Assembly (NCBI GenBank): GCA_029246995.1
Contig: JAQWMB010000024.1
Location: forward strand, 1 to 44,128
Reading direction: 5' to 3'
DNA: 44,128 nucleotides
From: Dehalococcoidia bacterium
GTDB lineage: Bacteria; Chloroflexota; Dehalococcoidia; UBA2979
Shown: positions 1 to 44,128 of the stretch, piece after piece
How the letters are laid out: each line of letters opens with the position of its first letter
Position numbering within the stretch: the first letter of the stretch is position 1
Program-made: the position numbers and the translations under genes
Notes under the pieces: generated by a model
Seen by the model: only the letters and a program-made list of their open reading frames with translations
What the model was told of the DNA's origin: nothing
The model's database searches: none

Positions 1-1833
1 AATGCACAAGGTGAAGATGTAGTTGCTGGGGTTAGGACTCCTCAGAAAATACTAAAAAAACATCGTAATAATACTGAAGGGCCTTCTCTAGAAGAGACAA
101 TGCCGAATTCATTACAGGAATTATTGAGTGTATGTGATAATCTTGAAAAACATTATGGTGACATGCAAGATATTGAGTTCACGATTCAACAAAATAAATT
201 ATGGATTCTGCAAACGAGGAGTGCAAAAAGAACTGGGCTTGCAATGGTTAAAATTGCCGTTGATTTAGTCTCTGAAAAATTAATTTCAAAGAAGGAAGCT
301 ATACAACGCTTAGAACCTGAGCAAATTAATGAATTACTTCATCCAGTTTTTAAAGAGAGTATTGATGTTATGCCTGTTGCAGTTGGGCTTGCTGCATCGC
401 CTGGTGCTGCTGTAGGTCAAGTTAAGTTTTCTGCAGAAGATGCTTCCAATGCTTTTTCTGATGGAATTGATGTAATTTTAGTTCGAGATGAGACAAGTCC
501 TGAAGACATCGAAGGTATGACTACTTCTGTTGGAATTTTAACTGCTCGAGGTGGTACGACTTCTCATGCTGCAGTAGTAGCCAGAGGTATGGGCAAACCT
601 TGTATCACCGGATGTCAATCATTAAAAATTGATTATAAAGCTAAAACAATTTCTATTGATAATGAGTATGGTCTGCAAGTTATTCAAGAAGGAGATACTA
701 TCTCTATTGATGGAACTACTGGGCATGTAATGCTTGGAGCATTAGCCACGGAAGCCGCTACGCTTCCAGGTGAGTATTCAATTTTATTGCAGTGGGCAAA
801 TGAATTACGAACAATTAATGTACGAGCAAATGCCGACACCCCAGAAGATGCAAAACGTGCAAGAAAATTTGGTGCTGAAGGCATTGGTTTATGTCGTACT
901 GAACATATGTTCTTTGGTGAAAATCGAATTCTTGCTGTTAGAGAAATGATTTGTGCCGAGAATTCAAAAGATCGATTAAAAGCACTTGAAAAGATTTTAC
1001 CTATGCAAAGAGATGATTTTATTGGTATTTTTAGTGCAATGGATAGCTTGCCAGTAACCATTCGTTTACTTGATCCTCCTCTTCATGAATTCCTTCCTAA
1101 TACTCGGGAAGAAGTTTCTGAACTTGCACAAGCAATTAATAAAGATACTAAGTTCGTTGAAGAAAAAGTAGAATCTTTGAGAGAAATTAATCCTATGCTT
1201 GGCCATAGAGGAGTACGTCTAGGGATTACGTCACCAGAGATATATGAAATACAAGTCAGAGCTATTATTGAAGCAGCCTGCCAGTTAAGCAATCAAGGAA
1301 TAACTGTTCTTCCTGAAATAATGATTCCATTAATTGGAACGGTTGAAGAAATTATTTTTATGACAGAGCGAGTACATGCAGTTGCAAAGTTAGTCATGAA
1401 TGAAAAAGATATTGCTATTAATTATTTAGTTGGCACAATGATAGAATTACCACGTGCATGTTTGATAGCTGATCAAATCGCAGAACATGTCGATTTCTTT
1501 TCATTTGGTACTAATGATTTAACACAAACATCCTTTGGATTATCAAGGGATGATGCATCAAAATTTTTACCAGACTATCTTTCAGAGGGTATTTTTCATG
1601 TTGATCCATTTGTCGAACTGGATCAAGATGGGGTCGGGCAACTAGTTGCAATTGGCATAGAGAAAGGTCGGTCTGCAAGGAAAGATATAAAAATTGGTAT
1701 ATGTGGCGAGCATGGTGGCAATCCGCCATCTATTAAATTTTGCACAGATGCAGGAATGGATTATGTTTCCTGTTCACCATTTAGAGTTCCCATTGCATTG
1801 TTTGCAGCAGCCCAAGCTTCTATTTTAAATTAA
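1..1833 (+). CDS. ppdK: Pyruvate, phosphate dikinase, C-terminal part (5' end outside window)
   Basis: Interconverts pyruvate, ATP and phosphate with PEP, AMP and pyrophosphate in the cytoplasm. The frame is open from base 1 and begins with NAQGEDVVAGVRTPQ, a conserved internal motif of PPDK, so the true start lies upstream; about 610 of the usual roughly 870-900 residues are present. The swivelling phosphohistidine domain is visible as GGTTSHAAVVARGMGKP, with the catalytic His encoded at 565-567. The C-terminal PEP/pyruvate barrel shows GLCRTEHMFF, GHRGVRLG, FGTNDLTQ, GICGEHGG and the closing SCSPFRVPIA. The first ATG in frame (100) is internal to the family alignment and is not a real start. 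The stop lies one base from the stop of the convergent EamA gene. Identification is firm; the N-terminal nucleotide-binding domain cannot be checked here. Confidence 0.97.
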   Translation, partial: NAQGEDVVAGVRTPQKILKKHRNNTEGPSLEETMPNSLQELLSVCDNLEKHYGDMQDIEFTIQQNKLWILQTRSAKRTGLAMVKIAVDLVSEKLISKKEAIQRLEPEQINELLHPVFKESIDVMPVAVGLAASPGAAVGQVKFSAEDASNAFSDGIDVILVRDETSPEDIEGMTTSVGILTARGGTTSHAAVVARGMGKPCITGCQSLKIDYKAKTISIDNEYGLQVIQEGDTISIDGTTGHVMLGALATEAATLPGEYSILLQWANELRTINVRANADTPEDAKRARKFGAEGIGLCRTEHMFFGENRILAVREMICAENSKDRLKALEKILPMQRDDFIGIFSAMDSLPVTIRLLDPPLHEFLPNTREEVSELAQAINKDTKFVEEKVESLREINPMLGHRGVRLGITSPEIYEIQVRAIIEAACQLSNQGITVLPEIMIPLIGTVEEIIFMTERVHAVAKLVMNEKDIAINYLVGTMIELPRACLIADQIAEHVDFFSFGTNDLTQTSFGLSRDDASKFLPDYLSEGIFHVDPFVELDQDGVGQLVAIGIEKGRSARKDIKIGICGEHGGNPPSIKFCTDAGMDYVSCSPFRVPIALFAAAQASILN

Positions 1834-1834
1834 C

Positions 1835-2725
1835 TCATATGCTTCTTTTGAGGTTAATGATTCTGCCATCCATTACAATGAGTCCTAATGCAACAAAAAT
1901 AAAACCAATAATTTCTTGATTGTTTAAAAATTGATTAAGTATTAATCCATCTAGCATAACTGCAAATACTGGAACAGTTATTGCAACTAATAATGAGTCA
2001 GATGCACTTTCAGCATTAATAACCTTAAACCATAAATAGAATCCAATAGAGGTTCCAATTAATGATATAGATATAATGCTTACTAAAACCTCAAATGAAA
2101 AATTTACAGAAGATAACGTTCCTGTATATATAGTTAATATAAATAATAAAATAGTTGAAGTAGATAGCATGCCAAAAGTTGATATTGCTGGATCAACGGT
2201 ATTTAATTTAATTTTTGCCCAATTGGCAGCTAAGGCATAAAATAATGTTGCTAAAATAACTAAATACTGACCTCTATTATCAATTTCTATACTTAATATA
2301 TTTTCGTATCCAATAGTTATGATAATGCCTGAAATTCCTATGATTACACCTATCAGTCTATGAAATGCAAATCGTTCTGAATTGATAAATGTCAAACTTA
2401 GCATTACACCAAAAAATGCAGCACATGCATTTAAAATCGAAGCTAATCCAGCTGAAATCGTTTGTTGGCCTGATGTGATCAATGAGAATGGTAATACATT
2501 TGTAATGATGCCAAGTATGATTAGCTTGAACCATAACTCTTTATTTAAAGGAATGGGTATTTTTTTATAAATTATAAATGCAGCAATGCCAATTAACGCA
2601 ACGCTTGCTCGTAAAAAAACAATCATAAAGGGATGTATGGTTTTTAATAGTATTTCGATGAAGAAGAAGCTACTGCCCCACATTGCACCCATACATAAAG
2701 TTAATAACCAACTTTTTTTTGACAT
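1835..2725 (-). CDS. EamA/DMT-superfamily transporter
   Basis: A 296-residue, very hydrophobic protein with about ten predicted membrane spans in two similar halves, as expected for EamA drug/metabolite transporters. The opening segment (WLLTLCMGAMWGSSFFFIEI) is typical of the family, including the W-G-S-S-F-F pattern in the first span, and the second half repeats the theme near its end. Substrate is not predictable; relatives export amino acids, metabolites or small toxic compounds. The start is an ATG preceded by GGAG at good spacing. It is the last gene of the long minus-strand block and seems to have its own promoter, because a perfect TATAAT lies about 45 bases upstream. It ends one base from the convergent ppdK stop. 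Confidence 0.88.
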   Translation of the reverse strand: MSKKSWLLTLCMGAMWGSSFFFIEILLKTIHPFMIVFLRASVALIGIAAFIIYKKIPIPLNKELWFKLIILGIITNVLPFSLITSGQQTISAGLASILNACAAFFGVMLSLTFINSERFAFHRLIGVIIGISGIIITIGYENILSIEIDNRGQYLVILATLFYALAANWAKIKLNTVDPAISTFGMLSTSTILLFILTIYTGTLSSVNFSFEVLVSIISISLIGTSIGFYLWFKVINAESASDSLLVAITVPVFAVMLDGLILNQFLNNQEIIGFIFVALGLIVMDGRIINLKRSI

Positions 2726-2768
2726 AATTTCTCCAAATCGATTTTTGGGAAGGAATTCTATTTTTTAG

Positions 2769-2774
2769 ATTATA
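2769..2774 (-). promoter_or_regulatory. Candidate -10 element of the EamA gene
   Basis: A perfect TATAAT on the minus strand lies in the 82-base gap upstream of the EamA transporter start. No good -35 hexamer is visible at 16-18 bases, so the promoter call is tentative. Confidence 0.3.
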
Positions 2775-2807
2775 GTGAATTATGCTTGATGTCCGATATT
2801 AAATAGT

Positions 2808-3407
2808 TTAAATCAAAAATGCAGGTATCATGGATATGATAAGTAATAATGCCATCATCCAGTTAAACATTGTACGCAAGCGAATATTTTGCAAGTAGTG
2901 TACCATTTTAGTTCCTAGGCCTGCCCATAGGCTAATTGTAGGGAAATTGATTAAGCTAAACATTAAACAACTAAGAGTCACAAATGTCATAGAAGATTCT
3001 TCTGGCATGTATGTGCTAAAAAAACCTATTGACATCATCCATGCTTTTGGATTGACCCATTGAAATGCTGCGCCACCAATGAATGATAATGGCCGTGCTT
3101 GCTTAGTTTGATCACTCTCAAGTGTATTACTGCGTATTATTTTTACAGCTAGATACATCAAATAGCTCACTCCTATAATTTTCATTGCTTGATATGTTAC
3201 TGGATATATATTAAATACTGCTTCTAATCCGTTACCTACGGCCATTAGCAAGATAAAATGACCAGCTGAGATTCCTGCCAAATGAGGTAATGTTTGTTTG
3301 TATCCAAAATTTACACCAGAAGCTAAAAGCATTGTGTTGTTAGGTCCAGGCGTTACTGATGCAACAAAAACAAATAATGCCATTGCAGGGAGCACCTCGA
3401 AGTGCAT
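2808..3407 (-). CDS. LysE/RhtB-family exporter
   Basis: A 199-residue membrane protein of the LysE/RhtB amino-acid exporter family, probably with five or six spans. The N-terminal signature SVTPGPNNTMLLASGVNFG matches the conserved family motif, and AAFQWVNPKAWMMS matches the second conserved block before the C-terminal spans. Length is typical of the family (about 200-210). Substrate is unknown; relatives export lysine, threonine, homoserine or other small metabolites. The ATG start shares one base with the stop codon of the ceramidase-like gene upstream, so the two genes are almost certainly co-transcribed and translationally coupled. Confidence 0.9.
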   Translation of the reverse strand: MHFEVLPAMALFVFVASVTPGPNNTMLLASGVNFGYKQTLPHLAGISAGHFILLMAVGNGLEAVFNIYPVTYQAMKIIGVSYLMYLAVKIIRSNTLESDQTKQARPLSFIGGAAFQWVNPKAWMMSIGFFSTYMPEESSMTFVTLSCLMFSLINFPTISLWAGLGTKMVHYLQNIRLRTMFNWMMALLLIISMIPAFLI

Positions 3408-4372
3408 TATTTTACAACTTCGGTTCGTAAAAATTTAAAGAATGACCATGTTGCTATGGCGCACATTAAATGCCAAACACCGTGTAATTGAAATAATGAA
3501 TCTGGATGGCACCAGTCTGTTCCAGCTTTTCCTTGTTCCCAGATGTAATATGCTGCAACAAAGAAAAACATAACGAGAAAAAACCAAGGATTATAGGAAC
3601 GTTTTTTTGTAGGTGCCTGTGTTGCAAAAATGCCTGGGATCCAAAAAAGAATTATCCACCAGTAATTATCGAGATTTTGCAGCATTGCTACAGGAGAAAT
3701 ACTAAAAACGATTGCAACAAGAAAGCCAATAAAGCCAGAAATGATCCTGAAACTTGGTGACCAAAATCTGAATAAGGTTTCAGATATAATCCATAAGCCG
3801 ATGGACACTGCCCATAGATCAAGGTTAATTCCCATTGCTGAGTCATATATCCAGCTACTGATACCGTAGATAAGCACAATAATTCCGTAAGCGCTCAAGA
3901 ATGTACGCTTTGACCATCCGGCCAACTCTTTTACATTAATAAGCCATGGAATAATGATGTACATGATCATGCTTAATCTATCTATCCAGCCACCCCAATA
4001 GGTGTTTGTGCCATGCATAAACATTGAACCCGGACCCAGAAAATAAGCGGCACCAATGTATAGTAGTATGATTGGTGTAAATCCATGATATTGGTTAATT
4101 GCTCTTCCTGCTTTATGATCTTGAGCTATCGTTTTGATCATAAAAATTCCTGCTATCATGAAACTGATATTACTTAAGGCATTAATTGGCTCACGTACGA
4201 CGTTATGATGAATACGTTCGCACCAGCGTGAGACATCTCCCACTGCCGTATTTGGGTCTAATCCAAGTAAATGCCCAGCAGCGCTTAGTGATAAATAAAT
4301 AGCAAGGAATACGATACTAAAAAGAATGGATAGTGGCAGTGCGTTGTTGTGCCAAAATGCCTTGTTGTTCAT
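3407..4372 (-). CDS. Ceramidase-like membrane hydrolase (CREST superfamily)
   Basis: A 321-residue multi-span membrane protein resembling alkaline ceramidases and the wider CREST hydrolases. Visible hallmarks are WCE at 50-52 followed by REPINALSNISFM, then GPGSMFMHGTNTYWGGWIDRLSM, and near the end LHGVWHLM. In alkaline ceramidases the zinc site is built from one His and Asp in the middle block and two His near the C-terminus. The equivalents here are H120, D131, H297 and H301, with S116 in the place of the catalytic Ser, so the active site looks intact. Family role: hydrolysis of an amide or related bond in a membrane lipid. The actual substrate is unknown and need not be ceramide. The start is an ATG with GAGGG upstream. 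It overlaps the LysE-type gene by one base. Confidence 0.75.
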   Translation of the reverse strand: MNNKAFWHNNALPLSILFSIVFLAIYLSLSAAGHLLGLDPNTAVGDVSRWCERIHHNVVREPINALSNISFMIAGIFMIKTIAQDHKAGRAINQYHGFTPIILLYIGAAYFLGPGSMFMHGTNTYWGGWIDRLSMIMYIIIPWLINVKELAGWSKRTFLSAYGIIVLIYGISSWIYDSAMGINLDLWAVSIGLWIISETLFRFWSPSFRIISGFIGFLVAIVFSISPVAMLQNLDNYWWIILFWIPGIFATQAPTKKRSYNPWFFLVMFFFVAAYYIWEQGKAGTDWCHPDSLFQLHGVWHLMCAIATWSFFKFLRTEVVK

Positions 4373-4419
4373 TGTACCCTCAAGTATTTAACTGTGATTG
4401 AGTAGATTTGTTTGGTGCA

Positions 4420-4548
4420 TTACTCTTCTTTGTAATCTTCTTCGAGGATTCCCTTGTGCTTCAGGGTTTTTGTAAGTTTTTCTAGTCGGACTAATGCCAA
4501 GACACCCACCATTCCAAAGACAAAACCCAATACCGCCAAACCTTCCAT
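4420..4548 (-). CDS. Small single-span membrane protein, 42 residues
   Basis: A short gene that standard length cut-offs would miss. It encodes 42 residues: an acidic start (MEGL), one hydrophobic span at about residues 4-20 (AVLGFVFGMVGVLALV), then a charged tail (RLEKLTKTLK and on to EEDYKEE). A clear AAAGGA lies about 8 bases before the ATG. It begins 30 bases after the glmS stop and ends 47 bases before the ceramidase-like gene, so it sits inside the operon. No function is recognised. The span followed by a basic-then-acidic amphipathic tail looks like a small membrane-anchored accessory protein. Strand-consistent ribosome binding site, sensible composition and operon placement all favour a real gene. 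Confidence 0.65.
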   Translation of the reverse strand: MEGLAVLGFVFGMVGVLALVRLEKLTKTLKHKGILEEDYKEE

Positions 4549-4578
4549 AATATTGTCCTTTTAATGCACCATTCTTTT

Positions 4579-6423
4579 CTACTCTACCGTGACTGTCTTT
4601 GCAAGATTACGGGGCTGATCAATGTTTTTACCTAATTTTTTAGCAATATGATATGCAAGTAATTGCAAAACAATTACTGTGACAATAGGTGACTGCACAG
4701 TACTGGCCTTAGGAATTTCGATCACATCATTTGCAAGTTTATTCATTCTTTTTTCCCCCTGCTGCACAATGGTTATAATTTTTCCTTTACGAGCTCTGAC
4801 TTGTTCTACATTTGAATAGATTTTGTCAAATAATTGTTCATTAGTAGCTACAAAAATTGTTGGCATCTGTGCATCAATGAGCGCAATAGGGCCATGTTTC
4901 ATTTCGCCAGCTGAATAACCCTCAGCATGAATATAGGCAAGCTCTTTCATCTTCAGTGCACCTTCCATTGCGATGGGGTAGAGTTGCCCTCTGCCCAAAA
5001 AGAGGAAATTACTATATTTACTGTATTTATTTGCAAGTTTTTTAATTTGGGTATCTAAGGTTAACGTATTACTGATTAATGCTGGTAATTTGACATAATC
5101 ATTGATTTGACTGCTTATATTCTTTTTGGTGCTTGATAATCGAATTATTGCTATTTTTAATGCAAGTGCATGCAAAGCAGCAATTGCAGCAATAAAACAT
5201 TTTGTACTTGCAACTGCAATTTCAGTGCTCGCTCGCATGTGAATTGTTGTATCTGCAATTCGCGTTGTTTGCGAACGGGGAGTATTAGTGATCGCAATTT
5301 GTAATGCTTGTGCTTTTTTAGCTAAGTTCATAGCGCGAATGGTATCAACAGTTTCACCAGATTGACTGATTGAAATCACAAGTGTGCTTTTATCAGCAAT
5401 TACTTCTCGATTTGCAAATTCTGAAGCATTTTCTACTTGAGTGGGTATGCCAGTCAGTGATTCAATATAATATCTCCCTACAGCTGCTGCATATTCAGAC
5501 GAGCCCATGCCAAGCAAAATAATGCGTTTGACTGAATTGATTTCCTTATGAGTCAGCTTAAAGTCGTCAAAATGGATATCATTCTTTTTTTGTTGATAGG
5601 TATCTCGAATAAAATCAAACATTGAATCTGGTTGTTCAAATATCTCTTTTTCTAAAAAGTATTGATATTTGCCTTTTTCATTGATTGATTCAGATTGACT
5701 AAATTTTTCGAATTTTTTTTGTATTTTTTTTCCTTGTAAATTAAAAAATGAGACATTATTTTTATTCGCAATGCCCATCTCACCAGCTTCTAAAAATGTT
5801 ATTGAATAATTGTTATTTTTTATTGCAGCAATATCCGATGCAATGAGCGTGCTATCACTATTTTTTGCAATGACTATGCCACCAGCATAGCCAGTTCTAG
5901 CAAAAACAATTTTACCAGGTTCTTCATTGCTAATAAGAGCAATTGTATATGCACCAACTGTCATTTTAATTGCTTTAGAAAGTGCTTTTTCTAAACTAAT
6001 TTTTGAATTATTAAATGAATCAATTAAATTAGCTAATACTTCTGTGTCTGTATCAGTTCGAAAACGAACTCCTTTTTTTAATAAATTTGATTTTAACTCT
6101 GAATAGTTCTCGATAATTCCATTGTGCACTACAGTAATTTTTTTTGATTCACTTTGAATTGGATGTGCATTTTTAAGTATAGCACTACCATGAGTTGCCC
6201 ATCGTGTATGACCAATTCCACACATCGAATTGAATTGCAACATTTTTGATTTGGTAATTAATTTGCTGACAGAACCAACAACTTTGTTAATATATATTGA
6301 GTCCTTGCTATCTTGCAATGCTATTCCAGATGAATCATATCCTCTGTATTCTAATTGCTTGAGACCATTACTCAAAATCTTAATTGCATCTTGCTTGCCA
6401 GTATAAGCAATGATTCCACACAT
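4579..6423 (-). CDS. glmS: Glutamine--fructose-6-phosphate aminotransferase (isomerizing)
   Basis: Makes glucosamine-6-phosphate from fructose-6-phosphate and glutamine, the entry step to UDP-GlcNAc. At 614 residues it is full length. The N-terminal class II glutamine amidotransferase domain starts MCGIIAYTG with the catalytic Cys2, followed by LEYRGYDSSGIAL, GHTRWATHG and the HNGIIENY loop. Two SIS sugar-isomerase domains follow (LGMGSSEYAA, SQSGETVDTIRA, ASTKCF, GRGQLYPIAMEGALKMKE, EGYSAGEMKHGPIALID), and the protein ends with the expected DQPRNLAKTVTVE. The ATG is preceded by GGAG. No ribozyme-like glmS leader is evident: only 33 bases separate it from plsC. glmU, which continues the same pathway, lies at the head of the same block. 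Confidence 0.97.
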   Translation of the reverse strand: MCGIIAYTGKQDAIKILSNGLKQLEYRGYDSSGIALQDSKDSIYINKVVGSVSKLITKSKMLQFNSMCGIGHTRWATHGSAILKNAHPIQSESKKITVVHNGIIENYSELKSNLLKKGVRFRTDTDTEVLANLIDSFNNSKISLEKALSKAIKMTVGAYTIALISNEEPGKIVFARTGYAGGIVIAKNSDSTLIASDIAAIKNNNYSITFLEAGEMGIANKNNVSFFNLQGKKIQKKFEKFSQSESINEKGKYQYFLEKEIFEQPDSMFDFIRDTYQQKKNDIHFDDFKLTHKEINSVKRIILLGMGSSEYAAAVGRYYIESLTGIPTQVENASEFANREVIADKSTLVISISQSGETVDTIRAMNLAKKAQALQIAITNTPRSQTTRIADTTIHMRASTEIAVASTKCFIAAIAALHALALKIAIIRLSSTKKNISSQINDYVKLPALISNTLTLDTQIKKLANKYSKYSNFLFLGRGQLYPIAMEGALKMKELAYIHAEGYSAGEMKHGPIALIDAQMPTIFVATNEQLFDKIYSNVEQVRARKGKIITIVQQGEKRMNKLANDVIEIPKASTVQSPIVTVIVLQLLAYHIAKKLGKNIDQPRNLAKTVTVE

Positions 6424-6456
6424 TTAATTCTCTCCATTTCTAGCTAGTATTGTATA

Positions 6457-7140
6457 TTATTTTTGGTATTCACCTTGATAGCTTTTAGGTAATATATTTG
6501 CTAATTTTTTCATCATTACTTCTGTTCCTTCTCGTGCAGCTTTTGCATCAACCTTATCCGCAGAAATATAAAATGGCTTTCCGAACTTAATAGTGAGTAC
6601 AGGTTTCTTATTTGTTAAAAAACCTTTGATCATTTTTTTCTTTGTTAATGTTTTTGTACCAATGATTGCAACAGGTACGATTGAGCATTCTGACAGCATT
6701 GCTAGCATGGCAGCGCCTGGATATGCTTTTTTTAAACCACCATCCTTAGAACGAGTTCCTTCTGGGAACATTAAAATTGGTTTACCGCTTTTAATGATTT
6801 TTTTTGCAAGTAATAATGTTTTACTATCTGCAGAAAATCTTTTTACTGGGAATGCACCATATGCTCTGAAATACCATCCAATGAATGGTATTTGGAAAAG
6901 TTCATTTTTTGCCATAGGTCTTGTTTGTCTTGGAATTGAAGCTAAAACAAGTGGTGGATCAATCTCATGCAAGTGATTTGCAATGAATATGCATGAACCT
7001 TTTTTGGGGACATTGTCTTGGTCAATAATTTTCCAATTACTAAATGTTTTAAAAACTAACTGAGATAATAACTTTGCAACTAGTCTTGCCAGGGGACCAA
7101 AAAGAAAAATAGTGATACTGCTCAGTTTTAGTTTATTCAT
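6457..7140 (-). CDS. plsC: 1-acyl-sn-glycerol-3-phosphate acyltransferase
   Basis: A 227-residue PlsC-family acyltransferase, expected to acylate lysophosphatidic acid at the inner membrane face during phospholipid synthesis. The catalytic HxxxxD motif is NHLHEIDPPL, and the substrate-binding FPEGTRS motif follows in the usual order. A hydrophobic N-terminal stretch may anchor it to the membrane. The ATG directly abuts the cmk stop codon, so the pair is translationally coupled; cmk-plsC adjacency is common in Chloroflexota and Firmicutes. Length is normal for the family. Acyl-acceptor specificity cannot be read from sequence. Confidence 0.92.
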   Translation of the reverse strand: MNKLKLSSITIFLFGPLARLVAKLLSQLVFKTFSNWKIIDQDNVPKKGSCIFIANHLHEIDPPLVLASIPRQTRPMAKNELFQIPFIGWYFRAYGAFPVKRFSADSKTLLLAKKIIKSGKPILMFPEGTRSKDGGLKKAYPGAAMLAMLSECSIVPVAIIGTKTLTKKKMIKGFLTNKKPVLTIKFGKPFYISADKVDAKAAREGTEVMMKKLANILPKSYQGEYQK

Positions 7141-7884
7141 TTATTTCTCAATTAATTCATTGTAAATTTTTGAGCAATGCTTGATAAGTTCATTAATCGA
7201 TAAATTCTCTGTTCTGATTACTTGGGCATCTGTTGCTGCTTGCTCTATTTGGATAGCTCGTTTTCCTGTTTGGTCTAAGCTGTCTCTCTTTTTTGTTTGC
7301 TGCAGCACCTCTTCAAAGGAGCGCATATCACCGCTTGCTTTTAATTCATCTAGTCTTCTGCTTGCTCTAATTTCAGGAGAGGCATGTAAGAAGAATTTAA
7401 CTTTTGATTCTATCAGTACTCTTGTTCCAATATCTCTACCAGCCATTACTATGGGTGATTGTTTTGCATGATTGCGCTGATAATCTACCATAAAGCTTCT
7501 TACTTCAGGGATTTTAGAGATTATTGAGACATTGTCTTCTATTGCTTTATCTCTAAGCTGGCTTGTTATATTAATTTCGTCAATTTTTATCTCAGGTTGT
7601 GAAAAAACTTCCCAAATTACTTCTAGTTTTATATCGTTTATATGGTCGATGATTTTCTGTTCATTTAATAAATTTATATTGTTTTTTAAAATTGATAAAG
7701 TGGCAGCTCTATACATTAAGCCTGTATCAAAAAAACCAATTTTTAATTCATCTGCAAGGCCTCTGCCTAAAGTAGTTTTACCTGATGCAGTTGGTCCATC
7801 TATTGCAACGCTTTTACTGATAGCTTGATTTAAATTACTAGAATGTGAAATTTTATTGATCCTTAATCTATTCAATACTAGCAA
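7141..7884 (-). CDS. cmk: Cytidylate kinase (start uncertain)
   Basis: Phosphorylates CMP and dCMP to the diphosphates. The P-loop is VAIDGPTASGKTT, followed by FFDTGLMYRA, AGRDIGTRV and the lid with RASRRLDE; the rest fits the family. The start is a problem. There is no ATG or GTG between the P-loop and the upstream in-frame stop (7918-7920). The only ordinary candidates are TTG at 7884 or TTG at 7875, which give an unusual 20-27 residue extension before the usual N-terminus. A separate 17-codon frame with a good ribosome binding site ends across the TTG at 7875, suggesting reinitiation or a frameshift. The gene abuts plsC. Function is confident; the exact 5' end is not. Confidence 0.93.
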   Translation of the reverse strand: MLVLNRLRINKISHSSNLNQAISKSVAIDGPTASGKTTLGRGLADELKIGFFDTGLMYRAATLSILKNNINLLNEQKIIDHINDIKLEVIWEVFSQPEIKIDEINITSQLRDKAIEDNVSIISKIPEVRSFMVDYQRNHAKQSPIVMAGRDIGTRVLIESKVKFFLHASPEIRASRRLDELKASGDMRSFEEVLQQTKKRDSLDQTGKRAIQIEQAATDAQVIRTENLSINELIKHCSKIYNELIEK

Positions 7885-7921
7885 ACAATTTATCTTGAGA
7901 GAAATTGTTTTTGAAATTCAT
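7868..7921 (-). other. 17-codon leader frame overlapping the cmk start
   Basis: An ATG at 7921 follows a TGAGG at about 7-8 bases and opens a 17-residue frame (MNFKNNFSQDKLFASIE) that stops at 7868-7870. Its stop overlaps the TTG codon at 7875 of the cmk frame. It could be a real leader peptide that couples cmk translation, the true cmk N-terminus split by a frameshift, or chance. Confidence 0.3.
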
Positions 7922-7931
7922 TGTAAAAACC

Positions 7932-8666
7932 TCATAAATTGACAGTACTTTTTAATTCTAAGATTTGTTTATTATTTAACTCCATAAGTCTATCTTGGCC
8001 TAAATGCTGTATATAAATATTACCTAGTCGTACCCTTTGTAGCTTTATTACTTGGAAGCCTAAATATTGAACTATCTTTCTGATTTCTCTCTTCTTACCT
8101 TCAGTGAGGATAAATTTTAGTTGCGAAGCATGAGGTTCACTTGCGTTATTGATTTCAATTAATTTTGGCTTTAGGTAATTACCATCAATTTCAATTCCAT
8201 TTTCTATTTTTAATAAAGATTGCGGATCAGGAATACCTGAAATATCAACTAAATATTCTTTTTCGATTTCATATTTTGGATGAGTTAATCTATAGCAGAG
8301 CTCTCCATTTGTTGTTAAAAGTAGTAAGCCTTCGGAATTTTTATCTAGCCTTCCTATATGAACAAGTGGTTTGTATTTTTTTGGTAATATGTCATAGATG
8401 GTCTTTCTTTTTTGTGGGTCATTCTTAGATACGATAATTCCTTTTTCTTTATTTACAGCAATTGTTATTTCTTGTTTAGCTATTACGACTTTCTTGTTTT
8501 TAATCATCACAATATCTTTATTAGGATTAATCTTTTGACCAATAATTGCTTTTTTGTCATTTACGTTAACGTAGCCATTTGTAATTAGTTTCTCTGCTTC
8601 TCGTCTACTAATTGCTGTGTTATTAGCTATAAATTTATGAATTCTAATACTGAAACTATCTGTCAT
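7932..8666 (-). CDS. rluB: Pseudouridine synthase, RsuA/RluB family
   Basis: A 244-residue rRNA pseudouridine synthase of the RsuA/RluB/RluE/RluF group. An N-terminal S4 RNA-binding domain spans about residues 5-55 (RIHKFIANN, SRREAEKLI, NGYVNVND). The catalytic domain carries HIGRLDKNSEGLLLLTTNG, whose Asp is the nucleophile, followed by the KEYLV and GKKREIRK motifs. The presence of S4 plus this length fits RluB, which modifies 23S rRNA near the peptidyl-transferase centre, but RsuA-type specificity cannot be excluded. The ATG start lies one base from the stop of the formyltransferase gene upstream, indicating one operon. Confidence 0.88.
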   Translation of the reverse strand: MTDSFSIRIHKFIANNTAISRREAEKLITNGYVNVNDKKAIIGQKINPNKDIVMIKNKKVVIAKQEITIAVNKEKGIIVSKNDPQKRKTIYDILPKKYKPLVHIGRLDKNSEGLLLLTTNGELCYRLTHPKYEIEKEYLVDISGIPDPQSLLKIENGIEIDGNYLKPKLIEINNASEPHASQLKFILTEGKKREIRKIVQYLGFQVIKLQRVRLGNIYIQHLGQDRLMELNNKQILELKSTVNL

Positions 8667-8667
8667 A

Positions 8668-9459
8668 TTACATACTACTGCTTAGATCAATGGGCAAAGT
8701 AAGTCCATTGGTTGACAATTGAGAATTATGCACAGAAATTGTTTGATTTGCAAAAGATTGTAATGTAGCAAGAATAAATTTTGGTTCAATTGCAAGGCCC
8801 AATTCTCTTATAGATTTAAATAACTCAGAATTTTGAATTTCTTTATTGTCCATTACTCCTGAATAATTTAGTAATTGATTCCAGAGATGTTCATTCGATT
8901 CATTCCGTATTTCAAAATTACAGGTTGTTGCTACAGGTCCTCGATCAACTTCTTTTGTAGCTTGATGCATCATCATTCCAGATATTTTTGAATTAGCTTT
9001 AATTAGTTTAATAATCACCTCTTGCCATGTTCCTGTTGGACCATCAGGCAGTGCAGGATGTAAGTTTAATAGATAATTTTTCTTACAGAATGCGGCAGAA
9101 AAAATTAACATATACCCACCTAGTATGCCAATATCATATTCCTGATTATCTATCAATTTATTAATTTCAATATCATAATCCTCTCGCCATTGAGGTAACG
9201 ACTCTCCATTTTGATTCAGAGATAGTTTATAATTTTTTTTAAAATCTTTAGATGAAAGAGTAAGTAGTGTGATTTTCTTTTTTTCAACTTCATTAAAAAA
9301 TAAGTCAGTATTGTTAGATTCATTTGGAGACCTATTTGAAAAAACAAATTCAATATTTGCATCCAATGCACCACTCTGTATTGCAGTAGCTACGTTGTCA
9401 AACATACCTTTTGAACCGGGACCTCGTGCTGTAGTAAACCAACCTATGCGTAAAGTCAT
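8668..9459 (-). CDS. purN: Phosphoribosylglycinamide formyltransferase-like protein (PurN family, divergent)
   Basis: A 263-residue folate-dependent formyltransferase expected to formylate GAR in purine synthesis. The catalytic triad residues are all present: Asn and His in NLHPALPDGPTGTWQEV and Asp in KEVDRGPV. It is longer than E. coli PurN (about 212), and its N-terminal loop reads TTARGPGSKGMF rather than the usual SGNGSN type; from memory this variant occurs in Chloroflexota. ATG at 9459 is chosen because GAGG lies nine bases upstream; a longer TTG start at 9477 or ATG at 9468 would sit on that ribosome binding site. It starts two bases after the xseB stop. Specificity for GAR is inferred, not shown. 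Confidence 0.82.
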   Translation of the reverse strand: MTLRIGWFTTARGPGSKGMFDNVATAIQSGALDANIEFVFSNRSPNESNNTDLFFNEVEKKKITLLTLSSKDFKKNYKLSLNQNGESLPQWREDYDIEINKLIDNQEYDIGILGGYMLIFSAAFCKKNYLLNLHPALPDGPTGTWQEVIIKLIKANSKISGMMMHQATKEVDRGPVATTCNFEIRNESNEHLWNQLLNYSGVMDNKEIQNSELFKSIRELGLAIEPKFILATLQSFANQTISVHNSQLSTNGLTLPIDLSSSM

Positions 9460-9460
9460 T

Positions 9461-9697
9461 TCAATCATCCTCTTCAAGGGTGTTATTAAGTTTATTTAAA
9501 TCAGTTTTGAGAGTTTCTATAGTTAGTTCAGCTTTGGAGAGTTCTTCATCTAGAGATTTTGCAATATTAATTCCTGCTTTATATAAATCAATTGATTCCT
9601 GCAATGTAATTGTTCCAGATTGTAAATTATTAGCAATTTCTTCAAGCTCATCCATTAGCTGCTCGATGTCAATTTTTTGTTTTTTATTATTTGTCAT
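9461..9697 (-). CDS. xseB: Exodeoxyribonuclease VII small subunit
   Basis: The 78-residue small subunit that assembles with XseA into exonuclease VII, a single-strand DNA exonuclease. It has the expected coiled-coil pattern: the first helix contains DIEQLMDELEEIANNLQ, followed by SGTITLQESIDLYKAG and a second helix rich in Leu and Glu. AAGGAG stands six bases before the ATG. Its start overlaps the end of xseA by 11 bases and its stop is two bases before the purN-like start, so xseA-xseB-purN form one translationally coupled unit. Confidence 0.92.
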   Translation of the reverse strand: MTNNKKQKIDIEQLMDELEEIANNLQSGTITLQESIDLYKAGINIAKSLDEELSKAELTIETLKTDLNKLNNTLEEDD

Positions 9698-10928
9698 TAT
9701 TACTCCTTATAGCCGATTCAATTGCACCATCAACAAGATTAATCATGAAATGCTTTTCTTTTATTAAATCTTGTTTTTTATTAATAATCTTATTTTTTTT
9801 ATTAGTAATGATTGAATATCCTCGTTCCATTACTTTTTTATGTGACAAGGCATCCATTCTATCTTTTAAGGCTTGATTTTTTAGTTTATTTGCATTAAGT
9901 GTTCTTGATGCAGCATTACTAATAAAAATTAAATTTTTATTAGCCGTATTTTTAATTTCTAAAGTTTTAAATTGTTTTTTTGTAAGAAAGCTTAATTTTT
10001 TTATATATGAATTTTTTAGAATTAATAAATTATTTTTGAGTAGATCGTATGCATTGTTTTGTAAATCATTAATATTTTTTTTTATTATTGTGATATCTGG
10101 AGTAATTATTTCTGCTGCCTCAGAGGGAGTTGCTACAGATACATCTGATACCAAGTCTGACAGTGTTGAATTTTTTTGATGTCCTAATGCAGTAATAACA
10201 GGGTGCTTAAATTTAAAAATAGAACGAACCACATTCTCCGAGTTAAAAATGTCAAAGTCCTCATCAGCACCTCCTCCTCGGGCAATTATTGTAATATCTG
10301 GTTGAAATGACGAGAGTGAGCTTAGTGCTTTGATTATTTGTTGCTCAGCACCAGATCCTTGAACTGAAGCGGGACATAATAATATATGCATGAGAGGCCA
10401 TCTTCTGTTAATAATCTGTATTAAATCTTTTATTACTGCACCTTGGGCCGATGTAATAATACCAATTGTAGTTGGATACTTCGGTAGTATTCTTTTTCTA
10501 CTCTTTTCAAAGAGTCCTTCATCTTGAAGCATTTGCTTTAATCTTAGTAATTCTGCTTCTTTAGAGCCATCGTTACCAAAATAAATGAAATCAGAAACAA
10601 ATTGAAGTCTTCCTTTTTGCTTATATATATCCACACTTCCATGTACGAGAACCTCTTTACCTACCTGAGTCGTTTGATCAAGTTTTTGAAATGAATTACT
10701 AAATGCGATGCATTCAATACTTGCATGATTGTCTTGTAATGAAAAAAAATGATTTTGATTAGCAGAAAAAGTATAGTTAATTAGTTCGCCACGTACCCAA
10801 ATATTTTTAAATTGACTGCTATATAATTGATTTGATAACAATTCAACAAGTTCGCTAATAGATGAGTAAGAATCAATTTGACTATAATCATTAAATGTAC
10901 TTGCTAGAGCATCAGGATAATCGCTCAA
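9687..10928 (-). CDS. xseA: Exodeoxyribonuclease VII large subunit
   Basis: The 413-residue catalytic subunit of exonuclease VII, which degrades single-stranded DNA to oligonucleotides in repair. An N-terminal OB-fold begins near residue 23 (ISELVELLSNQL, NIWVRGELINY, HFFSLQD). The catalytic core shows GIITSAQGAVIKDL, RRWP, IARGGGADEDFDIFN and VITALGHQ, and a helical C-terminus ends with a conserved RGYSII. The start is TTG at 10928, supported by GGAG six bases upstream, even though this lies inside the last 17 bases of efp. No ATG occurs before the OB-fold. The gene overlaps xseB by 11 bases. Confidence 0.94.
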   Translation of the reverse strand: MSDYPDALASTFNDYSQIDSYSSISELVELLSNQLYSSQFKNIWVRGELINYTFSANQNHFFSLQDNHASIECIAFSNSFQKLDQTTQVGKEVLVHGSVDIYKQKGRLQFVSDFIYFGNDGSKEAELLRLKQMLQDEGLFEKSRKRILPKYPTTIGIITSAQGAVIKDLIQIINRRWPLMHILLCPASVQGSGAEQQIIKALSSLSSFQPDITIIARGGGADEDFDIFNSENVVRSIFKFKHPVITALGHQKNSTLSDLVSDVSVATPSEAAEIITPDITIIKKNINDLQNNAYDLLKNNLLILKNSYIKKLSFLTKKQFKTLEIKNTANKNLIFISNAASRTLNANKLKNQALKDRMDALSHKKVMERGYSIITNKKNKIINKKQDLIKEKHFMINLVDGAIESAIRSNNDK

Positions 10929-11469
10929 GATATTCTCCAGTATCAGTAGAAATTTTCAATTTATCGCCTACATTGATGAAGAGCGGTACATTAATTGATA
11001 GACCGGTTTCGAGTTGGGCAGGCTTTGTGGCTCCAGAAGAAGTGTCACCTTTGATGCCAGGATCGGATTCTGTAACTGTTAATTCTACAGCTGGAGGTAA
11101 TTCTATTCCAAGTACTTCATCACCTGCCATTATTCCTTGTATTGCAGCACCTTCTATAATAAATTGCATCTCATCTTTAATTGTATCTTGATTCATTGAT
11201 ACTTGTTCGTATGAGTCATTGTTCATAAATATATGCTGTTGTCCTTCTCTATAAAGATATTGCAATGTACGACGTTCAACTTGAGCTTCTTGTAATTTTT
11301 CACCTGCATTAAAGCTTTTTTCTGTTATTGAACCAGAACGTAAATCTTTAACTTTAACTTTGTAAACTGCTGATTTTTTTGTTTTTACATGTTGCACTAA
11401 TAGAACCTGTAATAGGCGTCCATCAATTTCAATGCTTTTACCTTTTTTTAAATCGCCAAGATTAATCAT
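10912..11469 (-). CDS. efp: Translation elongation factor P
   Basis: A 185-residue EF-P, which helps ribosomes pass polyproline stretches. The three-domain layout is visible, with YLYREGQQHIFMNNDSYEQ in domain II and DPGIKGDTSSGATKPA and NVPLFINVGDKLKI in domain III. The domain I loop is odd. Instead of the usual KPGKG-type tip that carries the modified residue 34, it reads HVKTKKSAVYKV, so the proline and glycines are missing and the loop seems one residue shorter. K31 or K32 is the likely tip residue. The ATG has AAGGAG at ideal spacing. The gene follows pepP and overlaps xseA by 17 bases. Confidence 0.93.
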   Translation of the reverse strand: MINLGDLKKGKSIEIDGRLLQVLLVQHVKTKKSAVYKVKVKDLRSGSITEKSFNAGEKLQEAQVERRTLQYLYREGQQHIFMNNDSYEQVSMNQDTIKDEMQFIIEGAAIQGIMAGDEVLGIELPPAVELTVTESDPGIKGDTSSGATKPAQLETGLSINVPLFINVGDKLKISTDTGEYLERLS

Positions 11470-11506
11470 TATTTAACTCCTTGAGACATCTATTACTTTG
11501 CCCTCA

Positions 11507-12577
11507 TTATTTACTGGCAGTTGTTAATTGCCTCAATCCAGTATCTGTTACTTCAAACATATCTTCAATACGAATGCCACCCCATCCTTGTATATAAATC
11601 CCCGGTTCAATTGTAATTATTGTACCAGTTTCTAAAATATCTTCTGATTTCTTATCTAAATATGGCTGCTCATGTACCTCTTTTCCTACGCCATGCCCTA
11701 ATCCATGAATAAATAAATCATTGATATTTGCTTCATTAAAAACAGTTTCAGCGATTGCATGCACTTCTTTTCCTAGCATTTTGGGTTCTGCTCTTTCACT
11801 AGCCATACTTTGAGCTAGCTTAACTAAAGTGTATAGCCTATCAAACTTAGTATTTTTTTTACCATTCCAGTATGTTCTTGTTATATCAGAAGCATATCCA
11901 TCAAGGTAAACACCCATGTCTATTAACACCATTGTGTTTTTTTCTATGGTATGCATACTTGGTTTTGCATGAGGTAATGCTGCTCGTGCACCTGAAGCAA
12001 CTATTGTGTCAAAAGACATTTTTTCTGCTCCAAGTTTTTTTGCATAAGCTTCAATATTATTTGCAAGTTCTTTTTCTGTAATGCCATTACTGATGTTACT
12101 TATCGCAAAATCAATGACTTCACTTGCGAGTTTTGCAGACTCTTCTATTTTTTTTATTTCATCTTTATTTTTGTACTTTCTTAATTTTAAAATGGGATTG
12201 TTAATGTCCTTGAGTATTATGATTCTTTGGGACTTTGGTATATTATCTATTATTGAATGATAATTTTTAAGGCTTACTTCATCTTCTAAAACGCCTATTT
12301 TAGATAATTTACTATCAATAATGATTTGACATATATTGTCAGTGCCATGTCTTTCACCAATACGAATATTCCATTGATTGGATTGCTCATTTGCCTGTAG
12401 TGCATACCTACTATCTGTTGCTAGTATATTCTCTGCTTTACTGATAAACACACATCCATTAGAACCTGTGAAGCCTGTCAGCCATTCAATATTTACTGGA
12501 GAAAAAATAACCAGAGCATCTACTGATAAATTTTTAAAATTGCTTCTTAATGTGTTTAAAGATTCATTTTTTAGCAT
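11507..12577 (-). CDS. pepP: Xaa-Pro aminopeptidase (M24 family)
   Basis: A cytosolic M24 metallopeptidase that removes an N-terminal residue preceding proline. The creatinase-like N-terminal domain contains NIEWLTGFTGSNG. The pita-bread catalytic domain carries all five metal ligands: two Asp in DMGVYLDGYASDITRTYW, His in HGLGHGVG, Glu in TIEPGIY and Glu in GIRIED. ATG 12577 (356 residues) is preferred because family members usually begin close to this point; ATG 12601 would add eight residues, and neither has a clear ribosome binding site. The start overlaps the aroQ end by 14 bases. Next to efp this is a conserved pairing in many bacteria, and both relate to proline-containing proteins. 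Confidence 0.92.
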   Translation of the reverse strand: MLKNESLNTLRSNFKNLSVDALVIFSPVNIEWLTGFTGSNGCVFISKAENILATDSRYALQANEQSNQWNIRIGERHGTDNICQIIIDSKLSKIGVLEDEVSLKNYHSIIDNIPKSQRIIILKDINNPILKLRKYKNKDEIKKIEESAKLASEVIDFAISNISNGITEKELANNIEAYAKKLGAEKMSFDTIVASGARAALPHAKPSMHTIEKNTMVLIDMGVYLDGYASDITRTYWNGKKNTKFDRLYTLVKLAQSMASERAEPKMLGKEVHAIAETVFNEANINDLFIHGLGHGVGKEVHEQPYLDKKSEDILETGTIITIEPGIYIQGWGGIRIEDMFEVTDTGLRQLTTASK

Positions 12578-13013
12578 TGAAATTATTTTGTATTCTTTCA
12601 TGCATTAATGTCAGTGCTGCTAAATAGCCTGATGGACCAAAACCACATATCTGGCCAATAGAAACCGGTGCTATGTATGAATGCGCTCTAAATTCTTCCC
12701 GGGCATAAATATTTGATAGATGCACCTCAATGGTAGGTGTCGTAATGGATTCTATGGCATCGGCAATTGCGATAGAAGTATGTGTGAATGCACCTGGATT
12801 GAAAATAATACCATCGCAGTCTATATTTTTTTGGAGAATATCTATTAATTCACCTTCGTGATTTGATTGTTCAAATTGCAGAACTATATCAAGAACTTTA
12901 GCTTGAATAAGCAATTTCTTTTCTATATCTTCTAATGTTTCTTGGCCGTAAATTTCAGGATTTCTTTTACCTAATAGATTTAAACTTGGGCCATTTAAAA
13001 TTAATATTTTCAT
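12564..13013 (-). CDS. aroQ: 3-dehydroquinate dehydratase, type II
   Basis: Catalyses the third shikimate-pathway step as the small, dodecameric type II enzyme; 149 residues is the normal length. Family blocks are all visible: LNGPSLNLLGKRNPEIYG with the catalytic Arg and Tyr, QSNHEGELID, IIFNPGAFTHTSIA, and EVHLSNIYAREEFRAHS with the catalytic His in the last block. The remaining shikimate genes here (aroE, aroC, aroKB) lie on the opposite strand about 11-15 kb away. The ATG start has only a weak upstream GGT. The end overlaps pepP. Confidence 0.96.
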   Translation of the reverse strand: MKILILNGPSLNLLGKRNPEIYGQETLEDIEKKLLIQAKVLDIVLQFEQSNHEGELIDILQKNIDCDGIIFNPGAFTHTSIAIADAIESITTPTIEVHLSNIYAREEFRAHSYIAPVSIGQICGFGPSGYLAALTLMHERIQNNFNAKK

Positions 13014-13035
13014 TTTTTACCACAAATTTATTATC

Positions 13036-13069
13036 TTTTATAATCATGTTCTCGTAAATGATTTTAAAA
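13036..13069 (-). repeat. Imperfect 12-bp inverted repeat between xer and aroQ
   Basis: The arms TTTTATAATCAT (13036-13047) and ATGATTTTAAAA (13058-13069) pair with one mismatch around a 10-base loop. It sits in the 75-base gap between the xer stop and the aroQ start. There is no U-run behind it, so it is not a standard intrinsic terminator. It may be an mRNA processing or decay-blocking hairpin. Confidence 0.45.
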
Positions 13070-13088
13070 GCTAAATAATGCTTTACTT

Positions 13089-14024
13089 CTATTCTCTACT
13101 TTTTTCAATTTTTCTAGTATTTTCTAAAGCTTTAGTGATAGTTGAGCGATAGGCTACTGTATTAATCCCAGTATATATTTGTGTTGTGTTGGCTGAACTA
13201 TGTCCTAAGAGTTGCTGGACGACTCTTAGGTCTGCATTGTTTTGTACTAAATGCGTTGCAAATGAATGTCTTAATAAATGAGGATGTATTTTTTTTAAAA
13301 TACCCGCTTGTTTGCCCATTTGGCTAGTAATTCTTTGTATTGCTCTTGTGGACAGTCTGTTCCCTGCATTATTAAGTAGTAATGCATCACTGCTATTACT
13401 TTTATTTAAATGCGGTCTTGATTCTTTGATATATCTTTTCATTGAAATTGCAGCTTCTTCACCAAATATACATATTCTTTCTTTCATGCCTTTGCCCATT
13501 ACTCGCAGTTGCATATTAATCATATCTATGTCTTCTAGATCAATTGTGACTAATTCAGATACTCTTATACCAGTTGCATATAATAGTTCAATAATACATT
13601 GATTTCTTATTTCAATTGGCTTTAAGTTGTTCTCTTCTGAATTTATAAGTTCGTCAATTTCATTTGTTGTTAAATATTTAGGCATATTCTTTGGTAACTT
13701 TCTATATTTAAGATTTAGTATGGAATCACCTGCCTTATTTTTAAGTTGATAATTATTTTTATATAACCAGGTATAAAATGTTTTTATTGAAGCGGTTATA
13801 CGTCTTAAAGATTTCTCTGAATAGTTTTTCCTTGATAGTTCATCTAAAAAGGCTCTTGCTATAGATCTACTTGCCATTAATATTTCTATATTATTCTCAT
13901 TTAAATAGTTTTGAAATTTTGTTAAGTCTCCTTTATAATTGCGAATTGTAAATTCAGACCTCTTTTTTATTTCAGACAGATAGTCTGTGTACTCATTGAT
14001 TAGTATTGGTTTATTTTTATGCAT
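13089..14024 (-). CDS. xerD: Tyrosine recombinase, XerC/XerD type
   Basis: A 311-residue site-specific recombinase of the type that resolves chromosome dimers at dif. An N-terminal SAM-like core-binding domain covers about residues 5-90 (EYTDYLSEIKKRSEFTIRNY). The catalytic domain has Arg in YATGIRVSELV, HPHLLRHSFATHL with His and Arg, LGHSSANTTQIY with His and the nucleophilic Tyr. ATG 14024 is chosen; a TTG six codons earlier has no better ribosome binding site. No mobile-element context is seen and the flanks are housekeeping genes, so this is likely the chromosomal Xer rather than a phage integrase. Only one Xer gene is in the window, and XerC versus XerD cannot be settled. Confidence 0.88.
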   Translation of the reverse strand: MHKNKPILINEYTDYLSEIKKRSEFTIRNYKGDLTKFQNYLNENNIEILMASRSIARAFLDELSRKNYSEKSLRRITASIKTFYTWLYKNNYQLKNKAGDSILNLKYRKLPKNMPKYLTTNEIDELINSEENNLKPIEIRNQCIIELLYATGIRVSELVTIDLEDIDMINMQLRVMGKGMKERICIFGEEAAISMKRYIKESRPHLNKSNSSDALLLNNAGNRLSTRAIQRITSQMGKQAGILKKIHPHLLRHSFATHLVQNNADLRVVQQLLGHSSANTTQIYTGINTVAYRSTITKALENTRKIEKSRE

Positions 14025-14027
14025 ATG

Positions 14028-14046
14028 AGTATTGTATATCAATACT
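14028..14046 (-). repeat. 7-bp perfect inverted repeat just upstream of xer
   Basis: AGTATTG (14028-14034) and CAATACT (14040-14046) flank TATAT, only a few bases before the xer ATG. Next to it, ACTTAACATAA (14044-14054) resembles one E. coli dif arm at 10 of 11 positions, but the other arm does not fit. It could be an operator overlapping an AT-rich promoter or an mRNA hairpin over the start region. Confidence 0.4.
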
Positions 14047-14081
14047 TAACATAATAGATGAAAAAAGGACACTAAACGTAG

Positions 14082-16643
14082 TTATTTCTTACTATCACGT
14101 ATTCGTTTTTTTTCCATTAATTCTGAAGCAATTTCAATAGTAATTTCTTGCCCTATATATTCTTTTGGAATGCTTGCATTCTTCTTTCCATCGGTAACAT
14201 ACGGACCAAATCTGCCATTTTTCTTTATTAATAGCAATCCAGTATTAGTATCTTCACCAATTTCTAATTGAGAAGGCTTACTAGCTAGCAGCGCAATGGC
14301 ATCATCCAATGTTAAATGTTCAAGTTTTTCATATGATTCAATCGATGCTGATTTTGAACCTGATTTTAAATATGGGCCTCTTCTCCCATAATGTGCCGTA
14401 ACTGGTTTATCATCATCAGGGTGTATTCCTATTTCTTTTGGGTATTCAAGTAATTGTAAAGCAGTCTCTCGATTTATATCTTCAAGTATCATGTTGGGCC
14501 ACAGGCCTGCTCTTTTCACAACTGGATCATCTAAGGATTCGTCTGTTACTTGAATGTAAGGGCCAAATTTACCAGTTTTTAATTCTATGACGCCTCCTCC
14601 TTCGTATTCTCCAAAGTTTTTACCTTGTACAGCTAATGAATTTAACATTGCTAGCGCAGAAGAAACTGTTAATTCATCAGGAGGAACTTCATTGGAAACA
14701 GCAATTTTTTTATCGGTATCTCCAATTTGTAGGTATGGACCAAATTGACCAACTCTCAGAGCGATCTCTGTACCTTGATCATCAGTTCCAATTTGAATTG
14801 ATGATATTAGTCTTGGATCAATATTCTCCCAACAATGTTCTATTCTTTTTCTTAAGCCGATAGACGAGAGATTTTTACTTGTTTGCGTGTCTCCAAAATA
14901 AAATTGTGATAACCAAGGCGCTCTATTAATTTTTCCTGTTGAAATTGAATCTAGATCATTTTCCATACGAGCAGTGAAATCTAAATCTACCAACTCAGGA
15001 AAATATGCTTCAAGCAACTGAGTAATTGCTATGCCAGTAAAAGTAGGTATTAGCGTAGTTCCTTTTTTGAAAGCATATTTTCTGTTAATAATTGTCTGTA
15101 TTGTTGCAGAATATGTAGAAGGCCTTCCAATACTTAATTCTTCTAACATTTTTACAAGACTAGCTTCAGTAAAACGATTGATAGGTTTAGTGACATGTTC
15201 AGAATTTACAGCGCTTATAACAGCCAGCACTTCGCCTTCATTTATTTCAGGAAATATCTGATTTTTTTCGTCAATTTCATCAATGTCATCAATATCTTCT
15301 TTATAAAGTATTTGAAATCCATCGAAGTCAATTTTAGAGCCCTGAGCAACAAAGTCTAAGTTCATATCTTTATCAATAGTAGAAGTAGCATTGATTTTCA
15401 TTCTTGTAGCTTGAGTGTTTGTCATTTGTGAAGCTAAGGTTCGTTGCCATATCATCTTATAAAGCTTACTAGCAACTGATGAGATTGTTGAAGGTAGATC
15501 ATCAGGGTGTTTTGGCATATCTCCAGCTGGTCTAATGGCTTCGTGTGCTTCCTGAGTGTTTTTATTTTTAGATGCATATGTCTTTGGAGCTTTAGATAAG
15601 TATTTTTCGCCATATAAAGTACTTATTGCCTGCCTAATACCGTTAATAGCTGAGCTTGCAATGCTTACTGAGTCAGTACGCATGTATGTGATAAAACCAT
15701 TTTCATATAGTTCTTGAGCTGCACTCATAGTATTTCGAGTTGATAGTTTTAACTTTCTACCTGATTCTTGTTGTAAAGTAGAAGTTGTAAATGGTCTAGG
15801 TCCTTTAGTTTCATATTGTTGCGTTGTAACTGAAATAATATTAATTTCATGATCTGTAAGTTTGTTTTTAATTTCGTTTGCAGTGCTGTAATCTAATTGC
15901 ATAGTTTTATCAGGATTTAATAAGCTTGCTGTGATTCCATCAATATCTTTACCTATTGCTATTCTCATTTTGTTTATATTTAATAATCTAAATTCAATGT
16001 TTTCATTCTTTTTCAATGTAGTAATTTTGATACTTGCATATTCTGATGGTTTAAATTGCATTCGAATTCTTTCGCGATCTACCAATATTTTTAAAGCTGA
16101 TGATTGCACTCTTCCTGCCGATAAACCCTTTTGAACAGTTCTCCATAAGATAGGTGAAATTTGATAACCTACTAGTCTATCGAGGATTCTCCTTGCCTCT
16201 TGTGCATCCACAAGCTGCCGATCTATCTCTCTTGTATTTTTAATTGCTTCTAGAATTGCAGATTCAGTAATTTCATGAAAAACCATTCTTTTTGCTGGTA
16301 TTTTATCTCCAATTTCTTCAAGGATGTGCCATGCAATGGCTTCGCCTTCTCTGTCTTCATCAGTTGCTAGAAATATAGAATCAGCTTTTTTTGCTATTTT
16401 TTTTAATTCTGACACTCGTTTTTTTTGCTCTTTTGTCATTACATATGTTGGAGTGAAATCTTTATTGATATTAATACCGATAACTTCTTCACTAAAATCT
16501 TTTCTAAATTTTTCTGGGATTTCCGATTTTTTTGAGGGGATATCCCTTACATGACCAACTGATGCCAGTACTTCATATTCACTGCTAAGAAACTTTTTTA
16601 TCGTCTTTGCTTTTGTTGGTGATTCCACTACAACTAAATACAT
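14082..16643 (-). CDS. topA: DNA topoisomerase I
   Basis: An 853-residue type IA topoisomerase that relaxes negative supercoils. The Toprim domain starts at VVESPTKAKTI and carries DEDREGEAIAWH with the metal-binding acidic residues. The catalytic Tyr is in GFITYMRTDS, and LSIGRPSTYS marks the hinge region. The C-terminal third has no cysteine zinc fingers; it is made of at least four FGPY-type repeats (QFGPYLQIG, KFGPYIQV, RRGPYLK, RFGPYVTDG), the topo I C-terminal repeat also used by Actinobacteria. The ATG start is preceded by no strong ribosome binding site; an 11-bp inverted repeat lies 20 bases upstream. It follows the CBS-domain gene and precedes xer on the same strand. Confidence 0.96.
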   Translation of the reverse strand: MYLVVVESPTKAKTIKKFLSSEYEVLASVGHVRDIPSKKSEIPEKFRKDFSEEVIGININKDFTPTYVMTKEQKKRVSELKKIAKKADSIFLATDEDREGEAIAWHILEEIGDKIPAKRMVFHEITESAILEAIKNTREIDRQLVDAQEARRILDRLVGYQISPILWRTVQKGLSAGRVQSSALKILVDRERIRMQFKPSEYASIKITTLKKNENIEFRLLNINKMRIAIGKDIDGITASLLNPDKTMQLDYSTANEIKNKLTDHEINIISVTTQQYETKGPRPFTTSTLQQESGRKLKLSTRNTMSAAQELYENGFITYMRTDSVSIASSAINGIRQAISTLYGEKYLSKAPKTYASKNKNTQEAHEAIRPAGDMPKHPDDLPSTISSVASKLYKMIWQRTLASQMTNTQATRMKINATSTIDKDMNLDFVAQGSKIDFDGFQILYKEDIDDIDEIDEKNQIFPEINEGEVLAVISAVNSEHVTKPINRFTEASLVKMLEELSIGRPSTYSATIQTIINRKYAFKKGTTLIPTFTGIAITQLLEAYFPELVDLDFTARMENDLDSISTGKINRAPWLSQFYFGDTQTSKNLSSIGLRKRIEHCWENIDPRLISSIQIGTDDQGTEIALRVGQFGPYLQIGDTDKKIAVSNEVPPDELTVSSALAMLNSLAVQGKNFGEYEGGGVIELKTGKFGPYIQVTDESLDDPVVKRAGLWPNMILEDINRETALQLLEYPKEIGIHPDDDKPVTAHYGRRGPYLKSGSKSASIESYEKLEHLTLDDAIALLASKPSQLEIGEDTNTGLLLIKKNGRFGPYVTDGKKNASIPKEYIGQEITIEIASELMEKKRIRDSKK

Positions 16644-16662
16644 AAATGCCTTAAATACTAAT

Positions 16663-16687
16663 TTAGATTATTATTTTAATAATCTAA
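16663..16687 (-). repeat. 11-bp perfect inverted repeat upstream of topA
   Basis: TTAGATTATTA (16663-16673) and TAATAATCTAA (16677-16687) are perfect complements around a TTT loop, 20 bases before the topA start in a 113-base gap. It is purely AT-rich apart from one G-C pair per arm and lacks a terminator U-tract. It may be an operator, a supercoiling-sensitive cruciform, or an mRNA hairpin controlling topA. Confidence 0.5.
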
Positions 16688-16756
16688 TGATTGATTGACT
16701 GCAACACAATTTGATAATAATATTCAAATATTTTTTACTTCAGAGAAATTATGTTA

Positions 16757-18019
16757 TTACTTGTCTGTAATATTTCGTGGCTCTTTTGTAATTCTAACTT
16801 TCTTGATTCTATGACCGCGAATTGATAAAACTTTAATATGTAGATCGTTGTTTTCGTTATTTGTTTCTATTTTTATTTGATCTCCAGGAATAGCTATTCT
16901 TCCTAATTCTGTTAAGATTAGTCCGCCTATACTATCAAAATCATCATGGTCTTCTTGAAATTTTATAAATTCATTTATTCCCAAGATGTCTTTTAATTCA
17001 TCGATTGGAATGCTTGCATCAACAATTAATTCGTTGGTTGATAATTGTTCAACTTCATTTTGTTCTTCATCGTACTCGTCAGAAATTTCACCCACTATCT
17101 CTTCAACTAAATCCTCGACAGTTACAACTCCTGCAGTACCACCGTATTCATCAACGACTATTCCTAAATGAACTTGATTAACTCTAAAATCAGTTAAGAG
17201 AGCATCAGCTTTTCTTGATTCCGGTACAAAAAATGGCGGGCGTAAAATAGATCGTATTTCTTCAAGGCTACTTAAGAGCAGTAAATCTTTTGCATATAAT
17301 ATTCCTATAATAATATCAATATTTGTTTCATAAACAGGTATTCGTGAATATCCAGATTTAGCAATTGTTTCGGTTGCTTCATCTAAGCTTGTATTTACTG
17401 ATATAGCAGTGAGATCAGTTCTTGGCGACATTAATTCTCTTGCAGTTTGATTGTTCATTTGCAACACGCCTTTAATCATGCCTCTTTCTCTGATATACAA
17501 ATTATTGTTCGCTTGGTAGTCTAGTATGTTTAATAATTCGTCAATTGGACTGGGTTCCACTAATTCAATATTCCTACCTAATAACTTAGTCATGAGAGAC
17601 ACTGGTCTTGTCATGATCCAAACAAAAGGAGTGTAAATTAATAATATAAAATCAATTAGTTTTGATAATCTAAATCCAACGAATTCTGGATTCATTAACG
17701 CAAGTGAGCGTGCAGTTTGTCTAATCAGACTAGCAGCAATAATAATAATGATAATAGCTAGTATGCTTTTGGTAACATTATTTGTTATAAGATCGATTTG
17801 AATTGAAAAAAGCATGGTTACTATAACTAGCATGCTTGTTGAGGCAGCTGAAATAGCACTTAATATTAATTGGCGATTATTGATGTATTTACCTAAAATT
17901 GTTGATAAATTATTCGTTGATGCAGGAGTTCTTCTTCTGCTTATTGCAGTAACACTAGCTTCAGAGAAAGCTAAAAAAAGTAGAATTAGTGACACAAGTG
18001 TTAGTAAAAGCAGAGTCAA
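16757..18019 (-). CDS. CNNM/CorC-type membrane protein with CBS domain pair
   Basis: A 420-residue protein of the hemolysin-C/CNNM family. The N-terminal membrane domain (about residues 1-150) has roughly four spans and the family-like segment SEASVTAISRRR. Two CBS motifs follow, beginning at LMSPRTDLTAIS and continuing through YSRIPVYE and GIVVDEYGGTAGVVTVEDL. A C-terminal CorC_HlyC domain lies after DEYDEE. Relatives act in magnesium or cobalt efflux. The start is TTG at 18019, the first possible codon after an in-frame stop three codons upstream, and lacks a clear ribosome binding site. The gene lies between glmU and topA, with hairpin-forming repeats in both gaps. Confidence 0.87.
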   Translation of the reverse strand: MTLLLLTLVSLILLFLAFSEASVTAISRRRTPASTNNLSTILGKYINNRQLILSAISAASTSMLVIVTMLFSIQIDLITNNVTKSILAIIIIIIAASLIRQTARSLALMNPEFVGFRLSKLIDFILLIYTPFVWIMTRPVSLMTKLLGRNIELVEPSPIDELLNILDYQANNNLYIRERGMIKGVLQMNNQTARELMSPRTDLTAISVNTSLDEATETIAKSGYSRIPVYETNIDIIIGILYAKDLLLLSSLEEIRSILRPPFFVPESRKADALLTDFRVNQVHLGIVVDEYGGTAGVVTVEDLVEEIVGEISDEYDEEQNEVEQLSTNELIVDASIPIDELKDILGINEFIKFQEDHDDFDSIGGLILTELGRIAIPGDQIKIETNNENNDLHIKVLSIRGHRIKKVRITKEPRNITDK

Positions 18020-18033
18020 GATTTATAGATATA

Positions 18034-18053
18034 CATTCAAAATAATTTGAATG
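18034..18053 (-). repeat. 8-bp perfect inverted repeat between glmU and the CBS protein
   Basis: CATTCAAA (18034-18041) and TTTGAATG (18046-18053) flank a four-base loop, 15 bases before the TTG start of the CBS-domain gene. In the direction of transcription it follows glmU. No U-run is adjacent. It is one of several similar AT-rich hairpins in gaps of this block. Confidence 0.45.
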
Positions 18054-18092
18054 CCCTTTCCTGTTTAGATATCAGTATACAAATTATATATA

Positions 18093-19415
18093 TTATTTCA
18101 ATAATTTTCCAGGATTTCCTACCCATGTTTGACTATTAGGAATATTTTTATTTATTACAGAGCCTGCTCCGACATAGGCATTATTTCCTATTACGACTGG
18201 AGCAATTAGAGTTGAATTACTTCCAATAAATGTATTACTACCTATAGAAGTTTTGTGTTTTTTCATACCACTATAATTTGCTGTAACAGTTCCTGCACCA
18301 ATGTTTACAGATTGTTTTAATTCAGAATCTCCGATGTATGCAAAATGGCCAATTTTAGATTTATTACCAATTGTTGAATTTTTGATCTCTACATTTGTGC
18401 CTATAGTTACATCATTCATAATTAATGATTTTGGTCTAATATGTGAATAAGGTCCTATTTTAACATTATTCTTTAAAGTGGAATCAATGATACGGGAATC
18501 AACTATATGGGCATTATTACCAACTTGAGAATTGCTAATGACTGCCCCAGGACCAATAGTACAATCTTTGCCAATTATTGAATCTTTTTCAATAAAGGTA
18601 TTTGGCAAAATGATTGTACCTGCTTTTATTGTTACATCATGTTGAATGTATGTAGTATTAGAGTCTTGAATCTGCACTCCTTTATTTATTAGCTTTGCAT
18701 TAATATTATTTTGGATTTTTTTTGAGACAAGATCTAATTGCTCATCAGTGTTTATTTGCAATGCTTCATCTGTGTTACCTAAATGAAGTAATGTGATATC
18801 CTGGTTGTTTTTTCTTGCAATTTCTAATATTGAAGTAAACTGTAATTCCTTATTCGATGCTTTTTGAATTTTGTTGATATTATTTAATAACCATAAATTA
18901 TCAACGGCATAAATTCCAGCATTTAATTTATCACTCTCTGAATAGGGAGCATTCTCTTCTATTTTTTCTACAATGCTATTTTTTATTATCATTTTTCCAT
19001 AGCCTGAATACTTTTTACCTGAGACTGTAGTTACTGTCATTACGCTATTGTTTTGCTCATGTTTTTTAATAATTTTCTTTATCAACCTAGTTGTGATCAG
19101 AGGCAGATCTCCATTAATAATAAGTGAATATTTGTAATTATTAATAATTTTCCTTGATACCTTTATTGCATCGCCAGTACCGTAAGCATGCTTTTGGCTT
19201 ACTATGATTGTTTTTTTATCGAGATTATCAGCGAATTTTTTTATTAAATCTTCTGGAACTACAATTGCATTATTCACAATACCAGCATTTTTTATTGTTG
19301 ATATAATAATATCTGCTGTAATTTTTCCGGATAATTTATGCAAAGCTTTATGCTCGCTGGATTTAAAGCGAGAACTTTTTCCTCCTGATAAAGAAAGTGA
19401 AATCCATTTTTTCAT
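18093..19415 (-). CDS. glmU: Bifunctional N-acetylglucosamine-1-P uridyltransferase / glucosamine-1-P acetyltransferase
   Basis: Makes UDP-GlcNAc from glucosamine-1-phosphate for cell-wall synthesis. The N-terminal half is a nucleotidyltransferase, seen in LSLSGGKSSRFKSSEHKAL, YGTGDAIKVS, INGDLPLI and LNAGIYAVD. The C-terminal half is a left-handed beta-helix with hexapeptide repeats, ending in IGPYSHIRP, IGHFAYIGDS, GAGTVTANYSGMKKHKT and IGSNTFIGSNSTLIAPV. At 440 residues it is slightly short. The first loop departs from the usual GxGTRM and PKxL motifs (GGKSSRF and HKAL here), so the uridyltransferase half is divergent, though the Lys is kept. The ATG has AAGGAAG at good spacing. It heads the minus-strand block. 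Confidence 0.9.
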   Translation of the reverse strand: MKKWISLSLSGGKSSRFKSSEHKALHKLSGKITADIIISTIKNAGIVNNAIVVPEDLIKKFADNLDKKTIIVSQKHAYGTGDAIKVSRKIINNYKYSLIINGDLPLITTRLIKKIIKKHEQNNSVMTVTTVSGKKYSGYGKMIIKNSIVEKIEENAPYSESDKLNAGIYAVDNLWLLNNINKIQKASNKELQFTSILEIARKNNQDITLLHLGNTDEALQINTDEQLDLVSKKIQNNINAKLINKGVQIQDSNTTYIQHDVTIKAGTIILPNTFIEKDSIIGKDCTIGPGAVISNSQVGNNAHIVDSRIIDSTLKNNVKIGPYSHIRPKSLIMNDVTIGTNVEIKNSTIGNKSKIGHFAYIGDSELKQSVNIGAGTVTANYSGMKKHKTSIGSNTFIGSNSTLIAPVVIGNNAYVGAGSVINKNIPNSQTWVGNPGKLLK

Positions 19416-19480
19416 TATATTCTTCCTTATGCATTTTATACAATTACAATATAGTTTTAAAAAGCATTCAATAACGTATG

Positions 19481-19508
19481 TTTACAGTGTTATATTGGTT
19501 ATTATATT
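19481..19508 (+). promoter_or_regulatory. Candidate sigma-70 type promoter of alaS
   Basis: TTTACA (19481-19486), a 16-base spacer and TATATT (19503-19508) lie in the divergent glmU/alaS gap. Transcription would begin near 19515, leaving about 18 bases that contain the AAGG ribosome binding site before the TTG start. No T-box-like leader fits in this short distance. Confidence 0.5.
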
Positions 19509-19532
19509 GCATAAATACAATTTAAGGTCAAC

Positions 19533-22187
19533 TTGTTGCTTGTTAATGATATACGAAATAATTTTATAAATTTTTTTGAAGAGCGCGATCATCTTCGCAT
19601 TCCTTCTTCCTCATTAGTTCCACACAACGATCCATCTTTAATGTTTACAACAGCAGGCATGGTTCAATTTAAGCCATATTTTATGGGTGTAGATAAACCT
19701 CCGGCTAATCGTTTAACCTCCATTCAAAAATGTTTTCGTACTACTGATATTGAGCTTGTCGGAGATTTGAATCATTTGACTTTTTTTGAAATGCTGGGTA
19801 ATTTTTCTGTTGGTGATTATTATAAGGATGATGCAATTAAATGGGCATGGGATTTTTTAGTGAATGAATTATCAATTGATAAAAGTAAGTTATGGGCAAC
19901 AGTTTATAAAGATGATGATGAGGCATTTGATCTTTGGAAAAAAATAGGTATTCCAGAGAAAAAAATACTTCGTTATACTTCTGAGCAAGGAAATTGGTGG
20001 GGTCCTCCAGGTACTAGTGGCCCATGTGGCCCATGTTCTGAGTTACATTATGATTTTGGTGAACCAAATAAAGTTACAAAAAACTATCAACCTAATAATG
20101 ATCACCCTGCACTAGATTCAGGTCGATTTTTAGAAATATGGAATCTTGTTTTTATGAGTTTTTTTCAAAATGAAGATGGTTCTCGTAAACCATTGCCAGC
20201 TACTAACATAGATACGGGCGCAGGCCTGGAAAGATTAGCTAGCGTTGTCACGGGTGTTAAATCAGTTTATGAGACGGATGAATTGAGTAAGCTTTTGCCT
20301 GTTACTTTTGATGCAGTACAATATAGCCAACAATCTGTCAAAGATGAAGATTTTTTTTGGATACGTTCAATTTCAGAGCACGCAAGAGCACTTTCTTTTC
20401 TTATATCAGATGGAGTGCACCCTTCCAATGATGGTCGAGGATACATTTTACGTCGTTTATTACGTAGAGCTGTTTATGGTGGATATAAACTTGGAAAGAA
20501 AACACCATTTTTGTCATCAATTGTTAAAGAATCCATTCAGCTGAGTCAAAGTTATTATCCTGAAATTAAAGATCAGGAGCAATTAATTTTAAATCTTATA
20601 GGAAATGAAGAATCAAGATTTCAAGATACATTATCTAAAGGGATTAACTTACTTGAAGAACAAATATCTACAATTGGCTCTCATAAGGAATTATCTGGGG
20701 AAATCGCCTTTAAATTATATGATACACACGGCTTACCTTATGAGCTTGTTAAGGAGATTTCTCGACAAAATAATATTACTGTGAATGAAGAAGAATATAA
20801 CAAGTACATGATAAAGCAACAAGCAAGATCAAGATCTAGTATTACTGTAAGTAATAATAATGATAACCAACTAAGCGAACAAATTTCTAATATGGAACCT
20901 ACTGAATTTATTGGATATGAATTAGTCAGTAATGATGCTCTTGCATTGAATGTTTTTGAAGAAGATCGTGATGGGATGATCGTAACAAATGTAATCTTAA
21001 ATCAAACTGCAATGTACCCAGAGGGGGGTGGTCAAGTTGCTGACAAAGGAGCTATTACTAGCAAGAATGGCACTTTTGAAGTCGAAGATGTTCAATCATT
21101 TGGTGGTGTTATTGTTCATACTGGACAATTTGCTAATGGCTCATTTAAAAATGGTGATAAAGTGAAAGTAACAGTAAATAATAGTTTACGACTTTCTGCA
21201 GCAGCTAATCACACTGCAACTCATTTGCTTTTTGCTGCATTGAAAAATCTATTAGGAAGCCATGTTAAGCAAGCTGGTTCATATGTAGGGCCTGATAGAT
21301 TGCGCTTTGATTATACAACCACTAGTACGCCTTCGATTGATCTTTTAAATAATATTCAAAGCATGGTGAATGCAAAGATACGAGAAAATATTCATAGTCA
21401 TGTAGAAGAAATGGACTATGACGCAGCACTTCAGACTGGAGCCAGTGCTTTTTTTGGTGATAAATATTCTTCTGTTGTTCGAGTTGTAGAGTTTTGTGAA
21501 TCTCGTGGTTCATCTCAGGCTGACGATAATAGCTGTTTTAGTAAGGAATTATGTGGTGGAACACACCTTACTTCCACGGGTCAAGCTGGACTATTTATTA
21601 TACTCTCAGACAGTTCTATTGGCTCTGGCATTAGAAGAATTGAAGCTATTACAGGAGAAATTGCTGATAACTTTCTTACTCAGCAATTAAATCTTATTAA
21701 TACTTTGGGTGATAAATTAAAAATTCCTTCCAATGAGATCATAAATAGAGTAGATAATCTTGAAAAACAAATTAAGGATGCTAATACTTTAGTAGAAGAA
21801 CTTGAAGCTAAAGTGCAAAAAAGTAATGCCAGTCAATATATTGACCAAGCAATAGAATACAAAGATATTAAAATTATAAAAGAATTTATTCAAGCAACTA
21901 ATCCAGAATCTTTAAAAATTCTTATAGATGAAATTCGAAAAAATTCTTCAAAAACCATAGTGCTTTTATCTTCCATTTACAATGACAAAGCTCAGCTGCT
22001 TATTGGTGTGAGTGGTGATTTAATTGATAGAGGTCTCCATGCTGGAAACCTAGTAAAAGAAGGTTCAAAAATTCTAGGCGGTGGTGGCGGAGGTAAATCA
22101 ACTTTTGCTCAAGGCGGAGGTGATAATATTAAGCATGCTGAGGAAGTTTTAAATATGCTATCAGAACAAATAAAAAATATCATCTAG
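19533..22187 (+). CDS. alaS: Alanyl-tRNA synthetase
   Basis: An 884-residue class II synthetase that charges tRNA-Ala. Class II motifs appear in the first 250 residues (SSSLVPHNDPSLMFTTAGM, HLTFFEMLGNFSVGDYYK, GPPGTSGPCGPCSELHYDF, NIDTGAGLERLA). The editing domain has the zinc-binding HTATH at about residue 560 and CGGTH at about residue 674. A coiled-coil segment and the C-Ala domain with GGGGGGKSTFAQGGG close the protein. There is no ATG near the expected N-terminus; TTG at 19533 (or the adjacent TTG at 19536) follows AAGG at suitable spacing and precedes VNDIRNNFINFFEERDH, where the family starts. It leads the plus-strand block with ruvX and mltG. Confidence 0.97.
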   Translation: MLLVNDIRNNFINFFEERDHLRIPSSSLVPHNDPSLMFTTAGMVQFKPYFMGVDKPPANRLTSIQKCFRTTDIELVGDLNHLTFFEMLGNFSVGDYYKDDAIKWAWDFLVNELSIDKSKLWATVYKDDDEAFDLWKKIGIPEKKILRYTSEQGNWWGPPGTSGPCGPCSELHYDFGEPNKVTKNYQPNNDHPALDSGRFLEIWNLVFMSFFQNEDGSRKPLPATNIDTGAGLERLASVVTGVKSVYETDELSKLLPVTFDAVQYSQQSVKDEDFFWIRSISEHARALSFLISDGVHPSNDGRGYILRRLLRRAVYGGYKLGKKTPFLSSIVKESIQLSQSYYPEIKDQEQLILNLIGNEESRFQDTLSKGINLLEEQISTIGSHKELSGEIAFKLYDTHGLPYELVKEISRQNNITVNEEEYNKYMIKQQARSRSSITVSNNNDNQLSEQISNMEPTEFIGYELVSNDALALNVFEEDRDGMIVTNVILNQTAMYPEGGGQVADKGAITSKNGTFEVEDVQSFGGVIVHTGQFANGSFKNGDKVKVTVNNSLRLSAAANHTATHLLFAALKNLLGSHVKQAGSYVGPDRLRFDYTTTSTPSIDLLNNIQSMVNAKIRENIHSHVEEMDYDAALQTGASAFFGDKYSSVVRVVEFCESRGSSQADDNSCFSKELCGGTHLTSTGQAGLFIILSDSSIGSGIRRIEAITGEIADNFLTQQLNLINTLGDKLKIPSNEIINRVDNLEKQIKDANTLVEELEAKVQKSNASQYIDQAIEYKDIKIIKEFIQATNPESLKILIDEIRKNSSKTIVLLSSIYNDKAQLLIGVSGDLIDRGLHAGNLVKEGSKILGGGGGGKSTFAQGGGDNIKHAEEVLNMLSEQIKNII

Positions 22188-22225
22188 TTTGTTTTGTGAT
22201 AGCAGATTCTAAATTAGGGACAATA

Positions 22226-22609
22226 ATGAGGTGGATAGGTGTAGATTATGGGGACTCATATTTAGGTGTTGCAGTTTCTAATGCCACTAATACCATGTCA
22301 GTTCCTATAGCAGTAATTCCCACAGCAGAATGTCTAGGCTATTTTCAATCAATGTTGCAAGAAGATGAATTTCAAGGATTTGTTATAGGTCTGCCTATTC
22401 TTTTATCTGGTAGAGAAGGTGAATTAGCTGAACGCTCTAGAAGTTTTGGCTATCATTTAATAAAAAATTTCAACTTAAAAATTTTATATGAAGATGAGCG
22501 TTTTACTACGAAGCAATCTGAATTATTACCGAAAAAAAAAGGAAAAAGGACAGATGACATCGCTGCATCTATTATTTTACAGCAATATCTTGATAGAAAA
22601 AAGGAGTAA
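22226..22609 (+). CDS. ruvX: Holliday-junction resolvase-like protein RuvX/YqgF
   Basis: A 127-residue RNase H-fold protein of the YqgF family, implicated in 16S rRNA 5' end maturation and possibly junction resolution. Key parts are IGVDYGDSYLGVAVSN with the first catalytic Asp, VIGLPILLSGREGE, ILYEDERFTT with the catalytic Glu, and DDIAASIILQQYL with the last Asp. ATG 22226 is chosen because AGGGAC stands about six bases upstream; a GTG ten codons earlier is in frame but would extend beyond the family N-terminus. It sits between alaS and mltG, an order seen in many bacteria. Confidence 0.93.
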   Translation: MRWIGVDYGDSYLGVAVSNATNTMSVPIAVIPTAECLGYFQSMLQEDEFQGFVIGLPILLSGREGELAERSRSFGYHLIKNFNLKILYEDERFTTKQSELLPKKKGKRTDDIAASIILQQYLDRKKE

Positions 22610-22612
22610 TAA

Positions 22613-23719
22613 TTGCAAGACTTGTTATCAAAAAGAACCATGAATTTACTAATATATTTCACCTTTTTATGTTATTTAGTTCTTGCTTATTTAGTAATGA
22701 ATTATTTTTTTTCAAATCAGAATTATGTGCATTCGATTAGAGAAGTTCAAGACAATATGCAGGATTCTCAAATAGTTGAATTAAATATTGTACCTGGAGA
22801 CAATTCAAACGATATTTATCGAAAAATAGATGCATTGGACATTTCTATTGATACAGATAAGTTTGCTTTTTTTGTCTCAATTTATGATGTAGGTTCTAAA
22901 TTACAAGCAGGTAAATATAAAATTGCAAATAATCAGATTCCTCTTTCTTTAATGTATTTACTTTTAGAAGGGCCTATTCCTACTGATCTTGTTACTTTTC
23001 CTGAAGGATTAAGAATTGAAGAGATTGGCAATATTTTAGTTGATAATGAAATTATTGAATATGATGAATGGGAAAAATTTATGGAAGAATCTATAGACCA
23101 TACACTTGTAGATTTAATTGGCATAGCATCAAACAGTGAGCTTAATGGTTATTTGATGCCTGCAAGTTATGATATAGATAGCTCTGATTCTCTTGATAAA
23201 ATTATTTTATTAATGCTTAACGAACTTGAAAGCAGGATATTGGATAAGTATGAGTCTTTGAATATTGCGAGCTTCAACGATCAAAACCTTTCATTAAAAG
23301 AAATCATTATTCTCGCATCTATGATAGAACGAGAGTCTGTGCTAATTGAGGAGCAACCAATTATTTCATCTGTATTACGTAATCGATTAAAAAAAAATAT
23401 GCTTTTGCAATCTGATCCTACAGTACAATATGCCATAACTTCTAAAACAAGCGTCCGTAAATATGGATGGTGGAAACAAAATTTAACATACGAAGATCTT
23501 GATCAAGATTCAGCATACAATACATATGTTTACAAAGGTCTTCCTATTGCACCAATTGCGAATCCAGGTTTTAATGCAATTATCGCTGCTATGGAACCAG
23601 CAGAAACAGATTTTATTTTTTTTGTTGCAAGTGAAAAATGTGACGGGAGTCATAGGTTTTCTGAAACACTTAAAGAACATAATAATTGGGTTGCGCAATA
23701 TGAAAAAAATTGCACATAA
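22613..23719 (+). CDS. mltG: Endolytic murein transglycosylase
   Basis: A 368-residue YceG-family enzyme that cuts nascent peptidoglycan strands and so sets glycan length. One N-terminal span (about residues 12-32) anchors it, leaving the catalytic domain outside. Visible features are a LysM-like stretch around PGDNSNDIYRK, TFPEGLRIEEIG, NGYLMPASYDI, the catalytic Glu in IILASMIERES, NRLKKNMLLQSDPTVQYA and the closing GLPIAPIANPGFNAIIAA. The start is TTG, placed exactly six bases after a perfect AAGGAG that overlaps the ruvX stop region. Length and motif order are normal. Confidence 0.94.
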   Translation: MQDLLSKRTMNLLIYFTFLCYLVLAYLVMNYFFSNQNYVHSIREVQDNMQDSQIVELNIVPGDNSNDIYRKIDALDISIDTDKFAFFVSIYDVGSKLQAGKYKIANNQIPLSLMYLLLEGPIPTDLVTFPEGLRIEEIGNILVDNEIIEYDEWEKFMEESIDHTLVDLIGIASNSELNGYLMPASYDIDSSDSLDKIILLMLNELESRILDKYESLNIASFNDQNLSLKEIIILASMIERESVLIEEQPIISSVLRNRLKKNMLLQSDPTVQYAITSKTSVRKYGWWKQNLTYEDLDQDSAYNTYVYKGLPIAPIANPGFNAIIAAMEPAETDFIFFVASEKCDGSHRFSETLKEHNNWVAQYEKNCT

Positions 23720-23739
23720 AATAATGTAGGACTAAGAAG

Positions 23740-24594
23740 ATGATAAAAATTGGATTACTGGGAAAATCTTTAGGGCATTCTATTTCACCATTACTTCATG
23801 CAAATGCTTTTAATGACCTCAATTTGGAACATCAATATAAAATTTGGGATATAGAAGAATCAAAAATAGCCTCTTTTATACAGGAAATAAAAGACACAGA
23901 AGTTAAAGGTTTCAATATAACAATTCCATACAAAGAAGCAATTTTGCCATTTATGGATGAAATTGACCCTGTTGCAATGTCTATTGGAGCAGTTAACACT
24001 GTCCATAATATTAATGGGAAACTTTTTGGATTTAATACTGATATCTTGGGCATTCAAAAAACATTCGAGATTGCACATACGAGCTTAAATAACAAGCGTG
24101 TGATTATCATTGGAGCTGGCGGAGCAGCCAAAAGCATCATATATTATTTAAATTCTCAAAATATTAAATATTTAGATATTTTTAATAGAACAAAAGATAG
24201 AGCTTGTAATCTTGCAATAGATTTTCATAAACAAAATGCTGTGTCTTGCCATGATTTTAATGATGTTGATGTAATTAAAATTGTTGAACAAGGAGATATT
24301 ATAATTAATGCAACACCTTATGGCATGGCAGAATCTCAACTTGTTGAGCAATTGCCACCAATAAATGCTGGTTTACCATGGGATCAGTGCATATCTAAAA
24401 AGCAGCTTTTTTTTGATCTTGTTTATAATCCTCAGGTGACGCCTTTTTTAGAGATAGCAATGAATGTAGGAGCTAATTTCATTGGTGGATTAAACATGCT
24501 AGTATTCCAGGCAGCAAAGTCTTTTGAAATATGGAATGAAAAAAAACCTAATGAACGAAAGATGTTTTTAGCAGCCAAGGATGCTTTAAAATAA
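23740..24594 (+). CDS. aroE: Shikimate dehydrogenase (NADP)
   Basis: Reduces 3-dehydroshikimate to shikimate. The 284-residue protein shows the substrate-binding GKSLGHSISPLLHANAF, NITIPYKEAILPFMDEID with the catalytic Lys, GFNTDILGIQ with the catalytic Asp, the nucleotide-binding IGAGGAAKSII, an NRTKDRA-type motif that favours NADP, and the C-terminal GGLNMLVFQAAKSFEIW. An ATG with purine-rich AGGA upstream starts the gene. It opens an aro group continuing with an unknown membrane protein, aroC and the aroK-aroB fusion. Confidence 0.96.
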   Translation: MIKIGLLGKSLGHSISPLLHANAFNDLNLEHQYKIWDIEESKIASFIQEIKDTEVKGFNITIPYKEAILPFMDEIDPVAMSIGAVNTVHNINGKLFGFNTDILGIQKTFEIAHTSLNNKRVIIIGAGGAAKSIIYYLNSQNIKYLDIFNRTKDRACNLAIDFHKQNAVSCHDFNDVDVIKIVEQGDIIINATPYGMAESQLVEQLPPINAGLPWDQCISKKQLFFDLVYNPQVTPFLEIAMNVGANFIGGLNMLVFQAAKSFEIWNEKKPNERKMFLAAKDALK

Positions 24595-24616
24595 TAATTG
24601 AGTAAGAGGAGATTAT

Positions 24617-25228
24617 ATGGTCATTATTGGAATTTTATTTACCTTAATTATGACTATTTATTTTGGAGTTGTTGTATTCCAAGGAAAATTTGCTTCAAAA
24701 GTGTGGTTGGAAAATATTGAAAATGAAAATCAAGAAACAATTGAAGCTGCAGTTCAACAGGCATTTGAATCATGGAGAAGGCCAAAGAAAAATGACAATA
24801 TACCTATTGCTGATTGGTCCTCTATTGAAACAATGGAAATCAAACGAGTGACTAAAGAAAAATGTAGAGTATCCATTGTAAGTGGTCCTGATATACGTAT
24901 CATTGATGGTAGTCGGAAGCAAATTGGTAATACAACTTCTGTTGCGAGTAGATCTGCAATTATGCTTGCTGAGCGGCTTTTCTTTGAAGTTCCTTTCTTA
25001 ATGTTTAATGAATTACAAATTGATGTTTATGAATTACCAACTAATTCTTTATCAAATCGAAAATGCGTTTTAACAACTCAAATCAATCGTAATCAAGCTA
25101 ATGCTACAGACTGGGATAGCTTTATGAATGAACAAGCAATGTCTCAGACTTTATTAAGCTGGAATACAAAGATTCGTCATGATAACATAAAAGAAGTTGA
25201 TCCTGAAATTAATGCTATATTGTATTAA
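24617..25228 (+). CDS. Unknown membrane-anchored protein in the aro cluster
   Basis: I do not recognise this 203-residue protein. One N-terminal span (about residues 2-22, IGILFTLIMTIYFGVVVF) is followed by a soluble region of about 180 residues with mixed alpha/beta character and only two cysteines in the body (in KEKCRVS and NRKCVLT). It has no lipobox and no known catalytic motif. The ATG follows GAGGAG at good spacing, 22 bases after the aroE stop and 46 before aroC, so it is co-transcribed with the shikimate genes. It could be a small assembly or regulatory protein, or an unrelated passenger. Composition matches its neighbours, so recent transfer is unlikely. Confidence 0.75.
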   Translation: MVIIGILFTLIMTIYFGVVVFQGKFASKVWLENIENENQETIEAAVQQAFESWRRPKKNDNIPIADWSSIETMEIKRVTKEKCRVSIVSGPDIRIIDGSRKQIGNTTSVASRSAIMLAERLFFEVPFLMFNELQIDVYELPTNSLSNRKCVLTTQINRNQANATDWDSFMNEQAMSQTLLSWNTKIRHDNIKEVDPEINAILY

Positions 25229-25274
25229 TTCAATATTTGATTAACATTATTGGTTTAATTGCGTTTTAATTTTT

Positions 25275-26444
25275 ATGAGTAAATTAAGATTTTTAACAGC
25301 TGGTGAATCACATGGTAAAGGCCTGATAGCAACTATCGAGGGCTTGCCTGCTGGTGTGCCAATTACAGAATCATATATTAAAGAACAGCTCGCACGTAGG
25401 CAACGAGGTTACGGACGAGGTAAACGTCAAGAAATCGAAACAGATTTTGCTGAAATTATGTCAGGTGTAAGGTACGGGAAATCAATCGGATCTCCCATTT
25501 CACTATGGATAAAAAATGCCGATCGTAAAAATGCAAACTGGAATCACAGGATGGCTATTGATTCCGTAGATAATCCAGAGCCTGTGATGACTACTCCCAG
25601 ACCGGGTCATGCAGATCTAGTCGGTACACAAAAGTATAATTTTAATGATATTCGCCCAGTTTTAGAACGCGCTAGTGCTCGAGAAACTACTGCACGAGTT
25701 GCTGCAGGTGCCATTGCAAAAAGTTTATTAGATCTATTAAATATTAAGTTTGTCTCTAGAGTAGTTTCAATTGGTGATGTCATAGATGACTCTACAAAAA
25801 TTATTTGGGACGACATTGATAAATCACCTGTACATGTTAATTCAAAGAAAATTGAAAAACTCATGATTGATGAAATCGACAAAGCTAAAGAATTACATGA
25901 TACTCTAGGTGGCATTTTTGAAGTGCGTGCTATTGGCTCACCGATTGGTCTAGGAAGTTATTCACAATGGAATACACGTTTAGACGGATTAATTGCTCAA
26001 GCTATGTTATCAATTAATGCCGTCAAGGGAGTCGAAATTGGTGATGCTTGGCTTGCTGCATCTAGTAAAGGTTCAGAAGTTCAGGATATTATTAAGCCTA
26101 AAGCAAAATGGAATAAAATGCCTTGGAGTCGTGAAACTAATCATGCGGGAGGTATTGAAGGTGGCATATCGAATGGTCAAGATATTGTAGTACGTGCTGC
26201 AATTAAACCAATATCCACTGTAACCCAAAAATTGCCTACAGCTGACCTTTCTTCAGGTAATGAAGCAACCTCTTTTTATGAACGTTCAGATACATGCGTA
26301 GTCCCATCGGCTGCAGTTATTGGAGAAGCAATGCTTGCATTAGTTTTAGCACAAGAGGCATTATTAAAATTTGGTGGTGATAGCACTGAGGAATTTATAC
26401 GAAATTATGATGGTTATTGTGCATCAATAGGCATAAAAAAATAA
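25275..26444 (+). CDS. aroC: Chorismate synthase
   Basis: Converts EPSP to chorismate with reduced FMN as cofactor. The 389-residue sequence holds all three signature regions: GESHGKGLIATIEGLPAG at the N-terminus, RRQRGYGRGKRQEIETD, RPGHADLVGTQKY, RASARETTARVAAGAIAK, and NHAGGIEGGISNGQDIV. The ATG has no clear ribosome binding site, and the 46-base gap before it is AT-rich. EPSP synthase (aroA) and DAHP synthase are not in the window. Confidence 0.97.
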   Translation: MSKLRFLTAGESHGKGLIATIEGLPAGVPITESYIKEQLARRQRGYGRGKRQEIETDFAEIMSGVRYGKSIGSPISLWIKNADRKNANWNHRMAIDSVDNPEPVMTTPRPGHADLVGTQKYNFNDIRPVLERASARETTARVAAGAIAKSLLDLLNIKFVSRVVSIGDVIDDSTKIIWDDIDKSPVHVNSKKIEKLMIDEIDKAKELHDTLGGIFEVRAIGSPIGLGSYSQWNTRLDGLIAQAMLSINAVKGVEIGDAWLAASSKGSEVQDIIKPKAKWNKMPWSRETNHAGGIEGGISNGQDIVVRAAIKPISTVTQKLPTADLSSGNEATSFYERSDTCVVPSAAVIGEAMLALVLAQEALLKFGGDSTEEFIRNYDGYCASIGIKK

Positions 26445-26482
26445 TTTGATTATTTTCTCCAATTGGATTAGGGACTTGTAAA

Positions 26483-28159
26483 TTGTTATATCAATCGATC
26501 ATATTAATAGGATTGAGTGGCTCCGGTAAATCAACTGTTGCAAAGGAACTTGCTGCATTGATGTCATGGGTTCACATTGATTCTGATCAAGAAATCAAAT
26601 TACAAACTGGTAAAGATCCCGCAATGATTATTAAAAATGATGGCGAAAATGCTTTTCGTGATATCGAGCAAAAAATTATTTTAAACTTTCAATTTTCTCA
26701 AACAATTATTTCAATTGGTGGAGGTGCTTTTCAGTCTGAAAAAATTCGCAAACATTTATCTTCGCTCGGATTAATTATTTTCCTTGATGCACCTATAGGC
26801 ACTTTAATAGAAAGAGTTATAAGTGATAAGTCACAGATAAGACCGCTGCTCGGTAATAATAACGATGAAATTCAGAGTGCTTTCATAGAGATGAATAAAC
26901 GAAGAAGGTCTAATTTTATTAAAGCAGACATACAATTATTTACATTTAATCAAAGCCCTGAACTACTTGCTCGTTCCATCTTTTCAGCTTGGCTAAATGT
27001 AGATTCTATTGAAATAAACCAGGATCAAAGGACAGCTCGATTTAGTTCATCTAGTGGAGTGATGCTTCCTACTATACGAATAATGTCTGAGAATAAACAA
27101 TATCCAATTTGGGTAGGAGCAGGACTTCTAAAAGAAATGATCTCAATTATTAATAATATTGCTATGAATAGCAAGGTGTTTATAGTTATGGATGAAAACT
27201 TAGATAGATTGTATGCAAAGAAAATTGATGATTTATTTGCAGTAAGTAATATTAGCTATAATAAGTATGTCATGCAGCCTGGTGAATCTGAAAAAAAACT
27301 AGACAACGTTAATGCAGCATATAATTGGCTTGTTCATAATAATGTTGAAAGAAAAGATTTACTTGTCACTTTTGGTGGGGGCGTAGTTTGTGACTTCGGG
27401 GGTTTTGTTGCAGCTACTATTTTAAGAGGCATTAAACATTTGTCTATTCCAACAACTTTATTAGCAATGACAGATGCAGCAATTGGTGGCAAGACAGCAG
27501 TAAATTTACCAGAAAGTAAAAATATGATTGGCGCTTTTAAGCAACCAGACGGCATTATTGTAGATACTAATTTACTTGATACTTTACCAGAAAGAGAGAC
27601 AAAAGAAGGTATGGCTGAAATTATTAAGCATGCGATTATTTTTGACAAAGGTCTTTTTAATACATTGCAATCCTTTGAGCTTTTTCAAGGCAATAAAATT
27701 AATAATAATGATCTGTTGTTAGAAATCATTACTACGAGTATTCAACTAAAAAGTATGATTGTATCAGTGGATCCATTAGAAAAAAATATACGTAAATTAC
27801 TTAATTTTGGGCATACAGTTGGCCATGCATTGGAGTCATCATCTAAATATAAGATGCTTTTACATGGTGAAGCTGTTTCTATAGGAATGATTGCTGCTTC
27901 AAGAATATCAAATGATCTTGGTTTTTTGCATGATGATGATTTATTGAGTATAGAAAAAATATTGATCAAATATGATTTACCAATTAAGATATCTAATATT
28001 CAAGCATCAGATATTTTTAAATTGATGATGTATGATAAAAAAATTGTTGATGGTCAATTACAATTTATTTTATTAAATGAAATTGGCCATGCTTTTATTG
28101 AGAACAAGGTAGATGATAAAGTTGTCAGTAATGCAATTTCAGGAATTATCAGTGAGTGA
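26483..28159 (+). CDS. aroKB: Fused shikimate kinase / 3-dehydroquinate synthase
   Basis: One 558-residue polypeptide joins two shikimate-pathway enzymes. Residues 1 to about 175 are shikimate kinase: P-loop LIGLSGSGKSTVAKELA, IDSDQEI, FRDIEQKII and SIGGGAFQ. After a linker, residues from about 190 are dehydroquinate synthase: PGESEKKLDNV, GGGVVCDFGGFVAAT, IPTTLLAMTDAAIGGKTAVN, KNMIGAFKQP, and the metal ligands Glu in AEIIKH and His in GHTVGHALE and LHGEAV. Both active sites look intact. The start is TTG at 26483 with AGGG about nine bases upstream; no ATG is available before the P-loop. Similar fusions are known in Thermotogae. The end overlaps acylphosphatase. Confidence 0.95.
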   Translation: MLYQSIILIGLSGSGKSTVAKELAALMSWVHIDSDQEIKLQTGKDPAMIIKNDGENAFRDIEQKIILNFQFSQTIISIGGGAFQSEKIRKHLSSLGLIIFLDAPIGTLIERVISDKSQIRPLLGNNNDEIQSAFIEMNKRRRSNFIKADIQLFTFNQSPELLARSIFSAWLNVDSIEINQDQRTARFSSSSGVMLPTIRIMSENKQYPIWVGAGLLKEMISIINNIAMNSKVFIVMDENLDRLYAKKIDDLFAVSNISYNKYVMQPGESEKKLDNVNAAYNWLVHNNVERKDLLVTFGGGVVCDFGGFVAATILRGIKHLSIPTTLLAMTDAAIGGKTAVNLPESKNMIGAFKQPDGIIVDTNLLDTLPERETKEGMAEIIKHAIIFDKGLFNTLQSFELFQGNKINNNDLLLEIITTSIQLKSMIVSVDPLEKNIRKLLNFGHTVGHALESSSKYKMLLHGEAVSIGMIAASRISNDLGFLHDDDLLSIEKILIKYDLPIKISNIQASDIFKLMMYDKKIVDGQLQFILLNEIGHAFIENKVDDKVVSNAISGIISE

Positions 28160-28436
28160 TAAATTTAAACAAATCCATGCTATTGCAAAAGGACGTGTTC
28201 AACGAGTGGGATATCGTGCATTTTGCGTAGAAAATGCTACTGAACTTGGATTAATTGGATATTCACAGAATTTAACTAATGGAGATGTCCTTATTGTTGC
28301 TGAAGGTCCTGAAAGTGTCTTGAGAGAGTATGTTACTTTGCTACGGCAAGGCCCGAGGATGTCTAAGGTCAAAGAAGTTGAATTTCGTTGGGAAGAAGCC
28401 CAACAAGAATTTACTGGTTTTGAAATAAAATTGTAA
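28152..28436 (+). CDS. acyP: Acylphosphatase
   Basis: A 94-residue acylphosphatase hydrolysing carboxyl-phosphate bonds. The catalytic Arg is in GRVQRVGYRAF (the usual RVQGVGF with Arg for Gly) and the catalytic Asn in GYSQNLTNGDV. GTG at 28152 is chosen: AGGA precedes it by seven bases, it overlaps the aroKB stop by eight bases, and it gives the normal family length; ATG codons at 28113 and 28131 would add 13 and 7 residues within aroKB. The stop lies directly beside the moeA stop on the other strand. Confidence 0.93.
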   Translation: MSDKFKQIHAIAKGRVQRVGYRAFCVENATELGLIGYSQNLTNGDVLIVAEGPESVLREYVTLLRQGPRMSKVKEVEFRWEEAQQEFTGFEIKL

Positions 28437-29678
28437 TTACAGTAGTATCACTTTGACTTTTTTACCTTTATTGATTGATTTCTTATTAGACGGACATATT
28501 GCTAATCCATTGGCGAGAGACATTGATTGCAGGATACCAGAGCCTTGGTTTCCAGTTGTAGTTGCGTAATACTTATCCTTTGTTTTTTTTAATGACACTC
28601 TTGCATACACCTCTCTTCCATCAGCATTAATGATATTATTTTTTAGTATTGCCTCCACTGTTTGGAGGTTATTTGGATCTCGTCCCATCATTTTTAAAAT
28701 GGCAGGCTTAGCAAATATTTCAAAAGTGACCATTGCTGAAACAGGATTACCTGGCAGGCCTATATGAGGAACATGTTTTTGATCTTTGTCACGCAACATC
28801 CCAAACATTAAAGGTTTTCCTGGACGCATTTTTATCGACCAAAAATTCATCACGCCTTTTGTCATTAATACTGTTTTCATAAGATCGTAATCACCTTTTG
28901 ACACACCAGCAGAAGAAATTACGACATCTGATTTAGTAATTGCTAGTTGTATTTTCTTTTTTATGTCTGTTAAATTATCTTTTGCAATCTGTAAAACTAA
29001 AGGCTTTGCGCCAATTTTCAAAATTTGAGAAGCAAGCGAATAAGTATTTGAGTCATAAACTTGCCCAGGTTTAATAGGCTTAGGTGGGCGAATAATCTCA
29101 TCACCAGAAGAAATAATTGCTACTACTGGCTTTCTAATTACAGAAAGAGTTGCGATGCCAACAGAAGCAGCTAAGCCTATATGCGCTGGTTCCAGTGTTA
29201 TGCCTGCTTTAAGAATTACTTGTCCTTTTTTAGTATCTTCAGCTTTTCTTCTGATATTGTCCATTTTTTTAACTACTTTGTATAAGGTCACTTTAGTAGG
29301 AATATGCTTTGTTTGGGTAGTTAATTTATATTCATCAGTATCTTCAAATGGAATAACTGCATCTGCTCCATTAGGCACAACTGCCCCAGTCATAATTCGA
29401 ATTGCTTGTCCTTTTTGTAAAGTTTTTTTAAAGATATCACCTGCCTGAATAATGCCTACTATCTTTAGAGTCACTGGGTTTATATTAGCTCCAATGCTAT
29501 CACTAAATTTGATCGCATATCCATCCATGCTTGAGTTGTCCATTAAAGGAACATTGATTTTACTTTTAATGCTTTTTGCAAGGGTGTAATGGAGTGCATC
29601 TAACAACTTGACATCTATTGTGTCGAGTAATGTAATGTTTTCTAAAATGGTCTTTTGTGCCTTTTTAACTGTAAGCAT
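28437..29678 (-). CDS. moeA: Molybdopterin molybdotransferase
   Basis: Inserts molybdate into adenylylated molybdopterin. At 413 residues it has the full MoeA layout: NVPLMDNSSMDGYAI at the N-terminus, GDxI-type IRIMTGAVVPNGADAVIPFED, the MoaB/MogA-like core with SSGDEIIRPPKPIKPGQVYDSN and SSAGVSKGDYDLMK, and MRPGKPLMFGM with HIGLPGNPVSAMVTFE before the C-terminal domain. ATG 29678 is chosen over TTG 29690 because the TTG falls right behind the -10 element of a strong candidate promoter and would not be transcribed. It stands alone between convergent acyP and divergent pheS; no other cofactor genes are nearby. It implies at least one molybdoenzyme. Confidence 0.95.
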   Translation of the reverse strand: MLTVKKAQKTILENITLLDTIDVKLLDALHYTLAKSIKSKINVPLMDNSSMDGYAIKFSDSIGANINPVTLKIVGIIQAGDIFKKTLQKGQAIRIMTGAVVPNGADAVIPFEDTDEYKLTTQTKHIPTKVTLYKVVKKMDNIRRKAEDTKKGQVILKAGITLEPAHIGLAASVGIATLSVIRKPVVAIISSGDEIIRPPKPIKPGQVYDSNTYSLASQILKIGAKPLVLQIAKDNLTDIKKKIQLAITKSDVVISSAGVSKGDYDLMKTVLMTKGVMNFWSIKMRPGKPLMFGMLRDKDQKHVPHIGLPGNPVSAMVTFEIFAKPAILKMMGRDPNNLQTVEAILKNNIINADGREVYARVSLKKTKDKYYATTTGNQGSGILQSMSLANGLAICPSNKKSINKGKKVKVILL

Positions 29679-29691
29679 CTTGATGTTCAAC

Positions 29692-29720
29692 CTTATATAA
29701 TTATTTGTTAGGATTGTCTA
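29692..29720 (-). promoter_or_regulatory. Strong candidate sigma-70 type promoter of moeA
   Basis: On the minus strand TAGACA (29715-29720), a 17-base spacer and TATAAG (29692-29697) match the consensus at 5 of 6 bases each. The predicted start of transcription is only about six bases before the moeA ATG, so the mRNA would be nearly leaderless. Confidence 0.65.
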
Positions 29721-29789
29721 TTTAAACTTAATTTATCATACTAGATATGTAAGGATTCTTTGCTAAGTTTCTTTTTATATTTCTGTTAT

Positions 29790-29795
29790 TATAAT
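29790..29795 (+). promoter_or_regulatory. Candidate -10 element of pheST
   Basis: A perfect TATAAT lies 36 bases before the pheS start in the gap shared with moeA. The -35 region is AT-rich without a convincing hexamer. No attenuator or T-box structure is visible in the short leader. Confidence 0.4.
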
Positions 29796-29831
29796 TTTAA
29801 TAAGTTCATGAAGAAAAGTTGAAAATAACTA

Positions 29832-30836
29832 ATGTCATCGATGCAAGAACAGTTAAAAAATCTTAAAGACGAAGCAATTATTGCTTTAAACGAAATTAAT
29901 AACAAAGACAGCGTTATGCAATGGCGTTCTAAATATATAGGAAGAACCTCTAAATTAGCATCTGTTCTAAAAAATCTAAAAGACATTCCTCAAGAACAAA
30001 GAAAAGATGTAGGTCAATTAGTAAATGCAATTAAAAAAGATCTTGAATCAGCGTATTTACAAAGGATTGATGACTTGAACAATCTTGATATAGATACTCA
30101 TCCTTCTGTCGAAATAGATATCTCGTTACCTGGAATGCCTAGTCGCAATGGTGGATTACATCCAATTACTACAGCTTTAAATAAAACGCTTGATGTTTTA
30201 TCTAAATTAGGTTTTTCTTCAATAGAGGGACCAGAAGCAGAAACGAGTAAATATAATTTTGATAGCCTTAGAATACCTGATGATCATCCAGCAAGAGATA
30301 TGTGGGATACCTTTTGGTTAAATGCCTCTGATGCAGATGATCCATTGCTATTAAGAACTCATACAAGCCCTATGCAGATTAGATTTTTAGAAGAAAATGA
30401 TCCACCTATAAGAATCGCTGTTCCAGGTAAATGCTACAGGTACGAAGCAACTGATGCAACGCATGAGTGGATGATGCATCAGGTTGAGATATTAGCAATA
30501 GATAAAAATATTTCTATAAGTAATTTGAAAGGCACATTGCAATCATTTGCATATGAAATGTTTGGCTTGGATGCAAAGATAATGTTACGTAATTCATATT
30601 TTCCCTTTGTAGAACCTGGGGTTGAGATGGCTGTTTTTTTTCGTGGTCAATGGCTTGAGGTAATGGGAGCAGGGATGGTACATCCAGATATTATTAAAGC
30701 AGCAGGGTACGATCCATCTGTGTATACTGGCTTTGCTGCAGGCATGGGGATTGAACGCATTGCTATGTTGTTATGGGATATTGAAGATATTAGATATTTT
30801 TACCAAAATGACTTACGTTTTTTAAATAAGTTTTAA
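29832..30836 (+). CDS. pheS: Phenylalanyl-tRNA synthetase alpha subunit
   Basis: The 334-residue catalytic subunit of the alpha2beta2 PheRS. An N-terminal coiled coil (about residues 1-85) binds tRNA. The class II core shows GFSSIEGPEAETSKYNFDSL, LRTHTSPMQIRFL, GKCYRYEATDATHEWMMHQVE and, in motif 3, GFAAGMGIERIAMLLW. The ATG at 29832 lacks a strong ribosome binding site. pheT follows after 17 bases as in most bacteria. Confidence 0.97.
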   Translation: MSSMQEQLKNLKDEAIIALNEINNKDSVMQWRSKYIGRTSKLASVLKNLKDIPQEQRKDVGQLVNAIKKDLESAYLQRIDDLNNLDIDTHPSVEIDISLPGMPSRNGGLHPITTALNKTLDVLSKLGFSSIEGPEAETSKYNFDSLRIPDDHPARDMWDTFWLNASDADDPLLLRTHTSPMQIRFLEENDPPIRIAVPGKCYRYEATDATHEWMMHQVEILAIDKNISISNLKGTLQSFAYEMFGLDAKIMLRNSYFPFVEPGVEMAVFFRGQWLEVMGAGMVHPDIIKAAGYDPSVYTGFAAGMGIERIAMLLWDIEDIRYFYQNDLRFLNKF

Positions 30837-30853
30837 TGAAAGGCTAGTCATAC

Positions 30854-33298
30854 ATGTACGTATCCATGAATTGGATTAAAGAACACATTAAACTTTCGGA
30901 TGAAATATCTATTGATGAAATAGTAGATAAGCTAACCAAGGCATCAGTTGAAGTTGATGGAGTTCAAATAATAGGTGATTGGTGGGATACTACACTGATT
31001 CAAGTTGGTTTAGTAAAAGATATTAAGCCTCATCCAAATGCTGATAGATTACGCTTGGCTGATATTCAGCTTTCATCAAGTGATATACAGCGAGTTGTTT
31101 GCGGTGCTCCTAATTTAGCTGTGGGTCAAAAAATTATCTTTGCAAAGACTGGCTCAAAAGTTTTTAGTCCTAAAGATAATGAATATATGAAGTTGGAACA
31201 AGCCACAATTCGAGGAGTTGAGTCTAACGGAATGGTCCTTTCTGAGTCTGAGCTAGGAATCTCTGATAATCATGAAGGCATTTTAGTTTTAGACAATGAG
31301 TCTGAAATTGGCGTTTCTGCAAAAGATTTATTATCCGATGTCATTTTGGATGTCCATATATGGCCTAACAGACCAGATTTGATGAACATTATTGGAATTG
31401 CTAGAGAAATAGATTCAATTTTTAATAATGAATCTACTTTAAAACTACCAGAAATGAACTACGAAATTAAAGAAGATAAAAAAATTATTTTTCCTCAAAT
31501 CAAGGTTGATGATTATGCGCAATGTAGCAGATATATGGGTTTATTAATTAAGGATGTTACGATTGGAGAATCGCCAACTTGGCTGAAAGATAAGTTACGT
31601 TCAGTTGGCATGCGACCTATTTACAATGTAGTTGACATAACTAACTATGTAATGATGGAGCTAGGTCAACCACTTCATGCATTTGATTTTGATAAACTGA
31701 ATGGCTCTATTCAAGTTAGAAACGCAAAGGACAATGAGGTACTAACTACATTAGATGGTGAACTAAGGGAGTTGAATTCTGAAGATTTAGTGATTGCTGA
31801 TGATTCTGCTGTTATTGCTTTAGCAGGAGTCATGGGTGGGGCCAACTCAGATATTAATAATGATACAAACAGTGTCTTCTTAGAAGCTGCAAACTTTAAC
31901 CCAAATAGCATTAGAAGAACTTCACAAAAATATGATTTACGATCTGAAGCTTCAGCTCGTTTCGAACGAAACCTTCCACCATATCTTGCTGAAATTGCCA
32001 TTAAACGTGCTGCAAAATTGATAGAAGATATTTGTGGCGGGCACGCATGTCATGCGTTCGTGGACATCAATGACAAATTAGACTTAAATCCTCAATTAAT
32101 TGAAATGGATATTAATATAGTACGTCGTATATGTGGCATTGATGTTTCAGTAGATGAAGTTGTGGAAAAATTAAAGCTTCTTGGTTTTAAGCTACAATCT
32201 CATAATAAAGATATTTTACAAATCGAAATTCCTCTTTGGCGTACTGATGTACATATCATTGATGATTTAATTGAAGAATTTATTCGAATATATGGATATG
32301 ATACCGTGCCCTCAGTCCCTCTTAGTGGTGCCATACCAATGCATGATAAGCAAAACGTTGTTACTTTAAGAGATAATTTAAAAGACTTATTTGTGAACAA
32401 AGGATTCTATGAAGTTATTAATTATTCTTTAACAAAAAAAGAAAAAATTATTGATGTTCTTGGTGAAGAAGCTGTTACTGTCACTGTTCCAATAGAATTA
32501 AAAAATACACTATCTTCAGAACGTTCAGTGCTTCGAACTACAATGCGTCATTCTATCTTAGAAACAATTGATTATAATTTAAAAAATGGGCAAGAAAATA
32601 TTTGGATTTTTGAAGCAGGGCGGACGTATGCTTATAAAAATAAGAATCAGCAGGGTATTTATGAAAAAAGCCCTTTAGCAGAAGATGAATATATTGTGGG
32701 TGGCGTCTGCGCTAAGGATACTGACAGATTTGGCTTTAGTACTGATATGCCCATAAATTTTTTCGAAGTAAAGGGTATTTTGGAGTCAATTTTTTTAAAA
32801 ATGAAATTGATAGATCGATATATTGAGGCTGATATATTTGGGTTTACTCAAGAAGCAGCTGAAATACAAATAAATAATGAATCAATAGGCCTATTAGGCA
32901 TGATTGATTCTGCTACTTTGAAAAAATTTGATATCGCTGAAGAGGTTATTTTGTTTGAAATTAATCTGACAACTTTGCAATCACTTATTCAAGAGAGCAA
33001 TCACTTTGTTCCGTTTTCAAAATTCCCTGCTGTTATTAATGATATTGCACTGGTTGTGGATCAAAATATATCACATGAGCAAGTCTTAGAAGAACTAACT
33101 GATTCCCTACTAATTGTTAATGCTCAGTTATTTGATATTTATACAGGAGATCAAATTGATTCAAATAAAAAATCATTAGCTTTTAAGCTTACATTTCAAT
33201 CTCATGACAAAACATTAACTAATGATGAAGTCAAAGTAGAACAAGATAAAATTGTTGACAGAGTATCTAAAAAATTTGATGCAACCATTAGGCAATAG
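30854..33298 (+). CDS. pheT: Phenylalanyl-tRNA synthetase beta subunit
   Basis: The 814-residue beta subunit, which recognises tRNA-Phe and edits Tyr-tRNA-Phe. It begins with the usual MNWIKEHI segment, then a tRNA-binding EMAP-like domain (QVGLVKDIKPHPNADRLRL, VVCGAPN), the B3/B4 editing domain (YNVVDITNYVMMELGQPLHAFD), the B5 domain and a C-terminal ferredoxin-like anticodon-binding domain (FSKFPAVINDIALVVD). Two in-frame ATGs (30854 and 30866) are possible starts; AAAGG lies upstream of the first. It ends 15 bases from the convergent membrane-protein gene. Confidence 0.97.
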   Translation: MYVSMNWIKEHIKLSDEISIDEIVDKLTKASVEVDGVQIIGDWWDTTLIQVGLVKDIKPHPNADRLRLADIQLSSSDIQRVVCGAPNLAVGQKIIFAKTGSKVFSPKDNEYMKLEQATIRGVESNGMVLSESELGISDNHEGILVLDNESEIGVSAKDLLSDVILDVHIWPNRPDLMNIIGIAREIDSIFNNESTLKLPEMNYEIKEDKKIIFPQIKVDDYAQCSRYMGLLIKDVTIGESPTWLKDKLRSVGMRPIYNVVDITNYVMMELGQPLHAFDFDKLNGSIQVRNAKDNEVLTTLDGELRELNSEDLVIADDSAVIALAGVMGGANSDINNDTNSVFLEAANFNPNSIRRTSQKYDLRSEASARFERNLPPYLAEIAIKRAAKLIEDICGGHACHAFVDINDKLDLNPQLIEMDINIVRRICGIDVSVDEVVEKLKLLGFKLQSHNKDILQIEIPLWRTDVHIIDDLIEEFIRIYGYDTVPSVPLSGAIPMHDKQNVVTLRDNLKDLFVNKGFYEVINYSLTKKEKIIDVLGEEAVTVTVPIELKNTLSSERSVLRTTMRHSILETIDYNLKNGQENIWIFEAGRTYAYKNKNQQGIYEKSPLAEDEYIVGGVCAKDTDRFGFSTDMPINFFEVKGILESIFLKMKLIDRYIEADIFGFTQEAAEIQINNESIGLLGMIDSATLKKFDIAEEVILFEINLTTLQSLIQESNHFVPFSKFPAVINDIALVVDQNISHEQVLEELTDSLLIVNAQLFDIYTGDQIDSNKKSLAFKLTFQSHDKTLTNDEVKVEQDKIVDRVSKKFDATIRQ

Positions 33299-33313
33299 TT
33301 GGAATAAACTAGA

Positions 33314-33676
33314 TTAACCGTTTCGAGCTGATCGAAAAGACTTAATGCCATCAATTAAAAATAAAATTAAAGCAATGGATGTTATAGCACTTGCAAAGAC
33401 AGCCCAAGGACGTTCAGCATCACCTTTAATGAAATCAATGCCATCTGTTAATAGCATTGGAACGATACCAAGGATACCGATAAGAGCAACAGTGAGGGCT
33501 GCATGCATTGCATGTGGTCGTAATTTTTCATTGTTTGCAATATAGCCACAAAGAGCTAGTATTAATCCAAAAATACTTGGTATAAATGCTGATAAACTAC
33601 TGGTCCCACTTACAAGATATGTGAAGGGACCTAATAGTAATAGAATAATGCCATATCTGTATGCTGATTTTTGCAC
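33314..33676 (-). CDS. Small membrane protein of unknown function, 120 residues
   Basis: Not recognised. The 120-residue sequence has four likely membrane spans (about residues 9-26, 29-47, 57-78 and 88-107) with short basic ends (KSFRSARNG at the C-terminus). A glycine- and isoleucine-rich core without conserved charged residues suggests a structural or accessory membrane protein. GTG is the start: a perfect AAGGAG lies eight bases upstream. It starts 14 bases after the rplT stop, so it is expressed with the infC-rpmI-rplT operon, although no link to the ribosome is evident. Confidence 0.75.
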   Translation of the reverse strand: MQKSAYRYGIILLLLGPFTYLVSGTSSLSAFIPSIFGLILALCGYIANNEKLRPHAMHAALTVALIGILGIVPMLLTDGIDFIKGDAERPWAVFASAITSIALILFLIDGIKSFRSARNG

Positions 33677-33690
33677 GATGCATACTCCTT

Positions 33691-34041
33691 TTAATGATTT
33701 TTGGCAGTTTCTACGATTTCTTTAAAAGTATTTGGATTGTTAACAGCAATATCAGCAAGCATTTTACGATTCAAATTAATTCCTGCCTTGCTTATATTGT
33801 TAATAAATGTACTGTACGATACGCCATTTAACCTACAAGCTGCATTAATTCTGGTAATCCACAGACGTCTATAGTCACCCTTTTTCTTTCTTCTATGGAC
33901 GAATGCATAGTGTTGCGCATGAGTAAGTGACTCTCGTGCAACTTTATATGTTTTATGACGACGACCAGCATGGCCCTTTGTAAGCTTTAGAACAGCTTTA
34001 TGTCTTTGGTGTCCTGCTTTAGTATTTCTTGAACGTGTCAT
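33691..34041 (-). CDS. rplT: 50S ribosomal protein L20
   Basis: A 116-residue L20, an early assembly protein of the large subunit that in many bacteria also represses its own operon. The basic N-terminal tail ([19 protein letters not shown]) leads into the conserved [21 protein letters not shown] and the C-terminal [14 protein letters not shown]. It lies 15 bases after rpmI in the standard infC-rpmI-rplT order. No L20-binding leader structure could be identified by eye. Confidence 0.97.
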
Positions 34042-34056
34042 TTATTTCACCTATAG

Positions 34057-34263
34057 TTATTTAATTCCAGCATTTGGTAGCATTTTTTTAATTTTAGAAA
34101 CATGAGTCTTATGGACTGGACTCATTTTCTTTAAAGAATTTAACTTACTCCCACGCTTTTTCATTTTTTTATTATTTTTGTGATGACCAGTAATCAGCAC
34201 TTTGCCAGTACCAGTAATCTTGATGCGCTTCTTAAGACCTTTATGGGTTTTCATTTTTGGCAT
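34057..34263 (-). CDS. rpmI: 50S ribosomal protein L35
   Basis: A 68-residue L35. It begins with the family signature MPKMKTHKGLKKR, continues with a Lys-rich core and ends with the conserved KKMLP. ATG 34263 is the start because GGAA lies upstream at about eight bases and L35 proteins begin with this sequence; a TTG six codons upstream (34281) should be ignored. Its gap from infC (73 bases) is AT-rich and contains a 7-bp inverted repeat. Confidence 0.95.
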   Translation of the reverse strand: MPKMKTHKGLKKRIKITGTGKVLITGHHKNNKKMKKRGSKLNSLKKMSPVHKTHVSKIKKMLPNAGIK

Positions 34264-34316
34264 TTTAATATTCCAATTCAATAGTTAAAAATGATAACAG
34301 ATTTATATTTATAATC

Positions 34317-34335
34317 TATTTATATTAAATAAATA
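34317..34335 (-). repeat. 7-bp inverted repeat between infC and rpmI
   Basis: TATTTAT (34317-34323) and ATAAATA (34329-34335) flank ATTAA, right behind the infC stop. It is all A and T, so chance is a real possibility. Confidence 0.25.
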
Positions 34336-34336
34336 T

Positions 34337-34840
34337 CTATAGTGGGGCAAGTGTTGTTACTAAGGTTCTGCCTTCCATCGCAATGCTTTTTTCAATCAAA
34401 CACTGATCTTTTACTATTTCTAAGAATTTTTCTAGCAGCTCTTGCCCAATTTCAGGATGTGTAATTTCTCTTGCTCGAAACATCACTGAGACTCTTACTT
34501 TATTTCCAGCAGCTAGAAATTTCATTGCATTTCTTGCTTTGAGTTCCAAATCATGTTGTCCTATGCGGACTTTCATTCTAATCTCACGAACAACAATTTT
34601 TGTAGATGCTTTTTTATTTTCTTTTGCTTTTTTATTTTGCTGATATTTGAATTTGCCATAATCAATAATTTTGCATACTGGTGGCTTAGCTTTTGGCGAT
34701 ATTTCGATTAAATCTAAACCGCGATCTTCTGCTAGTTCAATTGCTTCATTGATGCTCAGCACTCCTATTTGTTCTTCTTCGCTTACCACTCTCACTTCTG
34801 GCGCCGTAATTTGTTTATTTATTTTTATATCTTTACTGAT
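34337..34840 (-). CDS. infC: Translation initiation factor IF-3 (AUC start)
   Basis: A 167-residue IF-3, which keeps 30S subunits free and proofreads initiation. The N-terminal domain has KDIKINKQITAPEVRVV and LSINEAIELAEDRGLDLIEISP; the C-terminal domain has VREIRMKVRIGQHDLELKARNA and the final EGRTLVT. The first ordinary codon (GTG 34795) would remove the first 15 conserved residues. The frame extends upstream to ATC at 34838-34840, exactly six bases after a perfect AAGGAG. IF-3 genes in E. coli and others use AUU-type starts that IF-3 itself discriminates against, giving autoregulation. ATC is therefore taken as the start, which implies the same control here. Confidence 0.93.
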   Translation of the reverse strand: MSKDIKINKQITAPEVRVVSEEEQIGVLSINEAIELAEDRGLDLIEISPKAKPPVCKIIDYGKFKYQQNKKAKENKKASTKIVVREIRMKVRIGQHDLELKARNAMKFLAAGNKVRVSVMFRAREITHPEIGQELLEKFLEIVKDQCLIEKSIAMEGRTLVTTLAPL

Positions 34841-34936
34841 TACATACTCCTTTTAAAATATTAACAAGTTAGAAAATCTTACCAAAGAAATAGAAAAATT
34901 CCATGCAAAAAATAATAAAGTTGCATCTATAAATTT

Positions 34937-35464
34937 TTATGAAGTAATGGGTTCGTAGTTAATAACGACATCACCTTTTTCAACTCGTGATAACTCTTCA
35001 AATGGAATTGAGGTAATTTTACCTTTTATAGGTATTTTAATTTCATTTTGCATTTTCATTGCTTCAACAATACATGTTGTTTCGCCGGCTTCAATAACAT
35101 CACCTACTTGTACATTAATTTTAGCTACTATACCTGCTAATGGTGCAGTAATGACTCCATCAGGATCGGCAGATCCACCACCAGCACTGGATTTTTTCTT
35201 CCCAGTAACATTAAATACTGGATAAAGAACATTGTTAATTGTTACAGTTTTTCCACCAGAAGCAGACTGAATAAATATGTCTATTGATTTATTATTTATA
35301 GATAGAGATATTTTTTTTCCTTGTTTATCTATTAGCTTATCAATTGAATATGTAGTTTCTTCTTTTGATTCAACGTTAGTTATTGATGCGGTGATATTGC
35401 CATCGTTTTCTTCAACGTGCACAGAATATATTACTCCATCAATAGATAGTTTACTTATTGCCAA
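34937..35464 (-). CDS. accB: Biotin carboxyl carrier protein of an acyl-CoA carboxylase
   Basis: A 175-residue biotin carrier. The last 75 residues form the biotinyl domain with PLAGIVAKINVQVGD and the biotin-attachment motif EAMKMQNE; the Lys of MKM is modified. The N-terminal half resembles the region found between biotin carboxylase and the biotinyl domain in fused acyl-CoA carboxylases, joined by a Gly/Ser linker (SSAGGGSAD). The start is TTG at 35464, six bases after AGGAG and overlapping the accC end by 10 bases. The partner carboxyltransferase is not in the window, so acetyl- versus propionyl-CoA specificity is open. Confidence 0.88.
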   Translation of the reverse strand: MAISKLSIDGVIYSVHVEENDGNITASITNVESKEETTYSIDKLIDKQGKKISLSINNKSIDIFIQSASGGKTVTINNVLYPVFNVTGKKKSSAGGGSADPDGVITAPLAGIVAKINVQVGDVIEAGETTCIVEAMKMQNEIKIPIKGKITSIPFEELSRVEKGDVVINYEPITS

Positions 35465-36993
35465 CCTGAGCTCCTAAAATCTCTTCTCATACTATAAATT
35501 CTTCCTGCTCGTGCCCAATTATTTGTTTCAGTTGTTGCTGGTGTACCAGTATTTTTAGAAGTAGAAAAGTTAGTTGACCATGCTGCAGCAATTAATGCAA
35601 AGTCGTTATTATCAGCAAAATCTTGTTTAGATGGCATGACAAAATTTTCTTCTAGCCAATTTGTATGAAAAGCTCCAGTAATGAATGCTTCGTTATTTAA
35701 TAGTTCTTGATGAAATGGAATATTGGTTTGAATGCCACCAATTTGTAATTCTATAAGGGCGCGTTGCATTCTAGCAATTGCTTCTTGGCGATCAACTCCC
35801 CATACTATTAATTTCCCAAGTAATGAATCATAAAATAAAGGAACATCCAAGCCTTCATAGATCATTGAATCAAATCTAACGCCTGGCCCATTTGGTAGCT
35901 CAAGGCTACCAATTAATCCAAGGGAAGGCATAAATTCACTGAATGGGTCTTCGCCGTTAATCCTGCATTCTATTGACCATCCACGAGGCGTCGGTTGTGT
36001 CGGGAATAATGTTGTTAACGATTCCCCTTGCGCTACTCTTAATTGAGTCTTTACGAGATCAACTCCATATACTAATTCTGTCACTGGATGTTCTACTTGC
36101 AATCTTGCATTTACCTCTAAGAAATAAAATTGTTTTGTTTTTTCATCTAGTAAAAACTCCACAGTACCAGCATTTTGGTAGTTGCATGATTTTGCTGCTT
36201 CTATTGCAGCGTTACAAATAGCAGTTCGTAACTCTTTATCAACTGCAGGTGATGGCGACTCTTCAATTAATTTTTGGTTTCGTCTTTGAATAGAGCAATC
36301 TCGTTCACCAAACGCGATAACGTTACCATGTGCATCAGCCATAATTTGTACTTCGATGTGCCTTGCCCCTGTGACGAATTTTTCTAAAAAGATGGTTGCA
36401 TCACCAAATGCAGAAGCCGCTTCGTTAGCAGCAAGATCAATAATTTCTAGTGCTTCTTTTTCATTTTCTATCAACCTAATACCCCTACCGCCACCACCAG
36501 CAGATGCTTTCACAAGCAGGGGAACGCCAATACGTTTAATTTCTTTTAAAATAGTTTTTGTATCTTTTCTATCTACATCATTTTTTCCTGGCGCAATAGG
36601 AACATTGGCTTTTTCCATTAATTCTCTAGCTGATGTTTTATTTCCTATAGCACGCATCGCACCAGCGCTTGGGCCAATGAAGGTAATTTTATTTTTTTCA
36701 CATGCTTCTGCAAATAGGGGGTTTTCTGATAAGAATCCATATCCTGGATGGATAGCATTTGCTTTTGTTTGTTTAGCAGCATCTATGATCTTATCTATTG
36801 ATAGATATGAGTTTGCTGATTCTGGAGGACCAATACATATTGACTCATCTGCATGACGAACATGCAGAGCATCTTCGTCCGCCTCTGAGTACACAGCAAC
36901 AGACTGAATACCTAATTCTTTACATGCACGTATTACTCGTAAAGCAATTTCACCACGATTTGCTATCAGCACTTTAGAAATTTTTTTAGGCAT
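35455..36993 (-). CDS. accC: Biotin carboxylase subunit of an acyl-CoA carboxylase
   Basis: Carboxylates biotin on the carrier protein using ATP and bicarbonate. The 512-residue sequence starts KKISKVLIANRGEIALRVIRA, then shows the ATP-grasp Gly-rich loop KASAGGGGRG, HIEVQIMADAHGN, ERDCSIQRRNQKLIEESP and the catalytic EVNARLQVEHPVTE. About 60 residues beyond the usual end of stand-alone AccC form a low-complexity tail (Asn/Thr/Ser-rich, ending RRDFRSSGWQ), as in alpha subunits of propionyl-type carboxylases. The ATG is three bases after the thrS stop. It is inserted with accB between thrS and infC, genes that are usually adjacent. Confidence 0.95.
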   Translation of the reverse strand: MPKKISKVLIANRGEIALRVIRACKELGIQSVAVYSEADEDALHVRHADESICIGPPESANSYLSIDKIIDAAKQTKANAIHPGYGFLSENPLFAEACEKNKITFIGPSAGAMRAIGNKTSARELMEKANVPIAPGKNDVDRKDTKTILKEIKRIGVPLLVKASAGGGGRGIRLIENEKEALEIIDLAANEAASAFGDATIFLEKFVTGARHIEVQIMADAHGNVIAFGERDCSIQRRNQKLIEESPSPAVDKELRTAICNAAIEAAKSCNYQNAGTVEFLLDEKTKQFYFLEVNARLQVEHPVTELVYGVDLVKTQLRVAQGESLTTLFPTQPTPRGWSIECRINGEDPFSEFMPSLGLIGSLELPNGPGVRFDSMIYEGLDVPLFYDSLLGKLIVWGVDRQEAIARMQRALIELQIGGIQTNIPFHQELLNNEAFITGAFHTNWLEENFVMPSKQDFADNNDFALIAAAWSTNFSTSKNTGTPATTETNNWARAGRIYSMRRDFRSSGWQ

Positions 36994-36996
36994 ATT

Positions 36997-38760
36997 TTAT
37001 TTTCCTGTTGTTATATTTAAGTCAAATGCTCTAGATGATTTTAAATCCATTAATGATGATAATATATCAGATCTGTCTAATTGTCCTAAATCATCACCAT
37101 TTCTTGTACGAACCGACACAGTATTTGATTCCATTTCTTGATCTCCAACAACAAACATAAATGGAATTTTCTTCATTTGTGCGTTTCTAATTTTTGCTCC
37201 CATTCGTTCACTGCTATCATCTACCGTAGCGCTAATCATCACTGATGCAAAATCTTTTTTAATCTCATAGCAGTAATCAACATGACTGTCTGTAATTGGA
37301 ATAATAGCGATTGGTATTGGAGATAGCCAAAAAGGCAGTTTCCCTGCAGTAAATTCTAGATAGATTCCAATAAACCTTTCCAATGAACCTAGTAATGCTC
37401 TATGAATCATGGTTGGTTCTTTTTCATTGCCATCATTACCAATATAGGTAAGATTAAACCGCTTTGGCATTGCTTGATCCAGCTGAATAGTCCCTAACTG
37501 CCAAGAACGATTCAATGCATCCTTGAGATGCATTTCTATTTTAGGTCCGTAGAATGCTGCTTCTGCTTCAGAAACTTCATATTTAAAACCAGCATCTGCT
37601 ACTGAATCCATCAGTAATTGTTCTGCAACATCCCAGTCTTTTGGATCGCCAATAAAATTTTCACCTCGTGTTGCGACGTACATTATTAAATTATCTAATC
37701 CTAAGATTTGATAAATTTCTTTGGTCATATCAAACAATTTACTAATTTCATCTTTTAATTGTTCAGCGGTACAAAAAATGTGTGCATCATCTTGCGCAAA
37801 CGAACGAGCTCTTGTTAATCCGTGCAGTACACCAGATCGTTCATTGCGATGTAATCTGGTAAATTCAGCAAGGCGCATTGGTAATTCACGATATGAATGT
37901 CTGCCATTATTATATAAAGCACAGTGACCTGGGCAGTTCATTGGCTTAATGCCCATTTCTTCATCTTCGATCGGCACTAAAAACATATCTCCATGAAAAT
38001 TTTCATAATGTCCAGAGGTTTTCCAGAGATCAGAATTAAACAGTTGCGGGGTGATTACTTCATCATAGCCATAGGTAAAATAAAGCTCACGTAGAAAGTT
38101 AGTGAGTTCGTTAAAGATAAAGGTTCCTCCAGGAAGAAAGAATGGAGAACCAGGAGAGATTGGATCGAGAAAAAATAGATCTAGTTCTTTTCCTAATCTT
38201 CTGTGGTCACGTGCTGCTGCTTCTTCTCGTGCTTTTAGATATGAATCCAATTCTTCTTGTGATGCGTAAAGGGCACCATATATTCTTTGTAACATTGGAT
38301 TGTTTTCATCACCTTTCCAATATGCACCAGCAACATGAGTGAGTTGAAAAGAACCTATTTGCCCGGTTGAATCAGCGTGGCCACCACGACATAGGTCTTC
38401 AAATTTACCATGTGTAAAATGCCCAACAGTATCTTCTTCAATGTCATCGATGAGTTCTAATTTGTATGGCTGATGTGCAAATATCTTTTTAGCATCTTTT
38501 TTTGAAATCTGCTCACCAGTAATCGGTACATTTCTCTTAACAGATTTCTTCATTCGTTTTTGTAGGACCGTTAGATCAGCTGGTGTGAGAGACCTAGGTA
38601 AATCAAAATCATAATAAAAGCCGGTGTCAATTGGTGGGCCAATAGCGTATTTTGCTTCAGGAAACATCTCTAAGACAGCTTCTGCAAGTACGTGTGCAGC
38701 CGAGTGTCGCATTTTTGCGAGTTCTTCTGCATTAGGTGCATTTGATTCTGCAGTGGCCAT
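36997..38760 (-). CDS. thrS: Threonyl-tRNA synthetase lacking the N-terminal TGS domain
   Basis: A 587-residue class II synthetase for tRNA-Thr. It starts almost directly with the editing domain (MRHSAAHVLAEAV, then HFTHGKFEDLCRGGH with its metal-binding type residues). The catalytic core follows: MNCPGHCALY with the zinc Cys, LHRNERSGVLHGLTRARSFAQDDAH, and MIHRALLGSLERFIGIYLE. The C-terminal anticodon-binding domain starts near PIPIAIIPI. The usual 60-residue TGS domain is absent and no upstream frame supplies it. ATG 38760 is preferred to the TTG four codons earlier because GGAA lies at the right distance. It is divergent from tRNA-Val and heads the thrS-accC-accB-infC block. Confidence 0.95.
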   Translation of the reverse strand: MATAESNAPNAEELAKMRHSAAHVLAEAVLEMFPEAKYAIGPPIDTGFYYDFDLPRSLTPADLTVLQKRMKKSVKRNVPITGEQISKKDAKKIFAHQPYKLELIDDIEEDTVGHFTHGKFEDLCRGGHADSTGQIGSFQLTHVAGAYWKGDENNPMLQRIYGALYASQEELDSYLKAREEAAARDHRRLGKELDLFFLDPISPGSPFFLPGGTFIFNELTNFLRELYFTYGYDEVITPQLFNSDLWKTSGHYENFHGDMFLVPIEDEEMGIKPMNCPGHCALYNNGRHSYRELPMRLAEFTRLHRNERSGVLHGLTRARSFAQDDAHIFCTAEQLKDEISKLFDMTKEIYQILGLDNLIMYVATRGENFIGDPKDWDVAEQLLMDSVADAGFKYEVSEAEAAFYGPKIEMHLKDALNRSWQLGTIQLDQAMPKRFNLTYIGNDGNEKEPTMIHRALLGSLERFIGIYLEFTAGKLPFWLSPIPIAIIPITDSHVDYCYEIKKDFASVMISATVDDSSERMGAKIRNAQMKKIPFMFVVGDQEMESNTVSVRTRNGDDLGQLDRSDILSSLMDLKSSRAFDLNITTGK

Positions 38761-38776
38761 ATTTAATTCCAATTCA

Positions 38777-38801
38777 ATTATATTAGTGTATAACGATCGT
38801 T
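38777..38801 (-). promoter_or_regulatory. Candidate thrS promoter with a 10-bp palindrome
   Basis: A perfect TATAAT on the minus strand (38777-38782) lies about 17 bases before the thrS ATG. Immediately upstream, where the -35 region should be, is the perfect palindrome AACGATCGTT (38792-38801). The -35 match is poor, so an activator or repressor site is possible. Confidence 0.35.
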
Positions 38802-38841
38802 CATTAACAGAAATTATATATTAATTTTTTATTTATTTACA

Positions 38842-38871
38842 TTGACTCTGGTCAGTATTACTAACTACGCT
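38842..38871 (+). promoter_or_regulatory. Candidate promoter of tRNA-Val
   Basis: A near-consensus -35 TTGACT (38842-38847) stands 18 bases from TACGCT (38866-38871), a weak -10. Transcription would begin a few bases before the tRNA. Confidence 0.4.
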
Positions 38872-38881
38872 GTGTAGACGT

Positions 38882-38958
38882 GGGCGGTTAGCTCAGTTGG
38901 TTAGAGCGCTTCGGTGACATCGAAGAGGCCACTGGTTCGAATCCAGTATCGCCCACCA
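38882..38958 (+). tRNA. tRNA-Val (anticodon GAC)
   Basis: A 77-base cloverleaf. The acceptor arm GGGCGGT pairs with ATCGCCC, with one G-U pair. The D arm is GCTC/GAGC. The anticodon stem CTTCG/CGAAG holds loop GTGACAT, giving anticodon GAC, which reads GUC and GUU. The T arm is ACTGG/CCAGT around TTCGAAT. The 3' CCA is encoded. The first lipoprotein gene starts 26 bases downstream on the same strand. Confidence 0.96.
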
Positions 38959-38984
38959 TAATTATCTTTTTTGAGCTCGTGTGT

Positions 38985-40889
38985 ATGAAAAAATTTGTTC
39001 TTATTGCCTCTATTTTATTTATTGCAGGATGCGGCAGTGATACCTCAGCACCACAAACAGCTACCTCAGCACCACAAACAGCTACGTCAGTACCAGAAAC
39101 AGATGCAGATCTTAACAAAAAATTTCTTATTCGTGATCCAAAAGACGTTGTATTGGCTAAAAATAATAAACAACTAACAAAGGCTATGAATTTAGTAGGG
39201 GGTGAATTTACAACAATTGTAGAATCAGATGGTGAGTGCGCACAACGAACACAATTATTTAGTGATGAAATCTCTGATCAAGCTCGCTTCAATCTAGAAG
39301 TTATTTTTGGCAAAAAATTTGATCAATTAAACAATAATGACATTAAGCAAATGATAAGTCTCAATTTACAATCAGAAGATACTTTGGATTGGAGTCAAGC
39401 TACATTTGGAGACACAAAAGTGCCTAGGACTGATTTATCCTCGTATGATGGCATAGAATATTTAACTTGCTTGCAATGGCTCAAATTTGGCGATTCTCTG
39501 AGCCGTGATTTTACTTTCTTAAGGAACTTGTCAGAGATACGATTTTTACATGCACAGTTTTTAACTCTTGGATATTTTAGAATAGTTGACCTACAATCAA
39601 TGACCAAAATTGAGAGCATCATTTTACCGAATAGATTTCTACAACTGCCGGCACTTGCACAATTTAATAGCCTCAAAAACATTGTTGCGAGCAATAGTGC
39701 AACATGTAATATCAAACCGCTGCTTGCAATGCCAAATCTTGAATATCTTGATCTCGAGGATTCTCAATATCATACATCGATAAAACTCCAAGAAAATAGA
39801 ATGAATTATCCATTCACCATGACCGCAGATCCTTCTGGCCAATATCTGCAATTGCTGACCAAAGGTGGAACAAGGCGATTTAATGCTGAGCCTGATTTTA
39901 CGTTATCAGAAGAAGAAACTGAAGGAACACATTATAACAAGCGATATCTCATGGAGGTCATGCAATCTATTTATGAGATAGCTCCAGATATATATGACGT
40001 TATTATCTTTGTAGGAAATGAAGATGAAAGTTTTGCATCTTATAGTGGAGAGGCTACAATGATTAGCAATAACACTCCAGGTATCGGTGATCCAATTTGG
40101 TCTGCAGCAGACTGCTATGGCTCAGAAGGACGCTTACGCGGCATGATTACATTCCCATCACCACAACACTTATTTAGTGTTGATGAATATAGCTGGAATA
40201 GCCCATTTACGCATGAATTATTGCATTTATGGGGAGGGGGGAATCTGCTACCATACTCTGAAGATACTAAAGGCATATTTACAGGAGGGCACTGGGGTGT
40301 AACCTCAGCTGACGGTATTTTAGGAGGCTTCAATAAAGGTTTCTTAGAAGAGGTTGAAACTAATGTCTATCGTGTAAATTATTTTAGCCATAATGGTAAT
40401 GCAGGTTTAGAAAGATCATTATCACCACTAGAGCAGTACTTTATGGGGATACTTCCAGCAGACTCAGTACCTGAGACTGTGATTATGCGTGGCGTACAAC
40501 AAACAGTAAATTCAAAAGGAGAAAAAGGCAATTCATGTGAAGCATACGGATATGAGTGGTGGGATGGATCATGTTTTAAAGCTGACAGCAAAGAGATACT
40601 TACAGTCGACCATATTATAAGAGTTTTTGGTGAACGTTCGCATGAAGGCAATGTTGAAATTTCTATGCTTGTTGTTGCTGTTAGCGAAGAGTCATTAACA
40701 GATCGTGAATGGGAGCAAATCACTCAACCTATATCATGGCTCTCATCAAATCAATACAGCACGCCAACTGATTACAAGATCCTTGATCCAATTTGGAAGG
40801 CTGCCAATGTGGATAAGCCAAAGAATTTATATGACGCATCTAACGGAGCAATTAAAGTAGTTTTCCCAAAACCAGAAATTGCTAGGTAA
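38985..40889 (+). CDS. Lipoprotein with LRR-like region and HExxHxxG metallopeptidase-like domain
   Basis: A 634-residue secreted lipoprotein: signal peptide MKKFVLIASILFIAGC with a lipobox Cys at 16, then a Thr/Ser/Pro linker made of three 7-residue repeats (TSAPQTA). Residues about 145-260 look like degenerate leucine-rich repeats (LRNLSEIRFL, LQSMTKIESIILP, LLAMPNLEYLDL). The C-terminal half contains HELLHLWGG at 410-418, an HExxHxxG zinc motif, followed by GGHWGVTSADG, whose His436 may be the third ligand, and then LSPLEQYFMGILP. I recall similar HExxH...HWG...S(P)xExYxMGxxP proteins from marine metagenomes but no characterised member. ATG 38985 fits the signal peptide; the ribosome binding site is weak. 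Base composition is visibly less AT-rich than the housekeeping genes. Confidence 0.75.
   Translation: MKKFVLIASILFIAGCGSDTSAPQTATSAPQTATSVPETDADLNKKFLIRDPKDVVLAKNNKQLTKAMNLVGGEFTTIVESDGECAQRTQLFSDEISDQARFNLEVIFGKKFDQLNNNDIKQMISLNLQSEDTLDWSQATFGDTKVPRTDLSSYDGIEYLTCLQWLKFGDSLSRDFTFLRNLSEIRFLHAQFLTLGYFRIVDLQSMTKIESIILPNRFLQLPALAQFNSLKNIVASNSATCNIKPLLAMPNLEYLDLEDSQYHTSIKLQENRMNYPFTMTADPSGQYLQLLTKGGTRRFNAEPDFTLSEEETEGTHYNKRYLMEVMQSIYEIAPDIYDVIIFVGNEDESFASYSGEATMISNNTPGIGDPIWSAADCYGSEGRLRGMITFPSPQHLFSVDEYSWNSPFTHELLHLWGGGNLLPYSEDTKGIFTGGHWGVTSADGILGGFNKGFLEEVETNVYRVNYFSHNGNAGLERSLSPLEQYFMGILPADSVPETVIMRGVQQTVNSKGEKGNSCEAYGYEWWDGSCFKADSKEILTVDHIIRVFGERSHEGNVEISMLVVAVSEESLTDREWEQITQPISWLSSNQYSTPTDYKILDPIWKAANVDKPKNLYDASNGAIKVVFPKPEIAR
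39042..39104 (+). repeat. 21-bp tandem repeat in the lipoprotein linker
   Basis: Two identical 21-base units (39042-39062 and 39063-39083) and a third diverged copy (39084-39104) encode TSAPQTA, TSAPQTA and TSVPETD just behind the lipid-modified Cys. It forms a flexible linker and can change length by slippage. Confidence 0.9.
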
Positions 40890-40931
40890 TGTTCTTATCT
40901 ATTATGGCTTCTTCACCAAAAGAAACCTTGC

Positions 40932-40937
40932 TATGCT
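40932..40937 (+). promoter_or_regulatory. Candidate extended -10 giving a leaderless mRNA
   Basis: TGCTATGCT contains an extended -10 (TG, one base, TATGCT at 40932-40937). It ends six bases before the ATG of the second lipoprotein, which has no ribosome binding site, so transcription would start at or next to the ATG. A four-codon frame ATG CTA ATG TCA TGA also overlaps the start. Confidence 0.35.
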
Positions 40938-40943
40938 AATGTC

Positions 40944-42959
40944 ATGAAAAAGATTGTATTCGTTATATCTATCCTTTTTATTGCAGCGTGTGGTGGTAAC
41001 GTGACTGACGAAGCCACGCCAGGGGCAATCGCGCAAGTTCAACCACTGTATTCTGGCACACTGTTTCTTTCACCAGACATATTGGATAATTCTGACCCGT
41101 CTTTTTTTGTGTCATTAGAGAAAATTACAGATGAACAAAGGAGAATGTTTGATAGAAGAAATGGCATGAATGAATCATATGGTGGCGGTAAATGGATAGA
41201 GACAGTTCCGTTTTTATTTATTGCGTATTTTTCTGATGGACAAGAAATTGAAGTGCAGGTAAATAAAGAATTTGAAAATGCAAATGCAGCACAAGAGGTT
41301 GCATTGCCATATCTAGATGCCATTGGTAAATTGCCCTCGTTATTCAGAAAAGACGTTGAAACAATCTGGCTGCATAAAGGCACGAAAGGCTTTGGAGGAG
41401 GTAATAATAATTTATTAATCCACCATGGCAGAGGATTAGAATATATGAAAGATGGCCTATTAGAGGAAGCATTTTTACATGAAGCATCGCACACTTCATT
41501 AGATCGCGAGCATGCTTCTTCAAAAGGGTGGTTAGCAGCTATGCAAGCTGATGGTGGTAATTTCATCTCAGATTATGCAAAAGAATACCCACAAGGAGAG
41601 GACATTGCAGAAACATTTCCAATATGTTTTGCTGTGCAGTATAAACCAGAGAGTTTGAAGAAAAGTGATATTCAAAAAATTAAAGAATCTATCCCAAATA
41701 GACTCGCATATTGCAATAAGGTTTTTGAACAATACGAACTGAATAAAGAAACAACACAACCTATTTCACAACAAGTGCCAAAAGTTCAAGTTCTAGAGAA
41801 AGAGCCTCTAGGCAAAAGCTGCACGCTGGCTAATGGTGAGATCGTTGAAGATGGTTGGCGAGGAAAAGGAGCTGGTAATAACTACTGTAATAATTGTTTC
41901 TGCTCAAATGGCATGCTTGGTTGTACAAAAATGGCTTGTCCTCCACTTGAAACGAAAATGAAAATACAATCTGATATGATCAAAGGTGGACAGATAGAAA
42001 GAATAAATCCATCAAATAATACTATCACTGTTCATTTTGCAAAAATGGATGGAACACCAGATGTAATCATGGATGATATTCGTCAAGGAATATTAGATAG
42101 CAGCCAGCTGCTACCAATTAATGAAGAGAGCAGTGGTGTAACATCTGGTGATTTATATGTCACAGTCTGGCATACAGATAAATCTGATCACGCTGCTGTT
42201 GTTGAATATCGTTGCACATATACACCATATTGCTCTGAAGAACATAAACAAGATCTAATACGTCGCAGTGCAACACAAGGTATTGGTGCTGCCATGCTCT
42301 CAGATGAACAACCTATTTTTGAAATTGTATGGCGTACTAATGATCAGCATGAGTTTTTGCCAGAAAGCCCGTGGGTGGTTGCTGGACATGAATGGACGCA
42401 TACATTCCAAAGTGCAAATATTGTCAATGCACCGTTAGCTAATTCATTCGGATTAGAAACTGTGCCACGCACTGGACCGATATGGTTGCTTGAAGGAACA
42501 GCTGATTTTATTGGTAGATTGATTGCACAAGAGAAGCGTGCTGTTGTAGAAGGATATGATGTACGCCAACGTTCAAAAGAAGCCATTCAATTTACAACAG
42601 ATATGTTTAAGATGAGCCCGCAAATCCAAGCAAATGATGTATTATCACAATGCGAAAGTCCAGCAAATCAAATTGCTTTTGAAGCTCAAGCAGGCGGTCA
42701 GGTAGATCCCTCGTGGCCGTGTGTATCTGGCTCCTCAGCCATCAATTATTTAATGCATTTAAATGAGGCTCAGAGCATCAATAGAATTCATCGCTTTTAT
42801 GCAGATATATCGAGCATTGGTTGGCAAGCGTCATTCCAAAGAAATTATGGGCGGACAATAGAAACGTTTTATGAAGAGTTTGGTAATTTTCTTACTAACT
42901 CAATGCCGGAGAAACATGCTGTAATAGATGATCTGTATGCATCGCTCACTTTGAACTAA
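40944..42959 (+). CDS. Lipoprotein with two metallopeptidase-like domains and a pacifastin-like module
   Basis: A 671-residue lipoprotein: signal MKKIVFVISILFIAAC with lipobox Cys16. Domain 1 (about 35-260) has HEASH at 179-183, then GWLAAMQADGGNFISDYA and GEDIAETF with a possible third ligand Glu219 or Glu223; this resembles the anthrax-lethal-factor/gluzincin pattern. Residues 293-332 hold six cysteines (293, 315, 318, 320, 327, 332) in CNNCFCSNGMLGCTKMAC, matching the pacifastin protease-inhibitor (LCMII) pattern CNxCxC...GCTxxxC. Domain 2 (about 340-671) has HEWTH at 482-486 and WLLEGTADF with Glu517, the gluzincin HExxH...E layout; Cys pairs 424/430 and 570/593 may form disulfides. All active-site residues are kept. 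Its substrate is unknown. It lies 54 bases after the other metallopeptidase-like lipoprotein. Confidence 0.75.
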   Translation: MKKIVFVISILFIAACGGNVTDEATPGAIAQVQPLYSGTLFLSPDILDNSDPSFFVSLEKITDEQRRMFDRRNGMNESYGGGKWIETVPFLFIAYFSDGQEIEVQVNKEFENANAAQEVALPYLDAIGKLPSLFRKDVETIWLHKGTKGFGGGNNNLLIHHGRGLEYMKDGLLEEAFLHEASHTSLDREHASSKGWLAAMQADGGNFISDYAKEYPQGEDIAETFPICFAVQYKPESLKKSDIQKIKESIPNRLAYCNKVFEQYELNKETTQPISQQVPKVQVLEKEPLGKSCTLANGEIVEDGWRGKGAGNNYCNNCFCSNGMLGCTKMACPPLETKMKIQSDMIKGGQIERINPSNNTITVHFAKMDGTPDVIMDDIRQGILDSSQLLPINEESSGVTSGDLYVTVWHTDKSDHAAVVEYRCTYTPYCSEEHKQDLIRRSATQGIGAAMLSDEQPIFEIVWRTNDQHEFLPESPWVVAGHEWTHTFQSANIVNAPLANSFGLETVPRTGPIWLLEGTADFIGRLIAQEKRAVVEGYDVRQRSKEAIQFTTDMFKMSPQIQANDVLSQCESPANQIAFEAQAGGQVDPSWPCVSGSSAINYLMHLNEAQSINRIHRFYADISSIGWQASFQRNYGRTIETFYEEFGNFLTNSMPEKHAVIDDLYASLTLN

Positions 42960-42990
42960 GTTTTAGACATTCATATAGGTAACGAGAAAA

Positions 42991-43025
42991 ACATCTACCG
43001 TAATCTTTACAAAAACAGTAGATGT
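42991..43025 (+). terminator. Stem-loop after the lipoprotein pair
   Basis: ACATCTAC (42991-42998) and GTAGATGT (43018-43025) form an 8-bp stem around a 19-base loop, between the convergent second lipoprotein and the RRM gene. There is no U-tract on either side, so a classical terminator is doubtful; it may be bidirectional or only protect 3' ends. Confidence 0.35.
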
Positions 43026-43073
43026 ATATCTTGAAAATTTCGAGTAATTAGGGTTGTTTAAAGCGAAGTAGTC

Positions 43074-43325
43074 TTATCGTCTTTCTTCTTTAGGTCGAGC
43101 TTCGTTTACACGAAGATTTCTTCCATCCATTTCAAAACCGTCTAATTCTTGGATAGCCTTTTTGCCACCATCATCATCCATTTCAACAAATCCGAAACCT
43201 CTTGGCCTACCACTGACTCTGTCAGTTGGAAGGAATACAGAAGTAACGTCTCCATGCTCCCCGAAGACTTTTTCAAGTTCTTCTTGTGTCGCACGAAATG
43301 GGATGTTCCCAACATATATATTCAT
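43074..43325 (-). CDS. RNA-binding protein with one RRM domain
   Basis: An 83-residue single-RRM protein, like the cold-inducible Rbp proteins of cyanobacteria and many marine bacteria. RNP2 is IYVGNIPF at the N-terminus and RNP1 is RGFGFVEM; the C-terminus ends in a short basic RPKEERR tail. ATG 43325 is used: AAGGA lies six bases upstream, and five codons of an upstream TTG extension fall outside the domain. Likely role: binding mRNA or acting as an RNA chaperone. The candidate promoter would give a 90-100 base leader containing a short GCTT/AAGC hairpin (43374-43387), compatible with post-transcriptional control. Confidence 0.92.
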   Translation of the reverse strand: MNIYVGNIPFRATQEELEKVFGEHGDVTSVFLPTDRVSGRPRGFGFVEMDDDGGKKAIQELDGFEMDGRNLRVNEARPKEERR

Positions 43326-43425
43326 AATAATCCTTAACAAAATTTAATACTTCAATAGGTTGCTAGGACTCGAGCTTACCGGCAAGCCTTTATAAATTTA
43401 AAATCGAAACTTTTTTTTTGGGATT

Positions 43426-43454
43426 TGTATATTTCGCCTGAGACATATTGATAA
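43426..43454 (-). promoter_or_regulatory. Candidate promoter of the RRM gene
   Basis: On the minus strand TTATCA (43449-43454), a 17-base spacer and TATACA (43426-43431) each match the consensus at four of six bases. It would give an unusually long leader of about 95 bases for this genome. Confidence 0.35.
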
Positions 43455-43489
43455 AATAAAAACACGTTATTAATTCTGGAGTTATTACG

Positions 43490-43909
43490 ATGCCTATCGT
43501 CCTTACTGATGAAATGAAAGTCCATTTAGCAAATGCATTGAATGATAATTTTCCTGCACTTATCGCATCAATTGATGATAAAGGAATGCCTTGGCAATCT
43601 TTTTACGGTAGCCTCCATGTATATGACGAGCAGTCAATTGCTTTTTGGATACGTGATCCTAATTCGCGAATGATGCAACGCATACTTCACAATGGTCATC
43701 TCTCGATCCTCTATCGAAATTCTAAAGAAAAAATTATTTGGCAATTTCATGGCAATGCAAAAATAATTGATAACGCAGATATTAGTGAAGTAATTTATAA
43801 TGGCATTCATCCAGGAGAGCAAGCTAAAGATCCAGATAAACTGGGAGCTGCTGTGCTTGTTGAAATAAGTATTGTCTTACAAGGCAGTAAAGTCATTATG
43901 GAGTTATAA
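43490..43909 (+). CDS. Pyridoxamine 5'-phosphate oxidase-like flavoprotein
   Basis: A 139-residue protein of the PPOX-like split-barrel superfamily, probably binding FMN or a deazaflavin as a dimer. Fold features are the early PALIASIDDKGMPWQSFYGS strand pair, IAFWIRDPNSRMMQRILHNGHLSILYRN and WQFHGNAKII, all in the positions expected for general stress or F420-type oxidoreductases. True PdxH is longer and has an additional C-terminal region, so vitamin B6 oxidation is unlikely. The ATG has GGAG about nine bases upstream. It is divergent from the RRM gene and 65 bases before tRNA-Lys. Confidence 0.8.
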   Translation: MPIVLTDEMKVHLANALNDNFPALIASIDDKGMPWQSFYGSLHVYDEQSIAFWIRDPNSRMMQRILHNGHLSILYRNSKEKIIWQFHGNAKIIDNADISEVIYNGIHPGEQAKDPDKLGAAVLVEISIVLQGSKVIMEL

Positions 43910-43939
43910 GTTTTTATTCATCGTTTCGATCAACAGATA

Positions 43940-43968
43940 TTGCCGAGTAAATTGTCTAACCGTATACT
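43940..43968 (+). promoter_or_regulatory. Promoter of tRNA-Lys
   Basis: TTGCCG (43940-43945), a 17-base spacer and TATACT (43963-43968) form a good sigma-70 promoter. The -10 ends six bases before the tRNA, so transcription begins at or next to the mature 5' end and little or no RNase P leader remains. Confidence 0.7.
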
Positions 43969-43974
43969 AATCTT

Positions 43975-44049
43975 GGGCTTGTAGCTCAGTGGTAGAGCAG
44001 TCGCCTCTTAAGCGATTGGCCGTGGGTTCGAATCCCACCGGGCCCACCA
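43975..44049 (+). tRNA. tRNA-Lys (anticodon CTT)
   Basis: A 75-base cloverleaf. The acceptor arm GGGCTTG pairs with CGGGCCC, including two G-U pairs. The D arm is GCTC/GAGC. The anticodon stem GTCGC/GCGAT holds loop CTCTTAA, giving anticodon CTT for AAG codons. The T arm is GTGGG/CCCAC around TTCGAAT. The 3' CCA is encoded. A run of seven T follows four bases later, without a separate hairpin. Confidence 0.96.
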
Positions 44050-44128
44050 GAACATTTTTTTAACAGAGCAGCCTTTTCCCTTAATTGTTTGTTTATTTTC
44101 TATATTCTTTTTGACTAAAATTAACTTC

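Follow-up and report, generated by a model that had tools for sequence, protein, structure and literature searches.

A leucine-rich repeat lipoprotein with a putative zincin-like domain encoded next to tRNA-Val in a Chloroflexota genome

Zincin-like metallopeptidases of clan MA carry an HExxH sequence with a conserved Glu residue, and two of their groups, together with the internalins, are the described proteins closest to the lipoprotein reported here, termed P1. The metzincins (clan MA(M), e.g., M10 and M12) resemble P1 in having an HExxHxxG-like start, a further His residue, a downstream Tyr, and sometimes a Met. Among the gluzincins (M1 and M61), HExxHxW serves as a signature of M1 aminopeptidases too, and P1 likewise has HExxH with Trp at the M1 position. 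Internalin-type leucine-rich repeat (LRR) surface proteins are cell-wall-anchored or secreted, and P1 is similar to them as an exported protein with a short SDS22/internalin-like LRR and an N-terminal cap-like stretch.

The window (the whole stretch of DNA that was analyzed, 44,128 nucleotides) comes from a Chloroflexota genome of 1.19 Mb, in which it is contig 23. Its nearest relative is the MAG Anck29-46 (QGNP01; labeled G001 and hereafter called the sister genome), which was the sole other genome of the genus in our comparison. This MAG belongs to the AncK29 clade, is of Arctic Ocean origin, and comprises 1.11 Mb with 32% GC (PMC6123686). The marine, small-genome bacterium that encodes P1 is placed in this clade as well. 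The gene for P1 (38985..40889, + strand) lies immediately 3′ of a tRNA-Val (GAC) identified by ARAGORN (38882..38958, + strand) and encodes 634 amino acids from an ATG at 38985, with a GTG at 38979 as an alternative start. From the N to the C terminus, P1 consists of a lipobox (C16), a linker, the LRR region, and a C-terminal domain. Its leader (38985..39045, + strand), which was compared with the leaders of sister-genome genes, holds a signal peptide and the lipobox IAGC within MKKFVLIASILFIAGC, in agreement with the bacterial lipoprotein pattern [LVI][AST][GA]C. The open reading frame, the lipobox (IAGC16), HELLHLWGG (410–418), GGHWG (434–438), LSPLEQYFMG (479–488), and the LRR-like region were each found where the preliminary description had placed them.

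The LRR-like character of the segment was borne out by phmmer, because residues 140 to 260 (39402..39764, + strand) match internalin A with an E value of 1.6e-7, as is expected of tandem units of a short internalin/SDS22-like LRR. Two NCBIfam internalin models gave weak matches to this region (E 0.005–0.007), and scans of P1 and its sister orthologue gave no Pfam LRR match above cut-off, with LRR_4 in the orthologue falling below it.

For the remainder of the protein, the earlier view that this HExxH lipoprotein is uncharacterized held: the C-terminal domain (residues ∼287–595; 39843..40770, + strand) has no model in Pfam, NCBIfam, PHROG, or PADLOC, and a PDB sequence search with it returned nothing at significance. 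We call the domain uncatalogued relative to these five resources. Around HExxH there are similarities of non-significant strength to M12 (Pfam Reprolysin_5, E 0.08–0.12) and to M1 (E 0.3), and two weak PDB matches (E 0.31 and 0.95) include a cold-active aminopeptidase. Membership in a defense system was also considered and was rejected, given that P1 has no PADLOC match.

Relatives of the domain were nevertheless recovered by profile matches in Chloroflexota, where they occur within the genus, in other families, and in another class, and in Acidobacteriota. P1 and its sister orthologue are 54% identical over ∼580 residues, and a two-domain genus profile matched a protein from another class of Chloroflexota (G134) with an E value of 8.8e-14. 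A four-row profile then reached four further genomes that belong to the window's class but not to its genus, as well as a C-terminal piece at a contig end in G025. Three of those four yielded motif-bearing frames, while in G525 just a C-terminal fragment is present, at the end of a contig. The distribution is patchy: members turned up in seven of the 393 class genomes and in two of 400 sampled from the phylum. This genome survey covered Chloroflexota, and the Acidobacteriota member came from tblastn against plasmids, where WP_013572926 on Granulicella tundricola plasmid pACIX901 was matched with E values of 2e-4 (G134 query) and 8e-6 (G628 query). It was the sole relative among phage and plasmid sequences. 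Profile scans and a single-protein scan of viral contigs found no relatives of the domain, and a scan of these contigs for the motif HE[LM]GHRW returned only unrelated phage HExxH proteins and out-of-frame or chance matches. As judged by sequence comparison, this is a real, conserved HExxH domain that is common to Chloroflexota and Acidobacteriota and has no model in the libraries searched.

The domain occurs in several architectures. An LRR precedes it in P1 and in G134, where a plant-type LRR array, interrupted by a stretch of Ns and different in type from that of P1, runs in frame into the domain. In G628 the order is choice-of-anchor X, domain, Big_1, and other arrangements exist. The choice-of-anchor X model (NCBIfam NF041940) scored 28.5 bits for G628 relative to a cut-off of 25 bits, 24.1 bits for G585, and 17 bits for G621. 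We also observed that the Granulicella family member is encoded directly 3′ of a gene whose product has a DPP IV N-terminal domain and carries a proteolysis annotation (L025:1-4582).

Seven motif-bearing sequences, two of which are close relatives, could be aligned, and identity over the domain outside the genus is 18 to 25%. Two separate alignments agree that H410, E411, H414, W416, H436, Y485, G488, V495, G549, and R551 are invariant, and D335, D338, G368, and S380 are further invariant columns of the domain alignment. The HExxH residues (H410, E411, and H414; 40212..40226, + strand), His436 of GGHWG (40290..40292, + strand), and Tyr485 and Gly488 of the segment S480–G488, SPLEQYFMG (40422..40448, + strand), are thus kept in all seven. 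The order of motifs that had been proposed as a search pattern recurs in these divergent proteins as HExxH, the His of GH[WFY], and the Tyr and Gly of SPxExYxxG, and the loss of His and Glu residues that would have spoken against it was looked for and not seen at H410, E411, H414, or H436. The motifs therefore exceed a chance resemblance. Parts of the proposed motifs were less durable: alongside the invariant His436, Tyr485, and Gly488, the residues at positions 417 (GGGSGSA across the set), 437, 483 (E, E, E, D, E, S, and V), and 487 (M or A) vary, such that Gly417, Trp437, and Glu483 are not family features.

These patterns suggest that P1 is probably a membrane-anchored LRR lipoprotein with a new zincin-like peptidase domain in which His436 acts as the third zinc ligand. 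A zincin-type metal site is indicated by HExxH with its invariant Glu, and His436 is the best candidate for the third ligand because it is the sole fully invariant His besides the HExxH pair. Zinc would most likely be held by His410, His414, and His436, with Glu411 as the putative water-activating residue. A stabilizing or substrate-contacting role would best suit Tyr485. Among family members, 14 to 22 residues separate HExxH from His436, and His436 may therefore reside on a variable-length loop after the active-site helix, but a zinc ligand held in place by the fold does not usually vary in this way. The LRR may hold a protein substrate or partner at the cell surface. Zinc binding, proteolysis, and substrate are features that we infer, as is the fold, because AF2 models built from two sequences reached pLDDT values of only 36.1 (whole P1) and 32.5 (domain alone). 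These values are too low to judge zinc geometry, and the unreliable models (32–36) show the order helix, strands, HExxH helix, which would be compatible with a zincin fold, whose active-site helix lies between the beta sheet and a C-terminal subdomain.

A third ligand other than His436, for instance an acidic residue of SPLEQY used in a gluzincin-like manner, would accord with the M1 signature HExxHxW and with the cold-active aminopeptidase among the weak PDB matches. We consider this highly doubtful, since position 436 is always His whereas the acidic residue at 483 is replaced by Ser or Val in two sequences. The domain might instead retain a zincin fold and metal site yet serve mainly in binding or sensing, either as a pseudo-peptidase or as an HExxH enzyme that does not cleave proteins, the LRR being its working part. 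HExxH proteins that are inactive or perform other chemistry are known (PMC11266112 and PMC12636437), and the LRR is the part of P1 with a recognizable relative. However, a Glu general base is usually lost in pseudo-enzymes, and Glu411 is invariant in all seven sequences despite the divergence of the domain, which makes this explanation unlikely. We therefore retain the assignment of P1 as a probable peptidase with His436 as metal ligand. The domain spans at least two phyla, and H410, E411, H414, H436, and Y485 are its priority residues.

Downstream of P1 lies P2 (40944..42959, + strand), a mosaic lipoprotein of 671 amino acids with an HEASH domain, a pacifastin-like Cys module, and an HEWTH domain. 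The corresponding locus of the sister genome has the order thrS–tRNA-Val, lipoprotein A, and lipoprotein B, wherein A comprises the first domain of P2 with a different C terminus, and B comprises the Cys-rich module with the second domain of P2. The P2a block (41033..41762, + strand) is 94% identical in DNA to lipoprotein A (L016:14541-15270), and the Cys-rich module block (41755..41942, + strand) is 94.7% identical to lipoprotein B (L016:16992-17178). Compared with the sister, P2a has 87% protein identity and 82% identity at fourfold-degenerate sites, and the module has 94% and 71%, respectively. Fourfold-site identity is 29 to 49% for eight neighboring genes, 42% for P1, and 37% for P2b. High identity in P2 begins at residue 30, just past the leader, and the joint between P2a and the module bears the microhomology CACAACCT, which is common to both sister genes. 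P2 is most simply read as a recombinant, an A-like gene fused to a B-like gene; a DNA block of ∼94% identity among genes with near-saturated silent sites suggests that lineages have recently exchanged surface proteins. The mosaic may alternatively stem from a chimeric assembly in one MAG.

The first 60 bases of P1 are 88% identical to the leader of lipoprotein A, whereas the P1 leader has only four of 18 residues in common with that of its own orthologue. The tRNA-Val site, a recombination-prone lipoprotein site, thus appears to have kept its own leader and to have received the P1 body behind it. Seen across the two species (window 38882-42959 and L016:14323-18250), the position directly after tRNA-Val(GAC) is a variable lipoprotein site, with leader kept and body replaced. 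The PNPOx gene on the 3′ flank had no match in the sister genome (sister contig C5).

This history bears on the proposal in the preliminary description that P1 and P2 form a functional unit. The 54 bases between the P1 stop codon and the P2 start were confirmed, and the signal peptides, reported as nearly identical, are indeed similar but have only 12 of 18 residues in common around the lipobox cysteine. A single co-expressed unit for external degradation would be compatible with two genes on the same strand with related leaders and this short gap, in which no promoter or terminator signal exceeded the level expected by chance from shuffled sequences, and with the presence of both genes in both members of the genus. 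Conserved adjacency or co-occurrence was nonetheless not found. The sister orthologue of P1 is on another contig (contig 13), and the syntenic site holds two different lipoproteins; although both contigs end near the genes concerned (the P1 orthologue and lipoproteins A and B), the orthologue cannot occupy the same place because lipoprotein A directly follows tRNA-Val there. Other genera of the family carry the two peptidase halves of P2 as separate lipoprotein genes without P1, and the present form of P2 is apparently a recent fusion. With the P1 body behind the leader of the site and P2 a recent mosaic, the two proteins need not act together; their pairing seems to be a local, recent arrangement, and the idea of a paired unit, which we judge to have little chance of being correct, is not supported.

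A wider synthesis, namely that P1 represents a new zincin family with its third His on a variable loop and that the tRNA-Val locus swaps peptidase and Cys-rich modules of surface lipoproteins behind a resident leader, is put forward tentatively, at somewhat less than even likelihood. If true, module swapping at tRNA-Val would diversify surface proteolysis in this streamlined marine bacterium. The P2 mosaic itself indicates that surface lipoproteins evolve by module exchange in a genus whose genomes are 1.1 to 1.2 Mb.

The Cys-rich module (CTLxNGEIVEDxWRGKGAGNNYCNNCFCSNGMLGCTxMAC) scores above the Pfam pacifastin cut-off in two lipoproteins and occurs at window 41755-41972, L016:16992-17200, L018:4593-5015, and L005:7738-7902 and 8863-9141. 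A zinc-ribbon-type membrane protein encoded by the window genome contains it as well, and degenerate copies are found in the P1 orthologue of the sister genome and in an adjoining small lipoprotein. To our knowledge, an inhibitor-like module is unusual in bacterial surface proteins. Further HExxH proteins of exported or P2b-like type are encoded in the window genome (L018:5094-6341, L045:5569-7449, and G000:C28:22758-23261, L019), among them a lipoprotein of 415 amino acids with HEYFH and a protein of 626 amino acids with HELGHWIG.

Compared with the known systems, P1 was rejected as a metzincin because Gly417 is G, S, or A, the fixed spacing of HExxHxxGxxH/D is absent from a family whose next His lies 14 to 22 residues past HExxH, and Met487, the sole candidate examined for a Met-turn, is not conserved; Reprolysin_5 was reached only at the non-significant E values given above. 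Assignment to the gluzincins failed in a similar manner: Glu483, the sole acidic candidate examined, may be E, D, S, or V, E411 is the only Glu in invariant columns, and the M1-type PDB chains were matched only at E 0.3 to 1. P1 did not match M61; a weak similarity to M61 was seen in P2. Choice-of-anchor X proteins are linked to the family through G628, which carries the NF041940 motif N-terminal to the domain, whereas P1 is without this motif and instead is lipid-anchored and has an LRR. Unlike the internalins, P1 is a lipoprotein, and its LRR comprises only ∼5 repeats that are fused to an HExxH domain.

Follow-up and report, generated by a model that had tools for sequence, protein, structure and literature searches.

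How one bacterial lipoprotein comes to carry two HExxH domains with a small cysteine-rich knob between them is the question raised by the gene P0001, and with it whether the arrangement is an evolved design or the trace of a recent rearrangement. The window, the whole stretch of DNA analysed, is 44,128 nucleotides long and belongs to a genome of 1.19 Mb in 31 contigs, 89% complete. Here, G000 denotes the window genome, G001 the sister genome Anck29-46, and L003 the 13.8 kb locus region of the latter. The host, a small marine member of the Chloroflexota, is a relative of the AncK29 clade. Anck29-46 itself is described as an Arctic Ocean MAG from the AncK29 clade of Chloroflexi, of 1.11 Mb and 32% GC (PMC6123686); the GC content of the window, 29-39% per 2 kb, agrees with the value for that clade.

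Reading of the open frame and its translation places every element named in the initial annotation where it had been claimed: the lipobox, HEASH, GEDIAE (residues 218-223), the six cysteines (293, 315, 318, 320, 327 and 332), HEWTH and WLLEGTADF (Table 1). Sequence profiles and the conserved zinc motifs likewise back its description of the protein as a lipoprotein (judged by eye) that carries a pacifastin-like module and a pair of HExxH domains. The lipobox cysteine, Cys16, marks P0001 as a putative bacterial lipoprotein that is presumably anchored outside the membrane. The full-length structure model of P0001 has a pLDDT of 34.2.

Table 1. Coordinates of P0001, its parts and the adjoining features in the window
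Feature	Position	Strand	Remarks
Fused lipoprotein gene P0001	40944..42959	+	Single open frame, 671 aa
Signal peptide, lipobox-like LFIAAC ending at Cys16	40944..40991	+	Recognised by eye
N-terminal HExxH domain tract	41033..41762	+	93.7% nt identity to sister-genome gene 1 (L003 9864-10593)
HEASH, residues 179-183, putative zinc site 1	41478..41492	+	Invariant in 14 covering rows, 16 aligned
EDIAE, residues 219-223, candidate third zinc ligand(s) of site 1	41598..41612	+	E219, D220, E223 invariant in 14 covering rows of 16
Fusion junction, 8-bp microhomology CACAACCT	41755..41762	+	Overlap of two alignments to L003
155-bp cassette holding the pacifastin-like module	41797..41951	+	Second copy at G000:C17, 94% nt identity, unrelated flanks
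Six-cysteine pacifastin-like module, residues 293-332, loops 21-2-1-6-4	41820..41939	+	Predicted P1-P1' K-M
C-terminal M61/MA-clan-like domain, residues 340-671	41961..42956	+	Profile matches; M61 similarity weak, below cut-off
HEWTH, residues 482-486, putative zinc site 2	42387..42401	+	Invariant, 13/13 rows
WLLEGTADF from residue 514; E517 = presumed third zinc ligand of site 2	42483..42509	+	W514, E517, G518, A520 invariant, 13/13
Upstream lipoprotein P0002 (LRR-like part and HELLH)	38979..40889	+	53% aa identity over 598 aa to sister-genome relative
tRNA-Val(gac) bordering the variable lipoprotein locus	38882..38958	+	Same place in L003

The same locus in the sister genome (QGNP01000005.1) contains two lipoprotein genes after thrS and tRNA-Val, and precedes an RRM gene in which the sister contig ends. 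Gene 1 encodes 805 aa, comprising the N-domain with HEASH and a further 524-aa part, X; gene 2 encodes 445 aa, comprising a signal peptide, the module and a HEWMH domain. The N-terminal tract of P0001 aligns with gene 1 over 730 bp, and window positions 41755-41944 align with gene 2, past its signal peptide, over 190 bp at 94.2% identity. The two alignments overlap by exactly CACAACCT, a sequence that both strands of L003, 13.8 kb in all, contain at these two source points and nowhere else, and that is present in the window once per strand. The two copies in L003 lie 1729 bp apart, one base more than a multiple of three; the gene starts are offset with the same remainder, and for this reason the join is in frame.

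The evolved three-part design that had been proposed for this protein is not borne out. The sister genome has two genes where the window has one open frame, and P0001 very probably arose recently by the in-frame fusion of two adjacent genes. A whole-protein search of 60 relatives matched 6. Open frames were read at 13 of the 15 places matching the N-domain; some of these frames are truncated at the end of a contig, and the C-domain is present in the window's frame only. The two short remaining matches (L036 and L039) contain no ORF. The fused form is known from one MAG contig. Two HExxH sites per chain are not unique, as an 800-aa protein present in both genomes has two.

The other genomes read have the N- and C-domains on separate proteins, which makes a deletion between short repeats the simplest account, and we infer that the change was a deletion in the window lineage and not an insertion in the sister. 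The converse would be that an ancestral fused gene was split in the sister by a 1.7-kb insertion that duplicated its 8-bp target. An 8-bp direct repeat around extra DNA does resemble a target-site duplication, and part X was not found in the window genome, in a search run without a positive control. Such an insertion must nevertheless provide the second half with a suitable lipoprotein signal peptide, and no transposase is seen in X (L003 10594-12165, 524 aa), which has no Pfam match at E<=0.1. With the two domains on separate genes in the other genomes read, this origin of the two-gene state is improbable.

The DNA on either side of the junction differs sharply from its surroundings. Window and sister are 72% identical over 27745-39054 (11.5 kb), a background that applies to the upstream side only, because the downstream comparison consists of 61 bp of the RRM gene at 98% identity. 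The best upstream windows of matching length reach 80.4% (730 columns) and 85.8% (190 columns). Set against this background, identity of ~94% across the N-domain and module argues that this DNA was exchanged recently. Synonymous divergence (Nei-Gojobori, own script) follows the same division, with dS of 1.78 for thrS, 0.20 for the N-domain and 0.19 for the linker and module. The C-domains of window and sister share 42% amino acid identity and are saturated for synonymous change, which points to a recent common source for the first two parts but not for the C-domain. In the C-domain tree the window and sister rows join without support, which fits rapid vertical divergence of the C-domain as well as its replacement.

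A fusion known from one MAG contig could also be an artefact of assembly or binning. In favour of this are the second module copy, 94% identical and in the same genome, and a contig part 94% like another species amid a 72% upstream background. Against it, the tracts meet in one open frame with no stop, and assemblers are not known to join reads on 8 bp. The two genomes share mosaic tracts at other places as well, for example 6.4 kb at 91% identity between G000:C28 (L064 7078-13410) and G001:C5 (L065 7112-13474), where the adjoining stretches are 67-81% identical and one 250-column stretch within the tract reaches up to 100%. We regard an artefact as very unlikely. By eye, the genes of the 6.4-kb tract encode ABC-transporter-like proteins, the 800-aa protein with HEFYH and HEYIH, and a YgjP-like protein with HELSH.

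The central cysteine block is more than a chance likeness to pacifastin. Pacifastin_I (PF05375) matches residues 313-338 across profile positions 10-36 of 40, at E 6.4e-7 and 29.4 bits against the Pfam cut-off of 27.9, and pacifastin matches occur at two places in the whole window genome and in none of 14 control genomes. The pacifastin consensus is given as C1-x9-12-C2-N-x-C-x-C-x2-3-G-x3-6-C-T-x3-C in PMC2689174. The module follows it from C2 to C6, where CNNCFCSNGMLGCTKMAC satisfies C2-N-x-C3-x-C4-x2-3-G-x3-6-C5-T-x3-C6, and departs from it at the C1-C2 loop, which is too long. At 21 residues this loop fits neither the 9-12 of the 'Conventional' class nor the 13-20 of the 'Ancestral' class, one above the upper limit, as these ranges are given in PMC13388995. 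The 'Ancestral' class was published there in 2026, with members in animals, fungi, Myxobacteria and CPR bacteria. Because the first loop exceeds the published range, the module is named pacifastin-like here and not a certified member; the MEROPS I19 label was the initial annotation's own naming. In a pacifastin fold the six cysteines would be paired as C1-C4, C2-C6 and C3-C5.

A profile of six bacterial modules has 10 matches at E<=1 among PDB sequences. Seven of these are inhibitors of proteases, 33-38 residues long; two carry the name pacifastin and the remaining five presumably belong to that family. The best is SGPI-1 (E 0.0038), and the inhibitor matches cover C2-C6. Two hepatocyte growth factor chains score nearly equally (E 0.0046 and 0.0052) on another part of the profile. 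The profile also touches iota-carbonic anhydrase (7c5x) at residues 406-421 (E 0.034), corresponding to window 41829-41876 in the first loop; this is perhaps a distant hint of that loop in another protein.

The inhibitor-like profile of the module competes with a second reading, in which the knob is a binding module of VWC/fibronectin-I-like type, fixing the enzyme to polymers, particles or partner proteins and having no inhibitory action. The long first loop, unlike that of inhibitor-type pacifastins, favours such a module, as does a weak Pfam VWC (PF00093) match on the same residues; at E 0.01 and 16.6 bits the latter remains below its cut-off of 27.6 and is beaten by the 29.4 bits of pacifastin. 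No VWC chain is among the 10 PDB matches of the module profile, and the pacifastin marks, Asn after C2 and Thr after C5, are present in all six aligned six-cysteine modules. The AF2 model of the module consists of beta strands only (pLDDT 59.7), and a PDB fold search with this low-confidence model returns 35 rows at E<=10, none of them at E<=0.001; fibronectin type I and VWC are among the upper rows beside MDA5 and Hfq, every E being 2.9 or worse.

The predicted P1-P1' pair K-M of the window module is replaced by E-M in its two nearest copies. P1 varies between Lys and Glu, which speaks for binding, and Glu in the closest relatives makes a poor fit to a conserved trypsin inhibitor. In PMC13388995, the K-M pair is enriched in the 'Ancestral' class, E-M is noted among non-metazoan pairs, and multidomain 'Ancestral' proteins (78 of 239) are tied chiefly to adhesion domains, a point in favour of binding. 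Elsewhere the module is found on lipoproteins without an HExxH motif, which points the same way. A serine-protease inhibitor is a plausible identity for the knob, if somewhat short of an even chance. A binding role is nearly as likely, and a VWC/fibronectin-I-like module without inhibition is a possibility to be taken seriously.

The module may also move as a unit. Its second copy at G000:C17 sits in a 140-aa zinc-ribbon/TM protein (zinc ribbon below the Pfam cut-off, TM by eye), which adjoins a 415-aa lipoprotein with HEYFH. The dS between the two window-genome copies, 0.11, is lower than the 0.24 between window and L003, which suggests that the G000:C17 copy was made later and within the window lineage, on counts of just 3 and 6 synonymous differences. 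No convincing repeats were found at the cassette edges. The genus carries five known module copies, two in G000 and three in G001, all inside or adjoining an HExxH protein; two of the five have four cysteines only. Across the class, 5 of 393 genomes match, four of them above cut-off and three beyond the genus, and a later module search added genome G739 (a match, not gene-level). Beyond the genus, its carriers are lipoproteins (by eye) in which the module accompanies a coiled-coil-like part, stands by itself or is joined to a YceI domain; the four regions read there contained no HExxH motif among their ORFs of at least 80 aa, overlap-filtered. In a phylum draw of 400 genomes the window genome is the sole module match, the other known carriers evidently lying outside the draw. 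Viral contigs yielded no confirmed relative of the module, N-domain or C-domain, and phage and plasmid records gave no match with the window's module as query.

Doubtful, though worth stating, is the idea that the 155-bp cassette travels as DNA from one surface lipoprotein gene to another in the same genome and, in company with peptidase domains, from species to species, by exon-shuffling-like recombination at a variable locus beside a tRNA gene. If true, free-living marine bacteria would build new protease/inhibitor-type chimeras in this way. In two genomes (L057 4088-5551 and L058 4010-5440), a lipoprotein that adjoins a module lipoprotein and converges with it has a sub-threshold Trypsin_2 match (E 0.0017 and 0.0024), with GxSGG seemingly absent by eye. 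These matches are not counted here as evidence for a trypsin target adjoining the module.

The two peptidase-like domains differ in how near they come to named families. In the window protein, neither of them scores above any Pfam or NCBIfam cut-off. The N-domain was found in 12 of 393 class genomes and in one Verrucomicrobiota MAG. In its alignment of 16 rows, counting fragments and two rows of one locus, H179, E180, H183, H190, E219, D220 and E223 are kept in all 14 rows covering each. The N-domain thus has an HExxH motif and a conserved distal acidic residue, as in MA-clan zinc peptidases; since H190 is invariant as well, the third ligand of site 1 is a candidate among H190, E219 and E223. 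The window row has no Pfam match even at E 10, one of five N-domain rows touches Peptidase_Mx1 at E 0.17, and the N-domain appears to be an HExxH family that is unrecognised by any Pfam model in these searches. Its profile has no significant PDB relative, the N- and C-domain profiles giving one chance-level match each. A protein kinase chain, 3py9, matched residues 77-251 in a whole-protein phmmer search of the PDB (E 0.0014) and was taken as chance, because the N-domain profile does not recover it.

The C-domain profile matches 54 of 393 class genomes at E<=0.001, many of them partially. H482, E483, H486, W514 and E517 are kept in all 13 aligned rows, so that an HExxH motif and a conserved distal Glu are present, as in MA-clan gluzincins. 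M61 (PF05299) matches at E 0.019, with 15.8 and 17.2 bits against a cut-off of 22, and M9 collagenase is touched by two of six C-domain rows (best E 0.0034). One or both domains could be catalytically dead, or binding or scaffold domains and not peptidases: no known peptidase family is reached at cut-off, and site 1 has three candidates for its third ligand. The zinc motifs are nevertheless invariant in all covering rows, across several class families and one Verrucomicrobiota MAG for the N-domain and across two families for the C-domain. This makes inert domains unlikely, and each HExxH domain is likely to be catalytic.

The lipoprotein locus lies between tRNA-Val and tRNA-Lys (43975-44049), and its tRNA-Val border is common to the sister genome, whose contig stops short of the opposite border. 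P0002, upstream, has no Pfam match; its relative in G001:C13 ends, at the C-terminus, in a degenerate module of four cysteines, and the 102-aa lipoprotein that comes next bears this degenerate module too. In genome G021 (L007), an N-domain gene lies divergently beside the start of a C-domain-like gene that is cut by the contig end, making the two families neighbours in another genus too.

The proposed origin of P0001 involves two steps. First, the window lineage would have acquired by recombination a piece of DNA containing the lipoprotein gene for the N-terminal HExxH domain together with the beginning of a neighbouring module-plus-peptidase gene. Next, the ~1.73 kb between the two CACAACCT repeats would have been lost, joining the N-domain in frame to the module and the C-terminal HExxH domain and leaving one signal peptide. 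The resulting protein would most likely hold two zinc peptidases at the cell surface and expose a knob of serine-protease-inhibitor-like or binding character. In this arrangement, membrane-anchored P0001 would cut environmental proteins or peptides outside the cell. The module would form an exposed disulfide knob whose C5-C6 loop (TKMA, P1 = Lys) could bind foreign trypsin-like serine proteases, which may protect the enzyme or capture the proteases as substrate. As a whole explanation, a mosaic surface lipoprotein combining fusion, paired zinc peptidases and an inhibitor-type knob is moderately probable.

The locus would thereby represent domain shuffling caught soon after the event, with ~94% identical surface-protein pieces in a 72% upstream background and an 8-bp in-frame join. 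The module set among zinc-peptidase-like domains also makes the choice between inhibitor and adhesin approachable with small soluble proteins. That such a module is unexpected in bacteria, as first proposed, is weakened by the pacifastin-like domains reported in Myxobacteria and CPR bacteria in PMC13388995, whose main text does not contain 'chloroflex'. The present module would add Chloroflexota to these bacteria. Searches of the literature collection used returned nothing on pacifastin in Chloroflexi or on an architecture of pacifastin, lipoprotein and metallopeptidase, the papers that did appear dealing with shrimp and, by title, insects, and nothing relevant on SAR202 peptidase lipoproteins, on the module sequence, or on bacterial VWC/metalloprotease domain shuffling.

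Comparison with known systems places each part of P0001 near a different family. Zinc metallopeptidases combine HExxH with a distal ED-x-x-E, and the N-domain likewise has both while belonging to no named family. The C-domain shares with M61 glycyl aminopeptidase and with the MA-clan gluzincins an HExxH motif 31 residues ahead of the Glu in WxxEG-x-A; it differs from M61 in its score, 17.2 bits being the better of its values against PF05299. VWC and fibronectin type I modules have a longer first loop and then a CxxCxC core, an arrangement that the module of P0001 shares, although its VWC score is far under the cut-off (16.6 vs 27.6 bits). Like the 'Ancestral' pacifastins, the module has six cysteines, the CNxCxC-x2-G-x3-CTxxxC pattern, a predicted K-M pair and a multidomain setting. 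It differs from them in its 21-residue C1-C2 loop, its Chloroflexota host and its position between two HExxH domains.
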